In this document: positions 1-37,324 of the stretch, piece after piece | Numbering within the stretch: the first letter of the stretch is position 1 | Layout of the letters: each line of letters begins with the position of its first letter | Source: Prochlorococcus sp. AG-463-P14 | GTDB lineage: Bacteria > Cyanobacteriota > Cyanobacteriia > PCC-6307 > Cyanobiaceae | Reading direction: 5' to 3' | DNA: 37,324 nucleotides | Assembly: GCA_003209275.1 (NCBI GenBank) | Contig: QCRX01000006.1 | Coordinates: 1-37,324, forward strand | The notes under the pieces: model-generated | Databases searched by the model: none | The model's input: only the letters and a program-made list of their open reading frames with translations | Told to the model about the DNA's origin: nothing | Program-made: the position numbers and the translations under genes

Positions 1-1
1 C

Positions 2-589
2 CCTGAAGAGATACTTAGTCATTGTGACTATCAATCAATAATAGGAATTTGGATGTCTGTATTTAATAGAAATCAAATTTCCATAAGTCTTTTTCAGAAA
101 ACTTATTTTCTCAATCAAGACCTAATTAGAGATTTTTGTAAAGTATCAAACATTATTTTTACGGATCAACTAATACAACCTTCTCGTGAGAACAAGTCCC
201 TCAGTTATCAAGCAATTAAATTGTTGTCTCGGATAAATCGTGAGGTCCCAAGATATATAGGGCAAGATATAAATCCTATTCGAGCTGATATGGCACAGTA
301 TTTTCATGATAACTTTTTACATTTTCCGGTGTACCAGGCATCGAAGTTTGAATTCGATAGATTTGAAAACTACTATCACCGTTCCGATGAATGGATAAGA
401 AAAGAGTTTTTCCCAGAAAAAGAAATGCTTTGGGATAAAAGTAAGGACACTTATAGAGAATCTGAGGATGAAAGATTCAGTAATATACTTACTGAACTTG
501 AAGAAGAGATGGTCAAGATATTTGCACAAGTATGGGTGAATAAAGTTTCACAAATTAATCAGCTCAAAAAAACCTCACTTCCTCAATGA
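2..589 (+). CDS. Sulfotransferase-like protein, C-terminal part (cut by window edge)
   Basis: The reading frame is open back to the first complete codon of the window, so the first ATG (position 53) is probably internal and the gene begins outside. The 17 residues before that ATG read on smoothly into it (Y..IIGIW followed by MSVFNR). The W...F..(N)Q(I).(I).LF pattern, then a helical stretch, an N.SLS..A..LL...NR segment and a C-terminal EWI...FFPE segment resemble the second half of sulfotransferase-family proteins common in marine cyanobacterial surface-glycan clusters. The PAPS-binding loop would lie upstream, so this is inferred from general pattern only. The stop codon overlaps the ATG of the next small ORF (TGATG). 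A plain hypothetical is the alternative. Confidence 0.5.
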   Translation, partial: PEEILSHCDYQSIIGIWMSVFNRNQISISLFQKTYFLNQDLIRDFCKVSNIIFTDQLIQPSRENKSLSYQAIKLLSRINREVPRYIGQDINPIRADMAQYFHDNFLHFPVYQASKFEFDRFENYYHRSDEWIRKEFFPEKEMLWDKSKDTYRESEDERFSNILTELEEEMVKIFAQVWVNKVSQINQLKKTSLPQ

Positions 590-681
590 TGCGCTGGCTT
601 TTAAGAAATCAAGCGGTGATTTGGAACGTTGGAATAGGTTTATGTATTGCGCTTGGCTTGGCTCGCTATTTGATGAATTAG
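589..681 (+). CDS. 30-residue membrane microprotein, copy A
   Basis: This small ORF encodes a 30-residue peptide with a basic, Trp-containing start (MRWLLR), a hydrophobic core (about residues 9-24, IWNVGIGLCIALGLA) and an ARYLM end, so a single membrane span is likely. It overlaps the previous stop codon by one base. A second copy lies at 2235-2330. Between the copies six codons differ silently and three change the residue (N/H, V/L, N/S), a pattern that suggests selection on the protein. The end differs: MN-stop here, MSY-stop in copy B. I do not recognise a family; it is not one of the small photosystem or b6f subunits I know. No clear ribosome-binding site is visible; the overlap suggests coupling to the upstream gene. 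Confidence 0.5.
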   Translation: MRWLLRNQAVIWNVGIGLCIALGLARYLMN

Positions 682-700
682 AGAAATTTGTTGGCCAAAT

Positions 701-729
701 AAAAACCCCCCAGATTGAAGATCCGGGGG
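701..729 (-). terminator. Rho-independent terminator, copy A
   Basis: Read on the minus strand, a 9-bp stem (721-729 with 707-715, one G-U pair) and a 5-base loop are followed by one G and five T. It is a copy of the terminator behind rpsD (2347-2376). Here the only gene oriented towards it is the secreted-protein gene at 1183-2163, so it may have been taken over to end that transcript. Confidence 0.7.
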
Positions 730-746
730 TGAAGAAGTTAGACAAG

Positions 747-768
747 AGTTAGACAAGAAAGTCTAACT
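747..768. repeat. Hairpin, copy A (8-bp stem, 6-base loop)
   Basis: AGTTAGAC pairs with GTCTAACT around the loop AAGAAA. It sits at the same place in the module as the copy B hairpin (2391-2416), but the stem bases differ on both arms while pairing is kept. One arm is also tandemly repeated just before (738-744). Confidence 0.65.
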
Positions 769-799
769 TTCGCCGAAATCGATTGGTATGACTGGGCGT

Positions 800-826
800 C
801 TATACCTTACGTGAGTAGTGCTCAAC
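800..826 (-). pseudogene. Remnant of the rpsD 3' end
   Basis: Read on the minus strand, the codons give V-E-H-Y-S-R-K-V and then TAG. The intact rpsD ends V-E-Y-Y-S-R-K-V and then TAA. Homology stops at 826, so this is a fragment carried along in the duplicated module, without start or promoter. Confidence 0.75.
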
Positions 827-1182
827 GTCGCTGAAAGCTGTTGGTATGACTAGGTGGGAACGGTGGAAAGAGGGTTTGTCAAAAGTTTGTCTAACTAGAA
901 ACTGCCATTTTGGAAGTTGAGCAAAACTCCGATGGGGACTGGTTGGGATCTCGATTTCATTGAGGCAGCAAATTTCAGCAATATCGTCTCTTTAGCTTTG
1001 AGTCACATGGAAGAGAGTCCCGATGGGGGGACGATCGAAAGCCTTTCAAAGGCTTATTGCTCTCACAGTTTTCACTCAAATTCTCGACGGTCTGCAAGAC
1101 CGTTTTGAAACCCCAGTGGTGGACAGGGTTTCTAAAAAGTTTGACTGAAAAATTATGGATTCAGTGGTGAAATTGCTTCTTT
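827..1182. other. Gene-poor stretch with small hairpins
   Basis: I see no convincing gene in these 356 bases. They begin with a further copy of the 26-bp module motif (829-854). Two compact inverted repeats follow: 1039-1055 (7-bp stem AAGCCTT, 3-base loop) and 1087-1103 (7-bp stem ACGGTCT, 3-base loop, then TTT), the latter a weak plus-strand terminator candidate. A 63-codon TTG-started frame at 917-1108 has no protein-like features and runs through both hairpins. Confidence 0.5.
829..854. repeat. 26-bp motif, third copy
   Basis: The pattern CGCYGAAA-N4-TTGGTATGACTRGG occurs at 771-796, 829-854 and 2417-2442. The two module copies carry one each; this third copy stands alone just outside module A. 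Confidence 0.7.
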
Positions 1183-2163
1183 TTAGCCAACTACCGTCGA
1201 AATCAAGTTGCTATTGCCAGTACTGGTTAAGTAGTCACTCATTTGGGCATAGCTCTGGTAGTTGGCGTATTGAATATTTCCATCGGCATGGTGGAGAGAC
1301 CTTAAGTAGGCAGACCCATCATTAGTTCTCCAGTACACCTCTTGTGTGCCATCACTATCGAAGTCACCTCCTACGCCAAGACTGAGATTGTCAGAGAGAA
1401 GATCATTAGCAAACCGTGTTTGGCTGTCGTGCGGCCCGCCTGCTTCTACTTCTCCACTGAGAACGAGAGGATCGTTATAGATGCCGACAACTCTGGTATT
1501 GCCTCCTGCACCGTAATCATCCCAAACTTGATCCACGCCAACAGAAGCCCAACGCCCGCTTGCATCATTAGTAAAAATATCTTCTTTATTTCCATCACCA
1601 TCTAGATCTGCTTCTCCTTGATATTTGTAGTCGTCTTTGACAGAACTTTCTGCACCTGCATGGAGGTTTCCGTCAAAGTCCCTTATATTTTCGATTTCAT
1701 ATTTAGTTCCTTCCTCTAAGGATGTAAATATGGTTAATATTTCAGTTTCATCGTTGCTATTTGCACTTTCTAAGTTAACCCCTGTTGTAGATAAAACATA
1801 TCTTCCTCTGCCACCCCAATATTCTGAAACTGCTATAAAATAATCTCCACCAATATTATCTGGAGAGTAATATGTAATCTGTGAATCTATGCCATTGTAG
1901 TCATCGTTGTAATCTACTAAGTTTCCATCCCAGTCCCATAGACTTATTTCTGAATCAAAATACCCTAATCCCTCAACAGTAAACGTATATAAATAGTTTT
2001 CAGCAAGTGAAATATAATATTTATCATAGGCATACGCATTTCCACTTATACGTCCAGTTATTGTCTGCCCAACATTAATATTTGATCTATCTTCAACATT
2101 AACGTTTGGTATATCTTGAATATTTATAGTTGTCACACAAATTCTAGTGATAGCTCTAGTCAA
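1183..2163 (-). CDS. PPC-domain secreted-type protein, probably truncated at its 5' end
   Basis: Residues about 30-127 form a bacterial pre-peptidase C-terminal (PPC)-like beta-sandwich (YYISLAE..YLYTFTVEG, L.D.DG..V..NDD, GDYFIAVSE, GRYVLST). The rest has two calcium-loop-like segments (DLDGDGNKED at 186-195, DFDSDGTQE at 267-275) and resembles, from memory, a C-terminal module of large extracellular repeat proteins of marine cyanobacteria. No ATG occurs before the last 25 or so residues; the frame can start only at TTG 2163, GTG 2136 or similar, and the preceding in-frame stop is at 2197-2199. No signal peptide is visible. It therefore looks like the tail of a larger secreted protein, placed between the two duplicated modules; whether it is expressed is unclear. 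Confidence 0.65.
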   Translation of the reverse strand: MTRAITRICVTTINIQDIPNVNVEDRSNINVGQTITGRISGNAYAYDKYYISLAENYLYTFTVEGLGYFDSEISLWDWDGNLVDYNDDYNGIDSQITYYSPDNIGGDYFIAVSEYWGGRGRYVLSTTGVNLESANSNDETEILTIFTSLEEGTKYEIENIRDFDGNLHAGAESSVKDDYKYQGEADLDGDGNKEDIFTNDASGRWASVGVDQVWDDYGAGGNTRVVGIYNDPLVLSGEVEAGGPHDSQTRFANDLLSDNLSLGVGGDFDSDGTQEVYWRTNDGSAYLRSLHHADGNIQYANYQSYAQMSDYLTSTGNSNLISTVVG

Positions 2164-2234
2164 TCTAGGCCAAATAGAGCTATTTTCTGATACGCGTCAT
2201 CTTTTAAGAAGTTTTTAGTCAGGCTTACGGAATT

Positions 2235-2330
2235 ATGCGCTGGCTTCTTAGACACCAAGCATTGATTTGGAACGTTGGAATAGGTCTATGTATTGCTCTT
2301 GGTTTGGCTCGCTATCTGATGAGTTACTGA
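2235..2330 (+). CDS. 31-residue membrane microprotein, copy B
   Basis: This ORF has the same layout as the one at 589-681: MRWLLR start, hydrophobic core, ARYLMSY end, with N7 replaced by H, V10 by L and N30 by S, plus an extra Tyr. It is convergent with rpsD, whose terminator begins 16 bases beyond this stop. As this copy adjoins the intact rpsD it is probably the ancestral one. The weak upstream ACGGA is the only ribosome-binding candidate. I do not know the family; a constitutive small membrane protein is an inference from hydrophobicity. Confidence 0.5.
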   Translation: MRWLLRHQALIWNVGIGLCIALGLARYLMSY

Positions 2331-2346
2331 AATTTGAGGGCTAAAT

Positions 2347-2376
2347 AAAAACCCCCCAGATTGAAGATCCGAGGGG
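2347..2376 (-). terminator. Rho-independent terminator of rpsD
   Basis: Read on the minus strand, a 10-bp stem (2367-2376 with 2352-2361, two G-U pairs) and a 5-base loop are followed by five T. It lies about 70 bases past the rpsD stop. Compared with copy A the stem has changed and gained one pair without losing pairing. Confidence 0.8.
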
Positions 2377-2390
2377 TGAAAAGTTTGTCT

Positions 2391-2416
2391 AAAGTTTGTA
2401 CGAAAATACAAACTTT
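2391..2416. repeat. Hairpin between rpsD stop and terminator
   Basis: AAAGTTTGTA (2391-2400) pairs perfectly with TACAAACTTT (2407-2416) around the loop CGAAAA. It lies 30 bases beyond the rpsD stop in the transcribed 3' region. The equivalent hairpin in copy A has a different stem sequence. Confidence 0.65.
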
Positions 2417-2445
2417 CGCTGAAAACCCTTGGTATGACTGGGTTC

Positions 2446-3054
2446 TTACACCTTACGTGAGTAGTACTCGACAACTAGTAGTTCGTTTATTTCTAGAGCG
2501 ACCCATTCGCGCTCACACTTTCCTGTCACTTTGGCTGTCATCTTGGATTTATCTAGTTCTAGGTGAGTAGGTACATTCGCAAGACCTGGAAATTCGAGAT
2601 TGCCTTCAGCAAGTTTTTTGCTGGCTTTCCTCTCTCGAATCGCGATCGTATCGCCTACTTTGCATTGATAACTTGCTATGTCAAGAACACGACCATTGAC
2701 GGTTACGTGTCCATGATTTACAAGTTGCCTCGCTCCTGGGACAGTGGGGCCATATCCAATGCGAAAGCAGACATTATCTAGTCTGTTCTCTAAAAGTTTG
2801 AGAAGGTTTGTTCCTGTAGACCCTTCTTGGGCTCTTGCCTTCTTTACGTAGCGAATAAGCTGTCGTTCCGAAATGCCGTAATTGAATCGTAGCTTTTGCT
2901 TCTCTTCTAGGCGAATTGCATATTCAGAGCGCTTGCGACGGGCTTGGCCGTGCTGACCTGGCGGATGTGACCGCTTTGCGGCCTTCCGGGTGAGACCTGG
3001 TAGGTCTCCCAAGCGCCGCGTAATCCTCAGGCGAGGTCCGCGGTATCGAGACAT
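2446..3054 (-). CDS. rpsD: 30S ribosomal protein S4
   Basis: The 202-residue protein has the typical start ([21 protein letters not shown]), a basic loop ([20 protein letters not shown]) and the S4 RNA-binding domain at about residues 90-155 ([25 protein letters not shown]). It nucleates assembly of the small ribosomal subunit on 16S rRNA. Length and start fit cyanobacterial S4 proteins, which lack the N-terminal zinc cysteines of some bacteria. It is transcribed away from yidD (75-base gap) and ends at the terminator at 2347-2376. Its last codons are duplicated as a fragment at 800-826. Confidence 0.97.
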
Positions 3055-3129
3055 GGTTGAAAAGATGAGGTAACGATTATTGTGCCTTTATTCAGCCACG
3101 CTGGAAGGTAAGTTCCGCATGTTGAGAAA

Positions 3130-3396
3130 ATGCACCAACAAGACACTCTATATCTCAGCCTTCGATCTAAGTTGAACCATGTCTTAGCGAGCATTCTGCT
3201 TTCCTTGATTAGGTTTTATCGTCATTGGATATCTCCCTTGTTAGGACCTAGGTGTCGATTTATTCCTTCTTGTAGTGCTTATGGTATTGAGGCGATATCA
3301 CGTCATGGGCCCTGGAGAGGAGGTTGGTTGACGGTGAGAAGGCTCGCAAAGTGCCATCCTTTCACTCCTTGTGCTTGCGACCCAGTACCAGAGTGA
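3130..3396 (+). CDS. yidD: Membrane protein insertion efficiency factor YidD
   Basis: The 88-residue protein carries the YidD core: [27 protein letters not shown], then the [21 protein letters not shown] segment and a DPVPE tail, with the conserved cysteines of RCRF, SCS and KCHP. YidD is a small membrane-associated helper of YidC-dependent membrane protein insertion. The stop overlaps the GTG start of the next gene by four bases, so the two are probably translationally coupled, and murE follows in the same direction. The usual GGYDPVP ending is here CACDPVPE. Confidence 0.93.
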
Positions 3397-3713
3397 AGAA
3401 TGAAAGAGTACTAACTTTAATTCTTTATAGCCGTCAAGGATGTTGTCTTTGTGCGGGGCTTGAGCAACGTCTTAAGGAATTACCACTGAGTAAAGTAAAA
3501 CCTCCAATAAACCTGGATGTGATTGACATTGACTCTGAAAATGTTTCTCCCAAGGAAAGAGCGAGATTCTCTTTAGAAGTACCTGTTTTGTTTGTTGTCT
3601 CTGATCAAACGGGACAATTAGTTGAGTTGCCTAGAGTTTCACCTAGGCTGAAAGAGGAAGGACTGTTTCGTTGGTTGAAATTGATGCTTACAAAAGCTAT
3701 TGGGACGGTTTAA
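3393..3713 (+). CDS. Glutaredoxin-like thiol protein (DUF836 type)
   Basis: From GTG 3393 the protein has 106 residues. It starts with a thioredoxin-fold strand and a redox-type motif ([19 protein letters not shown]), a middle strand around LDVIDID and a cis-Pro segment EVPVLFV, as in small glutaredoxin-like proteins. The physiological partner cannot be told from sequence. The start was chosen because GTG overlaps the yidD stop (GTGA); the open frame runs further upstream, but there it only shadows yidD. murE begins 28 bases downstream, so yidD, this gene and murE are probably co-transcribed. Confidence 0.85.
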
Positions 3714-3740
3714 AACAAGTCAAATACTCAGGGTCCGTCA

Positions 3741-5270
3741 ATGACCCAGTCTCTCCATTCTTTGTTGATTGCTGTAGGGCTTGAGGTCCCTTCGGGATTG
3801 GCAGACCCGCTGATAGGCAGCGTTAGTTGTGATTCTCGAAAGGTAGATGAAGGTTGTTTGTTCTTTGGTTTGCCAGGTGAAAAGGTAGATGGAGGAATTT
3901 TTTGGCCGCAAGCATTAGAAGCTGGAGCATCAGCTGCAGTTATAGGATCTGCAGCTGCTAGAGAGAGGCCACCTGGGCCACGAGATTTGGTGGTAGTAGT
4001 TCCTGATCCAGTTGAGAAGTGGGTTGGAGAATTGGCAGCTACTTTTTGGGGCAAGCCTGCTTCTAAAATGATGTTAATAGGTGTGACTGGCACCAATGGG
4101 AAAACAACTACGACTCATTTGATTGAATATCTAACCTCTGTATTGGGTAGTCCTGCCGCATTATTTGGAACTCTCGTTAACCGGTGGCCTAACCATAGTT
4201 CAATTGCAACTAACACAACTGGTTTCCCTGATCTGCTGCAGGCTCAATTGGCTAAGGCTGTTGTGGCAGGGGCAAAGGTTGCGGCTATGGAAGTAAGCTC
4301 TCATGCGCTAGATCAGCAACGTGTAGCTGGATGTATCTTCGCAGGAGCAATTTTTACAAATCTCACTCAGGATCATTTGGATTACCACTACTCGATGGAG
4401 GCATATTTTGAGGCAAAGACTCTATTGTTTAAGTCCTCCCTTTTAGAACGAGGTAAAAATAGGGCAATTGTAAATATCGATAATGTATGGGGAGCTCGAC
4501 TAGCTAAGGATTTAGGGGATATTTGCTGGAGATCTACTCTCTCTGAGGAAACATATGCATCTCTCAAGGTGGAACTTTGTATTGCCGATATGGAGATAAC
4601 TTCTAATGGTATGAAAGGGAGACTTTTAAGCCCCCTGGGGGATGGGAAGTTTGAATCTAATTTGATTGGACAATTTAATATGATGAATCTGCTTCAGGCA
4701 GTTGGAGTTTTACTTCAACAGGGTTTTCCATTGCCTGACCTTTTAGCTGCTATTAAAGATTTTTCTGGAGTTCCTGGTCGAATGCAGCTAGTAAAACTTC
4801 CTGAGTCGATGGTTCGCAAGCACCTACCTCTTGTTTTAGTAGATTATGCTCACACACCTGATGGATTAGAGAATGCGCTCAATGCATTACGAACATTCGT
4901 CTCTGGAAAACTAATTTGTGTTTTTGGTTGTGGGGGTGATCGAGATCGAGGGAAGAGACCACAAATGGGAGCTATTGCATCGAAGTTATCTGATCGGGTT
5001 TTTCTTACTTCAGACAATCCTCGAACTGAGGACCCTCAACAAATAATGCATGATGTAATTTCTGGTATTCCTCCAGGGACTCATTTGTCTGTAGAGGTAG
5101 ACCGAGCTACAGCAATTGCTAATGCAATCGCTGGTACTTCACCTGGGGATGTAGTACTAATTGCTGGCAAAGGGCATGAGAATTATCAGATAATGGGTTT
5201 GAAGAAGATTAGTTTTGATGATCGAGATGAAGCTGAGAAGGCCCTGCAGAGGCGATCTGAAAATTTATAA
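3741..5270 (+). CDS. murE: UDP-N-acetylmuramoyl-L-alanyl-D-glutamate--2,6-diaminopimelate ligase
   Basis: The 509-residue Mur ligase adds the third peptide-stem residue in cytoplasmic peptidoglycan precursor synthesis. It shows the N-terminal Mur domain ([16 protein letters not shown]), the ATP-binding loop GTNGKTT at about 117-123, the central motif [23 protein letters not shown], and the C-terminal region with [13 protein letters not shown] and [12 protein letters not shown]. The DNPR motif in [10 protein letters not shown] marks meso-diaminopimelate rather than lysine specificity. Length and motifs are complete. Confidence 0.97.
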
Positions 5271-5281
5271 GGTGTTCATTA

Positions 5282-6475
5282 TCAATTGTTCGTAAGTTTT
5301 GCAATCGCCTCACTAAGTTGTTCTACCTCTTTGTGTTCGGTTGTTATGTGCAAACAAGCACGAAGGCATAAGGGCTCTTCGAGGTCTCTTATCCATAGGT
5401 TCTCTTTCCCTAGTAGGTTGACTACCTCTGCAGGACTCCTATCTCCATGCATGAAAAAGCTAACTAGTCCTGCTGGAGGAGGCCCTTCTAGCAGTAGCTC
5501 TATGCCATCCATTGCGTTTAGTTCCCTCCAGAGCTCATGACTGTATTTTTGAATATTTTTATGGCGTTCTTCTGCAGCTCCTTCTTGCTCAAGTAGCTGG
5601 AGAGAACACCGAAGACCTGCCAAAAGAGGTATGCATGACGTAGCAATTTCAAAACGCCTGCTGTCTTTATGGAACATTTCTGCATGCGGTGTATTTGTAG
5701 TGTTCTCCTGTTTCAGGCTTCGCCAGCCAATCAAGGTGGGATTGGCCTGATTGAGGACGCGATCAGATATGGCTACTCCACCTAGTCCTTCAGGACCGCA
5801 TGCCCATTTATGACCAGTAAAGGCAAAAATGTCAGATGAGGCTGCAACACTCTCTACTGGGATTTGCCCAAAGCTTTGAGCTGCATCAACAAGCAAAAAA
5901 GGTTGTCTGGGATGATTTTTTAAAAGTTCTGCAATTAGTGATATGGGCATCAGTTGTCCTGTGTTCCACAATAAATGTGAAAGTACTACCAGACGTGTAT
6001 TAGCAGTTAGTGATTTTGATATGAGGCTAAGTACACTTCGATCGGTATCTCTTTGCTGATTGACTCCTTTCCTGAGCTGTTGTACTGGCAGCACGTCTAT
6101 TTCAAGATTGTTACGCCGAGATAATTCTTTGCATGCTGCTACTACTCCAGGATGTTCACAGTCGCCTATAAGCAATCTATCCCCTTTGCTAAAAGGGAGT
6201 CCCAAAAGAGGCAACACGCATCCGCTGGTGACATTTTCCGTTAACGCCAGCCTGTGACTAGGTACACCGCATAATTTAGCGAGTTGTTTTCTTGTATTAA
6301 CGATTTCACTTGATACATATGGCCATACGGAGTTTGAGAAAGGCCCTAGGGCTTGAATTTTTTGCCAGCTTTCTGTGATTGCTTCTAGAGACTGTCGCGG
6401 GAGAGGTCCTTGCCCTCCATAGTTGAAGTAAGCCTTGTTGGACAGTGCGGGCATGGAATCCCTTAGGAAACTCAT
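5282..6475 (-). CDS. Class V aminotransferase (cysteine desulfurase / selenocysteine lyase-like)
   Basis: This 397-residue fold-type I PLP enzyme has the PLP aspartate in LLVDAAQSFGQ (D197) and the Schiff-base lysine in FTGHKWACGPEG (K223). The start FNYGGQGPLP and the EHPG motif fit the class V family that includes SufS/IscS-type desulfurases and isopenicillin-N-epimerase-like proteins. I see no clear SufS-type mobile cysteine loop, so the substrate is uncertain; cysteine desulfuration is one possibility. It is convergent with murE, only 11 bases apart. Confidence 0.85.
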   Translation of the reverse strand: MSFLRDSMPALSNKAYFNYGGQGPLPRQSLEAITESWQKIQALGPFSNSVWPYVSSEIVNTRKQLAKLCGVPSHRLALTENVTSGCVLPLLGLPFSKGDRLLIGDCEHPGVVAACKELSRRNNLEIDVLPVQQLRKGVNQQRDTDRSVLSLISKSLTANTRLVVLSHLLWNTGQLMPISLIAELLKNHPRQPFLLVDAAQSFGQIPVESVAASSDIFAFTGHKWACGPEGLGGVAISDRVLNQANPTLIGWRSLKQENTTNTPHAEMFHKDSRRFEIATSCIPLLAGLRCSLQLLEQEGAAEERHKNIQKYSHELWRELNAMDGIELLLEGPPPAGLVSFFMHGDRSPAEVVNLLGKENLWIRDLEEPLCLRACLHITTEHKEVEQLSEAIAKLTNN

Positions 6476-6603
6476 CTTAGAGGCTTTTAATTGCGTTTAT
6501 TTTGAAAATCATTGATAGAGGTATTGAAACTACTAATAATTCTGGAGGCCTTTCCTTCGACGTGCTTTTATATGTAGCGTCTTATTAGCCTCTTTACGAA
6601 ATC

Positions 6604-6876
6604 TTGGAAGGCCTCGATTCTCAGATCAAAGGGTTCCTCTTCTTTACGGGGAACTTATTTCGCTGGCCAGCGCAAAAACCGCAGGAATTTTTGTTTTTTC
6701 ACTTATATATCTTGTTGATTTATTTCTTTTACTCAGTAAGTGGACTGGGCCTGGTCTTAGTTGCTGGAGCTCTGGCACCATTGTGCTTGGCTATTTTTCG
6801 TGGACTTCCAATTGACTGTCTTGATTACAATGCTGCCAAAATAAGGGAATTTGAACCAGATTCGTTGGATAAGTAA
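6604..6876 (+). CDS. Small membrane protein, unknown function
   Basis: The 90-residue frame begins at TTG 6604; an in-frame stop lies at 6586-6588 and no ATG occurs in the frame. Residues about 30-66 are strongly hydrophobic (FLFFHLYILLIYFFY, then LGLVLVAGALAPLCLAIF), giving one or two membrane spans, followed by a hydrophilic charged tail. The WPAQKPQEF segment before the span and FRGLP after it look like conserved-protein sequence rather than chance. It stands alone between two minus-strand genes. Function unknown. Confidence 0.6.
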   Translation: MEGLDSQIKGFLFFTGNLFRWPAQKPQEFLFFHLYILLIYFFYSVSGLGLVLVAGALAPLCLAIFRGLPIDCLDYNAAKIREFEPDSLDK

Positions 6877-7062
6877 TTAGAAAATTTTCATAAAAGCCAC
6901 ATAAATGCATAGTTTCTCTAAAAGAATAAATGGCTATATTAGGCTTTCCCTTGAAAATTTTAGAGTAGTAAATTTCTGAAAGGCCTTGAGATACTATGTT
7001 TCTCGGCCATTTGTTAATCCATTCTACTGGTTAATTAGGGATCTTTCTCTCCATTGAGTCTG

Positions 7063-7308
7063 TCAAAGGACTTGAATTACTTCGCTTACCTCTGGAATCA
7101 TCTCACGTAGTTTTCGTTCGATGCCCATTTTCAGCGTCATTGTGCTGCTTGGGCATGTACCACAAGCGCCTTGGAGTCTGACTTTCACTACAGGACCTTC
7201 TATCTCAACTATTTCGACATTTCCACCATCGGCCATTAAGAAGGGCCTTAGTTCATCAAGGACTGTTTCGACATTCTCTTGAGTGAGTGCCATTCCTGTG
7301 CTGCTCAT
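7063..7308 (-). CDS. NifU-like iron-sulfur scaffold domain protein
   Basis: The 81-residue protein consists only of a NifU C-terminal domain: [20 protein letters not shown], then [18 protein letters not shown] with the CxxC pair that carries a labile Fe-S cluster, and an amphipathic end. Such short Nfu proteins are the main Fe-S carriers of cyanobacteria and serve, among others, photosystem I. It starts at ATG 7308 and is divergent from mqo with a 69-base gap that must hold both promoters. Confidence 0.93.
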
Positions 7309-7377
7309 TGACTTTATTCAGACTTGGTTATGTTCAGCCTAGTGACTTAGCTCATAATCTGATCATTAGGTTCTCTT

Positions 7378-8874
7378 TTGATTGTGTACTTTTCTGGCAC
7401 TGTCGGATCAGAAAGTCGATATGACGCGGTTTTGATAGGTGCTGGAATTATGAGTGCAACCTTAGCGGTTTTACTTCATGAGTTAGATCCCACCTTGCGT
7501 CTTTTGATTGTTGAGAGATTGGATTCACCTGGTCTTGAAAGCAGCTCACCCCTTAATAACGCAGGCACAGGTCATGCTGCTAATTGCGAACTCAATTACA
7601 CACCTGTTCAAGTTGATGGCAGCATTAATCCCACTAAAGCCTTGTCAATAAATGCGGCTTTTGAGCAAAGTCTTGAATTTTGGGCTTCATTAACTGAGCT
7701 TGGCAAGTTTTCTTCTGAACAGTTCCTTCGCGTTTTGCCGCACATAAGTTTTGTCTCAGGTGATTGTGATGTTGCTTTTTTACGGAAACGTTTTGACCTG
7801 CTAAGTACATTTGAGGCGTTCTCTGCAATGGAATGGAGCGAGAATTTTGAGGAACTGAAAGAGTGGATTCCGTTAATAATGGAAGGTCGACCTCTTGATC
7901 AGAAGTTGGCAGCTACTCGGATTAATAGAGGGACAGATATTGATTTTGGAGCATTGACAGTTGCGTATCTTCAGCATCTTCAGGGAAGTGGAGTCCTAGA
8001 ACTGAAATTCAATACAGAAGTAATTGGTTTAGGAAGAAATCTTGAGAATGATTGGTATTTGGAATTACAGGGAAAGGACGTTCATAACGAAGTGCAAGCA
8101 CCTTTTGTTTTTGTTGGTGCTGGAGGTGGTGCACTAACTCTTTTGCAGAAATCAGGAATCCCAGAGGGAAGAGAGTATGGGGGCTTCCCAGTAAGCGGTC
8201 AATGGCTGGTTTGTTCTGATAGTCGATTAGCAGAAAAGCATCATTCGAAAGTTTATGGAAAGGCCAGGGTTGGAGCTCCTCCAATGTCGGTACCTCATCT
8301 AGATACACGTTGGATTTCCGGAGGACGATCGCTCCTTTTTGGACCTTTCGCGGGATTTAGTAGTAAGTTTCTCAAACAAGGTTCTTATTTGGATCTTTTC
8401 CGTTCAGTGAATAGGAAAAATTTTGGGCCAATGGTTCAAGTAGGGATCAATAACTTTGATCTAGTGAAATATCTAATACAGCAAGTGCGCCTTAGTCAGC
8501 AGGATCGAGTTGATTCTCTGCAGTGCTTTTTCCCAATGGCAAATCCAAATAGCTGGAACACATCTATTGCTGGCCAGCGAGTTCAGATTATTAAAAGGAC
8601 AAAAGCTGGTGGCATTCTGAAAATGGGAACGGAGGTGGTTTCGTCTTCAGATGGTTCTTTGGCGGCTTTATTAGGGGCTTCACCTGGAGCAAGTACCGCA
8701 GTAACGATCATGCTGGAAGTCTTGCAGCGATGCTGGGGAGATCGAATGGAGAGTGAGGCTTGGCAAAAACGAATTAAAGAACTACTTCCTAGTTTTGGTA
8801 AAGACCCAAATCAAGATCATGATTTGCTGTTGAGGATGCGACAGCGAAGCGACTATATTTTGGACTTGATCTGA
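7378..8874 (+). CDS. mqo: Malate:quinone oxidoreductase
   Basis: This 498-residue FAD-dependent, membrane-peripheral enzyme oxidises malate to oxaloacetate and passes electrons to quinone. It has the N-terminal dinucleotide fold ([19 protein letters not shown]), the family motif [17 protein letters not shown], a central PVSGQWLV and KVYGKA segment, and a C-terminal [12 protein letters not shown]. No ATG lies in the first 20 codons; TTG 7378 or GTG 7384 are possible starts and leave a short extension before the fold. Length is normal for the family. Confidence 0.95.
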
Positions 8875-8964
8875 GGTCTTAATTATTTTTTTGTTGATTC
8901 TTCAGATGACTTCTGAATACCCAAGTAATGATCATTGCCCACTGAGAAGGGAATCTGCAATCGG

Positions 8965-10773
8965 ATGACTAATGTTCCCGTTTCTCACTTGAGGAATTTC
9001 TGCATTATTGCCCACATCGATCACGGCAAGTCGACGTTGGCAGACAGGCTCTTGCAGGACACTGGCACAGTTGCAAGCAGAGATATGCAAGAACAGTTTT
9101 TAGACAATATGGATTTAGAGAGAGAGAGAGGAATAACTATTAAGCTTCAGGCCGCTCGGATGAATTACCAAGGCTCTGATGGAGAAACTTATGTGCTTAA
9201 CCTTATAGATACTCCTGGACATGTCGATTTCTCATATGAGGTAAGTCGTTCCTTGCAAGCTTGTGAGGGAGCGCTTTTGGTTGTTGATGCAAGTCAGGGA
9301 GTAGAGGCTCAAACTCTGGCAAATGTATATCTCGCTCTTGAGAATGATCTTGAAATAATCCCAGTACTTAACAAAATTGATCTTCCAGGGTCTGACCCTG
9401 ATCGAATAAAAGAAGAAATAGAGTCAATAATTGGCTTGGACACCTCAAAAGCTATTTCATGTTCTGCTAAAACAGGATTAGGTATTCCTAATATTCTTGA
9501 AGCAGTTGTTGATAGGATTCCACCGCCTAAAGATAAACTAGAACAACCAACTAAAGCATTAATTTTTGACTCTTATTATGATTCCTATCGAGGGGTTATT
9601 GTTTATTTTCGTGTAATTTCTGGTCGGATAAGTATTAAAGATAAAGTCTTATTGATGGCCAGTGGAAAAAGTTATGAACTTGATGAAATCGGTATTATGG
9701 CTCCTAATGAGTGCAAGGTTGACTCTCTTCATTCTGGTGAAGTTGGGTATTTGGCGGCATCAATTAAAGCAGTTGCAGATGCAAGGGTTGGCGATACTAT
9801 TACGCTTTTAAATTCACCAGCTGATGAGCCACTCCCTGGATACAATGAAGCAAAACCAATGGTGTTTTGTGGTTTGTTTCCTACTGATGCAGATCAATAT
9901 CCAGATTTAAGAGAAGCTCTTGATAAATTACAACTTTCAGATGCTGCTTTGAAGTATGAGCCTGAAACAAGTAGTGCCATGGGATTTGGTTTTCGATGCG
10001 GATTTTTAGGCCTGCTTCATATGGAGATTGTGCAAGAACGATTGGAAAGGGAATATGATCTTGACCTTATAGTTACCGCTCCTTCTGTTATATATAAGGT
10101 GAATATGATTGATAATGAAATATTGATGATAGATAATCCTGCTACATTGCCAGACCCTCAAAAACGTGAATCTATAGAGGAGCCATACGTAAGAATGGAG
10201 ATATATGCACCTAATGAATATAATGGAACCTTGATGGGCCTTTGTCAGGAAAGACGTGGTGATTTCATAGACATGAAATACATTACAACAAATAGAGTAA
10301 CTCTTATATATGAGTTACCTCTTGCAGAAGTTGTCACAGATTTTTTTGATCAGATGAAAAGTAGAACCAAGGGATACGCATCAATGGAATATCATTTAAT
10401 TGGTTATAGGCGTAATGACTTGGTCAGGTTAGATGTACTCATTAATTCAGAAAAAGCCGATCCACTGACTACAATAGTTCATCGTGAAAAATCTTATAGT
10501 GTTGGCAAAGGATTAGTTGAGAAATTGAAAGAACTTATTCCTAGACAACAATTCAAGATACCATTACAGGCATCAATTGGAAGTAGAATTATTGCAAGTG
10601 AAAGTATAAGTGCAATGCGTAAAGATGTATTGGCAAAATGTTATGGTGGTGATATTTCGCGAAAGAAGAAGTTGCTTAAGAAACAGGCTAAAGGCAAAAA
10701 AAGAATGAAGGCAATGGGTAAAGTTGATGTGCCTCAGGAGGCATTTATGGCAGTATTGAAGTTAAATCAATAA
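8965..10773 (+). CDS. lepA: Elongation factor 4 (LepA), ribosomal back-translocase GTPase
   Basis: From ATG 8965 the protein has 602 residues, the usual LepA length; the frame extends ten codons upstream to a TTG, which I disregard. GTPase motifs are complete: [28 protein letters not shown] and SAKTG. The EF-G-like domains follow, and the LepA-specific C-terminal domain carries [36 protein letters not shown] and a basic tail. It acts on ribosomes in elongation and biogenesis. Confidence 0.97.
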
Positions 10774-10814
10774 TAGATAAGCTTTGCAATTAACTTTGTC
10801 TGTAGCTTCCTAAA

Positions 10815-11000
10815 TCAGGCCTTTTTGAAAGATTTAATTACTTTGCTCAAGCCAGCTTGTGAATTTATCGAATCTAGGAATACATTGCTGGATTCCTCTT
10901 CGTTATTGCTGAAGGATGTCCAGACCAATGCTCCTAAAACTAATGCACCTATTGCCATGGTTAATTCCCCAACTGTGAGACCCTTGTTTCTGCTTTCCAT
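10815..11000 (-). CDS. Prepilin-like small membrane protein
   Basis: From ATG 11000 the peptide has 61 residues. It starts with a short basic leader (MESRNKG), followed by LTVGELTMAIGALVLGALVW and then a polar tail ending in lysines. A glycine before the junction, glutamate at +5 and a following hydrophobic helix match the prepilin peptidase (PilD) signal of type IV pilins and pseudopilins, although the tail of only some 35 residues is very short. The frame extends to 11096 with other ATGs, which would overlap the permease start. It lies between convergent lepA and divergent permease. A non-pilin single-span protein is the alternative. Confidence 0.55.
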   Translation of the reverse strand: MESRNKGLTVGELTMAIGALVLGALVWTSFSNNEEESSNVFLDSINSQAGLSKVIKSFKKA

Positions 11001-11086
11001 GCTTAAGATTGATAGTAAGTACATCTTAAGCCTCTGCACAGAGACATTTCTACCCGATAAGCTGAATTGATTCATTAAATTTCGGA

Positions 11087-11944
11087 TTGGCTTCATTTCT
11101 TCCTAGTAATCAATTTAGAGAAAATAGTCTTTCTCGACGAATGACTATCTGGGGGATTGTCATTTTGTCCGTGTATTTAATTGCGGCCTTGATAACACCC
11201 CTTTTGGCCAAAGCAGGTGTTTTGCCTGATGCAAACCTTGGACTTGCAAATCCAATTTATGCAGCTCCTTCTCTGGAGCATTGGTGTGGGACAGATCGTT
11301 TAGGGCGCGATGTTTGTGTTCGAACTTTGTGTGGTTGTGGTGTAGCTATAAAAGTTGTTCTCTTGGCCGTAAGCCTTGCAGTTTTTATAGGTGTGTCTTT
11401 GGGAATGCTTAGTGGATATTTAGGCGGCGTTTTAGACAGGGTGTTGGTTTTGATAATGGACACGTTATATACGGTCCCTGTTCTTTTGCTCTCAGTAGTA
11501 ATGGCTTTCCTCCTTGGGAGAGGAATCCCTAACGCTGCAATTGCAATTTGCGTGGTTTATGTGCCTCAATATTTTCGAGTCGTTCGAAATCAGACTGCTC
11601 AAGTAAAGGCAGAATTATTTGTGGAGGCTGCAAAAGCTATGGGGGCAGGACCAATTTGGGTGCTTCGAAAGTATTTATTCCGCAATGTGATTACTTCTGT
11701 ACCAGTGCTGTTGACTATGAACGCGGCTGATGCAGTTTTGGTTTTAGGTGGCCTTGGTTTCCTTGGATTAGGTTTGCCTGATTCAATCCCCGAATGGGGC
11801 AATGATTTGAATATGGCTCTTGCCGCAGTTCCTACTGGGATTTGGTGGACAGCTCTTTATCCAGGTTTGGCTATGTTTGGCTTGGTGCTAGGAATTTCTT
11901 TAATAGGAGAAGGCTTGGAAAAATTTGTAAATATAAGAAAATAA
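11087..11944 (+). CDS. Peptide/nickel-type ABC transporter permease (OppC/DppC family)
   Basis: The 285-residue inner-membrane protein has several hydrophobic spans and the family hallmarks: a GTDRLGRDV motif after the first span, the permease coupling loop EAAKAMGAGPIWVLRKYLFRN, and LGFLGLGLPDSIPEWGNDL near the end. It would form half of the channel of an oligopeptide- or nickel-type importer. No partner permease, ATPase or binding protein is in the window, so the substrate is unknown. The start is uncertain: TTG 11087 is the longest, ATG 11141 would give 267 residues and still precede the first membrane span. Confidence 0.88.
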   Translation: MASFLPSNQFRENSLSRRMTIWGIVILSVYLIAALITPLLAKAGVLPDANLGLANPIYAAPSLEHWCGTDRLGRDVCVRTLCGCGVAIKVVLLAVSLAVFIGVSLGMLSGYLGGVLDRVLVLIMDTLYTVPVLLLSVVMAFLLGRGIPNAAIAICVVYVPQYFRVVRNQTAQVKAELFVEAAKAMGAGPIWVLRKYLFRNVITSVPVLLTMNAADAVLVLGGLGFLGLGLPDSIPEWGNDLNMALAAVPTGIWWTALYPGLAMFGLVLGISLIGEGLEKFVNIRK

Positions 11945-12047
11945 CCAATTCAATTAATTTGAATTGCTTCCTTTAAAACCTCTCAAGATTTTGGAGAATA
12001 TAAAGATAATTTAAGTAGATTTAGATGCTCTATTTGATGATTAACCA

Positions 12048-12737
12048 TTAATAGTGAAGTTTTACTGTTCTGGGAAGCTCATCTATTATTTCTCCTTTCG
12101 AATCTATTTGCGGATACTTCCTTCCTTCTTCTTGGCACCACTTCGCGACTTCAGGATATGCCCATTCGAAAATGAGTTGATCATATTGAGTCTTTTTAAG
12201 TCCCTCTCCATTCTTAGGTGTTATGCCAGCCAAATCTCTTTGACGCAGCGCTTCAAAAAGCAATATTGCTCCGGCTACGGAAACATTCAGCGATTGAACC
12301 ATCCCTCGCATTGGAATAAATACCGAATTGTCAACCAAATTTGCTGCTTTCTCGCTTAAACCCCATTTCTCAGCTCCTAGGACAAATGCGGTTGGCTTTG
12401 TGTAATTAATATCTCGAAAATCAATGCTATTGCCTCCAAGATTTGTTCCAAAAAGCTTGAACCCTTTCTCTTTGAGGGCTTTTGCGGCAGCTTCGAAATT
12501 ATTGTAATTGTGCAATTGGACCCATTTCTGGCTCCCCTGGGCAGTGCTATTGAATGTTGGCATCCGCTCCTTTTGGCAAACCACATGTGCTTCAAGGACA
12601 CCTACGGCATCGCAACTACGTAAAATTGCAGAAAGATTATGTGGTTTCTCTACATTTTCGAGAAGTACTGTTAAATCTGCCATTCGGCAATTCAATACAG
12701 CTTTCAACTTCTCAAAGCGTCGTGGCAATAGGGGCAT
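12048..12737 (-). CDS. trmH: tRNA (guanosine-2'-O-)-methyltransferase (SPOUT family)
   Basis: The 229-residue SpoU/TrmH-type enzyme shows the three SPOUT motifs: motif 1 EKPHNLSAILRSCDAVGV, motif 2 FVLGAEKWGLS, motif 3 IPMRGMVQSLNVSVAGAILLFEALRQR, forming the knotted SAM site. The short N-terminal extension and the C-terminal segment around residues 185-215 fit TrmH, which methylates G18 of tRNAs, rather than RlmB, though exact target assignment from sequence is uncertain. It is encoded alone between two plus-strand genes. Confidence 0.88.
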   Translation of the reverse strand: MPLLPRRFEKLKAVLNCRMADLTVLLENVEKPHNLSAILRSCDAVGVLEAHVVCQKERMPTFNSTAQGSQKWVQLHNYNNFEAAAKALKEKGFKLFGTNLGGNSIDFRDINYTKPTAFVLGAEKWGLSEKAANLVDNSVFIPMRGMVQSLNVSVAGAILLFEALRQRDLAGITPKNGEGLKKTQYDQLIFEWAYPEVAKWCQEEGRKYPQIDSKGEIIDELPRTVKLHY

Positions 12738-13095
12738 GAACCAAAGGCTATTTTTTAATAATAGGAATGAAACTATGTTTCAAAATACCACTCGATAAAA
12801 ATTACAACTCAAGAGGAATATACAGAGTTCATTAATGAATAAATGGTTAGTAACTAGTCAAACTTCATACTGAGAACTTTTTCTTTGTCTGGACTTTTTT
12901 CGAATGTAAGGCTTGAGAAGTTAAGGGCTAAAGTTCGCTAAGCATAAATCTGGGGTTTAATACTAGGTTTAATTGATTTTCCCTAAGCCATCCTAATTGT
13001 TGTTAGCACCTTGCTGTGATTACTCATATGGCTTTTGCTTTGCTTGTTGATCTTTTGGTTTCTTTTTCCCAAGAAGATTCGCAATTAATAAGACT
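12738..13095. other. Non-coding spacer between trmH and rsmB
   Basis: I see no gene or RNA in these 358 bases. They are AT-rich with only very short frames (for instance 31 codons from ATG 13028). The region must hold the divergent trmH and rsmB promoters; none can be placed with confidence. Confidence 0.5.
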
Positions 13096-14472
13096 TTGCC
13101 ATATTTATTTGCTATCAATCTGAAAGGATTGGTGTTTATTCCTTTGAGCCCTGATAGTGCTAATCAATGTGGATTAAAGACAAGGAAGGCGGCTTGGGAA
13201 GTTCTTCAAGCAGTAGCTGCTGGCGCGTATGCCGATGCGGCACTTGATAGGACATTGCGTAAATATTCCTTTGGCAAGCTTGATAGAGGTTTAGTTACTG
13301 AAATTGCGTTTGGAGCTATTCGTAAGAGGTATTTACTTGATTGTTGGATTGACTTCCTTGGAAAAATTCCGGCTTGTAGGCAGCCTCCATTGCTTCGATG
13401 GTTGCTTCATGTGGGGCTTTATCAAATTATCTGTATGGAACGGATTCCTGCTGCTGCGGCTGTAAATACTGCTGTGGAAATGGCCAAGATGAGCAAATTG
13501 AAGAGACTCGCTCCAGTTGTTAACGGTCTCTTGCGTTCTGCTATTCGCTCGAAGGGAAAAGGGATCGACCTTCCTGTAAAAGAAAAGCAAGAAGAAATGT
13601 TGGCCCAATGCCACTCTCTTCCAGTTTGGTTGGCTGAAAAACTGCTTCTTTGGCAGGGGGATAGAAAGGCAGAGAAAATTGCGAAGGCTTTTAATGAAAC
13701 CCCATTTATAGATATACGAGTTAATCGACTTCGCGCAAATCTAGAGATGGTTAGAAGTGAATTACTTGCTTCGGGAATTGAGAGCTTTTTAATAAAAGAT
13801 TGCCCTTATGGCTTGCAAGTGCCTTCTGGAGCAGGCGATTTACGCGGTTGGCCAGGATATAAGGAAGGGTTCTGGTCTGTTCAGGATCGTGCCGCACAAT
13901 GCATATCTCCACTTCTTCTCCCAAAACGAGGCGAACGTGTTCTTGATGCATGTGCAGCGCCTGGAGGAAAGACAACTCATTTGGCAGAATTGATGGAAGA
14001 TAAGGGCGAGATTTGGGCAGTAGACAGATCTCACGATCGAATGAAGCGACTTAAAGATAATTCTGTCCGTATGGGTATTAATTCTGTGAAACTTTTAGTA
14101 GCAGATGCTTGTGATCTTCTAAAGGAAAAGCCAGCTTGGAGGAATTACTTTCAAAAGATTTTAGTTGATGCTCCTTGTTCAGGTTTGGGAACTCTTGCAA
14201 GGAACCCTGATGCTAGATGGAGAGTATCTTTAGAAGATCTAGAAGAGCTTATTGATTTACAAGCGCATCTTCTAGATAGCCTCGCACCCCTTTTATCTCC
14301 AGGAGGACGTCTGGTTTATTCGACCTGTACCATTAACCCTGAGGAGAATCTCTCCCAAGTTAATCAGTTTCTTTCGAATCATTCAGGTTTTACTCTTCAA
14401 TATGAGAAGCAAATATGGCCTGGGATTGATAATGCAGGCGACGGCTTTTTCTCTGCAGTTATTGATAGATAA
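13096..14472 (+). CDS. rsmB: 16S rRNA (cytosine-967-C5)-methyltransferase
   Basis: The protein combines an N-terminal NusB-like RNA-binding domain (about residues 28-165; ALDRTLRKYSF, AFGAIRKRYLLD, AAVNTAVEMAK) with a C-terminal Rossmann methyltransferase. That domain carries the SAM motif DACAAPGGKTTHLAE, the DAPCSGLGTL motif with one cysteine, and STCTINPEEN with the catalytic cysteine. It modifies 16S rRNA during subunit assembly. The start is uncertain: TTG 13096 gives 458 residues; GTG 13132, just after AAAGGA, gives 446 and starts nearer to the conserved region. Confidence 0.92.
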   Translation: MPYLFAINLKGLVFIPLSPDSANQCGLKTRKAAWEVLQAVAAGAYADAALDRTLRKYSFGKLDRGLVTEIAFGAIRKRYLLDCWIDFLGKIPACRQPPLLRWLLHVGLYQIICMERIPAAAAVNTAVEMAKMSKLKRLAPVVNGLLRSAIRSKGKGIDLPVKEKQEEMLAQCHSLPVWLAEKLLLWQGDRKAEKIAKAFNETPFIDIRVNRLRANLEMVRSELLASGIESFLIKDCPYGLQVPSGAGDLRGWPGYKEGFWSVQDRAAQCISPLLLPKRGERVLDACAAPGGKTTHLAELMEDKGEIWAVDRSHDRMKRLKDNSVRMGINSVKLLVADACDLLKEKPAWRNYFQKILVDAPCSGLGTLARNPDARWRVSLEDLEELIDLQAHLLDSLAPLLSPGGRLVYSTCTINPEENLSQVNQFLSNHSGFTLQYEKQIWPGIDNAGDGFFSAVIDR

Positions 14473-14580
14473 TAATTTCATATGTTTCAATTACTATCTT
14501 TGAATTCTGGATATTTTTGAAAGCTATTGATTTGATACCTAGATCGTTCTTGCTGATTAAATGCTTAACGATTTAAATTT

Positions 14581-16392
14581 CTAGTTTAAGCTTTTTGTGA
14601 ATTTAATGACTTCGAACTCGCCCTTTATTTGATTCATAAACTGTTTCCATGTCCATGCAGCTTCTCCACTTCCACTTTTGGTCTTCTTGTTATTATCATA
14701 GCCAAACCAAATTCCTGTGGTTAACTGTGGAATTGAACCAATAAACCATAGATCACGCCCTCCTTCTGAAGTTCCAGTTTTACCCGCGACAGGCCTATCT
14801 TTTAGAGCAGCAGCTATTCCAGTTCCTGTGCTGACAGCTCTTTGCAACATCCAATTCATGGTGTCAGCAACCTTTGGCTCAAAAGCTCGTTGCCCTTTGC
14901 CTTTGTTTGCAATATGATCCCATAGAATCTCATCTCCTGGTCCTTTTATTTGCTCAAAAGGAGTGGGCTGAAGATACATCCCCCGATTGTTTATTCCTGC
15001 ATATGCACCAGTCATGTCAAGTAACGTCTGCTCAAAAGCTCCTATAGCAAGAGGGTAGTAATTCTCTAAATATCTATAGTTTCCAATTCCTAATCTATTT
15101 GCACCTGATATAATCTTTTGGAACCCAACTTTATCAATTAGTTGGACTGCAACAGTGTTTAATGAATTTTTAAATGCATCAGCTAAAGATACTTCTCCCA
15201 TATACTTATCTCCGAAATTCTTAGGGCAATATCCTTTCCAACACATTGGCTTATCTATAAATATTTCATCTGCTTTTATTCCAGATTCAATCGCCGCTAA
15301 GTAGGGAAATAGTTTAAAGGTTGATCCGGGTGAACGGAGAGCTTGTGTCGCACGGTTGAATTGATTAGTTTTGAAATCTTTCCCACCTATAAGTACTCTT
15401 ACTAGACCAGTGTTTGGCTCGATAGATACAATTGCGCCTTCCATGTTCTCTGGGCTATGCTCACGAATTGCTTTTTGACCTTCTTTTTGCCATTTAAGAT
15501 TGAGACTGGTTCGGATGGTTAGCCCTCCGACTTCAATCTGTTCTGGGTTAAGGACTAATGGAAGTTGTTGGGCGACCCAGCTAGTAAAAAAAGGCGCAGC
15601 ACTATTGAAGTATTTTGGAGTGGCTGGTTTTAGATTTAGAGGCCTAATACTTGATTGAATTAGTTGTTGGGGCGAGATAAATCCTTGCTCTTGCATTCTT
15701 TCTAGAACAATAGATCGTCTTTTAAGAGCTAATTCAGTATTTACCAGAGGTGAATAAAGTGAGGGAGCGGGAGCTAGGCCTGCAATTAGAGCAGCTTCTT
15801 CTAGTGATAAGAGGCTAGGCTTTTTAGTGAAATAAACCCAGGCTGCATCAGAAATGCCATATGCACCAGATCCTAAATAAACATTGTTTAGATACTCTTC
15901 AAGAATTTCTTCTTTGCTGAGTTGCCTTTCTAGTTTGTATGAGAGGGCAGCTTCTTTAAGTTTGCGAGTTAATGTTCTGTCTTGGCTAAGGAAAACTGTC
16001 CTAGCGAGTTGTTGTGTAATAGTGCTCCCTCCTTCACTTACGCTTCTTTCTCGAAGATTAGTTATTAATGCTCGACTAATTCCCCATAAATCTACACCTT
16101 TATGCTTGTAAAAACGACGATCTTCAGATGCAATAAAGGCTTCCTTTATTAATCTAGGCATTTTCCCTTTTTCTACTTTTTCTCTTGTGGCTGGACCGAG
16201 TTTTTGAATAATCCTGTTATTAGTTGAAAGTATTGTAATTGTTCCAGGCCTCCTGAATCTATTAACTTCGATTGCCTCAGGGAGTAAAGAATCTATTGCC
16301 TTGCTGAAGAAGATTTCTACTAATGCTGAACTAGATCCTATCGCTATTGATGTGGCTGAAATTAAAAGCCAATGTAGGCTTTTTTGAATCAC
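14581..16392 (-). CDS. Class A penicillin-binding protein (glycosyltransferase and transpeptidase)
   Basis: This 603-residue bifunctional peptidoglycan synthase has an N-terminal membrane anchor (residues about 8-30). The GT51 domain carries the catalytic glutamate in ASEDRRFYKHKG (E90), then EGGSTITQQLARTVFL and RKLKEAALSYKLE. The transpeptidase domain has the active-site serine in SPGSTFK (S357, K360), an SLN motif (410-412) and KTGTSEG (538 onward). It polymerises and cross-links glycan strands in the periplasm. Its ATG overlaps the chlG stop (ATGA), so the two are translated together, and chlG in turn follows petP. Confidence 0.95.
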   Translation of the reverse strand: MIQKSLHWLLISATSIAIGSSSALVEIFFSKAIDSLLPEAIEVNRFRRPGTITILSTNNRIIQKLGPATREKVEKGKMPRLIKEAFIASEDRRFYKHKGVDLWGISRALITNLRERSVSEGGSTITQQLARTVFLSQDRTLTRKLKEAALSYKLERQLSKEEILEEYLNNVYLGSGAYGISDAAWVYFTKKPSLLSLEEAALIAGLAPAPSLYSPLVNTELALKRRSIVLERMQEQGFISPQQLIQSSIRPLNLKPATPKYFNSAAPFFTSWVAQQLPLVLNPEQIEVGGLTIRTSLNLKWQKEGQKAIREHSPENMEGAIVSIEPNTGLVRVLIGGKDFKTNQFNRATQALRSPGSTFKLFPYLAAIESGIKADEIFIDKPMCWKGYCPKNFGDKYMGEVSLADAFKNSLNTVAVQLIDKVGFQKIISGANRLGIGNYRYLENYYPLAIGAFEQTLLDMTGAYAGINNRGMYLQPTPFEQIKGPGDEILWDHIANKGKGQRAFEPKVADTMNWMLQRAVSTGTGIAAALKDRPVAGKTGTSEGGRDLWFIGSIPQLTTGIWFGYDNNKKTKSGSGEAAWTWKQFMNQIKGEFEVIKFTKSLN

Positions 16393-17342
16393 AGTGCTGA
16401 GACAAGAGAGCTATGACCAATTGCTAATGCAGAAACAAGCATTCCAAGTATCAAGAAAGGTTGGGCACTTGCTTGATACTTAACATCAAACGCTAAAGGA
16501 TCTCTAAGCAGCCAAATATCTTGAAAAGTTATTTGTGGGATAATAAGTAGCAATAGAATTACGGAGGCTAAATGTTGTCCAATAGTGATTAGCACTACTA
16601 CCATTCCTAGTTGAAAAATATCTATCATTCCTGCACTTATAAAACTTGCATTTTTGATTCCAAATACTACTGGTAATGATTCGAGACCTAGCGCCTTATC
16701 TCCTTCAACGCTCTTGAAATCGTTTATTACTGCTATACCTAATCCTGCGAGGCTATAAGCAAGAGTTAGTAGTGCTGTAGTCCAAGTTAATTGACCAAAG
16801 AGTGCTTGGCCAGCCCACCATGGTAGGGCTATATAACTAGCACCAAGCGCATAGTTCCCTAGCCAACCATTTTGTTTCAGCTTGATAGGCGGAGCCGAAT
16901 AAATGAAACTTACAAAGGAGCCTCCTAGAGCAAGTAAAAGAACAGAGGGAGTGCTATGACCTGCCCATAAATCAAGGAAATATGCAACTGCTAATCCAGA
17001 TAGAAGTAGTACCCAAATTTGAATCTTTACTTGATTAAGAGATATAGCTCCCGAAGGAATAGGTCGGTTGGGTTCATTGATAGCATCTATTTCTCTGTCG
17101 TAGTAGTCATTAATAGTCTGAGTGAATCCAGTTAATAAAGGGCCGCTCATGATCATGCATGCAATAGCAGCTAGAAAGTCAGAGAGTCGCCACTGATAAT
17201 TTCCACTTGCAGCGGCTCCACAGATAACTCCCCATAACAATGGAATCCAAGTGATTGGTTTCATTAGCTGCAGGCGCAGCTTCCATATACTGCTTGTTTC
17301 TGAGGCTCCTTTTATTCCAAGGAGTTGTCGCGCATCGCTCAC
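16389..17342 (-). CDS. chlG: Chlorophyll synthase
   Basis: This UbiA-family membrane prenyltransferase attaches the phytyl or geranylgeranyl chain to chlorophyllide. It has some eight or nine hydrophobic spans and the aspartate-rich motif NDYYDREIDAINEPNRPIPSG, with a second one near VINDFKSVEGD. From GTG 17342 the protein is 317 residues beginning VSDARQLLG; this start has a GAGG Shine-Dalgarno at 17351-17354 with an 8-base spacer, and it avoids the 50 or so bases of overlap with petP that the longer frame (to 17411) would need. The SD overlaps the petP stop, so the genes are coupled. Confidence 0.96.
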   Translation of the reverse strand: MSDARQLLGIKGASETSSIWKLRLQLMKPITWIPLLWGVICGAAASGNYQWRLSDFLAAIACMIMSGPLLTGFTQTINDYYDREIDAINEPNRPIPSGAISLNQVKIQIWVLLLSGLAVAYFLDLWAGHSTPSVLLLALGGSFVSFIYSAPPIKLKQNGWLGNYALGASYIALPWWAGQALFGQLTWTTALLTLAYSLAGLGIAVINDFKSVEGDKALGLESLPVVFGIKNASFISAGMIDIFQLGMVVVLITIGQHLASVILLLLIIPQITFQDIWLLRDPLAFDVKYQASAQPFLILGMLVSALAIGHSSLVSAL

Positions 17343-17350
17343 TTTTCGAG

Positions 17351-17354
17351 CCTC
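17351..17354 (-). promoter_or_regulatory. Ribosome-binding site fixing the chlG start
   Basis: GAGG on the minus strand lies 8 bases before GTG 17342 and overlaps the petP stop codon (17353-17355). Confidence 0.6.
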
Positions 17355-17577
17355 AGTTATTACTAACTTCGTTTTCGAAGAACCAGCAAGTCGATCCATC
17401 ACTGAGTTCAAGGATTACGCCAATTCCGGTGCCATCGGTCATTTTGTAACCAATGACTTTCCCGCGGGGATCACTCGCAAGCTGCCTTGAGAGATTCCCT
17501 GGGATGCGATCTTTGACTTGATCAAGAAATACCTTGACTCTTGATCCAATTCTGTTAAGGGTGGCAGCCTTGCCCAT
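17353..17577 (-). CDS. petP: Cytochrome b6f subunit PetP-like protein (DUF2862)
   Basis: The 74-residue protein has an SH3-like barrel with the pattern IGSRVKVFLDQVKDR, GKVIGYKMTDGTGIGVILEL and DGSTCWFFENE, as in PetP, a peripheral cytochrome b6f subunit of cyanobacteria and red algae that affects electron transport. ATG 17577 is preferred to the TTG three codons upstream. It heads the petP-chlG-penicillin-binding protein operon and is divergent from hisF with 52 bases between, where both promoters must lie. The family name rests on remembered sequence pattern. Confidence 0.82.
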   Translation of the reverse strand: MGKAATLNRIGSRVKVFLDQVKDRIPGNLSRQLASDPRGKVIGYKMTDGTGIGVILELSDGSTCWFFENEVSNN

Positions 17578-17629
17578 GGCCTGCAATTCTTAGAAGTGGC
17601 GCAACATTAACAGTCGCCTCTCTAATCCA

Positions 17630-18400
17630 ATGGTTGCTCTTAGGTTGATTCCTTGCCTTGATGTGGCCAATGGTCGTGTCGTCAAAGGCATTAACTTCGT
17701 TGGCTTGAGGGATGCCGGAGACCCAGTAGAACTGGCCTGTAGGTATAGCCAGGCTGGAGCTGATGAGTTGGTATTTCTTGATATAGCAGCTACTCATGAA
17801 GGCAGAGAAACGCTTGTTGATTTAGTTAGGAGAACTGCGGAATCTGTAACTATTCCTTTTACTGTAGGGGGAGGGATTGGTTCAATAGAGGGGATTACAG
17901 AGCTTTTAAGAGCAGGCGCAGATAAAATAAGCCTTAATTCATCTGCAGTTAAAAACCCAGAGTTAATTGATCAGGGTGCCGATCGTTTTGGCTCTCAATG
18001 CATTGTTGTGGCAATAGATGCAAGAAAAAGAACTACTGGGATTCCTGGATGGGATGTTTTTGTTAAAGGGGGGAGAGATAACACTGGGATAGATGCAATT
18101 GAGTGGGCTAGGCAGGCCTCTGAATTGGGAGCGGGTGAAATACTCTTAACTTCAATGGATGGTGATGGAACTCAAAATGGTTATGACTTGTCTTTGACCA
18201 GGGCTGTTTCAGAGGCTGTTTCAGTTCCTGTGATCGCTTCAGGAGGTGCAGGTTGCTTAGAGCACATCGCAGAGGCATTTACACACGGCAAGGCATCTGC
18301 TGCTTTACTAGCGTCTTTGCTACATGACGGTGTTTTAACAGTGAGTCAAATTAAAAATGACTTATTAAAAAGATCTTTACCAATTAGACCGATTGAGTGA
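17630..18400 (+). CDS. hisF: Imidazole glycerol phosphate synthase cyclase subunit
   Basis: The 256-residue TIM barrel has both catalytic aspartates, in [15 protein letters not shown] (D11) and VVAIDARK (D130). The phosphate-binding segments TVGGGIGS and VIASGGAG are also present. With HisH it makes imidazole glycerol phosphate and AICAR in histidine biosynthesis. hisH is not in the window, as usual where his genes are scattered. menG follows in the same direction after 27 bases, so co-transcription is likely. Confidence 0.97.
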
Positions 18401-18427
18401 TGGACTTACTTCAAAAGAAGGTTGTTT

Positions 18428-19129
18428 ATGAGATCAGATAATCCTGGTTCTGTTGAAAATCTCTTTGATGCAGTGGCTCAAAACTATGACCCTTTAAATG
18501 ATGTTTTTAGCTTTGGCTTACATAGGGTTTGGAAACGTCAATTGTTGATTTGGTTGCAACCAGTTGATGGAGAGTCTTGGCTGGATCTTTGTTGTGGTAC
18601 AGGGGACTTAGCTTTGGCACTAGCTAGATGTGTTCGTCCTAATGGATCTGTATTAGGCATTGATTCTGCAGAACAGCCATTGTCAATTGCTAAAAAACGA
18701 GCTTTAAATGCTTCCTGGCTCCCTATTTCTTGGCAGAAGGGAGATGCACTTGATACGGGCTTGTCCTCAAATCAGTTTGATGGAGCTGTAATGGCTTATG
18801 GCCTTAGAAACCTTGCAGATCCTTCTCTAGGATTAAAGGAGCTACGTAGACTTTTAAAAAAAAGTGGTCGGGCTGGAATTTTAGATTTTAATCGCACTGA
18901 AGAGGGTTCTTTGAGTGCGCAATTCCAGCGACTTTATTTAAGACGCTTTGTTGTTCCTGTTGCTGCTCAAGTTGGTTTTCGTGAACATTACGCTTATCTA
19001 GAGGAAAGCCTAAAGAGATTCCCTAATGGATCAGTTCAGGAGTCATTAGCTCTTGAAGCTGGTTTTGAAGCAGTGTCTTATAGAACGCTCGCAGGAGGAC
19101 AAATGGGCGCCTTATTACTTCAAGCATGA
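18428..19129 (+). CDS. menG: Demethylphylloquinone/demethylmenaquinone methyltransferase (UbiE/MenG family)
   Basis: This SAM-dependent methyltransferase has 233 residues from ATG 18428. It shows the UbiE signatures: YDPLNDVFSFGLHRVWK, the SAM motif WLDLCCGTGDLALALA, and AYGLRNLADPSLGLKELRRLLK. In cyanobacteria this family methylates the ring in the last step of phylloquinone synthesis for photosystem I, so that is the likely role. The ATG is chosen over TTG 18422 because GAAGG (18417-18421) lies 6 bases before it. Confidence 0.93.
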   Translation: MRSDNPGSVENLFDAVAQNYDPLNDVFSFGLHRVWKRQLLIWLQPVDGESWLDLCCGTGDLALALARCVRPNGSVLGIDSAEQPLSIAKKRALNASWLPISWQKGDALDTGLSSNQFDGAVMAYGLRNLADPSLGLKELRRLLKKSGRAGILDFNRTEEGSLSAQFQRLYLRRFVVPVAAQVGFREHYAYLEESLKRFPNGSVQESLALEAGFEAVSYRTLAGGQMGALLLQA

Positions 19130-19212
19130 ATTGTTTATCGTTAAAGGTGAGATTATTTTTTACTTATCAAATGAGGCAATGTATTGATTCCCCATTGGTT
19201 GACTTAATAGCT

Positions 19213-20547
19213 TTAACCTAAAATTGTTTTGGTTGGTCTAACTACTTTGGATTTTAAATAATTAGCTAAAAACTTTTTATACTCTTTCTTAACTCGAGTC
19301 ATAACCTCATTCCAATTAGATCTTTCTTGTTGTCGAAATAATTTCATAGATTGGTACCAGAAGCTTTTTTGACTATCAATTTCCCAGCGCCAATCAGGAA
19401 CATCTTTAAGTAATAGCCAAGTTTCCTTGCCAATTCCCCCTGCCAGATGAGCTATGCAGGAGTCAGATGTGATAATCAAATCGCAGTTCTCTATTATCGC
19501 TGAAGTCTCTAGAAAATCCCATTCCTTTGTAATCCTATCTTGGCAACTTACAAACATATCTTTAAAGGAGCAAGACTCAAGTTGCTCTGAACCAAATCCT
19601 TTCTGCAGAGAGACAAAACTAGCAGAGGATTCTTTGGCAATGTTTGATAATGTTTCCAAGGGAAAGGAACGTCCCTTTAGAGTCATTTTCTCAGCATTAG
19701 GATTCCCTTGCCAATTGATACCAATAAGAGGTCTTATTTCTTTTGAAAGTTGAATGCCCCACTTTGAAACAAGTTCTTTTTTTGTTGAAATATAAGACGT
19801 ATTGATTATTGGATTTTTAGGACTTATATCAAGGTACCTTGGTAATGAAAGAAGCGGAATCCAATTAGTACCTGAGACCTCATTCGCTTCTGAAGGAGTT
19901 AAAGGATTTAGGTGTATCTCTGATTCTTTAATAAGGCCATGAAGCACTTGTTGAGCGCAAAATAAGATTTCAACTCCTTCTTCTCTTAGAAAAGGGACAT
20001 AACGCATAAATTGGATAGTATCGCCTAAACCTTGTTCACTAATAATTAGTAATTTGCCAGAAGATTTAATATTAATTCCTTCCCACCTTCTTGACTTAGG
20101 GTATGCATGAGGTCTGGAAGCATCCATTTTCTTCCAACGCCATTCGTAACTTTCAAGTCCAGACTTGTAATTTCCTGATAGAAGTAATACTAGAGAGAGG
20201 TTCCAATTTGCATCTGCATGATCATTCTGTAGAAAGATTGCTGTCTTATAGGATTCAATTGCGGATGTGATTTTTCCTTGTTCTTTAAGAGCATTTCCGA
20301 GGCTATAGTGAATGTTTGGGAAGTTTGGGTTTATCCTTAGGGCTTTTTGATATGAATCAATCGCGGCTTTGAGTTTTCCTTTCTCTTTTAGAGCTGTTCC
20401 AAGACTGTAATAAGCATCTATATAATTTGGATTTCTTCTTAGAGCTTTCTTGTAGAAAGTAATAGCTTCTCTTAAACGACCTTTCTCATGGTGCGATTTG
20501 CCAAGATTGTATTCTGTCTCTGCGAGGACTAGATTTTCTTTGCTCAT
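19213..20547 (-). CDS. TPR protein with C-terminal glycosyltransferase-like domain
   Basis: The 444-residue protein (ATG 20547; the frame extends to GTG 20616) starts with four or so tetratricopeptide repeats (ALRRNPNYIDAYYSLGTALKE, ALRINPNFPNIHYSLGNALKE). It then has the linker typical of TPR-glycosyltransferase fusions (YEWRWKK, WEG, SGKLLIISEQGLGDTIQFMRY) and a GT9/GT41-like C-terminal half with GINWQGNP, FVSLQKG and a CDLIITSDSCIAHLAGGIGKETWLLL segment. The latter is the nucleotide-sugar end of such folds. A role in glycan or protein glycosylation is likely; donor and acceptor are unknown. It marks the start of the surface-glycan island. Confidence 0.82.
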   Translation of the reverse strand: MSKENLVLAETEYNLGKSHHEKGRLREAITFYKKALRRNPNYIDAYYSLGTALKEKGKLKAAIDSYQKALRINPNFPNIHYSLGNALKEQGKITSAIESYKTAIFLQNDHADANWNLSLVLLLSGNYKSGLESYEWRWKKMDASRPHAYPKSRRWEGINIKSSGKLLIISEQGLGDTIQFMRYVPFLREEGVEILFCAQQVLHGLIKESEIHLNPLTPSEANEVSGTNWIPLLSLPRYLDISPKNPIINTSYISTKKELVSKWGIQLSKEIRPLIGINWQGNPNAEKMTLKGRSFPLETLSNIAKESSASFVSLQKGFGSEQLESCSFKDMFVSCQDRITKEWDFLETSAIIENCDLIITSDSCIAHLAGGIGKETWLLLKDVPDWRWEIDSQKSFWYQSMKLFRQQERSNWNEVMTRVKKEYKKFLANYLKSKVVRPTKTILG

Positions 20548-20765
20548 CAAAGAGGATTCTCCACTAATTTTTCTTATCTTGATAGTGTTCTTCAGACTAT
20601 TAAAACACCTAAGCACTTCTCCTAATTAGGCTCATAGATGTATTGTTTCATTTTTAACTATAGTCAAGACGCACTCTCTTCTTTGGATTGATTTAAATTT
20701 AGAATAGAAAATGATTTGGTTTTTATGAAAATCATCCTTAAAATATTTTTAGTGAGCGAGCTTTT

Positions 20766-21569
20766 ATGAAAATTGCTTTTGCCTTCGTAGGTTTTCTAAG
20801 AGACCTTAAATATATTGATGGACTTGATTATAAAATTGATCGTTTGATTGAATCTATTGGCCTAAGCTCTTTTCAAGTAGATGTTTACTATAGTTGCCCC
20901 CATTTGAGCAATGAGTTTGATACGGTCAGCCTCTCACAAGAAGAAATAGAAAACAGCATGAGAGAAAATACAAGATATCCTTTCCTTGTAAAATTAAGGC
21001 ACTATAATCCTTTTAAGTATGTAGAGGCTTGTTTAGAAAACTCTCTCCCTTTCAAGACAAAAACTGATCTTTTCCCAAATAGAATCCTTTCTTTTGTTGA
21101 TTCTTTTTCTCAAACTTCAGCTCTCATTGATTCTAAGAAATATGATTTTGTCGTTTATACCAGATTGGATATGCTTCATGTAATCTATAATTTAGGGCAA
21201 GTTAATATCGATTTAATTAAAGATAATATCTTCTGCTGGAGATCAAATCCATACTTGTCGAGTGAGGAGGCTGAAGATAGGATTATTTTCGGTTCTCCTG
21301 TGTTGATAGATTTACTTTGCAATTATTATAAAGATCTTTTTAAAAATGAGGTAGACCATAAACGTTATTCCAAGTTCTGGTTTCAATCTGAGTATTTATT
21401 AGGCAGGCATTTGGAGAAGTATAAGCCTACTAATATTAATTTGTCCCCACAAGTTGGTGTGGAGCTTGATCAATCTCCATTCCTTGCACAAAAATATACT
21501 AGGAAAACATTCAATAATTACTTTCGACTTTTTAAGGAATATCTTTTGAAAAGATACTCCTTAACCTAG
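20766..21569 (+). CDS. Glycosyltransferase-like protein, unknown specificity
   Basis: The 267-residue protein starts with a strand-like MKIAFAFVGFLRDL and has a YDFVVYTRLDML motif at about residues 127-138. That motif recalls the acidic metal-binding segment of GT-A-like proteins of surface-polysaccharide clusters (pattern YD.V...R.D). No membrane span or signal is visible, so a cytoplasmic enzyme is likely. It is very AT-rich like the rest of the island. Its end overlaps the convergent TPR gene by 9 bases. The function is an inference from context. Confidence 0.6.
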   Translation: MKIAFAFVGFLRDLKYIDGLDYKIDRLIESIGLSSFQVDVYYSCPHLSNEFDTVSLSQEEIENSMRENTRYPFLVKLRHYNPFKYVEACLENSLPFKTKTDLFPNRILSFVDSFSQTSALIDSKKYDFVVYTRLDMLHVIYNLGQVNIDLIKDNIFCWRSNPYLSSEEAEDRIIFGSPVLIDLLCNYYKDLFKNEVDHKRYSKFWFQSEYLLGRHLEKYKPTNINLSPQVGVELDQSPFLAQKYTRKTFNNYFRLFKEYLLKRYSLT

Positions 21570-22535
21570 TGATATTAAAGGTACATCGCTAGCTGAAACT
21601 TTATTTACCTTTTTTGAGGCTAATACCTCAGCCTGACTATATGCTTGAATAGACTCTTCTTTGCGATTTAAACTTGCCAAGAGATCTCCTAGTATTTTAT
21701 AAGTTTCTTCCTCTTCTACAAGGTCTAGAGATTTTTGCAAAGCATCAACTGCATCTTCTTTTTTATTTAATTTCTTTAAAGCAAGGCCAAGCCCTAAGAA
21801 GCTCTCCCAATTCCATTTATCTTCAATCTCCAGAGACTTGCTGAAAGCATCAATGGCTTCTTTTGCTCTGTCTAATTTTGCCAAAGCCAAACCAAGACCT
21901 AAAAAACTTTCCCAACACCATTTGTCCATATATTTTAAAGACTCTCTAAAATTTAATATTGCTTCTTCGTAATTCTCTGACTTGCTTAAAGCCCAACCTA
22001 GTCCTCTATAAACCTCTCCACTTTTTTCGAAATCAAGTGATTTTTTGAAAGCATATATTGAATCAGAATAGAGATCTAATTTATATAATGCTGACGCCAT
22101 TCCGAAAAAGGCATTTCCATTTTCTTTATGCTCTATAGATTGTTGAAAACCTTGAAGTGCTTCTTTATATAACCCTAAATTAATCATTCCCCAACCGTAG
22201 CCTTTATAGATGTCTTTATTTTTTTCAAACGAAATTGATTTTCTGAATGCATTTATCGCTTCTTCATGACGATCAAGTTTTAATAATGACCAGGCTAGGC
22301 CTTGGTAGGTATCACCTCTTTCTTGAATTCTAAGAGACTTTTTAAATGATTCAACGGCTTCTTGGCTAAAACCTGAATTGTATATGGCCCAACCTAGACC
22401 TTGATAGGACTCCCAAGTCTCTGATTCAGTTAGCGAATTCCTAAAAGCCTCAATTGCGCTTTTGTATTGATTGGTATGTAGTAGTTTCCAACCAATTTGA
22501 TGGATACTCTCTTGCATAATTCTTGTCCCTAACAT
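21561..22535 (-). CDS. Tetratricopeptide repeat protein
   Basis: The 324-residue protein (ATG 22535 or 22517) is built almost entirely of about nine TPR-like units with the pattern Y.GLGWA......EEAI..F.KSL. Two neighbouring units (about residues 205-275) are nearly identical, each starting KW.WESFLGLGLAL, which shows a recent internal duplication. No catalytic domain follows, in contrast to the gene at 19213. Such proteins are adaptors; in this setting it probably organises glycan-assembly or surface proteins. No signal peptide is visible. Confidence 0.8.
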   Translation of the reverse strand: MLGTRIMQESIHQIGWKLLHTNQYKSAIEAFRNSLTESETWESYQGLGWAIYNSGFSQEAVESFKKSLRIQERGDTYQGLAWSLLKLDRHEEAINAFRKSISFEKNKDIYKGYGWGMINLGLYKEALQGFQQSIEHKENGNAFFGMASALYKLDLYSDSIYAFKKSLDFEKSGEVYRGLGWALSKSENYEEAILNFRESLKYMDKWCWESFLGLGLALAKLDRAKEAIDAFSKSLEIEDKWNWESFLGLGLALKKLNKKEDAVDALQKSLDLVEEEETYKILGDLLASLNRKEESIQAYSQAEVLASKKVNKVSASDVPLISLG

Positions 22536-22560
22536 ACTTTGCTAGATAGCTAAGGGGTGA

Positions 22561-22637
22561 GAGAATAAATTCTCGGGAATTTTACTGCAAATTGATCAGA
22601 TTAGATGAATGATCTAATAGACAAATTTGTCTTTGCA
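22561..22637. repeat. Cluster of small inverted repeats between two island genes
   Basis: Three pairings lie close together: GAGAA-TAAA-TTCTC (22561-22574), ATTAGAT-GAATG-ATCTAAT (22600-22618) and the palindrome GACAAATTTGTC (22620-22631). TGCAAA (22586-22591) and TTTGCA (22632-22637) could enclose the last two. It could be a structured leader, or chance in AT-rich sequence. Confidence 0.3.
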
Positions 22638-22737
22638 AGAATTTAGCTCCTTGGAAGGTGATGCTTTTAGAATTAGCCCTTTAACTTTTATCTTAACAGT
22701 GATTTAATCAGAATAGAGGATAATTTCATATTGAATC

Positions 22738-23661
22738 TTATTCTTGGCTATAAATTATTCCTATGAGGTGCTTAAAATGTCTTTCATAAATTTCTGATTG
22801 CTCTTCTGCGGTAAAATATAAGTGACTAGCATGTGTGCCAATACTATGGTAATATTGGGCCTCACATGCGAATCTACGAGCAATACTTAAACTCGGTAAT
22901 TTGGCTTTATACTTTATTAAATTACGGCTAAAGAATACGTCTTCGTTTTCATCATATTGAGATTGCTCCCCTTCACATATAGATATCATTAGATCCCTAT
23001 TTCTTATTGACAAGCCACCATTACCTATAGGAACGTCAATATTTTGGTCTTGATTGTATTGCTGTGTAAACCAATAGGAACCGATTTCTTCCAGATTATC
23101 TTTTGAGTATGATGGAAAGAAGGTTTGCCTTATTTGACCTTTTGAGAATGGAGCTCCAATGTAATCATAGTTAAACATTGTGTAATCTAATGGCTCAATT
23201 AAGAGAGAGTCAACTTGCATTATTAATATGTTCTTTACTGGAATATCTTTCCAAAATCTTGGAGATTTAAGTAGCTCATTATAGTATCCTTTGCTAAATG
23301 GCTGATCATCATCTTGGTTTATTTGAATTACCTCTACCCATCGTTCTAAGCCAGAAAGTAATTCCTTGGTAGATGAGAACCTACCGTGAGAAGTATATAG
23401 CCTTATAGAAATCATTAATTTACTCATTAGAATAGTATTGATTATGCAGAATCTCAAAAGTTGACTAGGCCTATCGTCTACTATTACTGCTAAAGAAAAT
23501 TCTTCGAGATTGGAATTTGGACCTTTTTGGAATTTTGTGCTGGTTTCTATAAATGGCTCTAAATATCTTTCAAGTAGATAATATGCATGATTATTAAAGA
23601 TGTTTATCCTATACGATTTCAGTTCATCCAAGAAATCGCTTGGCCCTATTGACACGATCAA
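22738..23661 (-). CDS. DUF5672-type glycosyltransferase-like protein
   Basis: The 307-residue protein has the layout of DUF5672 proteins found in glycan clusters: AVIVDDRPSQLLRFCI, an acidic region ending ILIMQVDSLLIEPL, then YDYIGAPFSKG, IGNGGLSIRNRDLM, ENEDVFFSRNL and a final HSIGTHASHLYF. A GT-A-like fold with the aspartate of QVDSL binding the metal-sugar complex is likely; donor and acceptor are unknown. There is no ATG near the 5' end; TTG 23661 or GTG 23655 must be used unless the gene is 5'-shortened. Confidence 0.7.
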   Translation of the reverse strand: MIVSIGPSDFLDELKSYRINIFNNHAYYLLERYLEPFIETSTKFQKGPNSNLEEFSLAVIVDDRPSQLLRFCIINTILMSKLMISIRLYTSHGRFSSTKELLSGLERWVEVIQINQDDDQPFSKGYYNELLKSPRFWKDIPVKNILIMQVDSLLIEPLDYTMFNYDYIGAPFSKGQIRQTFFPSYSKDNLEEIGSYWFTQQYNQDQNIDVPIGNGGLSIRNRDLMISICEGEQSQYDENEDVFFSRNLIKYKAKLPSLSIARRFACEAQYYHSIGTHASHLYFTAEEQSEIYERHFKHLIGIIYSQE

Positions 23662-23834
23662 GAATAAAAAGATTTATTTATGATACATCTGTTTAGCTTC
23701 ATTAGCCTTGATTCTTAACTTTGCCGTAAAAAGTTTTATCAGAACATGTAGAAGTACCTCTTTATCATTAAGAACTTATTTCTTATGTCAATTTAAATAA
23801 TTAATCATCAAAAAATATTTCAGGTGATACTACT

Positions 23835-24569
23835 CTACTTGTTAGGTGAATCAGTAAAATTAGGATCTAATTCAATTACTTTCGTTAAGGCAATTATTGC
23901 TTCAGGATATTTACCTTTTGATTGTAGTATTGTGCCTAAATTGAAATGAGCCTCTGCAAGGTTGGGAGCTAATTCTATAGCTCGTCTTGTATGAAGCTCG
24001 GCTTCTTCTAAGCAATCCTTTTCTTTTAGAATAGAACCAAGATTCAAATGCGAAATAGCCATGTTTGGACTTAGACTTACAGCCATATAAGCACATGACA
24101 ATGCTTTACCTTCTGTCCCCATTTCTTCGTACGCTTTACTTATATTAATCCAGGCAGTTGCGTAGTAAGGGTCTGCCTTGATTGCGCTATAAAATTTTTT
24201 CAAGGCATCTTTGTAAATCTTTTTGCTCATATCTATTACTCCTAGATTTGTCAATGCAGGAGCATAGTATGGATTTGAAGCCAATGTTTTTAAATACCAT
24301 TTCTCTGCATCGACATTCTTTCCTTCAAGTTGATAGCTTTTGCCAATATCTTTAGTTACTTCAGGGTCCAAGGGATTTAATAAATGTGCTTTTTGTAAAT
24401 AAAGTCTAGCTTCCTTTGTTCGTTTTAAGGAAAGGAGGCTACTGGAAATCACCTTTAAAGCAACTGTAGAACACTTGTCTGTTCCTAAGATGTTTTGGCA
24501 GCATGAAATGGCCTTGTCATACTCCTGACCTTCTAAATATAGTTTTGCAATATCCTCTAAATCTTTCAC
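23835..24569 (-). CDS. Tetratricopeptide repeat protein
   Basis: The 244-residue protein consists of about seven canonical 34-residue TPR units (for example APALTNLGVIDMSKKIYKDA, AHFNLGTILQSKGKYPEAI and the capping LDPNF). The three C-terminal units have the regular A..NLG....G...EA pattern of TPRs fused to OGT-like transferases, but no transferase domain follows. It starts at ATG 24569 and follows the transferase-like gene at 24650-25618 by 80 bases in the same direction. A scaffold role is inferred. Confidence 0.8.
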   Translation of the reverse strand: MKDLEDIAKLYLEGQEYDKAISCCQNILGTDKCSTVALKVISSSLLSLKRTKEARLYLQKAHLLNPLDPEVTKDIGKSYQLEGKNVDAEKWYLKTLASNPYYAPALTNLGVIDMSKKIYKDALKKFYSAIKADPYYATAWINISKAYEEMGTEGKALSCAYMAVSLSPNMAISHLNLGSILKEKDCLEEAELHTRRAIELAPNLAEAHFNLGTILQSKGKYPEAIIALTKVIELDPNFTDSPNK

Positions 24570-24649
24570 ATAAATAATATTGGTAATTTAATCTATCATT
24601 GTTTAATTTAAATATCAATTCTTTTATTAACTAACGTTGTATTGTCAAA

Positions 24650-25618
24650 TCAATCATTAAAGACATTGACTCTATTGGCCTTTGTTACAGTATTTATATA
24701 GCCAATAGTGTTGGGATCACTTCCATAATAATTAATTGTTGGGATAGTTCTGCCTAGGTTTCGTGCCCATTTGTCTAGAACTGATATTACAAACCATATT
24801 GACTTATTCATTGAAAAGTCTGATTCGTAAAGCTCACCTTCATGCATTTTTCGATTAGAAGAAGATGTGTTTACTAATTGACCATAGAGTTTAAATAAAT
24901 GTTTAAGTTGTAAATTAACACCCTGATATAAAATTTGATTTTGGTAATGTTCTGTATACCAATAGTTAGGACTTGAAGGGTCAAGACCTGCAAAGTTGAT
25001 AGTTTTATACTCTAGAATATAACTAAGCGAGAGTGCCCTTATTAGCGAGCATCTGAAATTTAGAATTGCTGGAACGCCTACCTCAGCATATTCCTTTAGA
25101 CTAATAAGGATTGATGAATTATCATGTTCTTCGACAAAATAATAAGGAGGCCAGTATGCATTCTCAGCTGATAAATTTGGATTTAAGTAAGGGTGGTAAT
25201 CTGTAGCCTCTGGATCAGCTAACTGAGGATTCTCTAATACTGCGATATCACTCCTTTCTTGAAGCAATGCGGTTAGATGACTTTGAATTATGTTATCTAT
25301 CATTACTAAGTACTTACTTCCAATTTTCATATCAAAGCCAGTATTTGAACCCATAGGTTCGTGAAAAATGAAAGTTGGAGATCTTCTGTAGGCAATTAAT
25401 GCAGATGTTCCAACTAGATCTGAATCCTTAAGAGGTTGATGTCGTTCAAGACTATTGATTAATGAATCTCCATTGCCGCAAATACAAATGCTATTAGAGG
25501 CCTTAAAAGCTTTTAACATATTAAAGTCTTTTACCAGCCTTGGCTCAGGTGAATGAAAACCTCGTAAAAACTCTGTATAAACTAAAAAGTCATCTGTAGT
25601 CAGATTTAGCTTATCCAT
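24650..25618 (-). CDS. Putative nonulosonate transferase-like protein (GT42/Maf-like), paralogue 1
   Basis: The 322-residue protein starts its core with SICICGNGDSL (GNG at 48-50), followed by GTSALIAYRRSP..IFHEP, ENPQL, a PPYYF segment and FAGLDPSSPNYWYT (211-222). The glycine-rich nucleotide loop and a G(I/L)D motif after a helix resemble the GT42 sialyltransferase fold, also used by Maf (DUF115) proteins that attach pseudaminic or legionaminic acid. It is clearly related to 35010-36014. Nearby CMP-sugar synthesis supports the idea, but activity is inferred. It follows the amidotransferase gene by 169 bases. Confidence 0.55.
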   Translation of the reverse strand: MDKLNLTTDDFLVYTEFLRGFHSPEPRLVKDFNMLKAFKASNSICICGNGDSLINSLERHQPLKDSDLVGTSALIAYRRSPTFIFHEPMGSNTGFDMKIGSKYLVMIDNIIQSHLTALLQERSDIAVLENPQLADPEATDYHPYLNPNLSAENAYWPPYYFVEEHDNSSILISLKEYAEVGVPAILNFRCSLIRALSLSYILEYKTINFAGLDPSSPNYWYTEHYQNQILYQGVNLQLKHLFKLYGQLVNTSSSNRKMHEGELYESDFSMNKSIWFVISVLDKWARNLGRTIPTINYYGSDPNTIGYINTVTKANRVNVFND

Positions 25619-25787
25619 TGGTTTATTTGGCTGGTGTTGTCATTAATAAAAACTGAGCAAGGTCAAGTTACCCGATTTATCCATATAATATAGCTTAAGA
25701 TATATGCTTAGAACTACATATGGATATATATTTAATATATTTTTTTTGCGGAGTTTTATATGAACTAGATTCAATAATTAGCTTTAG

Positions 25788-26918
25788 TTAGAGACCATAC
25801 CCAACTTTATACTTACGGCTATAATCACCTTTTGAATTTATTGTAAAAAGCTCTTTATTTAGCGCCCCATTTTCTACTACTTCCCAAAATTCATCTATTT
25901 CAATATTTATATAATTGCAAAAGCTATGTATATACTTCTCGCTGCATTTACCATCAAACTCTTCCACGATTTTAATACCCTCATCCCTTGAAATAATTCC
26001 TGCCCTGATATCTTCATTTATGTACTCTGTTGTTCTTCCAAATCCAAATTTTAAATATTTAATCATTTGATTCATTGGTGTCCAATCTTCATCTAGAGCT
26101 GTGACTCCAATGTGCTCACCCATTTCCCAAGGCTTATCTTTCCTAATATCAAGGCCTCTTAAAGCGGAATAATTACCATTATTGACTAATGACCAATCTT
26201 TCCAAAAATATCCAAGAAATACTGTTCTTATTCCTCCGCGCTCTATTTCCTCTTCTGTAGGGAATTTGTATTGCTGGATGTTTTTTTCTTTAAATCCAGC
26301 TTTTAATATCCATGAAATATCGCCATCCCCTAGCGTATTTAACTTTCTCAGATTATTCCCATCACTTCCAGTTTTACCCATTACGGTCGTTTCCCCAATT
26401 TGTAGAGCATCATTCTCTCCCCACCAAATTAAAGGTATTTGATAAGTTATTGCTATTCTGGGAACACTGCCATATAGTGCAAGTTCTGTAGACTTGAAAG
26501 GATTTAAATAGTTATAGAAGCAGTATTTCATTAGTTCTCTCCAGATATTTGGAGCTGGATTAATAGTTATACAATCAAAACCTTTGTTTATAAGATTAGA
26601 TATGTTATGTACTCCCCTCTCTGTTATTTGTTGGGGTGGAGCAGCTAGGCAAACTAACAGTGGGTTCATATTCAGTTTTTCTCTTACATAGATAGCTTGT
26701 CGAGTGCTATCTTTTCCACCTGATACCCCAATAATGCAATCATACCCTTTGCTCATATTACTTTTCCCATAGTCAATAATCTCTTTAAGCTCTTTATTGC
26801 GAGCTTCCCAGTCTATTTGTGGCAATGTCAGGTAATAAGCGCAGGCTGGACACAATTTGTCGGAAAATCTTGTATTAGGTCTTGTATCAGGTTGTAGGCA
26901 ATTCTTACAATATTCCAT
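25788..26918 (-). CDS. N-acetyl sugar amidotransferase (WbpG/LegX/PseA-like)
   Basis: The 376-residue protein has an N-terminal zinc ribbon (C4, C7, C23, C26) and a PP-loop ATPase motif GVSGGKDST (64-72), as in sugar amidotransferases. These use ATP and ammonia from a glutaminase partner to turn an acetamido group into an acetamidino group on bacillosamine-, mannuronic- or nonulosonic-type sugars. The middle WWGENDALQIG and the MIKYLKFGFGRTTE segment fit the family. The HisH/HisF-like glutaminase partners often next to such genes are absent here. It follows the aminotransferase by only 6 bases, so both belong to one operon. Confidence 0.85.
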   Translation of the reverse strand: MEYCKNCLQPDTRPNTRFSDKLCPACAYYLTLPQIDWEARNKELKEIIDYGKSNMSKGYDCIIGVSGGKDSTRQAIYVREKLNMNPLLVCLAAPPQQITERGVHNISNLINKGFDCITINPAPNIWRELMKYCFYNYLNPFKSTELALYGSVPRIAITYQIPLIWWGENDALQIGETTVMGKTGSDGNNLRKLNTLGDGDISWILKAGFKEKNIQQYKFPTEEEIERGGIRTVFLGYFWKDWSLVNNGNYSALRGLDIRKDKPWEMGEHIGVTALDEDWTPMNQMIKYLKFGFGRTTEYINEDIRAGIISRDEGIKIVEEFDGKCSEKYIHSFCNYINIEIDEFWEVVENGALNKELFTINSKGDYSRKYKVGYGL

Positions 26919-26924
26919 GGTTAA

Positions 26925-28253
26925 TTAATTTAACCTTTTGAATCCAGAATTGCATACAGGTCCTTCTAATAGTGAATCAATATCCTGCCCATCCTCACAA
27001 TTTGCAATTAACTTATATACATTGTCCAGATTCTCTAAGTAATTATCTATAATATTCTTTTTATGCTCTGTGCATATGTAACATAGAGTAGATGCTAAGT
27101 AACCTTTTTTGAGCATTTCTTGAGCCACTAACGTTTTATATTTTAAATTAGATTCACTTTTAAATGAATACCCTGTTAAGGATGGAATTCCGAAAATATC
27201 AATCTCAATATTGTGATCTATAGCCATCCTAGATATAGATTCTCTTAGCTTAACTCCTGTACTGGTAACCTTTGTCCAACTCTCCTCTTCTTCCATTACT
27301 TCTAGTGTTTTTAATGCTGCACAAGGACCAATTCTTTCCGTCCAAAAGGTACTACTTATGAATGTACTCTGAGCTGACTCCATAACACTTCTTCTTCCTA
27401 ATATAGCTGTTATAGCGTAACCATTGCCTAAGGCTTTGCCGAAAATAGCCATGTCAGGCTCAACGTTATATTTAAGGTGAATGCCTCCTAATCTCTCTCG
27501 AAAACCTGACGTACATTCATCAAAAATAAGAACAATACCCTTTTTATTACATAATTTTCTTACTGCTTCTAGGAATCCAGGAGTTGGCGGAATAGATCTT
27601 TCTACTTCCATTTTAACAGCAGCCAAGTCATATTTATTTGCAATCAATTCCAATTGATCAAGTCTATTAAATTCAAAAGCATGTACTGAATTTATTAGAC
27701 TCTTTGGGACTCCTGTGGCATCTAGTCCCGGGAGTAAATGATCCGCAAGTTCAGAATTATTTTTTAGATTACACGCAAGATACCAATCATGCCATCCATG
27801 ATAACCACAAATAGCTATAGCCTCTCTTCCCGTGGCTGCACGTGCAATTCTTATGGCGATTGCATTTGCTTCGCCACCAGTTCTAGCAAATTTGACCATT
27901 TCTGACCATGAATGAAGTTTTATTAGGTTCTCAGCCAGATATACTTCTTCACTACAATTTAATGTCGACATGTTGCCTTTCTTGATGACATCTTGTACCG
28001 CTTTATCAACTTTTTTATTTCCATAGCCAAGAACATTAGTTCCAATTCCCATAATACTCATATCTATATATTTATTCCCATCTAAATCCCATATATGGCA
28101 TCCTTTAGCTTTAGAAAAATATGCTGGCCAATTGTCTGGTAGGAACATTTCAGGCCTTTTTGATAAAAGCATATTTCCACCAGGAATTAATTCTTTGGCT
28201 TTAATCCATAGATTTTGGCCTTTTGATTTAGACGTATCATTTTTTTCTGTCAT
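26925..28253 (-). CDS. Class III aminotransferase, glutamate-1-semialdehyde aminomutase-like
   Basis: This PLP enzyme (442 residues from ATG 28253) has the usual layout: IPGGN, WDLDGNKYIDM, FARTGGEANAIAIRIARA, CGYHGWHDWY, the cofactor aspartate in VLIFDECTSGFR (D245) and the Schiff-base lysine in IFGKALGNGY (K273). The best-known relative is HemL, but the diverged sequence and glycan operon suggest a sugar substrate, probably a keto sugar or nonulosonate precursor. ATG 28253 overlaps the upstream stop as ATGA and is preferred to ATG 28265. It is translationally coupled to the aldo/keto reductase before it. Confidence 0.85.
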   Translation of the reverse strand: MTEKNDTSKSKGQNLWIKAKELIPGGNMLLSKRPEMFLPDNWPAYFSKAKGCHIWDLDGNKYIDMSIMGIGTNVLGYGNKKVDKAVQDVIKKGNMSTLNCSEEVYLAENLIKLHSWSEMVKFARTGGEANAIAIRIARAATGREAIAICGYHGWHDWYLACNLKNNSELADHLLPGLDATGVPKSLINSVHAFEFNRLDQLELIANKYDLAAVKMEVERSIPPTPGFLEAVRKLCNKKGIVLIFDECTSGFRERLGGIHLKYNVEPDMAIFGKALGNGYAITAILGRRSVMESAQSTFISSTFWTERIGPCAALKTLEVMEEEESWTKVTSTGVKLRESISRMAIDHNIEIDIFGIPSLTGYSFKSESNLKYKTLVAQEMLKKGYLASTLCYICTEHKKNIIDNYLENLDNVYKLIANCEDGQDIDSLLEGPVCNSGFKRLN

Positions 28254-29140
28254 TTGATAAGCCATTCTCTTGGGTCTAGATCATTTGAATTTTCCCAAGA
28301 CCATAACTTATAATTAAATTTATTCGCTAAAGTTGAAACTCTTTCCCAGGATGTCACTATATCTGTAAGTTCCGCAAGACTTGTCGTACCTACTATAACT
28401 GCTTCTATGTTAGGTATATGAAATAGAAATGATAGTGCCTCGTCTAGCATTCTCCCATTTGAACCATGAATTTTCTCTGAAATCTTCGCATGATGTTCTC
28501 TGAATTCCATTGATAGGTTACTAGGCCATTGACTATGAGGGACAAGAATCAAACCTTGTAAGAAAGCACTTCTTGAATGGATAGCGATTCCAGCGTCAGT
28601 AAGTCTTTCAATAGCCCCATTGCGAAGCATCCTTTGGTCATATATAGAGAGAGGCAACTGAACTAACTGGAATCTTTCTATTGGAATCCTACTTAACTCA
28701 TCAGCTTCATAAATAGATACCCCCATACGATCTATTAAGCCTCTTTCTCTTAAACTCTCCATCCATTCAACAAGGATGAATCCTTTGTCAGTGCAAATAT
28801 CTGATGAACTATGAATTAATAATGAATCTATTTTTTTTAGATTCAGATTTAATAGACTTTTACGAAACAAATCTTCCCATATCTCTTTAGAGTATAGATT
28901 CAAATTACGTTGACTTTGCAATTTTGTCATCAACTTAAATGAATGCTTTGATGGTAGGTTCTTGCCGAGAATCTGTTCGGAAGCTCCATAAGCCTGTGCA
29001 GTATCAATATATGAAATATCGCATTCTTCAGCCTTACATAGAATTTCTTTAACTTGATTATCGAGTAGTTTTCCTCCCTTATTTGTTATCCCATAGTCCA
29101 GTCCAAATTGAGCGGTCCCTAGTCCAAGCTTTGGAGACAT
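28250..29140 (-). CDS. Aldo/keto reductase
   Basis: The 296-residue NAD(P)-dependent reductase has a TIM-barrel layout and the catalytic tetrad visible as D46 and Y51 (YIDTAQAYGASEQ), K73 (KLMTKLQ) and H110 (SLLIHSS), with a cofactor segment near IEAVIVGTTSL. The start LGLGTAQFGLDYGI is typical of a subgroup in nonulosonic-acid and other surface-sugar clusters. It is the first gene of the minus-strand reductase, aminotransferase, amidotransferase operon and would reduce a sugar intermediate. The precise substrate is not readable from sequence. Confidence 0.87.
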   Translation of the reverse strand: MSPKLGLGTAQFGLDYGITNKGGKLLDNQVKEILCKAEECDISYIDTAQAYGASEQILGKNLPSKHSFKLMTKLQSQRNLNLYSKEIWEDLFRKSLLNLNLKKIDSLLIHSSSDICTDKGFILVEWMESLRERGLIDRMGVSIYEADELSRIPIERFQLVQLPLSIYDQRMLRNGAIERLTDAGIAIHSRSAFLQGLILVPHSQWPSNLSMEFREHHAKISEKIHGSNGRMLDEALSFLFHIPNIEAVIVGTTSLAELTDIVTSWERVSTLANKFNYKLWSWENSNDLDPREWLIK

Positions 29141-29281
29141 CGTTTAAATCCAAATCAATATTTATACTCTCTATTATTTTAGCTCTAGGCCCTATAAACG
29201 AGTAGAATGCTCGGAAATCAAATTTTCATTCACTATTGCCATAATACTTCATGGCAGATGTTCTTAGTTCCAATTTAGCTC

Positions 29282-30073
29282 ATGTCATCCAAGTCTAAAT
29301 TTAAATTAGACTCTATTGAAAAAATAGAATTACCATATAATCTTCTCTTTGATCATAAATCTGAGTCTAAATGTTGGTATTTAGCCAGGTCGTTATCAGG
29401 AGGTATTTTATTCTCTATCTATGAGAGTGGACATATAGTCCACTTTTCAGAGAAGAATGGATTTACATATTTTCCTAACAAAATAGACTTTATTCATGGA
29501 TTGTACGAGACAAAAAAATATATCTTAGCATCTAGATTCAGGAGAAATGAAATATTAATACTTAACAGATATGACGCTAGCATCGTAAGAAGTTTTAAAA
29601 CGCCAGGCAGATCACCTATTAATGCATTCATTGGGGATGAAAGCATTACATTCATTGACTACACTAATTCATGTTTAGTTGAAATCTTATTAAAGTCTGA
29701 GCAGCATAAAGTCTATTCTGAGATCTTAAAGCAAAGTCAACACCCACATTGCCTATATAAAGACAAAAAAAGACAATTAATTATAACCCAAAAATTTCCC
29801 CATATCCTTATTATAGAAGATTATAAGTGTACCTTTAGTTTTCCTCTCCCTCAAAAAGGAAAATGGTTTTCTTTGTGCCCAATAAATGAACATTATATAT
29901 TAGCAACACATTTAGAAACGGGCCTTTATTTGCTGAATATAATGAACCCTTCAATTGAAATCATCTTGAGTGAGGCCAATCTTACAGGTGTTATCACGAC
30001 AGAGGACGATACCTTTTATGCTATAAACCGGGATGCAGAGTATATCTACCGTATTCAGTTTGAATTTATATAA
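29282..30073 (+). CDS. Unknown protein with beta-propeller-like repeats
   Basis: The 263-residue protein (ATG 29282) contains about five or six weakly repeated beta-rich units of 40-45 residues with an I..HF / L.NRYD / I.FIDYTN / LYLLNIMN / FYAINRD pattern. This is suggestive of an NHL- or WD-type propeller blade series. No signal peptide, membrane span or catalytic motif is seen. It is divergent from the aldo/keto reductase (141 bases) and convergent with the fucosyltransferase-like gene. A sugar-binding or scaffold role is conceivable, but I do not recognise the family. Confidence 0.55.
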   Translation: MSSKSKFKLDSIEKIELPYNLLFDHKSESKCWYLARSLSGGILFSIYESGHIVHFSEKNGFTYFPNKIDFIHGLYETKKYILASRFRRNEILILNRYDASIVRSFKTPGRSPINAFIGDESITFIDYTNSCLVEILLKSEQHKVYSEILKQSQHPHCLYKDKKRQLIITQKFPHILIIEDYKCTFSFPLPQKGKWFSLCPINEHYILATHLETGLYLLNIMNPSIEIILSEANLTGVITTEDDTFYAINRDAEYIYRIQFEFI

Positions 30074-30150
30074 ATGTATTTTGCATTCTCTTTGTTCTTT
30101 AACCAACAATAGCCTCTCTATTTTATTGATTACTTAGTACTAGCGTAAAA

Positions 30151-31080
30151 TCAAATTTGAATAAATCCCCTATTGTTGATTGTAGGGTTTTCAATGGGAC
30201 CATCGCTCAGAGAAAAAGCTTTTTCATGGTTACCCAAATAAGCTGCCATATAAGAATATGTACTATTCCCTAGGATAATATATTTTGATTCTATCATTAG
30301 TTTAAAATGGTCGACATCATTAGTATTTATAAGAAGATCTTCTCCCTTATCTAGGTGCAAATGTAACTTCCTACCTTTTATCTTTTCAATTAAATAGTTT
30401 AGTTCAGAAGAACTATGTGCTTGTGTGAATATGTGAACGTCTATATCTTTAGGAAGATGATTTTCTAGTATATAAGGGATTTTCTTTGCTTGTAATTCTG
30501 GATCTACTAACAGATTATTTCCTTTCCCTGCATCACCTCTCCTTAGATGAATAGCTACAGTCTGCTTCTGTTCAATATTTGATACTAGATATATTTTCCT
30601 GATTTCCGAGAGGTAGCAACCAATTAATCTTCCGAGTATTCCATCAAGAAAGTTGAATGGAAGATCTATAACTGTAGGGTAAGCTCTGTCAGCATAAATA
30701 ATGCTTAATTCATTTAGGGCGTCAATGATACTCTTTAATTGACCAGTGGTTTTACATGATTTATTGGATAGAGATAATTCTATGTTATTAAAATTAGCGT
30801 CTCCATCTAAACTTTTATTCTGTACGAAACTTCTTGCATATTTTGAGGATCTGAAGTAACTATTGAAATCTTCACTACAAAATACTGGCTCTCCTTTTAT
30901 ATTAGATATTATATTCCAGTCAATACAAGAATTGAAATTCTCCGCTCTAAATAAATATCTCCCTCCATAAAACCCACAACCTGAAATCTTTGCAAGAATA
31001 TAAGCGGTTAGAAAATTATAGCTTTGATGCCCAAACCGACCATATGGCTCTTGCTGTGCTCTAAGTATAAGATTATTCAT
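30151..31080 (-). CDS. Fucosyltransferase-like protein (GT11-type)
   Basis: The 309-residue protein begins GRFGHQSYNFLTAYILA, a variant of the GR.GNQ..QY start of GT11 alpha-1,2-fucosyltransferases. It has the donor-binding motif VAIHLRRGD near residue 176 and a late ILGNSTYSYMAAYLG segment matching the S.SS.S..AA.L motif. It would transfer fucose or a related deoxysugar from a GDP donor onto surface glycan. The N-terminal deviation (H for N) leaves donor specificity open. It starts at ATG 31080 and is divergent from the CMP-sugar synthetase gene. Confidence 0.72.
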   Translation of the reverse strand: MNNLILRAQQEPYGRFGHQSYNFLTAYILAKISGCGFYGGRYLFRAENFNSCIDWNIISNIKGEPVFCSEDFNSYFRSSKYARSFVQNKSLDGDANFNNIELSLSNKSCKTTGQLKSIIDALNELSIIYADRAYPTVIDLPFNFLDGILGRLIGCYLSEIRKIYLVSNIEQKQTVAIHLRRGDAGKGNNLLVDPELQAKKIPYILENHLPKDIDVHIFTQAHSSSELNYLIEKIKGRKLHLHLDKGEDLLINTNDVDHFKLMIESKYIILGNSTYSYMAAYLGNHEKAFSLSDGPIENPTINNRGFIQI

Positions 31081-31328
31081 TCTCTTAGAATGGTTTTACA
31101 TAGATAAGCATATCGTCAGTATACTTATAATTGATTAAATTATAGTATTACAACTCTTCAGCCGCAAATAAAAGCCTTGACCTTCCCAACATACCTATTT
31201 CATCGGATAACCATAATTGAATATTAATTATATAAATCTTATTTACCTTGCAATTGCTTTTCCCTGCTATTAAGATTATCTAACCGCACCTTTAGAAGTA
31301 ATTCACTTACCATTTATTATCCACTCTA

Positions 31329-32066
31329 ATGACCCCAAAAAATATTTGCCTTATTCCAGCTCGTGGAGGCTCAAAGCGAATACCCAGAAAAAATATTAAG
31401 CCATTCCATGGCAAGCCATTGATTTCATGGTCTATTCAAGCAGCTATTTCATCAGGCCTATTTGACAACATCTATGTATCTACTGATGATGAGGAGATTG
31501 CGTCAATTGGAGAAGAATATGGAGCGATTATTCCTTTCATTAGGCCTAAAGATATTGCTAATGACTATGCCTCAGATTTAGATGTAAGGAATCACTTTAT
31601 TGATTGGTCTAAAAGACATAATATTCCATATGATTTCCTTTGCTATTTATATCCAACAGCTCCATTTGTTCAATCTAGCACTTTGATAGGTTGCTTAGAG
31701 AAGCTTTTGACAACAGAAGCTACTTGTTCTTTAACAGTTTCAACTTCTAAATTTCCTATATTACAGTCTCTTATAGAGGATAGTGATGGATTTCTTGACT
31801 ATTTGTGTGAATCTTACAAACACCTACGAACACAGGATTTGCAACAAACTTGGTTCGATGCAGGCCAATGCTATTTCTTTAATATGCAGAGATATAATCA
31901 GCCAGAAAAACGAATTGGCTTTCCAGTCCCACAATATTTAGCCCATGATATAGATACACTAGATGATTGGTACTTAGCCGAATTAATCTTTACAGCTTTA
32001 AAATCCAGAGGGTGGGACTCTACAACAGATTACTCTTTAGCGAAACTCTTATTAAATCAACAATGA
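31329..32066 (+). CDS. pseF: CMP-nonulosonate cytidylyltransferase, PseF-like
   Basis: The 245-residue enzyme starts with ICLIPARGGSKRIPRKNIKPF, the CTP-binding signature of CMP-sugar synthetases. It continues with GKPLISWSI, GLFDNIYVSTDDEEIA, YPTAPF, TWFDAGQCYFFN and a final HDIDTLDDWYLAE. The DAGQ.Y and D.DT.EDW elements are closer to PseF (CMP-pseudaminate) than to NeuA, so an acidic nine-carbon sugar is activated here. No NeuB/PseI synthase or PseB/PseC genes are in the window. It is the clearest indicator of nonulosonic acid in the island's glycan. ATG 31329 lies behind a 248-base gene-free spacer. Confidence 0.85.
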   Translation: MTPKNICLIPARGGSKRIPRKNIKPFHGKPLISWSIQAAISSGLFDNIYVSTDDEEIASIGEEYGAIIPFIRPKDIANDYASDLDVRNHFIDWSKRHNIPYDFLCYLYPTAPFVQSSTLIGCLEKLLTTEATCSLTVSTSKFPILQSLIEDSDGFLDYLCESYKHLRTQDLQQTWFDAGQCYFFNMQRYNQPEKRIGFPVPQYLAHDIDTLDDWYLAELIFTALKSRGWDSTTDYSLAKLLLNQQ

Positions 32067-32170
32067 AGCTCATTTGTTTGCCTCGATTCATCATACATAT
32101 TAAAGGTTAAGTACAAGGGCTTTACGAATGGATTATCTGCTATACCTTATAGTTATTAATCTCCATCACT

Positions 32171-32389
32171 ATGGACCGCGAAAACAAATATATTCGAATC
32201 CCCACCCCTCTTAAAAGAGAGTCTAAGGCGTATAAATCATATAAATTGATAAATTTAATCGATATGCATAAAAAGTCTATTGAAAGAGAAAAAAAGAAAC
32301 TTGGCATTAATCAATATGGTATGCTCTGGATCCAATTCTTTAGGGGAGCATTTTTAGCAATTGTCTTTGAAAGGATTTTATTCCACTGA
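32171..32389 (+). CDS. Small conserved-type protein with C-terminal hydrophobic segment
   Basis: The 72-residue protein (ATG 32171) is basic and helical at the start (IPTPLKRESKAYKSYKLINL, then a KKSIEREKKKLG stretch) and ends with a hydrophobic segment (MLWIQFFRGAFLAIVFERIL) long enough for one membrane span. The regular composition argues for a real gene. The arrangement suggests a small membrane-anchored protein with a cytoplasmic basic part. I do not know its function; it is probably unrelated to sugar synthesis. Confidence 0.55.
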   Translation: MDRENKYIRIPTPLKRESKAYKSYKLINLIDMHKKSIEREKKKLGINQYGMLWIQFFRGAFLAIVFERILFH

Positions 32390-32426
32390 TCTTTTTTTGT
32401 CAGAATTAACTAATACTTTTACTTCT

Positions 32427-33290
32427 TCACTTATCCACGTTTATCTTTTTGATAGTTGATATGACTTTAATAAATAATATTGGGATACCAGATCTTCCGA
32501 TGAACTTAACAGCACTATAAATGATAGTCTTAAAACTAAAATTAGTTATTATTTGTGTTAATGGTTGAATCAAATTTAAGCAGTAGATTAATAGTCCAAG
32601 TTCATGTTTTGACATTATATGATATCTAGACAGAGCATACCGAAAAGTTTTTAGCAGTGATCCTTGTGATGAGTGATGGTAGATTTGAATTCTTGGCTCG
32701 ATCACTATTTCCCATTTATTGCGAAAAATCCTAATCAATAAGTCTGTCTCATCATTCGATATGTATATCGAATCTGAGCCAGGACCTATATTTATGTCAA
32801 ATATATTAGGCATCACAGACTCAATTAATTCCTGCCGGAAGAACATATGAGAAGTTTCTGCTTTACATCTAAATATATCTAGTATATTTAGTATCCTTTT
32901 CCCTTTCTTTATAACATTATTCATGCCAAGATTCTCTTTCTTTCTACCTACTACACAATGGCATAATTTACTCTGATCAAAGAAGTTCAAAATCTCATCT
33001 ATTGTACCTGGTAAATATCTACAATCATCATCTGGGAAGCTAACTATATTACCTGTTATATACTTTGCTCCATAATTTCTAGCTCTGCAAACACCTTTAA
33101 AATTAACTCTGTGATATTTTATAGGTATATAAATTTTCCATTTCTTTAATATACTATCTAGGAATCCCTCCTTATTTTGATCAACTATAATTACTTCTTT
33201 TGGTAACACTTTTTGTTTAGCAATTGATTCTAGAAATAAATCAACTTCTTCAATTCTATTCACAGTGCAAAGTACCAGACTTACTTCCAT
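32427..33290 (-). CDS. Family 2 glycosyltransferase
   Basis: The 287-residue GT-A enzyme starts EVSLVLCTVNRIEEVDLFL, has PKEVIIVDQ, then GVCRARNYGA and the metal-binding aspartate motif VSFPDDDC at about residues 88-95. A later DETDLLIRIFRNKW segment holds the ED-type acid, and a hydrophobic C-terminal part could associate with the membrane. It adds a sugar from an NDP donor during surface glycan synthesis. Its target is unknown. Start ATG 33290; it is divergent from the O-antigen ligase-like gene. Confidence 0.88.
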   Translation of the reverse strand: MEVSLVLCTVNRIEEVDLFLESIAKQKVLPKEVIIVDQNKEGFLDSILKKWKIYIPIKYHRVNFKGVCRARNYGAKYITGNIVSFPDDDCRYLPGTIDEILNFFDQSKLCHCVVGRKKENLGMNNVIKKGKRILNILDIFRCKAETSHMFFRQELIESVMPNIFDINIGPGSDSIYISNDETDLLIRIFRNKWEIVIEPRIQIYHHSSQGSLLKTFRYALSRYHIMSKHELGLLIYCLNLIQPLTQIITNFSFKTIIYSAVKFIGRSGIPILFIKVISTIKKINVDK

Positions 33291-33518
33291 AATGATTACG
33301 TTTCTCTAATGCTATCAAAAACTATAAATAATGAAAGCAATATAGCTTTATGGCCTTACCACAATATTCATATGGGATAGCTTTTGTTGCTTTTGTTGAA
33401 CAATTAGATTACGTATTGACAAGTAACTAGTTTTAAGGTCTACTGTCTTTACATAGATTTTACGTGGGATGAATAAATATTTCTTCTCCGCGCTATTAAG
33501 AGGACTTCACCCTTGGCA

Positions 33519-34796
33519 ATGACCGATAGGATGTTGCCTCCAAAGAAACTATTTGAGAATGTATTAAACATTCCATTGATCCTTGAGTCAACAATACTTC
33601 TTACACTATTTGGCCAGCCTTTATTTTCTCTTGTTGCTTTCCAGCTCGGATTGCCAAATCGACTCGCCATGATTCTTATGCGAGGTTTTATTTCTTTAAT
33701 ATGCATATCTGGGCTGTTCAAGATTTTTTTCAAATCGAGCAAATATAAATTCAATTCCGTCTGGGTTTTAATGCTTATATTCTTCTGGACTCAATATTTC
33801 TCACGAATTATTTTTGGAGTCACCTTTCACGATGTTTCTAGTGCTATTCCTTTATGGGAGTTATTTGCATGGGGATTAGGTAGTTCTCTAGTTTTAGGTC
33901 TGTCAGGTTATTTTCTTACACTTCACTGTACGTTCAATGCTTCAATAAATACTATGCCTTTATCAAGTACATTGAGTAATAAAGGCCTTTTAATCCTAGG
34001 ATCCTCAGCACTTCTTTTTGGATTCAACCCTGGATATGGCTCTCCATACTTTGGTTTGCCAGATCTAAATCCTATACCAGCTGGACATGCAGCGGCTTCG
34101 CTAGCTCTGCTTGGAATATGTGTAATTTTTACAAAACTAACCGAGAAACATATTACCTCATTTTCACACTTTTTATCAGTGGGACTAGGAGTTTTCCTTT
34201 CAGCATATAGCGGCACTAGGGCTGCAGCATTAGCATTACTTGCTCCATTTATTTGCTTTATTTTTGCAGCAAAAAAGTTGAATTTGCGTGTTAGCAAGAT
34301 TATTTCTTATTTGTCTCTCGCTATTTCTACTTCAATAATTCTCATTTCTTATCTTCTTTTCGCCTCACCAGAACTTAGACAAAAAATTATTTCTACGGGG
34401 TTTGACCCAAACTCCGTACAAAGATTGCGGATGATTCAGTTGAGTTTAGATCAATTCATATCAAATCCTATTTTTGGGGCAGGTTTCAGAGTTCATACAG
34501 ATATACAGAACTTAGCTTCTTCTTGGGGTGAAAGTATTTTCTATCCCCATAACTATTTAGTTGAGGCTCTTTCTATAGGTGGGGTTCTAATGGCTATTAC
34601 CCTGTGTTATTGCTGGTATCAATCCTTACTAAATCTTACAAGAGCAGTTAGAATTAATCCTCAATTTCTTTGGATACTTTTTCTTTTCATACAATCAACA
34701 ATATATTCAATGTTTTCAGGTCATCTGGGAGATGTACCTACATTCTGGCTGATGTTAGGAATAGGCAGTGGGCTAAAGGCTTCATCCTCTACTTAG
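33519..34796 (+). CDS. O-antigen ligase/polymerase-like membrane protein (Wzy/WaaL family)
   Basis: The 425-residue protein has about ten hydrophobic spans and, in a long loop before the last spans, the Wzy_C-type motif YPHNYLVEALSIGGVL (HN followed by E and GG). This is the segment that characterises O-antigen polymerases and WaaL-type ligases. Such proteins polymerise repeat units or attach finished glycan to lipid A core in the periplasm. It is the only polymerase/ligase candidate in the window and probably handles the glycan made by this island. ATG 33519 is preferred to TTG 33513. Confidence 0.82.
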   Translation: MTDRMLPPKKLFENVLNIPLILESTILLTLFGQPLFSLVAFQLGLPNRLAMILMRGFISLICISGLFKIFFKSSKYKFNSVWVLMLIFFWTQYFSRIIFGVTFHDVSSAIPLWELFAWGLGSSLVLGLSGYFLTLHCTFNASINTMPLSSTLSNKGLLILGSSALLFGFNPGYGSPYFGLPDLNPIPAGHAAASLALLGICVIFTKLTEKHITSFSHFLSVGLGVFLSAYSGTRAAALALLAPFICFIFAAKKLNLRVSKIISYLSLAISTSIILISYLLFASPELRQKIISTGFDPNSVQRLRMIQLSLDQFISNPIFGAGFRVHTDIQNLASSWGESIFYPHNYLVEALSIGGVLMAITLCYCWYQSLLNLTRAVRINPQFLWILFLFIQSTIYSMFSGHLGDVPTFWLMLGIGSGLKASSST

Positions 34797-35009
34797 TCAT
34801 AATATTTTCTCAAATTCTTATCTAGAGCTTTTAACACAAAATACCCTTTCCCTATACATTAATAATCCTTTCTCTTGCTAGAATTTTATACAACCTTATA
34901 CTCATAAAAAAAATCAGCTTTCATTAACAGCATTGACTAAGGATTGATATCAATTCTTCCTGCGACAGAGGTGATGACTTTTTACGCATTATTTGACTAT
35001 TAATCGGTT

Positions 35010-36014
35010 ATGGATTTCATTAACAAATCAGAAGAGGAAAAATTCAAGAGTCTTTTTAGGTTGATCCCTTCATATCAAGGAACAATTAAAACTCATTATC
35101 TAAATTCCAATTCTATCAAATCTCTTTCAGAACTTCTTCCATTTAAGAATTCTGATTCTATATACATATTTGGGAATGGACCGGGCGCGATTCCTTTTAT
35201 ACAAAGCTTCAACAATGGATATATAAAAGCAGATACTAGTGGAAGTAGTGCCATAACTTTAGCGCGATTTCCCTTGACTTACTATTTCTTTGAGCCTTGT
35301 TCATTTATAAATAAGAACTGGAAAAATAATATTAAGAAACTATCTAGGTTCACTGAACTGATATCTTATCATGTAATTGAACATGAATATATAATAGCTT
35401 CTGAGCAAATAGACAAATGTAAGGTTATACTTCCTAATCCTCAGTTTCACCAAAGATATTTAAGGAAAGTAAGTAAAGGCAATATTGTTATTCCAAGATG
35501 GTATTTTATTGATGAACAAACTGAAACTGAAACTTTATATGGTCTTAAAACCTATTTCTCGTATTTAAAATCTAAGGGATCAGATGAGCCTAAACTTCTT
35601 CTTAATTTTAAGAACTCTATTATTCGCCAAATTTCTTTAGCATTTGAGTTGGGCTACCAAGACATTCACCTTGTAGGATTAGAACCAAGTACCCCAGGTT
35701 ATTGGTATACGCAACTAGAAATAATTAAGGAACTTATGTCTCCAAATGTTTTTGACAGATGCACCGAACCGATTTCTAATCTCAAGACAGCCTCTGATTT
35801 AACTTCTGAAACTGATGAACCCTTTAAAACATTTTTAAAAAATGGATCAGATGAATACTTTACTTTCAATAGAAGTATCATCCTGATTATTAAACTATTC
35901 TTGACCCAATTCAATAGCAAAGCGAAAGTCACAATTCATAGCTCGGATAATTTAATATCTGATTTAGTTGATGAATTAAAGCTTTTAAAAATTAAACGAT
36001 TCAATTTGATTTAA
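35010..36014 (+). CDS. Putative nonulosonate transferase-like protein (GT42/Maf-like), paralogue 2
   Basis: The 334-residue protein has the same framework as 24650-25618: SIYIFGNGPGA (GNG 55-57), then GSSAITLARFPLTYYFFEP, LPNPQF, IPRWYFIDE and LVGLEPSTPGYWYT (223-234). Similarity runs through the whole length but is low, so the pair is old and specificity may differ. The conserved YWYT and preceding acid may mark substrate binding; this is a prediction from pairwise comparison by eye. It is the last gene of the island, on the opposite strand to its paralogue. Confidence 0.55.
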   Translation: MDFINKSEEEKFKSLFRLIPSYQGTIKTHYLNSNSIKSLSELLPFKNSDSIYIFGNGPGAIPFIQSFNNGYIKADTSGSSAITLARFPLTYYFFEPCSFINKNWKNNIKKLSRFTELISYHVIEHEYIIASEQIDKCKVILPNPQFHQRYLRKVSKGNIVIPRWYFIDEQTETETLYGLKTYFSYLKSKGSDEPKLLLNFKNSIIRQISLAFELGYQDIHLVGLEPSTPGYWYTQLEIIKELMSPNVFDRCTEPISNLKTASDLTSETDEPFKTFLKNGSDEYFTFNRSIILIIKLFLTQFNSKAKVTIHSSDNLISDLVDELKLLKIKRFNLI

Positions 36015-36282
36015 GAATAATTTCATAAGCTAAGACTACTTATTTGCTTGATTAAAGGGATTTTCTTAGGCCTTGAGCCACATCCTTCTTCTCTCTTTAG
36101 ATCAGTCGTATGGATTCACCTACGCACCCTGTTAATACATCCATTTGTTTGGGACAATGGTGTATGCCAAATCTGACGTATCAACAGGACACCATTTTCC
36201 TAGGGTTTTTAGGGATGTACCAACAAGGCATCAACAGATTGGGCTCTCTAAAACCCTTTGCAGTACTGGTGGTTATATAGAT

Positions 36283-37152
36283 ATGCACTTTCAGGACATT
36301 ATTAGTTCGCTCAACTCCTTCTGGAGTGAAAAAGGTTGCTTACTTTTACAGCCTTATGACACGGAAAAAGGAGCTGGCACTATGAGCCCTCACTCGATCT
36401 TGAGAGCAATTGGTCCTGAACCTTGGGCTGTTGCATATCCGGAACCTTGTCGAAGGCCTACTGATGGAAGATATGGGGATAATCCAAATCGAGCACAACA
36501 TTATTTTCAATATCAAGTTCTCATAAAGCCTTCTCCAGATGCGATTCAGGAAACATATCTATCTTCTTTGGAATCTATAGGTATATCTACTTCTCAACAT
36601 GATGTTCGATTCGTGGAGGATAATTGGGAGTCTCCTACTCTTGGTGCTTGGGGTGTTGGATGGGAGGTTTGGTTGGATGGAATGGAAGTTACTCAATTTA
36701 CTTATTTTCAACAATGTGGGGGACTTGATTGTCGACCAGTTTCGATAGAAATTACATATGGCCTAGAGCGATTGGCTATGTTTTTGCAAAATGTAGAAAG
36801 TATTTGGGATTTAAGTTGGAATAGCTCTAGTACCTATGGAGACATTTGGTTGCCTTTTGAAAAGGGTCATTGTAAATTTAACTTTGAAGCTTCAGAACCT
36901 GATCTGCATAAAAAACTTTTTGCTTTATATGAGTCAGAGGCAAATAATTTAATAGAACAAAATCTTCCTGCTCCTGCTTTAGATTTTGTTCTTAAATGTA
37001 GTCATACATTTAACTTGCTTGAAGCCAGAGGAGTTATATCAGTTACTGAAAGAACTTCTACGATTGCTCGTATTAGAAACTTGGCGCGTAAAGTTGCTGA
37101 AAAGTGGTTAGAGGAAAGAGAAAAGTTAGGGTTTCCCCTGCTAAATAAATGA
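36283..37152 (+). CDS. glyQ: Glycyl-tRNA synthetase alpha subunit
   Basis: The protein is 289 residues from ATG 36283. It has the hallmark class II sequence [70 protein letters not shown] and [20 protein letters not shown]-type segments (here TLGAWGVG). It charges tRNA-Gly together with GlyS, which is not in this window. The frame extends upstream to 36145 but the extra 46 residues show no similarity to the family. Length is usual for GlyQ (about 290-300). Confidence 0.97.
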
Positions 37153-37250
37153 ATCTAAATCAATCATTAAACAGGGTTTTTAAAATCACTAGCCAATGCG
37201 ATTACCCCTTGGCTCGATAACCCTACCGGAACACGCGACTATAGCTTTTG

Positions 37251-37288
37251 ATACATAAGAAAGTGACTTATCTGCCTCTCTTATGTAT
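37251..37288. repeat. 10-bp inverted repeat downstream of glyQ
   Basis: ATACATAAGA (37251-37260) and TCTTATGTAT (37279-37288) pair perfectly around an 18-base loop, about 100 bases past glyQ. There is no T run directly behind it, so a plain terminator is unlikely. It could be an operator-like site or an RNA hairpin belonging to the next gene. Confidence 0.35.
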
Positions 37289-37324
37289 AGACTCCCGTAG
37301 CAATTAAAGAAAAGCATCCAATAC

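Follow-up and report, generated by a model that had tools for sequence, protein, structure and literature searches.

Prochlorococcus genomes are streamlined, yet their gene content varies widely between cells. The 37,324-nucleotide stretch of Prochlorococcus sp. AG-463-P14 analyzed here (contig QCRX01000006.1, hereafter the window) contains, near its start, two copies of an open reading frame (ORF) of 30 to 31 codons, and this raises the question of whether so short a frame is a gene and, if it is, what it is doing beside rpsD. When the two copies are considered together with their relatives in other genomes, the best explanation overall, to which we assign a probability of about 0.7, is that they encode a real single-span membrane microprotein, the terminal gene of small integrative units at rpsD.

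Two copies of a short ORF within a direct repeat

The first copy (589–681, + strand) encodes MRWLLRNQAVIWNVGIGLCIALGLARYLMN, 30 aa, and the second (2235–2330, + strand) encodes MRWLLRHQALIWNVGIGLCIALGLARYLMSY, 31 aa, and is convergent with rpsD, the gene for 30S ribosomal protein S4 (2446–3054, − strand; TIGR01017, E = 3e-75); both were taken from the ORF list and from the constraint described below. An in-frame ATG at 586 would give the first copy 31 aa, and its start overlaps the stop codon (587–589) of the ORF upstream. Both ORFs lie inside D1, a 249-bp direct repeat on the + strand whose copies are 80% identical over the 249 bp; the distal copy (578–826) comprises the microprotein ORF, a left arm and an rpsD-tail core, and the last 27 bp of the rpsD-proximal copy (2224–2472) are the 3′ end of rpsD itself.

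The first-pass annotation of this DNA had proposed that the same frame is open in both copies and that six silent against three replaced codons are fewer replacements than neutral duplicates should show. Both ORFs are present, and codon-by-codon comparison returns the same counts, with silent differences at codons 5, 9, 18, 21, 23 and 28 and the replacements H7N, L10V and S30N, plus Tyr/stop at codon 31. Nei-Gojobori counting gives seven synonymous and four nonsynonymous changes, and so few of the latter would arise under neutrality with P ~0.008, assuming a neutral nonsynonymous fraction of ~0.75. Read from its sequence, the pair by itself is modest evidence of constraint. The peptide has one hydrophobic span in its 30–31 residues, as had been stated, and its reported lack of likeness to known small photosynthetic subunits agrees with searches of Pfam and NCBIfam, in which neither copy had a match at E ≤ 1. 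No RNA family was found in the window by Rfam at gathering thresholds. The description as a gene in two copies needs enlarging: there are two in the window, but they belong to a multi-copy family that lies at the edge of tandem cassettes.

Coding constraint on the microprotein

We aligned 57 copies of the microprotein and sorted them by context. For the 12 intact copies from related genomes that are linked to rpsD or to an array core, dN/dS, which the earlier annotation had suggested as a check, is 0.11 (95% CI 0.05–0.19, bootstrap over codons), and the other five frames of these copies give values of 0.41–5.0. Pairwise differences in the same set amount to 0.11/0.03/0.23 at the three codon positions; the set was picked for absence of stops and is slightly biased in that respect, but the codon-position pattern is independent of that choice. 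The eight copies linked to p44, an ORF introduced below, have a dN/dS of 0.28. Taking the 24 array or rpsD copies together, intact and broken alike, gives 0.15 over codons 12–30, and the C-terminal part of the broken copies has 0.20. Several copies carry a Shine-Dalgarno-like A(A/C)GGA 5–9 nt before the ATG. The coding reading of the ORFs is well supported by these comparisons, and there is good evidence that the frame is a gene translated now or until very recently, translation itself being what we infer from the pattern of substitutions. The product would be inserted in the membrane, and its role is presumably cellular rather than element-serving.

Could the ORF instead be untranslated, the repeat being a DNA or RNA element in which an open frame is incidental? 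The flanking arm is structured and covarying, and many copies are without an intact frame, as might be expected of such an element. The constraint, however, is frame-specific and third-position-biased, and at the protein level the ORF resembles a family of longer ORFs in Synechococcus/Cyanobium-type genomes; we regard an untranslated element as extremely improbable.

A longer relative and the p44 neighborhood

The microprotein's counterpart in larger Cyanobiaceae genomes is an unnamed protein of ~64 aa with two hydrophobic spans, to whose C-terminal half it corresponds and with which it shares its end point. HHalign aligns the microprotein with this family at 98.2% (E = 4e-14, 29 columns), and because the profile matches the C-terminal half, the microprotein is the equivalent of the second span in a membrane protein restricted to the Cyanobiaceae. 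A class-wide search found the ~64-aa family in Cyanobiaceae genomes, with marginal matches only elsewhere (E = 0.003–0.01). The likeness to the ~64-aa protein (L027–L032, L047, L048 and L161) resides in 29 shared residues, W(I)WN-G-GL...L..R.L; the two differ in that the microprotein has one hydrophobic span rather than two, the first helix being absent, and occurs in multiple copies that are mobile, whereas the ~64-aa gene is found in single or double copy in fixed neighborhoods. The microprotein may therefore be described, at the level of sequence, as a putative shortened relative of the two-span Cyanobiaceae protein, the longer of the two being testable in culturable Synechococcus.

At loci L043–L046, L049, L065 and L066 the microprotein is directly behind a conserved 44-codon ORF, p44 (MSLKKLTPTKPDKDQPWKVWAF...), which has a single span of its own and no Pfam match. 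The p44-linked position is probably the ancestral place of the microprotein. The native p44-linked copies have decayed in four genomes (G040, G042, G043 and G108).

Distribution, copy number and loss

Close sequence relatives in the named collection occur only in Prochlorococcus records, almost all of them single-cell genomes of the AG-363, AG-404 and AG-409 series. Relatives at E ≤ 1 were returned from 120 of 300 family genomes, the weak ones including chance matches; close matches (roughly E < 1e-9) are confined to small genomes, and none was found in genomes taken as high-light type in the family and class-wide searches. A single genome can have as many as seven matches, and these often form clusters at intervals of 1.5–3 kb; stops occur in some copies. 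Most of the compared genomes are partial single-cell assemblies in which contig ends may cut array edges; the AG-463-P14 assembly is 1.14 Mb in 73 contigs and 64% complete. This genome has a third, decayed copy on another contig (L003/L068, contig C64, about 1540–2920), adjoining a desaturase gene and a relative of the gene at 1183–2163 of the window.

At the orthologous position next to rpsD, where frameshifts or stops had been named as evidence that would count against a gene, the outcome is divided: four of nine copies are intact, and five are broken, either by stops or by exchange of the N-terminus for other sequence. A tally of whether every array genome holds an intact microprotein gave a count not clearly above chance. 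These breaks, together with the decayed p44-linked copies, suggest that the microprotein is selected as a family and can be lost at any single place. Judging from the copies compared, the coding claim holds, yet the microprotein is dispensable at any one position.

The same losses bear on whether the microprotein is a passenger or relic that the array amplifies, with selection acting on other copies and gene conversion mimicking constraint within the array. That about half of the rpsD-adjacent copies are broken would suit a passenger, as would the dN/dS of the broken copies' C-terminal part, which is what would be expected if constraint had been inherited or spread by conversion. Intact array copies across genomes nevertheless hold a dN/dS of ~0.1 over a synonymous divergence of ~0.37, and G042 and G043, in which the p44-linked copies have decayed, have intact copies elsewhere, which suggests replacement and not mere hitch-hiking. 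We therefore consider a passenger unlikely.

Anatomy of the rpsD array

The unit adjoining rpsD in the window is bounded by two stretches recognized from the repeat and their match to rpsD: the core at the 3′ end of rpsD (2446–2472), which is the presumed target site, and an att-like core at the unit's far end (800–826), in which the rpsD 3′ end is duplicated. Within a unit the order is rpsD-tail core, right arm of ~300 bp, usually one cargo gene, microprotein and left arm, so that the microprotein is the part of the shared repeat nearest the cargo. Here the right arm (827–1130, end approximate) is non-coding and conserved between units and genomes; the cargo gene of the unit (1183–2163, − strand) encodes a secreted-type protein of 326 aa with a weak FG-GAP match; and the cargo ORF of the next unit (53–589, + strand, 178 aa) has no family match and a frame that is open to the window edge. 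The array is flanked in this genome by rpsD-yidD-murE.

The left arm consists of the rpsD terminator and a covarying hairpin. Both terminator stems are on the − strand with a T-run on that strand, and both the first (706–730) and the second (2352–2376), which is the rpsD terminator, were recognized from sequence, alignment and pair counts. The hairpin motif follows at 737–767 and 2383–2413 and is built on a 7-bp sequence that occurs twice as a direct repeat and once inverted: GTTAGAC at 737–743 and 748–754 with inverted GTCTAAC at 761–767, and GTTTGTC at 2383–2389 and GTTTGTA at 2394–2400 with inverted TACAAAC at 2407–2413. The three elements change together between units (GTTAGAC, GTTTGTA, GTTTGAC, GTTTGAA and others), as in the pairs GTTAGAC/GTCTAAC and GTTTGTA/TACAAAC; 97.5% of cells are paired, and the covariation score is greater than in all shuffles and slides.

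A short hydrophobic peptide beside such a structure invites comparison with type I toxins, in which case the microprotein would be an addiction peptide of the Fst/TisB kind that stabilizes the array, opposed by an antisense RNA from the convergent rpsD side. The peptide is indeed short, cationic, hydrophobic and single-span, transcription is convergent, direct repeats and the covarying hairpin adjoin it, and a similar idea has been proposed for the Prochlorococcus RNA pairs Yfr6/Yfr14 and Yfr8/Yfr9 (PMC2518516). The adjoining terminator, however, is that of rpsD, with its T-run on the minus strand only; an antisense promoter or RNA is hypothetical; and the longer two-span relative occurs in genomes free of the array. 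A toxin that stabilizes the array is very improbable, the likeness to type I toxin–antitoxin systems being one of sequence resemblance.

Among the 41 loci searched, rpsD tails in many relatives are arranged in tandem and in one orientation, spaced 0.66–3.4 kb apart and running away from rpsD, with five tails in each of the arrays L033 and L039 and three in each of L035, L041 and L054. Array L039 and some others are on contigs where rpsD was unseen. The array at locus L034 (G053 contig C3, 18.9–24.3 kb) shares these cores and microproteins, but the 20 kb of sequence read there contains no rpsD; it may be a second array site or the product of a broken assembly. All internal rpsD tails run into the shared right arm and not into rpsD, and in all units of many genomes identity to rpsD stops at a fixed point (~26 bp), where the right arm begins. 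Of 400 family genomes, 10 have the right arm, and these represent 10 genera; it was not found in any of five p44-type genomes. Array-free relatives have other DNA after rpsD, commonly a terminator with a left-arm-like flank, and because of this resemblance the left arm is probably the native 3′ flank of rpsD.

Several hairpin-like segments occur in the right arm (827–1130), and their sequence varies between units. The motif TTGGTATGACT(A/G)GG is found at 770–797, 828–855 and 2416–2443, in the same orientation on either side of the rpsD-tail core, and is a possible candidate for a recombinase-binding pair.

Cargo is exchanged between the same arms. It includes type IV pilin-like proteins, a fatty acid desaturase, GTP cyclohydrolase I, methyltransferases and TPR proteins, as well as a radical SAM protein and RTX or metalloprotease-like proteins; relatives of the 326-aa cargo protein in other units have RTX repeats or a metalloprotease-like part. 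The families of 29 examined cargo ORFs include no integrase and no relaxase. Often the microprotein directly follows cargo that is encoded on its own strand; other units have divergent cargo.

How units may enter and exchange cargo

Integrative elements at gene 3′ ends restore the gene end. We propose that in part of Prochlorococcus the microprotein became the terminal gene of small tandem integrative units at the 3′ end of rpsD, where the adjoining unit would give rpsD back its last codons, its stop and its terminator. As the part of the shared repeat nearest the cargo, the microprotein is copied with each unit; it would be expressed together with the cargo where it is downstream of it, and a swap of cargo by recombination inside the microprotein would leave a truncated copy. 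Identity to rpsD that stops at a fixed point, units that all face one way, and conserved arms around varied cargo are consistent with site-specific integration at the 3′ end of a gene. We suppose this integration to be performed in trans by an enzyme of the tyrosine-recombinase type, with homologous recombination inside the repeat probably contributing. What tells against a purely site-specific model is that the breakpoints are not constant on the microprotein side, a pattern better matched by homologous recombination than by a precise site.

The arrays might instead have been built by RecA-type recombination and tandem duplication alone, without a site-specific recombinase and with the 250-bp repeat as the homology used. 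The variable breakpoints inside the microprotein are what this would produce, no integrase is linked to the core, and in L033 adjoining units are near-duplicates with identical cores and arms. It accounts less well for the rpsD share, which ends at the fixed ~26 bp and is followed by a conserved right arm not found in array-free relatives, or for unrelated cargo in constant orientation, as in fixed-site integration, and we regard it as somewhat unlikely. The two near-duplicate units of L033 lie at 5385–9225, and the identity of their cores and right arms suggests a recent tandem duplication.

For the site-specific integration that we favor, a recombinase was sought directly. There was no match to Phage_integrase in the AG-463-P14 genome at its 64% completeness, and no rpsD core was found within about 1.5 kb of the integrases of ten related genomes, several of them incomplete. 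At locus L116 (G057 contig C1, 756.8 kb) a strong tyrosine recombinase is beside tRNA-Tyr and tRNA-Thr; the rpsD array is about 30 kb away, and no rpsD core lies close to the recombinase. The candidate tyrosine recombinases are a conserved one of ~390 aa and one of ~327 aa in G057. A more elaborate version of the model, which we hold to be doubtful, would make the array an integron-like capture platform that units of one or a few genes enter and leave through a site-specific reaction in trans, the arm microprotein having a separate function, such as one in the membrane or in maintaining the array.

Comparison with known systems

We found no description of rpsD islands or Prochlorococcus cassettes in the open-licence literature. 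A comparable case in these cyanobacteria is the 33-aa ORF of Yfr6, a short conserved Prochlorococcus peptide missed by gene callers and reported from high-light and low-light strains (PMC1242208, PMC2518516). The microprotein is like it in being short, conserved in Prochlorococcus and overlooked by gene callers, but its close matches were not found in any genome taken as high-light, and from the distribution in the literature identity with Yfr6 is judged unlikely. The microprotein thus adds to the small membrane proteins that gene callers miss a family with a clear signal of selection. A viral origin was also considered: patterns for the microprotein, the left arm with core and the right arm had no match in IMG/VR, which is weak evidence since the patterns were exact-match.

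Variable cargo at the end of a conserved Prochlorococcus gene recalls the tycheposons, summarized in PMC10872708 as 4–200 kb elements at tRNA genes with a tyrosine recombinase. By that description the units here differ in being 0.7–3.4 kb, in having rpsD as their target and in that no linked recombinase was found, and we do not file the array with the tycheposons because these are larger, tRNA-linked and recombinase-carrying. There is no tRNA in the window or in six array loci, and a tRNA-targeted island was ruled out on that ground. Small swappable cassettes arrayed in tandem at a single fixed site would give Prochlorococcus a way of varying its gene content that is distinct from tRNA-targeted islands, and since the arrays lie in single-cell genomes they are open to bulk comparison.

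Two further systems are comparable. Integron cassette arrays likewise have mostly single-gene units, a conserved structured spacer and one orientation; here, in contrast, a spacer of ~570 bp takes its core from the end of a host gene and is not an attC hairpin, the array is anchored at rpsD, and no intI was found in the AG-463-P14 genome. In Streptococcus salivarius, ICEs, IMEs and CIMEs are stacked in tandem at the 3′ ends of rpmG, rpsI and rplL, where tandem CIMEs measure 1.2–13 kb and microCIMEs 130–220 bp (PMC7563491). CIMEs differ from the present units in that here the gene is rpsD in a cyanobacterium, the units are mostly single-gene, a microprotein gene lies in the arm, and a parent ICE or IME with the same core was not found in the 11 genomes searched for an integrase, several of them incomplete. 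Both are small, carry cargo and have no genes for recombination or transfer; both stand in tandem where a ribosomal-protein gene ends; and both are flanked by repeats of that gene end, which here are rpsD-tail cores numbering up to five per array. By analogy, the rpsD array resembles a tandem accretion of CIME type, or a cassette array that has no integrase.

Follow-up and report, generated by a model that had tools for sequence, protein, structure and literature searches.

A widespread reductase–aminotransferase gene pair of nonulosonate loci, present in Prochlorococcus and proposed to aminate the sugar at C8

The window analysed here is a stretch of 37,324 nucleotides from Prochlorococcus sp. 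AG-463-P14 (contig QCRX01000006.1), in which neighbouring minus-strand genes encode an aldo/keto reductase (AKR), a class III aminotransferase (AT) and a predicted amidotransferase. The three genes reported by the first-pass annotation were recovered as open frames, all on the minus strand, and the features that concern us are the following:

28250–29140, minus strand: AKR, 296 aa; Aldo_ket_red (PF00248), 83.8 bits
26925–28265, minus strand: AT, class III aminotransferase, 446 aa; Aminotran_3 (PF00202), 146.3 bits; likely start at 28253
25788–26918, minus strand: predicted WbuX-family N-acetyl sugar amidotransferase, 376 aa; TIGR03573, 295.6 bits
24650–25618, minus strand: uncharacterised protein, downstream of WbuX; no Pfam match over cut-off and no NCBIfam hit
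31329–32066, plus strand: PseF, pseudaminate cytidylyltransferase; TIGR03584, 233.4 bits, above the equivalog cut-off of 205.7

The tight spacing described earlier was reproduced. The AKR stop and the AT start share an ATGA, a 4-base overlap, if translation of AT begins with the internal ATG at 28253 (the overlap is 16 nt with the longest AT ORF), and a gap of 6 nt separates AT from the amidotransferase gene. Spacing alone is weak evidence for joint function, because a second pair of minus-strand ORFs in the window (14581–16392 and 16389–17411) also shares 4 nt. No Rfam or tRNA match was obtained in the window, and neither promoter-like sites (9 versus 22.4 in shuffles) nor terminator-like sites (2 versus 2.2) were above chance.

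The reductase retains D46, Y51, K73 and H110, which we take to be the AKR tetrad; in an alignment of 61 AKRs (the window AKR plus the best AKR match of each of 60 loci), each of these residues is conserved in 59. The aminotransferase has Aminotran_3 as its sole Pfam match at E 0.001, with no DegT match, and falls below the cut-offs of three NCBIfam models named for glutamate-1-semialdehyde aminomutase (GSAM; score/cut-off 266/486, 214/398 and 206/527 bits). Its predicted structure (mean pLDDT 87.3) has GSAM, FumI and PctV as the nearest solved folds. Phylogeny had been named as the means by which kinship with true HemL or with amino-acid enzymes could overturn the first-pass reading, and the reading survived it; in the tree, 13 HemL entries split from 89 entries of the AT family (SH-aLRT 100), and the window AT falls within a clade of 10 whose other nine members all have a nonulosonate (NulO) context (SH-aLRT 99). 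Segments typical of HemL (SSPVR, SGTEA, FEGCYHG and GTLSGNP in three HemL entries) are replaced in AT, while the PLP lysine is kept. A separate HemL-like gene, 32% identical to AT, lies on contig C63 of the same genome. Identification of AT as HemL was rejected on these grounds: the two are alike in fold and distantly related in sequence, but differ in clade, conserved residues and gene context. By sequence and predicted fold, AT is placed as a class III, GSAM-fold enzyme of an unnamed NulO-linked subfamily in a clade apart from HemL.

A gene-neighbourhood survey, also proposed by the first-pass annotation as a check, drew on the best 80 of at least 567 confirmed AT relatives (56–67% identity, that is, near kin and not an unbiased sample), and 52 loci with more than 6 kb on both sides of AT were counted, 28 being left out for short flanks. 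NulO core genes adjoin AT in 43 of the 52. Among these 43 core loci, AKR is found in 41 (absent from L109 and L114), a SpsF-type cytidylyltransferase in 42 (absent from L076), which immediately precedes AT in 41 loci, and a PseC-like gene in 32, the other 11 having no detected PseC. As a control, 20 loci of HemL type (18 spanning about 20 kb, the other two 3.6 and 5.9 kb) were counted, and none has a partner gene of any kind. The order PseB-PseC-(GNAT)-AKR-SpsF-AT-PseG-NeuB, full or partial, is seen repeatedly in loci whose titles name cyanobacteria, Bacteroidota, Pseudomonadota, Chlorobiota and Verrucomicrobiota, and in one archaeal metagenome-assembled genome (MAG), although organisms may be misassigned for MAG loci. 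SpsF and AT lie within one stop-to-stop ORF in 46 cases, two SpsF-AKR fusions (L041:7574–9301 and L061:3337–5037) each directly precede SpsF-AT, and in Halorussus a Gfo/Idh/MocA gene stands instead of AKR before SpsF and AT. Close AT relatives are also found in sialate-catabolic ABC-NanA-(NanE-NanK)-AT operons, which is independent support for a NulO role; by gene context, AT is associated with NulO breakdown as well as with NulO synthesis. AKR and AT belong to a NulO-pathway module that is widespread and has no name, and their pairing across phyla is stronger evidence of joint function than spacing is. The earlier proposal of joint action by all three genes is thus well supported as regards AKR and AT. 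It is not supported as regards WbuX, whose pairing with them is not kept.

The distribution of AT among genomes points in the same direction. AT is present in 7 of 99 genomes, that of the window included. A NulO-synthase match above 100 bits occurs in 39 of the 99, including all seven with AT (Fisher p 0.001); PseI over its cut-off occurs in 5 of the 7 versus 10 of the 92 others (p 0.0007), both values overstating independence as the genomes are related. Two AT-positive genomes (G052 and G059) have only NeuB-family matches below the PseI cut-off, and the backbone therefore need not be pseudaminate everywhere. In a sample of the flavobacterial family to which a Polaribacter locus belongs, AT was found in 8 of 299 genomes. 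On viral contigs, AT relatives occur at 71 loci (one at 49% identity, the rest at 24–40%), and those in phage records reach at most 31% identity among the matches listed (20 of 41).

The panel used for BLAST was drawn from the genome of the window together with six relatives and two plasmids. Outside the window, the same genome encodes PseI (489.4 bits versus a cut-off of 340.25) and a PseC-like gene (53% identity); PseB over its cut-off was not found in this genome, which is 64% complete. The window contains neither SpsF nor NeuB, and a SpsF-like gene lies on contig C38 with none beside the window AT; PseF in the window may do the job of the SpsF of other module loci. The first-pass annotation had set a class III enzyme in the place of the DegT-type aminotransferases PseC and LegC. 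This is not supported: PseC-like genes co-occur with AT in the core loci counted above and in its own genome, AT as a replacement for PseC is rejected, and AT therefore represents an additional amination. The expectation of a non-standard amino sugar fared better, in that a class III GSAM-fold enzyme in a NulO context probably makes one.

The amidotransferase scores well above the TIGR03573 cut-off of 203.2 bits, matches structure 8wex (E 3.4e-33) and is predicted to be a WbuX-family member that forms acetamidino groups. As described in the available part of the literature on LpNASAT (8WEX) and the WbuX family, the standard motifs are a PP-loop SGGxDS and a tetracysteine CxxC-Xn-[GN]xCxxC (PMC10607449). 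The window protein shares with these TIGR03573 membership, a PP-loop (SGGKDS) and two CxxC pairs (C4, C7, C23 and C26), but has K rather than G/N at the position two before its third cysteine and, in contrast to WbuX/NASAT, no HisH/HisF neighbour. Its identity with WbuX proteins encoded at the AT loci of other organisms is 23–31%, and WbuX is no fixed part of the AKR-AT module. The remark that a HisH/HisF-like glutaminase partner is missing holds locally, none adjoining WbuX, but not genome-wide: contig C38 carries a WbuX 68% identical to that of the window, followed by HisH, then by a HisF/WbuZ-like gene and a further WbuX. Since this pair adjoins a close paralogue, absence of the partner from the genome is rejected. 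Also rejected as the partner was hisF at 17630 in the window, as it scores as the histidine enzyme (363.7 versus a cut-off of 294.55); shared use is possible. The gene at 24650–25618 has relatives at 35010–36014 in the window and, 50% identical, on C38 near WbuX/HisH/HisF. Its structural model is poor (pLDDT 48.2) and gave no fold match at E 0.001, and its product is possibly, as a guess, a glycosyltransferase of the same glycan.

With regard to known systems, KdnA is the partner of KdnB in forming Kdo8N in Shewanella. KdnB, as described in the available part of its source, provides a precedent for oxidation of an ulosonate at C8 en route to an 8-amino sugar, and the logic of oxidising C8 and then aminating it is shared with the module proposed here, but KdnB is an iron-type alcohol dehydrogenase and its substrate is the eight-carbon Kdo (PMC5125639). 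The Aeromonas group I flagellin islands IA–IE have the order pseB-pseC-'alpha/keto reductase'-pseF-'class III aminotransferase', then pseG and/or others, and pseI, which by gene descriptions are the same kinds of gene, with pseF where SpsF stands elsewhere; subgroups IF and IG are without the pair, and the pair is in print as gene content, with no function given in the available part of that report (PMC7874193). The flagellin of Aeromonas caviae carries ordinary pseudaminate, according to the accessible portion of its source. For the flagellin sugar of A. hydrophila AH-1, of 403 Da, the authors' top formula is C19H32O9 (PMC4691044); an odd mass is what an uneven nitrogen count would produce, but that formula contains no nitrogen. 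EpaA joins CTP_transf_3 and Aldo_ket_red and acts on pseudaminate, and the L041 and L061 fusions share its domain order and are likened to it by layout; its partner EpaB differs in being a short-chain dehydrogenase, not an aminotransferase, and together they convert pseudaminate to its 8-epimer by inversion at C8, as the accessible text has it (PMC12053666). The Pse cluster of Vibrio B9-25K2 likewise encodes a bifunctional SpsF-AKR protein, as in the module fusions, but a dehydrogenase follows, and a class III aminotransferase is not mentioned in the available part of the paper (PMC7371886). Two AKR searches of a phage collection for an EpaA-like AKR gave no match.

Collectively, these observations are best explained by an AKR-AT amination module of a pseudaminate-type NulO pathway with an 8-amino product, to which we assign a probability of roughly 0.6. 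That AKR and AT are an amination pair tailoring a NulO is very probable; that the position aminated is C8 is probable to a lesser degree. Apart from the anomeric position, the free hydroxyls of Pse5Ac7Ac are those at C4 and C8 only. We infer the substrate, carbon, step order and ammonia source as follows. The PseB/PseC/PseG/PseI steps would yield a 5,7-diamino-NulO, of which AKR, the aldo/keto reductase of the module and the proposed oxidase of the C8-OH, would oxidise the hydroxyl at C8, yielding a ketone. Transamination of this ketone by the PLP-dependent AT would then give 5,7,8-triamino-3,5,7,8,9-pentadeoxynonulosonate (8-amino-pseudaminate). The calculated residue mass of the amino form is 315.143, versus 316.127 for the hydroxy form, and a single acetamidino group would lead to an identical residue mass. 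CMP activation would be by SpsF in most loci and here probably by PseF, and WbuX would convert one N-acetyl to an acetamidino group, with ammonia perhaps from the HisH/HisF-like pair on C38.

An unlikely alternative is that the pair aminates the NulO or a precursor elsewhere, for example at NulO C4 or on a hexose before PseI. All steps are encoded in the operon, so that gene position leaves the carbon unfixed, and a lyase and hexosamine enzymes lie close by in the catabolic operons, but the SpsF-AT ORFs suggest a nine-carbon over a six-carbon substrate. To our knowledge there is no natural 4-amino-NulO. The EpaA-like SpsF-AKR layout, going by the available text on EpaA, favours C8 (PMC12053666). 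It is less likely again that the pair produces or alters an N-acyl substituent (amino- or hydroxy-acyl) and not the sugar chain, as might be proposed from the varied acyl groups that NulO amines bear, such as 3-hydroxybutyryl, in the accessible part of one account (PMC3210612); the frequent sharing of an ORF between AT and a cytidylyltransferase, however, fits a sugar substrate better. Also in favour of an N-acyl role, many class III enzymes use amino acids. That AT is GSAM or an ordinary amino-acid aminotransferase, here by chance, is very improbable: its fold and best named matches are those of GSAM, but its clade is separate, the GSAM-named cut-offs given above are missed, a HemL-like gene is already present on C63, and its gene context is common to none of the 20 HemL-type loci.

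Amination at C8 by AKR and AT, the preferred reading, proposes genes for a sugar of published structure, 8-amino-3,5,7,8,9-pentadeoxynonulosonate, and offers a function for an aminotransferase scoring nearest GSA aminomutase. An 8-amino-NulO is known from the O-polysaccharide of Flexibacter maritimus, as given in the available portion of the source (PMC3210612). In the literature searched, to which most subscription papers were out of reach, no assignment of biosynthetic genes for it was found, and among the matches listed no paper title concerned NulO in picocyanobacteria. The available part of the Tenacibaculum maritimum genome paper does not name O-antigen genes, and that of the work on Leptospira NulO names extra aminotransferases and gives no class. 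More tentatively, and at somewhat less than even odds, AKR-SpsF-AT may be the general route by which numerous bacterial phyla, together with some archaea, make 8-amino-NulO as a class of surface sugar, with reverse use of the AT family in marine alphaproteobacteria and amidination in this cyanobacterium. If true, amidination would make the sugar here an unusually cationic sialic-like acid, and marine alphaproteobacteria would run the same AT family backwards in NanA-type operons, consuming such sugars. The module would allow the sugar to be predicted from genomes, and suggests a matching consumer pathway for it in the ocean.

The three-gene arrangement reported in the first-pass annotation (25788-29140) is real: the AKR, the class III aminotransferase (AT) and the WbuX amidotransferase are all present with open frames. 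The window is the whole of contig C6, in an assembly of 1.14 Mb that is 64% complete. GC content is 32-36% at 20-36 kb, where the trio sits, and 39-44% before; many glycan-type genes surround the trio, and the region at about 20000-36000 is probably a surface-glycan island. Genes of this stretch encode TPR proteins, DUF5672, O-antigen-ligase-type proteins and glycosyltransferases. Family assignments are as follows:

28250-29140, minus strand: AKR, PF00248; not KidO family, since its top NCBIfam match, KidO, scores 137 bits against a cut-off of 244
26925-28265, minus strand: AT, PF00202; top named models of GSA-aminomutase type, at about half their cut-offs
25788-26918, minus strand: WbuX, TIGR03573, above cut-off; PP-loop and four cysteines (motif from PMC10607449)
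31329-32066: PseF, above its cut-off

The structure model of the AT (mean pLDDT 87.3, pTM 0.88) has glutamate-1-semialdehyde aminomutase (GSAM, HemL), FumI and PctV as its closest solved folds among the 50 listed, which also include the aminoglycoside enzymes GenB3 and GenB4; sugar-acting class III enzymes are therefore known. K277 of the 446-aa ORF, which we take to be the PLP lysine, is conserved, and segments common to three HemL rows, with residue roles that we likewise assume, are replaced. A quick IQ-TREE phylogeny of 102 rows splits HemL (13 rows) from the AT family (89 rows) at SH-aLRT 100 and groups the window AT with nine cyanobacterial rows, all in nonulosonate (NulO) context, at SH-aLRT 99. 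Deeper branching is weakly supported, with values below 80 on 49 of the 99 internal branches, and four rows sit on long branches. The closest named relatives are Synechococcus and Prochlorococcus single-cell genomes.

The AT occurs at ≥45% identity in seven of 99 genomes (own included), and further matches among those listed, at 27-36% identity, resemble HemL or belong to other class III enzymes. In a 20-kb stretch with the AT, each of the six other positive genomes carries an AKR together with one or more of PseB, PseC and NeuB. The order on a Pseudosulfitobacter plasmid is pseB-pseC-AKR-GNAT-hypothetical-[SpsF-AT]-pseG-pseI, and on a Halorussus plasmid Gfo/Idh/MocA, SpsF-like and AT genes lie close to NulO genes. 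A genome-collection scan, from which the best 80 of 567 loci were used, gave 52 loci with >6 kb on each side of the AT, and 43 of these have a NulO core gene (NeuB, PseB or PseC) within 6 kb. The 43 contain AKR (41), SpsF (42), NeuB (42), PseB (34), PseC (32), PseG (28) and GNAT (15), and more rarely PseF (6), HisH (5), HisF (4) and WbuX (3). SpsF ends ≤200 nt from the AT start in 41 of the 43, and in 35 no more than 300 nt separate the end of the AKR from SpsF(-AT) downstream of it. The nine loci lacking a core gene are L081, which has AKR and SpsF, and eight of catabolic kind. Partner genes were found in none of 20 HemL-type control loci (18 of about 20 kb, two short). Bacillus subtilis SpsF is tied genetically to late legionaminate steps and proposed as a legionaminate cytidylyltransferase (PMC7439481). 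A predicted viral contig (L130, IMGVR_UViG_3300025120_013964, 7223-9296) carries a NeuB-like gene, a GNAT and an AT 49% identical to that of the window; this is possibly NulO tailoring on a virus, or a contig mis-called as viral.

PseB, PseC, NeuB, AKR and PseG are all missing from 15 of the best 80 loci, one of which (L083) carries a PseF-like gene. A NanA-like gene is present in 11 of the 15 (in L087 35% identical to that of L099, in L091 9 kb away); the other four (L083, L098, L100, L106) have ≤2.4 kb upstream of the AT, and L100 has NanE and NanK. In L099, NanA is above one equivalog cut-off (290.4 vs 281) and below another (249.5 vs 382), NanE is above its own (282.6 vs 189), and the kinase is NanK-like but under cut-offs. 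Thirteen of the 15 rows form two clades within the AT family (seven rows, SH-aLRT 100; six rows, SH-aLRT 99). Because ATs in NulO-breakdown operons are 57-60% identical to the window AT, a NulO-type substrate is independently supported; our guess is that there the enzyme removes an amine. ABC transporter-NanA-(NanE-NanK)-class III AT operons were seen in L088, L092, L095, L097, L099, L102, L103, L105 and L108, mostly alphaproteobacterial loci that likely consume NulO with the same AT family, and many are adjoined by M81/MlrC, class IV aminotransferase, DapA-like and PhyH genes.

Besides the anomeric one, the free alcohols of Pse5Ac7Ac are C4-OH and C8-OH; under the proposal, the AKR would oxidise the latter and the AT would aminate C8. 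The second step towards Kdo8N is performed by an aminating enzyme. The two-step logic of Kdo8N (PMC5125639) is the same as that proposed for AKR and AT. EpaA, described as a combination of CTP_transf_3 and Aldo_ket_red, is reported to act together with the dehydrogenase EpaB in altering C8 of pseudaminate (PMC12053666). SpsF-AKR fusion ORFs with a domain order like that of EpaA lie directly before SpsF-AT in two loci:

L041, 7574-9301 (titled Massilia): EpaA-like layout
L061, 3337-5037 (titled Chitinophagaceae): EpaA-like layout

Flexibacter maritimus is the present-day Tenacibaculum maritimum. An 8-amino-NulO is reported from its O-polysaccharide (PMC3210612). PMC7874193 describes Aeromonas islands that hold a reductase and a class III aminotransferase, with no function assigned in the portion available. 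The authors cite A. hydrophila AH-1 as one example of small islands that specify one NulO only. According to PMC4691044, this strain has a 403-Da flagellin sugar, some fragments of which are one m/z unit off those of a pseudaminate derivative, and the authors' top formula holds no nitrogen. By arithmetic only, 8-amino-Pse5Ac7Ac plus a glyceroyl group gives 403.159, and the odd mass fits an odd nitrogen number, although that top formula is nitrogen-free.

Further pathway genes lie elsewhere in the genome:

L030 (contig C20), 9084-12645: PseI (above its cut-off), formyltransferase-looking ORF (10134-10733), PseC (PseC-like)
L031 (contig C38), 1448-8994: SpsF-like, glycosyltransferase-like, NeuB, WbuX, HisH, HisF/WbuZ-like, second WbuX, paralogue of 24650-25618

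The L030 set possibly makes an N-formylated pseudaminate. Beyond the PseI, the assembly has two NeuB-family genes, on contigs C38 and C9, and no PseB above its cut-off was found in the 64% complete assembly. L031 is a second NulO region, where the paralogue is broken by the contig end. The proteins at 24650-25618, 35010-36014 and L031 8206-8994 are related, share a GNG stretch and a GL(D/E)PS(S/T)PxxWYT motif, match no Pfam family over its cut-off, and give a faint impression of CST-type glycosyltransferases.

On C38, a WbuX 68% identical to that of the window is followed by HisH, the HisF/WbuZ-like gene and another WbuX. Position is the sole basis for pairing them with WbuX, because this HisH, the only match in the assembly, scores as an ordinary HisH (212.5 vs 105.4) and the HisF-like gene is under every cut-off (WbuZ, 245.3 of 299.7; HisF, 199.6 of 294.55). 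Among the best 80 of 567 AT loci, WbuX occurs in ten, eight with HisH and HisF alongside, at 23-31% identity to the window WbuX (one over 123 residues only). The acetamidino step therefore recurs in such clusters, but the window WbuX is not constantly associated with AKR and AT.

The AKR-SpsF-AT module, for which we found no functional assignment in the searchable literature, is widespread, and the trio is a member of it rather than a single-genome oddity.
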